Assembly: GCA_013151235.1 (NCBI GenBank)
Contig: JAADIO010000021.1
Coordinates: 960 to 16,593, forward strand
Length of the DNA stretch: 15,634 bases
Reading direction: 5' to 3'
Origin: Deltaproteobacteria bacterium
GTDB taxonomy: Bacteria > CG2-30-53-67
The notes under the pieces: model-generated
Seen by the model: the letters and a program-made list of their open reading frames with translations, nothing else
What the model was told of the DNA's origin: nothing
Databases searched by the model: none
Shown here: positions 1 through 15,634 of the stretch, in pieces
Numbering within the stretch: the first letter of the stretch is position 1
Layout: each line of letters opens with the position of its first letter
Made by a program: the position numbers and the translations under genes

Positions 1-671
1 GCGTCTTCACCAGCACCTTGATGAAATTGTGAAATTTCTGTACCACTTAAAGATACAACTCCTACCTCTCTTTTTCTATCAATATCAGATATTGAAAATT
101 TTGCTTCAGTATAATTTCTACCAATTATGCTAGAGTAATATTTTATTATCTCGTCTGATAACATACTAGATGATACTTCATTTACTGACTGTTTAGCTAT
201 TTTTGCATAACCAACAGTTGCATCCAAAGGGAGTGTCCTTGAGATGTCTTGAATAATAACATTACGAATTCTTTTCTGCCCTGAAGGCCTCCATCTTTCA
301 GTTTTTTTGCCATATGAAAAATTACGAACATTGCCGCCTTCATAAATTTTATACTTAATTTTTGCGCCTGTGATTTTTTCCCAAGGTGTATCCGGAAAAA
401 AAGCCGAAGGGTAATAAGTCTTTTTCTTTCCTTCTGGGCTGCCATAGGCGCATGCAGCAGCTTTAATTATTGTAGATTTTCCGGTTCCATTTTCACCTGC
501 AATTACAGTAACAGGGAAACCGAACCTTATTTCCTCGCCTTCCCACCCACGAATACCATTTATCTCAATAGATTGTAGGTATTTGGGCCATGGATTGCTG
601 GCCATTTTAGCTCGAATTTTATTTATTTCTCTGTGGTATTTCATGTTTTTCTCTAAGCGAACGTCTTGCAT
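1..671 (-). CDS. AAA-family ATPase, N-terminal part (runs off left edge)
   Basis: The reading frame is open on the minus strand from an ATG at 671-669 to base 1, giving about 223 residues of a longer protein. Residues 59-67 are a Walker A P-loop (GENGTGKST), preceded by a beta strand (FPVTVIA) as in SMC/RecF/OLD-like ABC ATPases. Further on come YYPSAFFPDTPWEKI, a segment DISRTLPLDATVGYAKIAK, and, at the very edge, ISQFHQGAGED, which resembles a divergent ABC signature; Walker B lies outside the window. Similar stand-alone ATPases occur in phage-defence and toxin-like modules, some paired with an HNH nuclease, but no partner is visible, so that role is inference. An alternative start is the ATG at 644-642; neither start has a strong ribosome binding site. 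The gene is strikingly AT-rich against the GC-rich remainder, which suggests horizontal acquisition. Confidence 0.8.
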   Translation of the reverse strand, partial: MQDVRLEKNMKYHREINKIRAKMASNPWPKYLQSIEINGIRGWEGEEIRFGFPVTVIAGENGTGKSTIIKAAACAYGSPEGKKKTYYPSAFFPDTPWEKITGAKIKYKIYEGGNVRNFSYGKKTERWRPSGQKRIRNVIIQDISRTLPLDATVGYAKIAKQSVNEVSSSMLSDEIIKYYSSIIGRNYTEAKFSISDIDRKREVGVVSLSGTEISQFHQGAGED

Positions 672-679
672 CACCAGCG

Positions 680-709
680 AGCCAAAGAGGGTCAAGCCAA
701 AGAGGGTCA
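680..709. repeat. 15-bp tandem repeat, two copies
   Basis: AGCCAAAGAGGGTCA occurs twice back to back with a period of exactly 15 bp. It lies just upstream of the leftward ATPase gene and next to the inverted repeat starting at 711. Two copies only, so it is not a CRISPR array. The adjoining GGGTCAGGTCTTTAATCTTG resembles, from memory, intergenic REP-like sequence near IS200/REP-associated transposases in Deltaproteobacteria; that resemblance is not verified. Confidence 0.7.
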
Positions 710-710
710 G

Positions 711-789
711 GTCTTTAATCTTGAATTTGCTTCATCGTTTATTCAATATTCTATGCAACCCGTCGAATGGGGATATCAAGATTAAAGAC
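711..789. repeat. 14-bp perfect inverted repeat with 51-bp spacer
   Basis: GTCTTTAATCTTGA at 711-724 is the exact reverse complement of TCAAGATTAAAGAC at 776-789. The pair encloses 51 bp of AT-rich sequence with no coding potential that I can see. It could be the ends of a small REP or MITE-like palindromic element, or a scar of a mobile element. There is no poly-T run, so a simple terminator is unlikely. Confidence 0.6.
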
Positions 790-1018
790 TCTCAGGAGCC
801 CGCAAGTCCCCTCGGCAGGTTGTGTGACCAAGCGTTCCGGACGGGTCGAAAAGGGAACTTATTCTTTCAGGGTATTCATACTGCAATTCCTGCGCTTTGT
901 CAAAGAGAATCTTTTCCGGATTTCTCTGCACTTCCCGAAAAAGGTCGGGGAACTCGATACGATGCTCCGCATTTTTTTGCTTGACAGATATCCTTCGCGG
1001 GTTTAAGTTATGTGCATA
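782..1018 (-). pseudogene. Protein-like reading frame without a start (possible gene remnant)
   Basis: On the minus strand a frame without stops runs from about 1018 to a TAA at 784-782 and reads, in part, EFPDLFREVQRNPEKILFDK and then QELQYEYPERISSLFDPSG. It contains no ATG, and an in-frame stop lies immediately upstream. The first part looks like genuine protein (mixed charged and hydrophobic helix pattern, NPEK turn), whereas the end reads through palindromic intergenic DNA. It vaguely resembles the N-terminal region of a transposase, but I do not recognise it with confidence. It overlaps the probable promoter of the DUF134 gene, so it may be only an accidental open frame. Confidence 0.25.
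981..1010 (+). promoter_or_regulatory. Candidate sigma-70 promoter for the DUF134-led operon
   Basis: TTGACA at 981-986 is a perfect -35 hexamer. Seventeen bases further on, TAAGTT at 1004-1009 is a weak -10 (first, second and last bases match the consensus). Transcription from here would start just before the DUF134 gene at 1041. The -35 box is convincing and the -10 box is not. Sigma-70 consensus is known; use here is inferred. Confidence 0.35.
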
Positions 1019-1025
1019 TTCACAT
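1010..1025. promoter_or_regulatory. Candidate operator: ATGTG-N6-CACAT palindrome
   Basis: ATGTG (1010-1014), a 6-bp spacer (CATATT) and CACAT (1021-1025) form a perfect 5+5 dyad. It overlaps or directly follows the candidate -10 region and lies 15 bp before the start of a gene for a small HTH protein. That placement suits a binding site for autorepression by the DUF134 protein. A dyad this short can arise by chance. Confidence 0.35.
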
Positions 1026-1040
1026 TATGAGGTTTTCCCG

Positions 1041-1346
1041 ATGTCACCGAGACCCAAGAAAATACGTCATTGCGGATGCAAGCTGAAGGGGCGCGCCTTC
1101 AAGCCGACGGGGATGCCGATGGGGGCGCTGGAAAAGATCAGGATGTACCGTGACGAGATCGAGGCGATGAAGCTCTGCGATCTCGACGGGCTGACTCAGG
1201 AGGAGGCGGGTCTGCGGATGGGGGTCTCCCGGGGGACGGTTCAGCGGATCCTGAGTTCCGCAAGACGAAAGAGCGCCGAGGCGCTTTCCGGCTGCAAGGC
1301 GATTATCCTGGACGAAGTCGTCTGCGGGAAATCCGAAGAGAAATAA
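1041..1346 (+). CDS. DUF134 (UPF0251) family HTH DNA-binding protein
   Basis: A 101-residue cytoplasmic protein. It opens with SPRPKKIRHCGCKLKGRAFKP, the typical basic, Pro/Arg-rich start of the DUF134 family. A sigma-70-region-4-like helix-turn-helix follows at about 50-76 (LTQEEAGLRMGVSRGTVQRI), with a second helix rich in Arg and Ser. Four cysteines (11, 13?, 46, 85 region and 95) could bind metal or sense redox state, but this is inference; 11 and 13 are given by the CGC-type segment near residue 12. The start at 1041 is chosen because GAGG lies 8-12 bases upstream and the family begins here; the longer frame back to 897 reads through the promoter. Family members commonly sit next to NifX/NifB-domain genes, as here, and are thought to be regulators. 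It probably controls the downstream operon. Confidence 0.88.
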   Translation: MSPRPKKIRHCGCKLKGRAFKPTGMPMGALEKIRMYRDEIEAMKLCDLDGLTQEEAGLRMGVSRGTVQRILSSARRKSAEALSGCKAIILDEVVCGKSEEK

Positions 1347-1348
1347 TC

Positions 1349-1372
1349 TGATGGCTTCGCAAGAAGTCATCA
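1349..1372 (+). repeat. Hairpin with GCAA tetraloop, resembling one end of the tolC-flanking repeats
   Basis: TGATGGCTTC (1349-1358) pairs with GAAGTCATCA (1363-1372), with one G-U pair, around a GCAA loop, starting 2 bases after the DUF134 stop codon. No T-run follows, so it is not a classical terminator, though it could stabilise the 3' end of the transcript. GATGGCTTCGCAAGAAGTCA matches 16 of 20 positions of the left end of the large repeat at 6724, so it may be a solo end of that repeat family. Confidence 0.5.
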
Positions 1373-1416
1373 ACAGGCCGAGGGCGGGTAAGCCCCGGTC
1401 TGGGGTGAGGGTGGAA

Positions 1417-1497
1417 CCATTTGAACTTGGTTCAAATGGCGGGGGAGGAGTCTCTTCCCCCGCCTCGCAAAAAGGCGATCTGTGACGTTTTGCGAGG
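1417..1497 (+). promoter_or_regulatory. Chain of three abutting strong hairpins in the nifX-like leader
   Basis: Three inverted repeats lie end to end with 2-base overlaps. The first is CCATTTGAAC/GTTCAAATGG (1417-1426 with 1430-1439, loop TTG). The second is a GC-rich stem (1438-1450 with 1452-1464, arms GGCGGGGGA and TCCCCCGCC as the perfect outer part). The third is CCTCGCAAAA/TTTTGCGAGG (1463-1472 with 1488-1497). They occupy the 182-bp gap before the NifX-like gene. They could be an attenuator, an RNA-processing element between the regulator and the rest of the operon, or inserted repeat DNA. I recognise no known riboswitch. Confidence 0.55.
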
Positions 1498-1528
1498 TCA
1501 TCGATTAACAGAAAAAGGAGAAAAAACC

Positions 1529-1924
1529 ATGAAAATCTGTTTTCCGGTCAAAGAAAACAACGGATTGCAAAGCCGTATCTACGGACATTTCGGGTCCGCA
1601 CCGATGTTCGTCGTCGTAGAAGAGGGGACCGGCGGCTCGTCGGAACCGGAGGTTGAGATCGTACAGAACGGGAACATGAATCATGTTCACGGTCAGTGTA
1701 GTCCGGTACGCGCTCTCGGAGGCACAAGCGTCGACTGTATCGTTGTAGGCGGGATCGGAGGCGGGGCGCTCAACAAGCTTTCGTCCATGGGAATCCGGGT
1801 CTTTCGCGCACAGGGCGGAACCATCGGGAAGAACCTGGATCTGCTCCGGGAGGATCAACTCAAGCCGATTGATCCCTCCATGACCTGCACGGGGCATGAC
1901 CATGGCGGCGGGTGCGCTCACTGA
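1529..1924 (+). CDS. NifX/NifB-domain (dinitrogenase Fe-Mo cofactor biosynthesis-like) protein with His/Cys tail
   Basis: A 131-residue soluble protein of the family that carries Fe-Mo or other iron-sulfur metallocluster intermediates (NifX, NafY, C-terminal NifB domain and many stand-alone homologues of unknown job). It shows the family's conserved segments: MKICFPV at the start, GHFGSAPMF at 19-27, CSPVRAL at 57-63 and the glycine loop VVGGIGGGALNKL at 72-84. It ends in a short metal-binding-like tail with C120, H123, H125, C129 and H131. The start at 1529 has AGGAG 8 bases upstream; the frame continues upstream to 1421 but only through the hairpin leader. No nif structural genes are in the window, so a nitrogenase role is not supported. 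Its pairing with a DUF134 gene is common. Its substrate is unknown. Confidence 0.88.
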   Translation: MKICFPVKENNGLQSRIYGHFGSAPMFVVVEEGTGGSSEPEVEIVQNGNMNHVHGQCSPVRALGGTSVDCIVVGGIGGGALNKLSSMGIRVFRAQGGTIGKNLDLLREDQLKPIDPSMTCTGHDHGGGCAH

Positions 1925-1954
1925 AATCCATTCATCGAGAGGGGAAACATCATT

Positions 1955-2353
1955 ATGAAAGAAGAAATGGTTCTGGAAAGGACGAGTCCCGTCGGCATCG
2001 ACGAGACCCTGGAGAAACTCCGGTCCGCCGTGGAAAAGGCGAACTGGGTGGTGTCGGATGTAAAGCCGCTCCACAAATCGGTGAAGAAAAACGGCGGGGA
2101 CGATCTCCGGCCGGTCCATATCATGCAGGTCTGCAACGCGCAACATGCGTCCGAGCTTCTGCGGAACGACGAGACCCGGTTTGCCTCGGCCTACATGCCC
2201 TGCACGATTTCCGTCTATGAAAGAGAGGACGGTTCCGTCGGCGTGGCCACGGTGAACATGGCCCCGGTGGGAGAGGCGTTGGGCGGAGTCTTCCGCGAGG
2301 TGATGAGTGTGCCGGTCGCGGCACAGATGCAGGGCTTCCTGGATGCCCTGTAA
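1955..2353 (+). CDS. DUF302 family protein
   Basis: A 132-residue cytoplasmic protein with no signal peptide or membrane segment. The DUF302 pattern is visible: an N-terminal alpha/beta part with paired-helix ETLEKLRSAVEKANWVV (about 17-33), then HIMQVCNAQHASELL (55-69), and then ASAYMPCTISVYEREDGSV (77-95), the usual MPC-x-VYE-DG motif, giving conserved Cys60 and Cys83. DUF302 proteins are often found beside sulfur-oxidation genes, heme or copper proteins and SQR-like flavoproteins, but their biochemical role is not settled. It starts 30 bp after the NifX-like gene with AGAGGGG 10 bases upstream, so it is co-transcribed. An internal ATG four codons later (1967) is a possible alternative start. 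Confidence 0.85.
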   Translation: MKEEMVLERTSPVGIDETLEKLRSAVEKANWVVSDVKPLHKSVKKNGGDDLRPVHIMQVCNAQHASELLRNDETRFASAYMPCTISVYEREDGSVGVATVNMAPVGEALGGVFREVMSVPVAAQMQGFLDAL

Positions 2354-2397
2354 GGGGCGGGGGAATCCGGAAACCGATGAGAAGAAAGGAGCGGAGG

Positions 2398-3570
2398 ATG
2401 ACGAAAGGCCGTGTTCTCGTACTGGGCGGCGGTTTCGGCGGGGTTGAAGGAGCGATCCATCTGAGCCGGGCGGGATTCGACGTAACCCTCGTCTCGGAAC
2501 GGGACTTTGCTTATCTTTACCCCGTTTCCATCTGGATCCCGACGGGGGAGATCGATTTCGACGATGCCTGTCTCGATCTGCTCCGGATCTCCTCCCGCTA
2601 TCGGTTCAAACTCCTCCGGGGGAAGGTGACCGGAATCGATCCGGAAGGGTGCCGCGTCGAGGTGGACGGCGACCGGACCGACTCCTTCGATTTCATGCTG
2701 ATCGCCCTGGGCGGGGCGAAGATGAAGCCCGCGGGGGTGGAACATACCCTCTCCATCTGCGGCCGCCCCAAAGATTCCCTTGAGATCAAAAAGCGGGTCG
2801 AGGCCCTCATTGCCGGGGGAGGCGGGAGGATTGCCGTCGGTTTCGGCGGCAACCCCAAAGATCCTTCGGCGGTCCGGGGCGGACCGGCCTTTGAGCAGGT
2901 TTTCAACCTCCATCACTTTTTTGTCAAAAAGGGGTGGCGGAACTCCTTCTCCCTGACGATGTTCGCTCCCATGGAGAAACCGGGGATCCGGTTAGGGGAA
3001 GGCGCTGTGGAGAAGGTCTATGATTTCCTCAACCGGATGAAAATCGACCGGCGTTTCGGCGTCAAGATCACGCGCTTCGAGGAAGGGGGGGTCGTCTTTG
3101 CCGATGATTCGCGTCTTGAAAGCGACCTCACCCTCTTCATCCCAGCGGGGACGGGACTCCCCCTCTTCCGGGAGGCAGGGCTCCCCCTCAATGATGCCGG
3201 GTTTATCCGGATCGATCCCTCCTGCCGGGTCGAAGGCACGAAGAGGATCTTTGCGGTCGGGGATTCCGCCGCCATAGACGGCCCGAAATGGCGGGCCAAA
3301 CAGGGACATCTCGCCGAGGCCATGGCCCGGGTTGCCGCCGCCAATATCCGGGCGGCCGCCGCCGGACGGGACCCGGAGGAAAACTATATCGACCACGTCA
3401 GCATCCTCTGCGTCATGGACTATGGAAACGGCGCCGCCGTCGTTCACCGGAGTACGAAGCGATCCTTCATGGTTCCCCTGCCGATTGTCGGACACCTGCT
3501 GAAAAAAAGCTGGGGCCTCTACTGGAAGCTGACCAAGACCGGCAGGATCATGCGCCTGCCCGGCTTTTAG
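2398..3570 (+). CDS. FAD-dependent oxidoreductase, sulfide:quinone oxidoreductase-like
   Basis: A 390-residue flavoprotein of the two-dinucleotide-binding-domain family that includes SQR, flavocytochrome c sulfide dehydrogenase and NDH-2. Residues 6-20 are the FAD Rossmann motif (VLVLGGGFGGVEGAI). The second FAD contact is RIFAVGDSAAIDGP (283-296). The C-terminus (359-390) is hydrophobic-basic and probably attaches to the inner face of the membrane, as in SQR. Cys121 and Cys338 (ILCVMDYGNGAAVV) fall near the first and third redox cysteines of SQRs. The segment where the second should lie (GGNPKDPSAVRGGPAFE, 150-166) has no Cys, so a classical polysulfide-forming site looks incomplete. I therefore call it SQR-like, electron donor uncertain. 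The start at 2398 is preferred because AAGGA lies 7 bases before it; an ATG at 2377 is in frame but lacks a good site. Confidence 0.82.
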   Translation: MTKGRVLVLGGGFGGVEGAIHLSRAGFDVTLVSERDFAYLYPVSIWIPTGEIDFDDACLDLLRISSRYRFKLLRGKVTGIDPEGCRVEVDGDRTDSFDFMLIALGGAKMKPAGVEHTLSICGRPKDSLEIKKRVEALIAGGGGRIAVGFGGNPKDPSAVRGGPAFEQVFNLHHFFVKKGWRNSFSLTMFAPMEKPGIRLGEGAVEKVYDFLNRMKIDRRFGVKITRFEEGGVVFADDSRLESDLTLFIPAGTGLPLFREAGLPLNDAGFIRIDPSCRVEGTKRIFAVGDSAAIDGPKWRAKQGHLAEAMARVAAANIRAAAAGRDPEENYIDHVSILCVMDYGNGAAVVHRSTKRSFMVPLPIVGHLLKKSWGLYWKLTKTGRIMRLPGF

Positions 3571-3638
3571 GATCCTGAAACCGGGGATAAAGATCCGCCT
3601 TCCCTCCTTTTGGTTTTCTGCAATACAGGAATCCCTCT

Positions 3639-4433
3639 ATGGAACAGACCCTTCTTCTTTCCCTGATCTTCTTCATCATCTCCACCCTCTTCTCGATGAT
3701 CGGGCTGGGCGGAGGCATCCTCTATGTGCCGATCCTCCTCTTCACGGGCTTCACCTTCAAGCAGGCGCCGGCGATCAGTCTCATCCTGATCACGGCGACC
3801 TCGCTTTCGGCCCTCTTCACCTTTCACCGCAACCGGAGGGTCGACTGGAAACTGGCCCTGGTCATCGATCCTCCGACGGATGTGATGGCATTCGTTGGGG
3901 GATACTTCAGCGCCCTCGTGCCGGAGCCGGTCTTGCGTGTCTGCCTCGCCGTGACCCTGATGATCGCGGGGACCCTGATGTTCCGGAACCGTCCCAAGAG
4001 CGGGGGAATACACCCGGCGGAAAAGAGCCGCTGGTCCTGGCACCGGGAGTTCAACGGGGTTTCCTACCGGGTCAACCTTCCCCTGGTCTTGACTGCAACG
4101 GCGTTGATCGGTATCCTGTCGGGGATGTTGGGGATCACCGGGGGAATTATCAAACTGCCGATCATGGTCCTGCTCTGCGGCGTACCGATGGATATCGCCG
4201 TCGCCACATCCACGGTGATGGTCACCGTCACCGCCCTGTCGGGCCTTGCCGGACACGCGGTGAACGGTTATATTGACTGGTCGACAGGGCTTCTCCTGGC
4301 GATCACGGCGGTCTCGGGTGGGCTTCTTGGAAGCCGGATCTCCCTTTCCATGAACAGGGTCCGCCTGAAACAGATCTTCGGGGGGGTTGTCTGGCTGATC
4401 GCAATTCGGATCATGATTCAGCAGTTTCTTTAA
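3639..4433 (+). CDS. Sulfite exporter TauE/SafE family (DUF81) permease
   Basis: A 264-residue polytopic inner-membrane protein with about eight hydrophobic segments. The family's two internal repeats are clear: FSMIGLGGGILYVPILL (about 18-34) and GMLGITGGIIKLPIMVLL (about 162-179), each followed by a second helix ending in a short polar loop. A cytoplasmic or periplasmic loop of about 30 residues (115-145, rich in Arg, Lys, Trp) separates the halves. Family members move sulfite, sulfoacetate, thiosulfate or other organic or inorganic sulfur anions. The position after an SQR-like gene supports sulfur-anion transport, but the substrate cannot be read from sequence. AGGA lies 8 bases before the ATG. 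The gap to the upstream gene is 68 bp, and the stop codon overlaps the ribosome binding site of the next gene. Confidence 0.87.
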   Translation: MEQTLLLSLIFFIISTLFSMIGLGGGILYVPILLFTGFTFKQAPAISLILITATSLSALFTFHRNRRVDWKLALVIDPPTDVMAFVGGYFSALVPEPVLRVCLAVTLMIAGTLMFRNRPKSGGIHPAEKSRWSWHREFNGVSYRVNLPLVLTATALIGILSGMLGITGGIIKLPIMVLLCGVPMDIAVATSTVMVTVTALSGLAGHAVNGYIDWSTGLLLAITAVSGGLLGSRISLSMNRVRLKQIFGGVVWLIAIRIMIQQFL

Positions 4434-4448
4434 AGGAGAACGAATCTA

Positions 4449-5051
4449 ATGATGAAACGGGAATTCCCGGACTGGGAAAAACTTTATCAAGAGGAAGAAG
4501 TGGAATCGATGCCGTGGTTTCGGCCTACGCTGGATGACGACATCGCAGCCGCGCTGGAGGAGTGGAAGATCAAGCCCGGAGCGGTACTCGATAACGGAAC
4601 CGGGCCGGGCACACAGGCAATCGCCCTGGCCGAACGCGGCTTCCAGGTGACCGCTACCGACCTCTCCGAGACCGCGATCGTCAAGGCCCGCTCCCGGGCG
4701 GACAAGGCGGGAGCGAAGATCGACTTTCGGCAGGACGATATTTTAAAGAGCCGCCTGGACGGCGGCTTTGATCTGATCTGTGATCGCGGCTGTTTTCACG
4801 TCGTCTCCCCGGAGGAGAGGCCGGTCTATGTCGAAACGGTCCACCGCCTTCTCCGCGAAGAAGGGATCCTCTTGCTCAAGTGTTTCAGCCGCCTCGAGAC
4901 CCGGGAGGAAGGACCCTATCGGTTCTCCCCGGAGGAGATCCGTACACTTTTTGAGGGGCGGTTCCGGATCCTCGAGATCCGGGAGTCCCTCTTCCGCGGC
5001 AACCGGCGGCCCTTCCCGAAGGCGCTCTTCTCCGTCATGCGCAGGGCCTGA
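4449..5051 (+). CDS. Class I SAM-dependent methyltransferase, TPMT/TehB-like
   Basis: A 200-residue soluble protein with a complete Rossmann-like methyltransferase fold. Motif I is VLDNGTGPGT (46-55), the acidic end of beta-2 is ATDLS (69-73), the adenine-side acidic segment is RQDDI (94-98), and motif IV is FDLICDRGCFHVV (107-119). The DRGCFH element and the WY/PWF N-terminus (DWEKLYQEEEVESMPWF) recall thiopurine-methyltransferase and TehB-type enzymes that methylate thiols, selenium or tellurium oxyanions. Closest substrate is unknown. It is the last gene of the operon, 15 bp after the permease with AAGGAG upstream. Next to SQR-like and TauE-like genes, methylation of sulfide or a related chalcogen is an attractive inference. 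ATGATG gives two adjacent possible starts (4449 or 4452). Confidence 0.82.
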   Translation: MMKREFPDWEKLYQEEEVESMPWFRPTLDDDIAAALEEWKIKPGAVLDNGTGPGTQAIALAERGFQVTATDLSETAIVKARSRADKAGAKIDFRQDDILKSRLDGGFDLICDRGCFHVVSPEERPVYVETVHRLLREEGILLLKCFSRLETREEGPYRFSPEEIRTLFEGRFRILEIRESLFRGNRRPFPKALFSVMRRA

Positions 5052-5098
5052 AATGCGGCGTTTCAGTTGCGTACACCTTCCAACCTGTGCTATTGATT

Positions 5099-5230
5099 GA
5101 TGAAGTCTTAAAAAGTCCGTTCGACCCTTCGACACGCTCAGGGCGAACGGTGTAAGTCATTGATATTCCGTTCGTGGTGAGCCTGTCGAACCATGAACGG
5201 AATCCGAAAACGACTTTTTACGAGACCATC
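5099..5230 (+). repeat. Palindromic intergenic repeat, copy A (upstream of the TolC gene)
   Basis: The element is bounded by TAAAAAGTC (5109-5117) and its inverse GACTTTTTA (5212-5220). Inside are two hairpins. One has arms CCGTTCG (5117-5123) and CGAACGG (5144-5150). The other has arms CCGTTCGTGGT (5168-5178) and ACCATGAACGG (5190-5200), with one G-U pair. Bases 5137-5224 match 6783-6871 of copy B with three substitutions and one inserted base. The core (GTGAGC-TGTCGAACCATGAACGG type) is, from memory, a dispersed repeat in many environmental bacterial genomes. It has no coding capacity and is too short for a transposase; a MITE or REP/BIME-like element is likely. It ends 38 bp before the TolC start. 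Confidence 0.8.
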
Positions 5231-5268
5231 TTGATTGGAGGTCGATTGATGCGGAAGGGAGACGGAAG

Positions 5269-6657
5269 ATGATGGTTGCTTTTTCATACAGAGAGGCCGA
5301 CGATAAATCGTGTCGCTCGTACCGATGGACCACGGCGTTCTCCCTGTCCTTGCTCCTGCTTTTTCTGCCGGGCACGCTCTTCGCAGACCCGCCGCAGACC
5401 CTCACTCTAACCGAGGGAATCCGGACCACCCTGAAGAATCATCCGGCGCTGAAAGCCGCCGGGTATGCCCTCAATGCGGCCGATGAGGCGGTCCGGGAGG
5501 CCCGGGGCGGATTCCTCCCCCGGATTGATCTTTCGGAAACATTCAACCGGACGACCGGTCCCGGCGAAGTCTTCTGGACCGAGCTCTCCCAGGAGCGTTT
5601 CTCCCTCTCCGACTTCGCAGCGACCAACCCGAACGATCCCGACGCGATCTCCAACTACAACACGCAGGTGACCCTGGTGCAGCCCCTCTACACCGGGGGA
5701 AAATTGAGCGCCGGTTACCAGATCTCCAAACTGCAACGCGGTGCGGTGGAAAAGAAACGTGAACAGACCCGGCAACAGGTCATCCGGGAATTCACGACCG
5801 CCTACTACAGGGCGCTGCTCGCCGGACGCTACGTGAAGGTCGCCGAAAAAGCGAAGGCAGCGGTCGAGGCCCATGTGAAAATGGCCCGGGATCTTCTGGA
5901 GCAGGGAATGGTCCTTCGATCCGACCTGCTCCGGGCACAGGTCCGCCTGTCGGAGGTCGAATCCCGCCTGATTACCGCGAAGAATCAACGGAAGCTGGCC
6001 CTGGCAAACCTGAACCGGATCATGGGGGTTGACCAGGGACGGGATTACCAACTGGTCGATCAGGAGAAGACAACCCCGTCCCCGCCGGAGGAGGAACTGC
6101 CGCAACTCATCCGGGAGGCGGAGGCACACCGCCCTGACCTCGCGGGTTTGAAACGGATGAAAGAGGCCGCAGAGAAGGGGGTCACCGTCGCCCGTTCGGC
6201 CTTCCTGCCGCATATTAATCTCGTGGCACGCTACGACCGGAACGATCGGGACTTCCTCGGCAGCGACGGCGAATACTGGTCCGTCATGGCCGTGGCCGGG
6301 ATCAACCTTTTCGAGGGGCTCTCCGGCCGGGCCAGGGTGAGACGTGCAAGGGCCGATGCGGCCCGGATGTCGAGCCTTGTGACCCGTGCCGAGGAGGGGA
6401 TCGAGATGGAGGTCCGAAAGGCCTATCTCAATATGAAGGAGGCCGGGGCGCGTTTGGAGGTCGCCCGCAGGACGGTCGCAATGTCGGAGGCGGGAATGAA
6501 GATCGTCGAGGACCGCTACCGGAACGGTATGGGACGAATCACCGAACTCCTCGATACGGAAGCCTCCCTGACCCGGGCAAGGACCGACGAGGCCCGTGCG
6601 CGTTACGATCTCAATCTTTCCCGGACCCATCTCGACTTCGCCCTGGGAAGACTGTAA
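5269..6657 (+). CDS. TolC-family outer-membrane efflux channel
   Basis: A 462-residue precursor. Residues about 20-39 form a signal peptide (RW-TT, then a leucine-rich core, ending TLFA before DPP). The mature part shows the duplicated outer-membrane-efflux-protein pattern: LTLTEGIRTTLKNHPALKAA begins the first repeat, with a beta-barrel region NTQVTLVQPLYTGGKLSAGY (131-150) and long heptad-like helices (150-260). The second repeat begins at LIREAEAHRPDLAGL (about 275-290), followed by a barrel stretch with AGINLFEGLSGRARVRRA and helices to the end (YRNGMGRITELLDTEASL). As a trimer it would form the outer-membrane exit duct for the tripartite pumps encoded next door. GGAAGGGAGACGGAAG supplies a ribosome binding site; ATGATG leaves the start ambiguous by one codon. 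The gene is flanked by two like-oriented palindromic repeats. Confidence 0.92.
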   Translation: MMVAFSYREADDKSCRSYRWTTAFSLSLLLLFLPGTLFADPPQTLTLTEGIRTTLKNHPALKAAGYALNAADEAVREARGGFLPRIDLSETFNRTTGPGEVFWTELSQERFSLSDFAATNPNDPDAISNYNTQVTLVQPLYTGGKLSAGYQISKLQRGAVEKKREQTRQQVIREFTTAYYRALLAGRYVKVAEKAKAAVEAHVKMARDLLEQGMVLRSDLLRAQVRLSEVESRLITAKNQRKLALANLNRIMGVDQGRDYQLVDQEKTTPSPPEEELPQLIREAEAHRPDLAGLKRMKEAAEKGVTVARSAFLPHINLVARYDRNDRDFLGSDGEYWSVMAVAGINLFEGLSGRARVRRARADAARMSSLVTRAEEGIEMEVRKAYLNMKEAGARLEVARRTVAMSEAGMKIVEDRYRNGMGRITELLDTEASLTRARTDEARARYDLNLSRTHLDFALGRL

Positions 6658-6722
6658 CGGAACACCGGTCGGCCGAGCGGGGGCATAAAAGCAGATGGAT
6701 TTTTTACAAAGCCGTCAAAGGA

Positions 6723-6877
6723 GATGGTGTCGTAAAAAGTCACGAAGCCCTTCGACCCTTCGGCCGACTCAGGACAGGCGTACTCAGGGCGAACGGTGTA
6801 AGTTATTGATATTCCGTTCGTGGTGAGCTTGTCGAACCATGAACGGAACCCGGAAAACGACTTTTTACGAGTTCATC
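6723..6877 (+). repeat. Palindromic intergenic repeat, copy B (between TolC and adaptor genes)
   Basis: This is the same element and orientation as copy A. Its outer ends are GATGGTGTCGTAAAAAGTC (6723/4-6741) and GACTTTTTACGAGTTCATC (6859-6877), inverted relative to each other. The second internal hairpin is intact (arms 6814-6824 and 6836-6846). The first is altered: its left arm reads CCCTTCG and about 23 extra bases (CGGCCGACTCAGGACAGGCG region) sit before CTCAGGGCGAACGG, looking like a partial internal duplication. It ends 14 bp before the adaptor start, leaving just enough room for the ribosome binding site. The remaining sequence of the gap (6658-6722) shows nothing clear. Confidence 0.8.
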
Positions 6878-6891
6878 AAAGGAAATCGCCC

Positions 6892-7968
6892 ATGAAAAAA
6901 ACAAGGTTCATCTTGATCCCGACGCTTGTGATCATTCTTTCTTTTTTCGGCTGCCGGGAGAAGGCCGCGCAGGAAACCGGGACGGTACATCCGGAGATGA
7001 TCCGGGGGGTGAAGACGGCAGTGGCCCGGCTCGGCAAAATCGACATCACTTACACCGCTCCCGGCACGGTACGGGCCGCCATACAGTCCACCCTGACCAG
7101 CAAAGTCATGGGGAACGTGACCCGGATCCGGGTCCGGGAGGGAGACCGGGTGAAGAAGGGAGAGATCCTTCTTCGGATCGAATCGAAAGAGATCAGTGCA
7201 AGGATCGCCCAGGCAAAAGGGGCGCTTGAAGCGGCGAAAGCCGCCCTCCGTAATGCAGAGGCAAATTACGGGAGGACCTCCAGGCTTTACTCCAGGGGGT
7301 CGGCCACCCGCTTTGAACTCGACGGGGCGACCCTGCAGCGTGACGCTGCCCGCGGCCGGCTTAAACAGGCGGCCGGGGCGGTTCGGGAGGCACTCGCCAT
7401 GAAGGGATACGCCCTGATCCGGGCCCCCGCGAACGGACGGATCACCCGCAGGCATGTCGAGGTGGGAGACCAGGCGGCACCGGGGAGGCCGCTGCTCGAT
7501 TTCATCGATTCGTCCCACCTCCAGTTCGAGACCTTTGTCCCCGAATCGAAACTTGCCGCCCTCAGGATCGGACTGAAAGTGGCGGTTATCGTCTCCGCCC
7601 TCGGAAACCACAAAATCACGGGCCGGATTGCGGAGATGGAGCCCGCGTCGGACCCGGTCTCCCATTCATCGAAGATCAAGCTGGATCTGAAAGGCGCCCG
7701 GAAGGCGCTCCCCGGCATGTACGGAAAGGCCTTCTTCCCGGTGGGAAGCAGACAGGTGGTTCTGGCACCGAAAGAGGCCGTCTTCACGCGTGGCCAGCTC
7801 ACGGCGGTTTATGTCCTGGACAAAAAGAAGGTACTCCACTTCCGGCTGGTCCGGACGGGCAAGGAGTATAACGGCCGGGTGGAGATCCTGTCGGGGCTTG
7901 CAGGCGGGGAACGGGTGGCCGTCTCCGAGATTGCCCGCATCGAAGACGGCATGGAGATCACACAATGA
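6892..7968 (+). CDS. RND efflux periplasmic adaptor (membrane fusion protein), lipoprotein
   Basis: A 358-residue protein of the HlyD/AcrA-type adaptor family that bridges an RND permease and a TolC channel. Residues 1-20 are a lipoprotein signal ending FFGC, with Cys21 the likely lipid-modified residue (the -3 Phe is not ideal). The first lipoyl half is GNVTRIRVREGDRVKKGEIL (74-93) and the second NGRITRRHVEVGDQAAPGRP (181-200), with a coiled-coil hairpin between them (about 100-170, rich in Ala, Lys, Arg). Beta-barrel and membrane-proximal domains follow. The start at 6892 is supported by AAAGGA 8 bases upstream and by the signal peptide; the in-frame ATG at 6820 would translate the repeat and is rejected. 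Its TGA overlaps the next ATG (ATGA), so translation is coupled to the permease. Confidence 0.92.
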   Translation: MKKTRFILIPTLVIILSFFGCREKAAQETGTVHPEMIRGVKTAVARLGKIDITYTAPGTVRAAIQSTLTSKVMGNVTRIRVREGDRVKKGEILLRIESKEISARIAQAKGALEAAKAALRNAEANYGRTSRLYSRGSATRFELDGATLQRDAARGRLKQAAGAVREALAMKGYALIRAPANGRITRRHVEVGDQAAPGRPLLDFIDSSHLQFETFVPESKLAALRIGLKVAVIVSALGNHKITGRIAEMEPASDPVSHSSKIKLDLKGARKALPGMYGKAFFPVGSRQVVLAPKEAVFTRGQLTAVYVLDKKKVLHFRLVRTGKEYNGRVEILSGLAGGERVAVSEIARIEDGMEITQ

Positions 7969-10900
7969 CGAAACGTGGAGGGGCCGGACGCCTTGCCGCT
8001 GCCTTCATCGAATCCAAACTGACGCCGCTGATCATCCTGGCGGCCCTCCTTCTGGGGGGCATGGCCGTGATGATGACCCCGCGTGAAGAGGAACCCCAGA
8101 TCATCGTCCCGATGATGGATGTCCTCGTCCGTTTTCCGGGGGCCGGCCCGTCCGAGGTCGAATCCCGGATCACCTCCCCGATGGAACGGAAGCTCTGGGA
8201 GATCCCCGGGGTGAAATACCTTTACTCCATGTCCCGGCCGGGTCTCTCCATCGTCACGGTCCGCTTCCGCGTCGGCGAGAACGTGGAAGACTCCCTGGTC
8301 AAGCTCTACGACAAACTCGCATCAAATGCCGACCTGATCCCACCGGGGGCCTCCCCACCGCTGGTCAAGCCCAAGTCGATCAACGATGTGCCGATCCTCG
8401 CGCTGACCCTCTGGGGGAAAAATTATCACGGCTATGAACTCCGGAGGATCGCAGACGAAACGGCCGTGGAAATCAAAAAGCTTGACGATATCTCCGAGGT
8501 GGAGATCCTCGGCGGCCGAAAAAGAACCGCGCGGGTCCTCTTCTCCGCGGAGCGGCTCTCCGCCTACGGTCTCTCCGCCCTCGGCGTGGCGCAACGTCTG
8601 GGGGAGGTAAACCGCAACCTGCAGGCCGGGAGTTTCAGCCGGCGGGATCGCTCCGTGAAGGTGGAAATCGGAAGCTTCCTCCGGGATGCCGGGGACCTGG
8701 GCGATGTCGTCGTGGGCGTATGGAACCATCGCCCCGTTTATCTTCGGGACGTGGCCGAAATCAAAGACGGTCCCAATGCACCCGACGACTATCTCTTCTT
8801 CGGCACAGGTCCGGCGGGAAGGGCGAAGGGGATTGCCGGAGCCTTTGCCGGGAAAAGATTCCCGGCCGTCACCATTGACATCGCCAAGAGGAAGGGGACC
8901 AACGCCGTCTCGATCGCCCGGGCGGTCAAGGCGCGGGTGGCTTCACTCCGGGGAAGGGTCATCCCGGACGGAGTCCATGTCACCTGGACCCGGAACTACG
9001 GCGCCACAGCCCAGGAGAAATCGAACGAGTTGATGCAACATCTCCTCCTTGCCACGGTTTCGGTAACGATCCTGATCGGTCTCTTTCTCGGGTTCTACGA
9101 AGCCCTGGTGGTGGCCGTAGCCGTCCCGGTGACCCTGGCGATGACCCTCTTCATCAGCATGCTTTTAGGCTACACCTTAAACCGGGTCACCCTCTTCGCC
9201 CTGATCTTCGCGATCGGGATCCTGGTGGATGACGCGATCGTGGTGGTGGAAAACATCCACCGCCACTACAAGCTGAAGAAGGAAGATCCGCTGCAGGCGT
9301 CGATCACGGCGACCGACGAGGTCGGGAACCCCACGATCCTTGCAACACTGACGGTTATCGCGGCACTGCTCCCCATGGTCTTCATCTCCGGCCTCATGGG
9401 TCCCTACATGGAACCGATCCCGATCAACTCCTCGGTCGCCATGGTCACCTCCCTGCTGATCGCCTTCATCGTCACGCCCTGGCTGACCTATCACATGACC
9501 GGCAAACGAAAAAACCTCAATGCAGAAAAGACCTTTGAACTCAAGGAGACCCGGCTTTACAAGCTCTATCACGCCATTCTCTGTCCCTTGGTCCGGAATC
9601 CGTGGAGACGGTGGTTCTTCCTGACCGGGGTCACCCTGCTCCTCTTTGCTTCCATGTTTCTGGTTTACGCCCACAGGGTCCGGGTGAAGATGCTCCCGTT
9701 CGACAATAAGAGCGAATTCCAGGTGATCATCGACATGCCGGAGGGGACCACCCTCGAGACCACCTCCGCCCTCTGCATGGAGATCGGCGATTATCTCGCC
9801 ACAGTGCCCGAGGTCACCGACTACGAAATCTATACCGGGACCCATGCCCCGATCAATTTCAACGGCCTGGTTCGCCACTATTTTCTTCGTCGGGGTCCCA
9901 ACGTGGCCGGGATCCAGGTGAACCTGCTCAACAAACATGATCGGAAGGCCCAGTCCCACGATATTGCCGTCCGGGTCCGTCCGAAGATCCAGCGGATCGC
10001 GAAACGGTACAATGCCCGGGTCAAGATCGCAGAGGTCCCGCCGGGGCCGCCGGTCCTCTCCTCGCTCGTAGCGGAGGTCTACGGTCCCGATCCCGCGGCA
10101 CAACGCAGGCTTGGCAGGGAGATCCGGAACATCTTCGATTCGACACCGAACGTGGTGGACGTGGACTGGTACGAGGAGGATCCGCAACCGGAGGACCGGT
10201 TCGTCATCGACCGCGAAAAGGCCTCCCTTCTCGGGGTCTCTCCCAACGCCGTCACAAAGAGCCTGCGTCTCGCCCTGGCCGGGATGGACGTCGGGCTCCT
10301 TCATCTCCCCAGGGAGCGGGAAGCGGTCCCCATACGGCTCCGGTTCGACCGGAAGGAGCGATCCTCGGTTGAAGACCTGACCGCCGTCAAGGTCATGAAC
10401 CGCCGGGGGAAGCTGATTCCGCTGTCCGAGCTGGTGCAGGTGCGGCGGGGATTCACGGAACCGACCATATTTCACAAGAACCAGAAACGTGTCGTCTATG
10501 TCACCGGCGATATGGCGGGAAGCGAGGAGAGCCCCGTTTACGGCATTCTCGATATGCGGCACAAGGTTGAGGCGCTTGCAACGCCCGACGGAATCCCGAT
10601 TGCAGAACACTATGCGGCGGAACCTTTGACCTCGGATCACTATTCCGTGAAGTGGGACGGGGAGTGGCAGATCACCTACGAGGTCTTCCGGGACATGGGA
10701 ATCGCCTTCGCCGCGGTCCTGGTTCTGATCTACATCCTGATCGTCGGCTGGTTTCGCTCCTTCGTCGTCCCCCTCATCATCATGGCGCCGATCCCCCTGA
10801 CCCTGATCGGGATCCTGCCGGGACACTGGATCACCGGCTCCTTCTTCACCGCAACCTCCATGATCGGTTTCATCGCACTGGCCGGCATCATCGTCCGGAA

Positions 10901-11183
10901 CTCAATCCTGCTCGTTGATTTCATCCAGATGAGAAAAGAAGAGGGAGCCAGCCTGACCGACGCAGTCCTCGAAGCCGGCGCCGTCCGCTTCCGTCCCATC
11001 CTCCTGACCGCCCTCGCCCTGATCGTCGGCGCCTTGGTCATCCTCCTCGATCCCATCTTCCAGGGGCTGGCCATCTCCCTGATCTTCGGGATCTTTGTCT
11101 CGACGGTCTTGACCCTGATCGTCATCCCGCTTCTCTATTATATGGTCATGAAGAACAAAGACGATGAGGGATGCAACCTCTGA
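7965..11183 (+). CDS. RND efflux permease (AcrB/HAE-like)
   Basis: A 1072-residue inner-membrane proton antiporter, the usual length for the family. TM1 lies at about 19-37 and a large periplasmic loop follows. TM4 carries the proton-relay pair D422-D423 in FAIGILVDDAIVVVENI. TM7 lies near 550-568, followed by the second periplasmic loop (LPFDNKSEFQVIIDMPEGTT). The end holds TM8-12, including AGIIVRNSILLVDF and AVRFRPILLTALALI. In AcrB the TM10 lysine (K940) sits where this protein has Arg978; the DD pair and the RPILLT segment of TM11 are retained. The heavy-metal subgroup signature is not evident, so a hydrophobic or drug-like substrate is more likely, but the substrate is not readable. It overlaps the adaptor gene by 4 bp and probably works with the TolC homologue upstream. 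Confidence 0.93.
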   Translation: MTKRGGAGRLAAAFIESKLTPLIILAALLLGGMAVMMTPREEEPQIIVPMMDVLVRFPGAGPSEVESRITSPMERKLWEIPGVKYLYSMSRPGLSIVTVRFRVGENVEDSLVKLYDKLASNADLIPPGASPPLVKPKSINDVPILALTLWGKNYHGYELRRIADETAVEIKKLDDISEVEILGGRKRTARVLFSAERLSAYGLSALGVAQRLGEVNRNLQAGSFSRRDRSVKVEIGSFLRDAGDLGDVVVGVWNHRPVYLRDVAEIKDGPNAPDDYLFFGTGPAGRAKGIAGAFAGKRFPAVTIDIAKRKGTNAVSIARAVKARVASLRGRVIPDGVHVTWTRNYGATAQEKSNELMQHLLLATVSVTILIGLFLGFYEALVVAVAVPVTLAMTLFISMLLGYTLNRVTLFALIFAIGILVDDAIVVVENIHRHYKLKKEDPLQASITATDEVGNPTILATLTVIAALLPMVFISGLMGPYMEPIPINSSVAMVTSLLIAFIVTPWLTYHMTGKRKNLNAEKTFELKETRLYKLYHAILCPLVRNPWRRWFFLTGVTLLLFASMFLVYAHRVRVKMLPFDNKSEFQVIIDMPEGTTLETTSALCMEIGDYLATVPEVTDYEIYTGTHAPINFNGLVRHYFLRRGPNVAGIQVNLLNKHDRKAQSHDIAVRVRPKIQRIAKRYNARVKIAEVPPGPPVLSSLVAEVYGPDPAAQRRLGREIRNIFDSTPNVVDVDWYEEDPQPEDRFVIDREKASLLGVSPNAVTKSLRLALAGMDVGLLHLPREREAVPIRLRFDRKERSSVEDLTAVKVMNRRGKLIPLSELVQVRRGFTEPTIFHKNQKRVVYVTGDMAGSEESPVYGILDMRHKVEALATPDGIPIAEHYAAEPLTSDHYSVKWDGEWQITYEVFRDMGIAFAAVLVLIYILIVGWFRSFVVPLIIMAPIPLTLIGILPGHWITGSFFTATSMIGFIALAGIIVRNSILLVDFIQMRKEEGASLTDAVLEAGAVRFRPILLTALALIVGALVILLDPIFQGLAISLIFGIFVSTVLTLIVIPLLYYMVMKNKDDEGCNL

Positions 11184-11231
11184 AAGAAGGGACAGGCTGT
11201 TTTTCCGAGGTGCCGAACACCTGTCTGATGA
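11184..11231. other. Convergent intergenic gap between two RND permease genes
   Basis: The two permease genes end 48 bp apart, tail to tail. The gap contains GACAGG (11191-11196) with CCTGTC (11220-11225), and nested within it AGGTG (11208-11212) with CACCT (11218-11222). A T-run (CTGTTTTTCC) lies inside the loop rather than after the stem. These could form a weak bidirectional terminator, but no clear intrinsic terminator is visible. Confidence 0.3.
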
Positions 11232-14200
11232 TCAGAGTTCCGCGCCGGAGGCAACGGACGCAGCGGTCTGACGTTTTGCAATCCAGTCTTTTCCCCGCTG
11301 ACGAAGGCCATCCACCAGACTATAGAAGATCGGCACATAGATGAGGGTCAGGAAGGTCGCCACAAAGAGTCCCCCGATGGCGACGACCGCGAGCGGGGAG
11401 AGCCTCTCGAGGCCGAGCGCACGCTCGGCGGCGATCGGGAGCATACCGACGATAGTTCCGGTGGCGGTCATGAGGATCGGCCGGGTCCGGACCCGAACGG
11501 CCTGTTCGATGGCGTCCCGGGTCTCCGCACCTTCGGCCCGGGCTTTCTCGATGAAGTCGATCAGCAGGATCGAATTGTTCACGACAACCCCGGCCAGAAG
11601 GATCATTCCCATGTTCGCCGGCATGCAGGCGTGCCGCCCGGTGACGAGAAGCCCCCAGACCCCGCCGATCATGGCAAGCGGGATGGCGGTCATGATGATG
11701 ACCGGGGTCGTCCAGGAGCGGAAGGTCGGCACCAGTGTAAAGAAGAGCAGAATAACCGCAAGGATGAGGGCACGTTTCAGCCGGACCCCGGCTTCGGTCA
11801 TGTTCTTGATCTCCCCTTCATGGCTGATACTGTATCCCGGCGGGAGGGGAAGGCCGGAAAGGACTTTGACGACCCGTTCCTGAAGGTGTGAGATGGAGGT
11901 GGTTCCCCGGTAACCATAGATATCGACGGTCGGCTCGAGATCCTGACGGGTGAACCGGGTCCGGGTCCATCTCTTCTTCACGGTTGCGAGTTCGGAAAGG
12001 GGCACCGGTCCCAGCGGGGTGGCGATCTGGACGGCCTTGAGGGCGGAAAGGCTGTTTCTTGCCCCCTCGGGATAACGAACACGTATCAGGTAGCCGTCTT
12101 CCCCCGGGACCCGCAGCACCGAAGCGGGCCCGCCTTTGAGGGCGTCCGTGAGCTGGCGGCTGATTTCCACGGGGCCCACGCCGTAGCGGCTCGATTTTTC
12201 CACATCGATGGTGAGAAGGAGCTGCCGCTTGTCTCGGGTCCAGGAACGTGTGACCGTGGTGAGTCCCCGGACCTTGCGGAGCCGTGCCGCCGCCTGATCG
12301 GCCAGGGAGTCCAGAACTCGGGGATCCGGGCCGGAGATCATTACATCGACCGGGGCGCTGATCGAGGAAAGCGGCGTAGCCCCGAAATCGTAGACATCCA
12401 GCGACTTGAGTCCCGGGATCCCCGCCGCCGCTTTCCGGATCTCCCCCTCCAGCTGCCAGATGGTTTTCTTCCTGTGAAAGCGGTCCACGAAGTGAACGGT
12501 TATCATCCCCTGCTGCGGGGTTCGTCCGGTACCGAAACTGATGACCCCCGCCTCGGAGCCGACCGTCGTGGAGATCTTCTCCAGCCCCGGCATCTTCTTC
12601 AGGATCGCCTCGATCTTCTTCGTCGCCGACTCGGTCGCGGCGAGGGAGGCATCCGGTTCGGTTTCGAATGCGATTTTCATGATCCCCGTGTCCATGGGGG
12701 GCATGAGATCTCGTCCGGCCACAGGCATCTGCTTCATGCTGACCACGAAGAGTGCAATGACGGGTAAGATGAAGAGGGGCTTGTGCCGCAGGGCCGTGTG
12801 GATCAAACCGGCAAAAAAATCCCGGATCGGATCCACCACGAACCGTCCGAAGAGGGCCGTGAGCCGTTCCAGCCGGGTCTTCTCGGAAGAGGACCGCACC
12901 AGATAAGGGGCCAGCAGAGGAATGACCGTAACGGACACGATATAGCTGGAAAGAAGAGCAAGGGCCAGCACCACCGTGAACTGTCTCAGGATCCTCTGGA
13001 CATAGCCGCCGCTGAACATGATCGGGACCAGGACGATCACCGTGGTAAAGGTCCCGGCCCAGTCGGCCAGGAGGATCTCGTTGAGGCCGTCCACCACCGC
13101 CCGGTAGATCGGTTTTCCCAACTGGCGAAAATGCCGCTCGATATTTTCGATCACCACGATGGCATCATCAAGGAGGAGACCCACTGCCACGATCACCGCG
13201 GTCAGCGTAACGATGTTCAGTTCGTAGCCGAAGAGATACATGGCCGCAAAGGTCAGAAAATAGGTAAAGGGGATGGAGATGGCGGCAAGGATCGAGATCC
13301 GGGTGTTGGCGAGAATCAGGAAGATCACCGCCAGGGTCATGAGCACGGCGTCCCGCAGGGCATCGGCCATATTCCCCACGCTGGTCCGGATGATGCCCCG
13401 CTGCGTATCGGCCACCTCCATGGAGAGTTCCGGGTATTTGGCCCGGATCAAAGGCAGCGCCCGCTCTACCGCGTCGATCGTGGTCGTAACGTGACCATGC
13501 TCCGGCCGCATGATGTTCATCCCGATCGCAGCCCTTCCGTTCCCCCGGTAGAGGGATTGCCGTTCCCGGAAGGCGGTCCGGACCTTCGCCACGTCCCGGA
13601 GGTGGATCTCCCCCCCGACCTCATGCCCGACCACAATCTCCTCCAGCCCGGCCTTTCGGAGACGTTCCCCCTCGGTCTTGACCAGGAACTGGCTCCCCTT
13701 CCGGAGGATCAGTCCATCAGGGATATTCACGTTCTGGGCCCGGATGGACAGGAGCACCTCTTCGAGGGAGAGGCCATGGGCATGAAGTTTCCTCGGATCG
13801 ATCTCGACCTCCATCTCCGGGAAGTAACCGCCGAAGATTTCAACGTCGGCCACATCCGGAATCCGGAGAAAATCTTCACGGATCTCATTGTCAGCCAGTT
13901 GACGAACCTTTTCCAGATCCAGATGGCTCCCCGGACGAGGGCTTAGGGCCAGGGTGAAGACCGGCGTGGTGGCGTCACTCACCCGGAAGATCTCCGGAGG
14001 GAGGATATCCTGCGGAAGCTTGGAAGCAATCCGCTGCAGAACATTCGCCACATCCGTGGCAGCGGCATCCAACCCCTTTGCATACTCGAATTCCACGCTC
14101 ACCGCAGCCATCTCATCCCGGCTGACGGAACGGACCTTACGAACCAGGTCCACCGTGGCCAGTTCCTTCTCCACGGTACGGGTCACCTTGTCTTCCACAT

Positions 14201-14402
14201 CTTCGGCCGAGGCCCCCGGTTCCGGGATGATCACCGAGATCACCGGGTAGTTCGCATCCGGGAAGAGGTTCAGCGGCATCGACTTGAAACCGATAAATCC
14301 CAGGGCCGCGGCCAGCAAGATAACGGAGGTGATCAGATGAGGCCGTTTGAGATAGGACTCGATAAAGGATTTCCTGGATTCGGTATCTTGCGGGGTTGTC
14401 AT
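11232..14402 (-). CDS. RND efflux permease (HAE-like), second system
   Basis: A 1056-residue inner-membrane RND permease, complete. TM1 is at about 23-40 (LITSVILLAAALGFIGF) and is followed by SMPLNLFPDANYPVISV, the classical start of the first periplasmic loop. TM4 contains D412-D413 in VAVGLLLDDAIVVIENI. The second periplasmic loop starts after AGRDLMPPMDTGIMKI, and the C-terminal half ends with TM10 (GVVVNNSILLIDF, 938-950) and TM11 (VRTRPILMTATGTI). In TM10 the position of the AcrB lysine is Asn942 here, as in many RND subfamilies. It differs clearly from the other permease of the window, so this is not a recent duplication. AAGG lies about 8 bases before the ATG. It is 53 bp downstream of its adaptor gene and probably co-transcribed. 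Substrate unknown. Confidence 0.93.
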   Translation of the reverse strand: MTTPQDTESRKSFIESYLKRPHLITSVILLAAALGFIGFKSMPLNLFPDANYPVISVIIPEPGASAEDVEDKVTRTVEKELATVDLVRKVRSVSRDEMAAVSVEFEYAKGLDAAATDVANVLQRIASKLPQDILPPEIFRVSDATTPVFTLALSPRPGSHLDLEKVRQLADNEIREDFLRIPDVADVEIFGGYFPEMEVEIDPRKLHAHGLSLEEVLLSIRAQNVNIPDGLILRKGSQFLVKTEGERLRKAGLEEIVVGHEVGGEIHLRDVAKVRTAFRERQSLYRGNGRAAIGMNIMRPEHGHVTTTIDAVERALPLIRAKYPELSMEVADTQRGIIRTSVGNMADALRDAVLMTLAVIFLILANTRISILAAISIPFTYFLTFAAMYLFGYELNIVTLTAVIVAVGLLLDDAIVVIENIERHFRQLGKPIYRAVVDGLNEILLADWAGTFTTVIVLVPIMFSGGYVQRILRQFTVVLALALLSSYIVSVTVIPLLAPYLVRSSSEKTRLERLTALFGRFVVDPIRDFFAGLIHTALRHKPLFILPVIALFVVSMKQMPVAGRDLMPPMDTGIMKIAFETEPDASLAATESATKKIEAILKKMPGLEKISTTVGSEAGVISFGTGRTPQQGMITVHFVDRFHRKKTIWQLEGEIRKAAAGIPGLKSLDVYDFGATPLSSISAPVDVMISGPDPRVLDSLADQAAARLRKVRGLTTVTRSWTRDKRQLLLTIDVEKSSRYGVGPVEISRQLTDALKGGPASVLRVPGEDGYLIRVRYPEGARNSLSALKAVQIATPLGPVPLSELATVKKRWTRTRFTRQDLEPTVDIYGYRGTTSISHLQERVVKVLSGLPLPPGYSISHEGEIKNMTEAGVRLKRALILAVILLFFTLVPTFRSWTTPVIIMTAIPLAMIGGVWGLLVTGRHACMPANMGMILLAGVVVNNSILLIDFIEKARAEGAETRDAIEQAVRVRTRPILMTATGTIVGMLPIAAERALGLERLSPLAVVAIGGLFVATFLTLIYVPIFYSLVDGLRQRGKDWIAKRQTAASVASGAEL

Positions 14403-14455
14403 GATTTTACCTTATGGATGTATGGGTTGATGGTTTCCGCCAGGGGCTTCGGAGG

Positions 14456-15565
14456 CTACTCCTGGGAATGAACAATCCGGACCGTTTCCCCCTCATGGAG
14501 CCTGAGGAGTGCGCTCTCCTGTGCCGTCACGACCCGGGCCTTCTCCGGGATCGCCCCGCTGACCACGGCCCATTCCGGCCCCCGGGAGAGGAGTGTGATC
14601 TTTTCGATGTGAATCGTTTCATCATCCTTGATCCGGTAGAGATAGACCGCATCGGTGTTTTCCAGCAGGGCACGCGTAGGAACCCGCCACCCCTGATGTT
14701 GACGAATGACAAGATCCACATCCAGGGTAGCGCCGGTCGGGAGACCAAAAGGGGAAGGAATGACATCAAGCTCCACAACGGCAAGGGTCCCTGCACGGAC
14801 GGCCGGATGAATCCGGCTGATCCGGGCGGAGAGTTTCGGTCCACCGTCGAGCCCCGGTAATAGAAAGGCTTTGCCGCCGACCCGGAGTTTCGGAAAAAGA
14901 TCCTGGGGGACCTTCACGGAGACGAAGTAGCCGAGATCGGGCGTCTCCATCGCGAGAACCGGTTTCCCCGGTACGGCAAGATCCCCCGGATCAGCCAGCC
15001 GGGCCGTAATCACCCCATTGCACGGGGCGGTAATACGGGTGTAGGAAAGGTTTGTCTTTGCTGTGTGAAGTTCATGCGAAAGCGCCGTCACCCGCGCGCG
15101 GGCCGCATCCCTCACGGAATGCGAACGGTCCATAGCCTCCCGGCTGATCGCCTTCGCTGCGAAGAGGTCGGCATCCCGCCGATAGATCGCCTCCTGCGTA
15201 ACCAGGGCGGTTTGCGCGGCGGCGAGCTCGGCCCGAACTTCCGCAACCTTGTCCCGCTCAAGCCGGTCATCCAGGCGGGCGAGGAGGTCTCCCTTCTTCA
15301 CCTTCGCCCCTTCCCGAACCCGGACCTCTACAAGGGAACCTGTGACTCTGGGCGCAAGGTCCGCCGCCTCCTTCGCCGACAGTGTTCCGAGGAACCGCTT
15401 CGTTTCGGGAAAGATCCCTTTCACGACCGGCGCCGTCTCCACGGCAGGGACAACCTCCGCCGGCAGGGGAACCTGTGCAAGTTCGGCCTTCCGGTGTCGA
15501 ACCAGGAGAACTCCTGCTGAGATGAGGAGGAGGACTCCAACGATCCCGATGATTTTCTTTTTCAT
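14456..15565 (-). CDS. RND efflux periplasmic adaptor, membrane-anchored, second system
   Basis: A 369-residue adaptor. Residues about 5-22 (IIGIVGVLLLISAGVLLV) form an N-terminal membrane anchor or uncleaved signal with no lipobox cysteine, unlike the lipoprotein adaptor of the first system. The lipoyl halves are at about 74-98 (TGSLVEVRVREGAKVKKGDL) and 183-200 (NGVITARLADPGDLAVPG). The helical hairpin between them (about 100-170) is Ala/Arg/Glu-rich and contacts the channel protein. Beta-barrel and C-terminal domains follow (KLRVGGKAFLLPGL; GWRVPTRALLENTDAVYLYR). AAGGA lies 8-9 bases before the ATG. It precedes the RND gene in the same direction, the usual order. No TolC gene is adjacent inside the window on this strand, so it may share the TolC homologue or use one beyond the right edge. 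Confidence 0.92.
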   Translation of the reverse strand: MKKKIIGIVGVLLLISAGVLLVRHRKAELAQVPLPAEVVPAVETAPVVKGIFPETKRFLGTLSAKEAADLAPRVTGSLVEVRVREGAKVKKGDLLARLDDRLERDKVAEVRAELAAAQTALVTQEAIYRRDADLFAAKAISREAMDRSHSVRDAARARVTALSHELHTAKTNLSYTRITAPCNGVITARLADPGDLAVPGKPVLAMETPDLGYFVSVKVPQDLFPKLRVGGKAFLLPGLDGGPKLSARISRIHPAVRAGTLAVVELDVIPSPFGLPTGATLDVDLVIRQHQGWRVPTRALLENTDAVYLYRIKDDETIHIEKITLLSRGPEWAVVSGAIPEKARVVTAQESALLRLHEGETVRIVHSQE

Positions 15566-15578
15566 AGTCTCATCCTTT

Positions 15579-15634
15579 TCATGTTTCGCCTTTCTCCGTA
15601 AGAGAGGAGCCTGATTGCAAAACCATCCTCTCGC
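15579..15634 (-). CDS. Possible C-terminal end of an upstream co-directional gene (partial)
   Basis: On the minus strand one frame entering from the right edge is open and reads VLQSGSSLTEKGET before a TGA at 15581-15579, 13 bp before the adaptor start. The spacing suits an operon, for example a regulator or outer-membrane channel gene preceding the adaptor, but only 18 codons are visible. It may be an accidental frame. Confidence 0.25.
   Translation of the reverse strand, partial: ERMVLQSGSSLTEKGET

What the first reader, a model, noticed from the sequence alone, without database searches (positions are those of the whole stretch)
1041..5051. Six-gene operon combining a NifX-like carrier, DUF302, an SQR-like flavoprotein, TauE-type permease and methyltransferase
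Short gaps (30, 44, 68 and 15 bp after the leader) and one orientation imply one transcript under a DUF134 regulator. The known families point to reduced sulfur or related chalcogens, but the combination with a His/Cys-tailed NifX-domain protein and DUF302 is not a pathway I can name. It could detoxify sulfide, selenide or telluride by oxidation, export and methylation. This is my best candidate for an undescribed system.
Basis: partly seen in the sequence, partly recalled or inferred. Interest (0 to 1): 0.65.

Follow-up and report, generated by a model that had tools for sequence, protein, structure and literature searches.

The report
DUF134-controlled type VI sulfide-oxidase operon
Six neighbouring genes in a sulfur-metabolising bacterium, built around an enzyme that strips electrons from toxic sulfide, look like a sulfide and metal-sulfide protection kit; the most useful find is the likely DNA switch used by its previously unexplained regulator family (DUF134).

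Summary
The six genes are real, at the stated coordinates, on one strand. [quoted passage not shown] PMC9666304). The full six-gene set was found nowhere else. Subsets recur in other phyla: DUF302 with SQR-VI, NifX-like with SQR-VI, DUF134 with NifX-like. Two Nautiliales loci join DUF134 and DUF302 to another anion exporter, one also with SQR-VI, the other with two NifX-like genes. A CATATG-centred palindrome overlaps or abuts the core promoter of 13 of 17 DUF134 genes, window included, against none of 3,000 control fragments; I read DUF134 as an autorepressor. The DUF134-NifX gap is a MITE-like repeat, not a leader. The genome carries two dsrAB loci and no nifH above cut-off, so the NifX-like protein is not for nitrogenase. 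Best reading: a sulfide and metal-sulfide stress operon. Sulfide oxidation is well supported; metal handling, export and methylation are inferred.

The parts
984..1030 (+). Likely promoter of the operon: TTGACA - 17 bp - TAAGTT, with the palindrome ATGTGCATATTCACAT (1010-1025) directly after it
   Evidence: Sequence; equivalent palindromes at 13 of 17 DUF134 genes, 0 of 3000 control fragments; one near match in the window against 0.07 expected by chance
1041..1346 (+). DUF134 (UPF0251) helix-turn-helix protein, proposed autorepressor
   Evidence: Pfam PF02001 E=8e-17, 62 bits vs cut-off 27; operator conservation
1349..1503 (.). MITE-like palindromic repeat between DUF134 and NifX
   Evidence: 83% copy in own genome; about 40 copies at 86-93% in sister species G001; z-score of folding -8.5; absent between DUF134 and NifX in relative G004
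1529..1924 (+). NifX-like Nitro_FeMo-Co domain protein with C-terminal metal-binding-type tail CTGHDHGGGCAH
   Evidence: Pfam PF02579 E=1e-16; solved relatives 1t3v, 1o13, 1eo1, 1rdu; similar tails on other DUF134-partnered NifX proteins
1955..2353 (+). DUF302 protein, cytoplasmic form, Cys60 and Cys84
   Evidence: Pfam PF03625 E=8e-15; relative of 1q9u with both cysteines aligned
2398..3570 (+). Sulfide:quinone oxidoreductase with the features of type VI (SqrF)
   Evidence: Pfam Pyr_redox_2; C121, R160, C338 invariant in 79 family members; AlphaFold pLDDT 93.4 with a single C-terminal helix 364-380; Foldseek ranks 1-11 are SQRs
3639..4433 (+). TauE/SafE-family permease, proposed exporter of oxidised sulfur anions
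   Evidence: Pfam PF01925 E=1e-52
4449..5051 (+). Class I SAM methyltransferase of the TehB/TPMT/thiol-methyltransferase group
   Evidence: Pfam Methyltransf_25 and TPMT; 58% identical to a Calothrix plasmid protein annotated thiopurine S-methyltransferase; thiol methyltransferases among PDB relatives

Best explanation
The operon protects a sulfur-metabolising anaerobe against high sulfide and the metal-sulfide stress that comes with it. DUF134 binds a palindrome over its own promoter and keeps the operon off until a signal arrives (operator shown by comparison; binding, repression and signal inferred). The type VI SQR then oxidises sulfide to sulfane sulfur and passes the electrons to quinone, with the flavin tethered at Cys121 and Cys338 carrying the growing sulfur chain (inferred from residue conservation and the TrSqrF literature). 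The NifX-like protein, through its domain and His/Cys tail, binds a metal or metal-sulfur cluster and may also supply the signal to DUF134 (inferred). DUF302 handles persulfide or thiol redox on the sulfane sulfur (inferred). TauE exports the oxidised sulfur anion, and the methyltransferase caps residual sulfide or thiols as volatile methylated products (both inferred).
For: SQR fold and type VI features (PMC9666304). Type VI SQRs work at high sulfide (PMC4584964, PMC9666304). SQR-VI neighbourhoods in other phyla carry sulfur genes: DUF302-glutaredoxin fusion, TauE and a metallo-beta-lactamase/rhodanese protein in Chlorohelix; Sulf_transp, DUF302 and NifX with MinD ATPases in Desulfobacterales; an ICMT/PEMT methyltransferase plus a TehB-like one in Pseudanabaena. 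DUF302 occurs in 14 of 18 SQR-VI genomes against 20 of 90 domain-wide genomes, Fisher p=1e-5 (related genomes, so not fully independent). Operator at 13 of 17 DUF134 genes. L095: DUF134 divergent from SLAC1-DUF302-SQR with operator-like repeats in the shared 151-bp region. Two dsrAB loci, no nifH above cut-off. The genome's second DUF302 gene sits with Sulf_transp, thioredoxin-like and TusA genes.
Against: The complete six-gene set was seen only here. TauE lies within 6 kb of SQR-VI in 4 of 82 loci, DUF302 in 4, a methyltransferase of this kind in 2. No expression or biochemical data. SQR-VI is absent from the close relatives examined. NifX-like proteins near SQR-VI in Campylobacterota lack the His/Cys tail and have no DUF134 beside them. 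Direct alignment with TrSqrF or CT1087 was not possible.
Confidence: 0.62

Rival explanations
1. The operon is primarily a metal (or metal-sulfur cluster) homeostasis unit: DUF134 plus the His/Cys-tailed NifX protein sense and buffer a metal such as Fe, Cu, Ni or thiomolybdate, and SQR/TauE were captured to lower sulfide so that the metal stays available.
For: DUF134 and NifX-like are neighbours in 8 of 15 other DUF134 loci, one of them a fusion; a NifX domain is fused to a cation efflux transporter beside another DUF134 gene; His/Cys tails recur.
Against: In those 15 short loci no DUF302, TauE or methyltransferase was found, so the metal module alone does not explain the window; most window genes are sulfur-associated.
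Confidence: 0.2
2. Selenide/tellurite detoxification by oxidation, export and methylation.
For: The methyltransferase has weak similarity to TehB and TPMT; the exporter in Nautiliales is SLAC1, the family that includes TehA (family, TehA link from general knowledge).
Against: No tellurite or selenium resistance gene apart from these distant similarities; curated TehB and TPMT cut-offs are missed by a wide margin; recurring partners are sulfur genes.
Confidence: 0.07
3. Chance assembly: a mobile, low-conservation region next to a candidate defence gene and repeats, in which unrelated genes sit in one orientation.
For: MITE-like elements at three places; low-GC HEC-04-like ATPase upstream; SQR-VI missing from relatives; no second copy of the six-gene set.
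Against: Gaps of 15-68 bp across five genes; the same family pairs recur in at least three phyla; DUF134 operator at the head of the operon.
Confidence: 0.1

Closest known systems
Type VI sulfide:quinone oxidoreductase (SqrF; TrSqrF of Thiocapsa roseopersicina, CT1087 of Chlorobaculum tepidum)
   Same: SQR fold, Cys121 and Cys332 equivalents, no middle cysteine, apolar residues around the C-terminal cysteine, single C-terminal helix
   Different: Not aligned directly with TrSqrF or CT1087; sits in an operon with DUF134, NifX-like, DUF302, TauE and a methyltransferase
Synechocystis PCC 6803 plasmid sqr operon with a DUF302 gene (described in PMC5061849)
   Same: SQR beside a DUF302 protein, sulfide oxidation
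   Different: Type I SQR with an ArsR regulator and a chromate-type transporter; no DUF134 or NifX
BigR-type sulfide operons (PMC5823870)
   Same: Regulator plus sulfide-oxidising enzyme; a TauE-type permease in such operons is from general knowledge
   Different: BigR regulator and a sulfur transferase/dioxygenase (Blh) instead of DUF134 and SQR-VI
DUF134-MinD-NifX clusters of anaerobes (orange-protein-like / Mrp-type)
   Same: DUF134 regulator, NifX-like carrier, seen here in full in Nautiliales L226
   Different: Window lacks the MinD ATPases and adds SQR-VI, TauE and a methyltransferase
H2S/methanethiol S-methyltransferases (MddA, MddH, MddM1/2; PMC12904073)
   Same: SAM-dependent methyltransferase in a sulfide-stress setting
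   Different: Homology to Mdd enzymes not tested; substrate unknown

Membership tests
Type VI SQR | SQR fold (two-dinucleotide-binding-domain flavoprotein) | tested here: met
   Foldseek ranks 1-11 all SQRs, TM 0.85-0.89 by query length; phmmer to 3hyv and 3h8i
Type VI SQR | Cys121 and Cys332 present, middle Cys156/160 absent | tested here: met
   C121 and C338 in 79/79, R160 in 79/79 at the middle position; three-cysteine SQRs occur in the same genomes; residue roles of TrSqrF from PMC9666304, absence of the middle cysteine in type VI from general knowledge
Type VI SQR | Only one C-terminal helix | tested here: met
   Model shows helix 364-380 and no second C-terminal helix
Type VI SQR | Apolar residues either side of the C-terminal Cys and aromatic quinone-site residues | tested here: met
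   L337/V339 beside C338; W372 and Y375 invariant at the spacing of F366/W369 (PMC9666304)
Type VI SQR | Groups with TrSqrF/CT1087 in a tree | not testable with these tools
   Reference sequences not found in the collections used; the family is abundant in Campylobacterota, reported to carry type VI (PMC4584964)
Type VI SQR | Sulfide-dependent quinone reduction, covalent FAD | not testable with these tools
   Needs protein
Nitrogenase-associated NifX | Nitrogenase genes in the genome | tested here: not met
   Best nifH-model match 49 bits, cut-off 394
TehB / TPMT | Score above curated NCBIfam cut-off | tested here: not met
   TehB 31-42 bits vs 218-303; TPMT 23-27 vs 213-223
TauE/SafE | Pfam gathering score and full-length match | tested here: met
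   179 bits vs 32.6, residues 9-257 of 264
DUF134 | Pfam gathering score | tested here: met
   62 bits vs 27
DUF134 autoregulator (proposed here) | Palindromic operator at own promoter | tested here: met
   Window site 1010-1025; 13 of 17 genes

The most novel reading that the evidence does not exclude
DUF134 proteins are repressors that recognise TTATGnnCATATGnnCATAA and work with a partner NifX-like protein carrying a His/Cys tail as a sensor of metal-sulfur clusters; this switch controls sulfide oxidation by SQR-VI in the window and, in Nautiliaceae, a SLAC1-DUF302-SQR operon.
Probability: 0.3. Interest if true: 0.72.

Novelty: new variant of a known kind. Interest (0 to 1): 0.5.

Why it matters
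DUF134 and DUF302 are widespread families without assigned function. A conserved operator makes DUF134 testable at once, and the recurring links (DUF134 with NifX, DUF302 with SQR-VI, NifX with SQR-VI) tie metal-sulfur carriers to sulfide oxidation, a connection for which I found no description in the papers searched.

Tried and rejected
Rfam scan of window and leader: nothing above gathering. The structured leader as a riboswitch: rejected, it is a multi-copy repeat. NifX for nitrogenase: rejected, no nifH above cut-off. Close relatives for synteny of the whole operon: SQR-VI absent. A scan for the operator near all SQR-VI loci gave only scattered single-mismatch hits, so the operator marks DUF134 genes, not SQR-VI genes as such. 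A genome-wide search for the operator in the own genome returned six other one-mismatch matches; only the C34 one was fetched and it gave no relevant neighbour. The local HMM counts used seeds taken partly from the same loci; key cases were re-tested with Pfam.

Full report
What is there. Six ORFs lie on the + strand between 1041 and 5051. Pfam assigns DUF134, Nitro_FeMo-Co, DUF302, Pyr_redox_2, TauE and a class I methyltransferase, all above gathering scores. The window is almost the whole of a 16.6-kb contig (C21) of a 2.62-Mb genome. GC falls from about 60% to 40% in the first kilobase, where a minus-strand ATPase fragment resembles the HEC-04 candidate defence protein.

The gap after DUF134. 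The 182 bp between DUF134 and the NifX-like gene fold far better than shuffles (z -8.5). They are a dispersed repeat: one more copy in this genome at 83% and about 40 in the sister species. In family-level relative G004 the same two genes are 2 bp apart, with the promoter TTGACA-17-TATATT and a perfect palindrome TTGTGCATATGCACAA in front of DUF134. The element was therefore most likely inserted into a pre-existing DUF134-NifX pair (inference).

The flavoprotein. A family search in 84,980 genomes gave 464 related stretches; the best 80 are 49-61% identical, from Desulfobacterales, Campylobacterota, Bacteroidales and a few other groups. In the alignment of 79 sequences C121, R160 and C338 never vary. 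Against Aquifex SQR (3hyv) C121 aligns with the first SQR cysteine, C338 with the last, and R160 with the middle one. Other SQR-like proteins in the same genomes do carry the middle cysteine (L180, L183). AlphaFold gives pLDDT 93.4 with a single C-terminal helix, and Foldseek lists eleven SQR structures first. PMC9666304 describes type VI SQR as having only one C-terminal helix, FAD attached through Cys121, and Cys332 flanked by Val331 and Ile333, with Phe366 and Trp369 at the quinone site; here L337 and V339 flank C338, and W372 and Y375 are invariant at the same spacing. I conclude type VI SQR with about 85% confidence; a direct tree was not possible. Type VI enzymes are associated with high sulfide (PMC4584964, PMC9666304), and most sequenced Epsilonproteobacteria (Campylobacterota) carry one (PMC4584964), which matches the distribution seen.

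Neighbourhoods of SQR-VI. DUF6858 lies within 6 kb in 23 of 82 loci, NifX-like in 8 by HMM plus L052 by Pfam, TauE in 4, DUF302 in 4. Key cases: L038 (Desulfobacterales) Sulf_transp, DUF302, porin-like, DUF6858, SQR-VI, an unassigned ORF, MinD, MinD, NifX-like. L095 (Nautiliaceae) DUF134 divergent from SLAC1-DUF302-SQR-VI, with two CATATG sites and a third similar repeat in the 151-bp region between them. L034 (Chlorohelix plasmid) DUF302-glutaredoxin fusion, CMD, SQR-VI, then TauE and a metallo-beta-lactamase/rhodanese protein on the other strand. L035 (Pseudanabaena plasmid) SQR-VI followed by an ICMT/PEMT-family and a TehB-like methyltransferase. L226 (Nautiliales, same genome as L042) DUF134, Gly-rich ORF, MinD, MinD, NifX-like, SLAC1, DUF302, NifX-like in a row, with two CATATG sites at the head. 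DUF302 is present in 14 of 18 SQR-VI genomes and 20 of 90 domain-wide genomes. DUF302 next to SQR or sox genes is already on record (PMC5061849, PMC5037610).

DUF134 and its operator. Of 15 DUF134 loci other than the window's, 8 have a NifX-like gene within about 1.5 kb; L204 is a DUF134-NifX fusion ending in CAHHHHDDDHECQH, and five of the partnered proteins carry Cys/His tails like the window's CTGHDHGGGCAH. Upstream of 13 of 17 DUF134 genes (15 loci, window, L095) a palindrome of the form ATGnnCATATGnnCAT scores at least 14; none of 3,000 100-bp control fragments from the same loci does. It starts 31-54 bp before the start codon in twelve of these (82 bp in L095, where nearer copies score lower), overlapping or next to the core promoter, which is where a repressor acts (inference). 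In the window the site is 1010-1025. A search for DUF134 or UPF0251 in 5.39 million papers gave 23 papers; none of the titles or listed abstract openings concerns DNA binding, and the two opened only list the name. Regulon databases were not searched.

Physiology. The genome has two dsrAB loci, one with DsrMK-like and DsrE-like genes nearby, and no nifH above cut-off. A second DUF302 gene sits with Sulf_transp, a thioredoxin-like gene and TusA. The cell thus likely produces or meets sulfide (inference).

Other parts. TauE and the methyltransferase have no assigned substrate. The methyltransferase is 58% identical to a Calothrix plasmid protein whose neighbours are not sulfur genes, so its role is the weakest point. 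The proposal of H2S or thiol methylation rests on context and on thiol-methyltransferase relatives in the PDB.

Conclusion. Shown: gene content, SQR-VI features, recurring pairs, operator conservation, MITE-like insertion, lack of nitrogenase. Inferred: sulfide protection as the role, repression by DUF134, cluster or metal binding by NifX, sulfane or thiol chemistry by DUF302, export, methylation. The six-gene set as such was found only here.

Noticed in passing
window 1-~660, minus strand (continues in L135): Low-GC ATPase-TOPRIM-like gene split by an assembly gap (NN), best PADLOC match HEC-04, a candidate anti-phage protein.
   Followed up: partly
window 5099-5231 and 6723-6879: A second repeat element with inverted ends (GATG..GTC.TAAAAAGTC / GACTTTTTACGAG..CATC) flanks the TolC-type gene on both sides.
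   Followed up: partly
window 5269-11183 (+) and 11232-15565 (-): Two convergent RND-type efflux systems; both permeases score below all curated subfamily cut-offs, so substrate unknown.
   Followed up: partly
G000:C19 and G000:C16 (L133, L134): Two separate dsrAB loci in one 2.6-Mb genome.
   Followed up: partly
L132 4607-9399: Second DUF302 gene in a Sulf_transp - DUF302 - thioredoxin-like - OMP - HlyD - TusA cluster behind a two-component system.
   Followed up: partly
L204 1432-2169: DUF134-NifX fusion protein with a His-rich tail.
   Followed up: yes
L201 601-1812: Cation efflux transporter with a NifX domain at its end, divergent from a DUF134 gene.
   Followed up: partly
L038-L116 (23 of 82 loci): DUF6858, a family of unknown function, is the most frequent recurring neighbour of SQR-VI.
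   Followed up: partly
L034 7726-8346: DUF302 fused to glutaredoxin, suggesting thiol chemistry for DUF302.
   Followed up: yes
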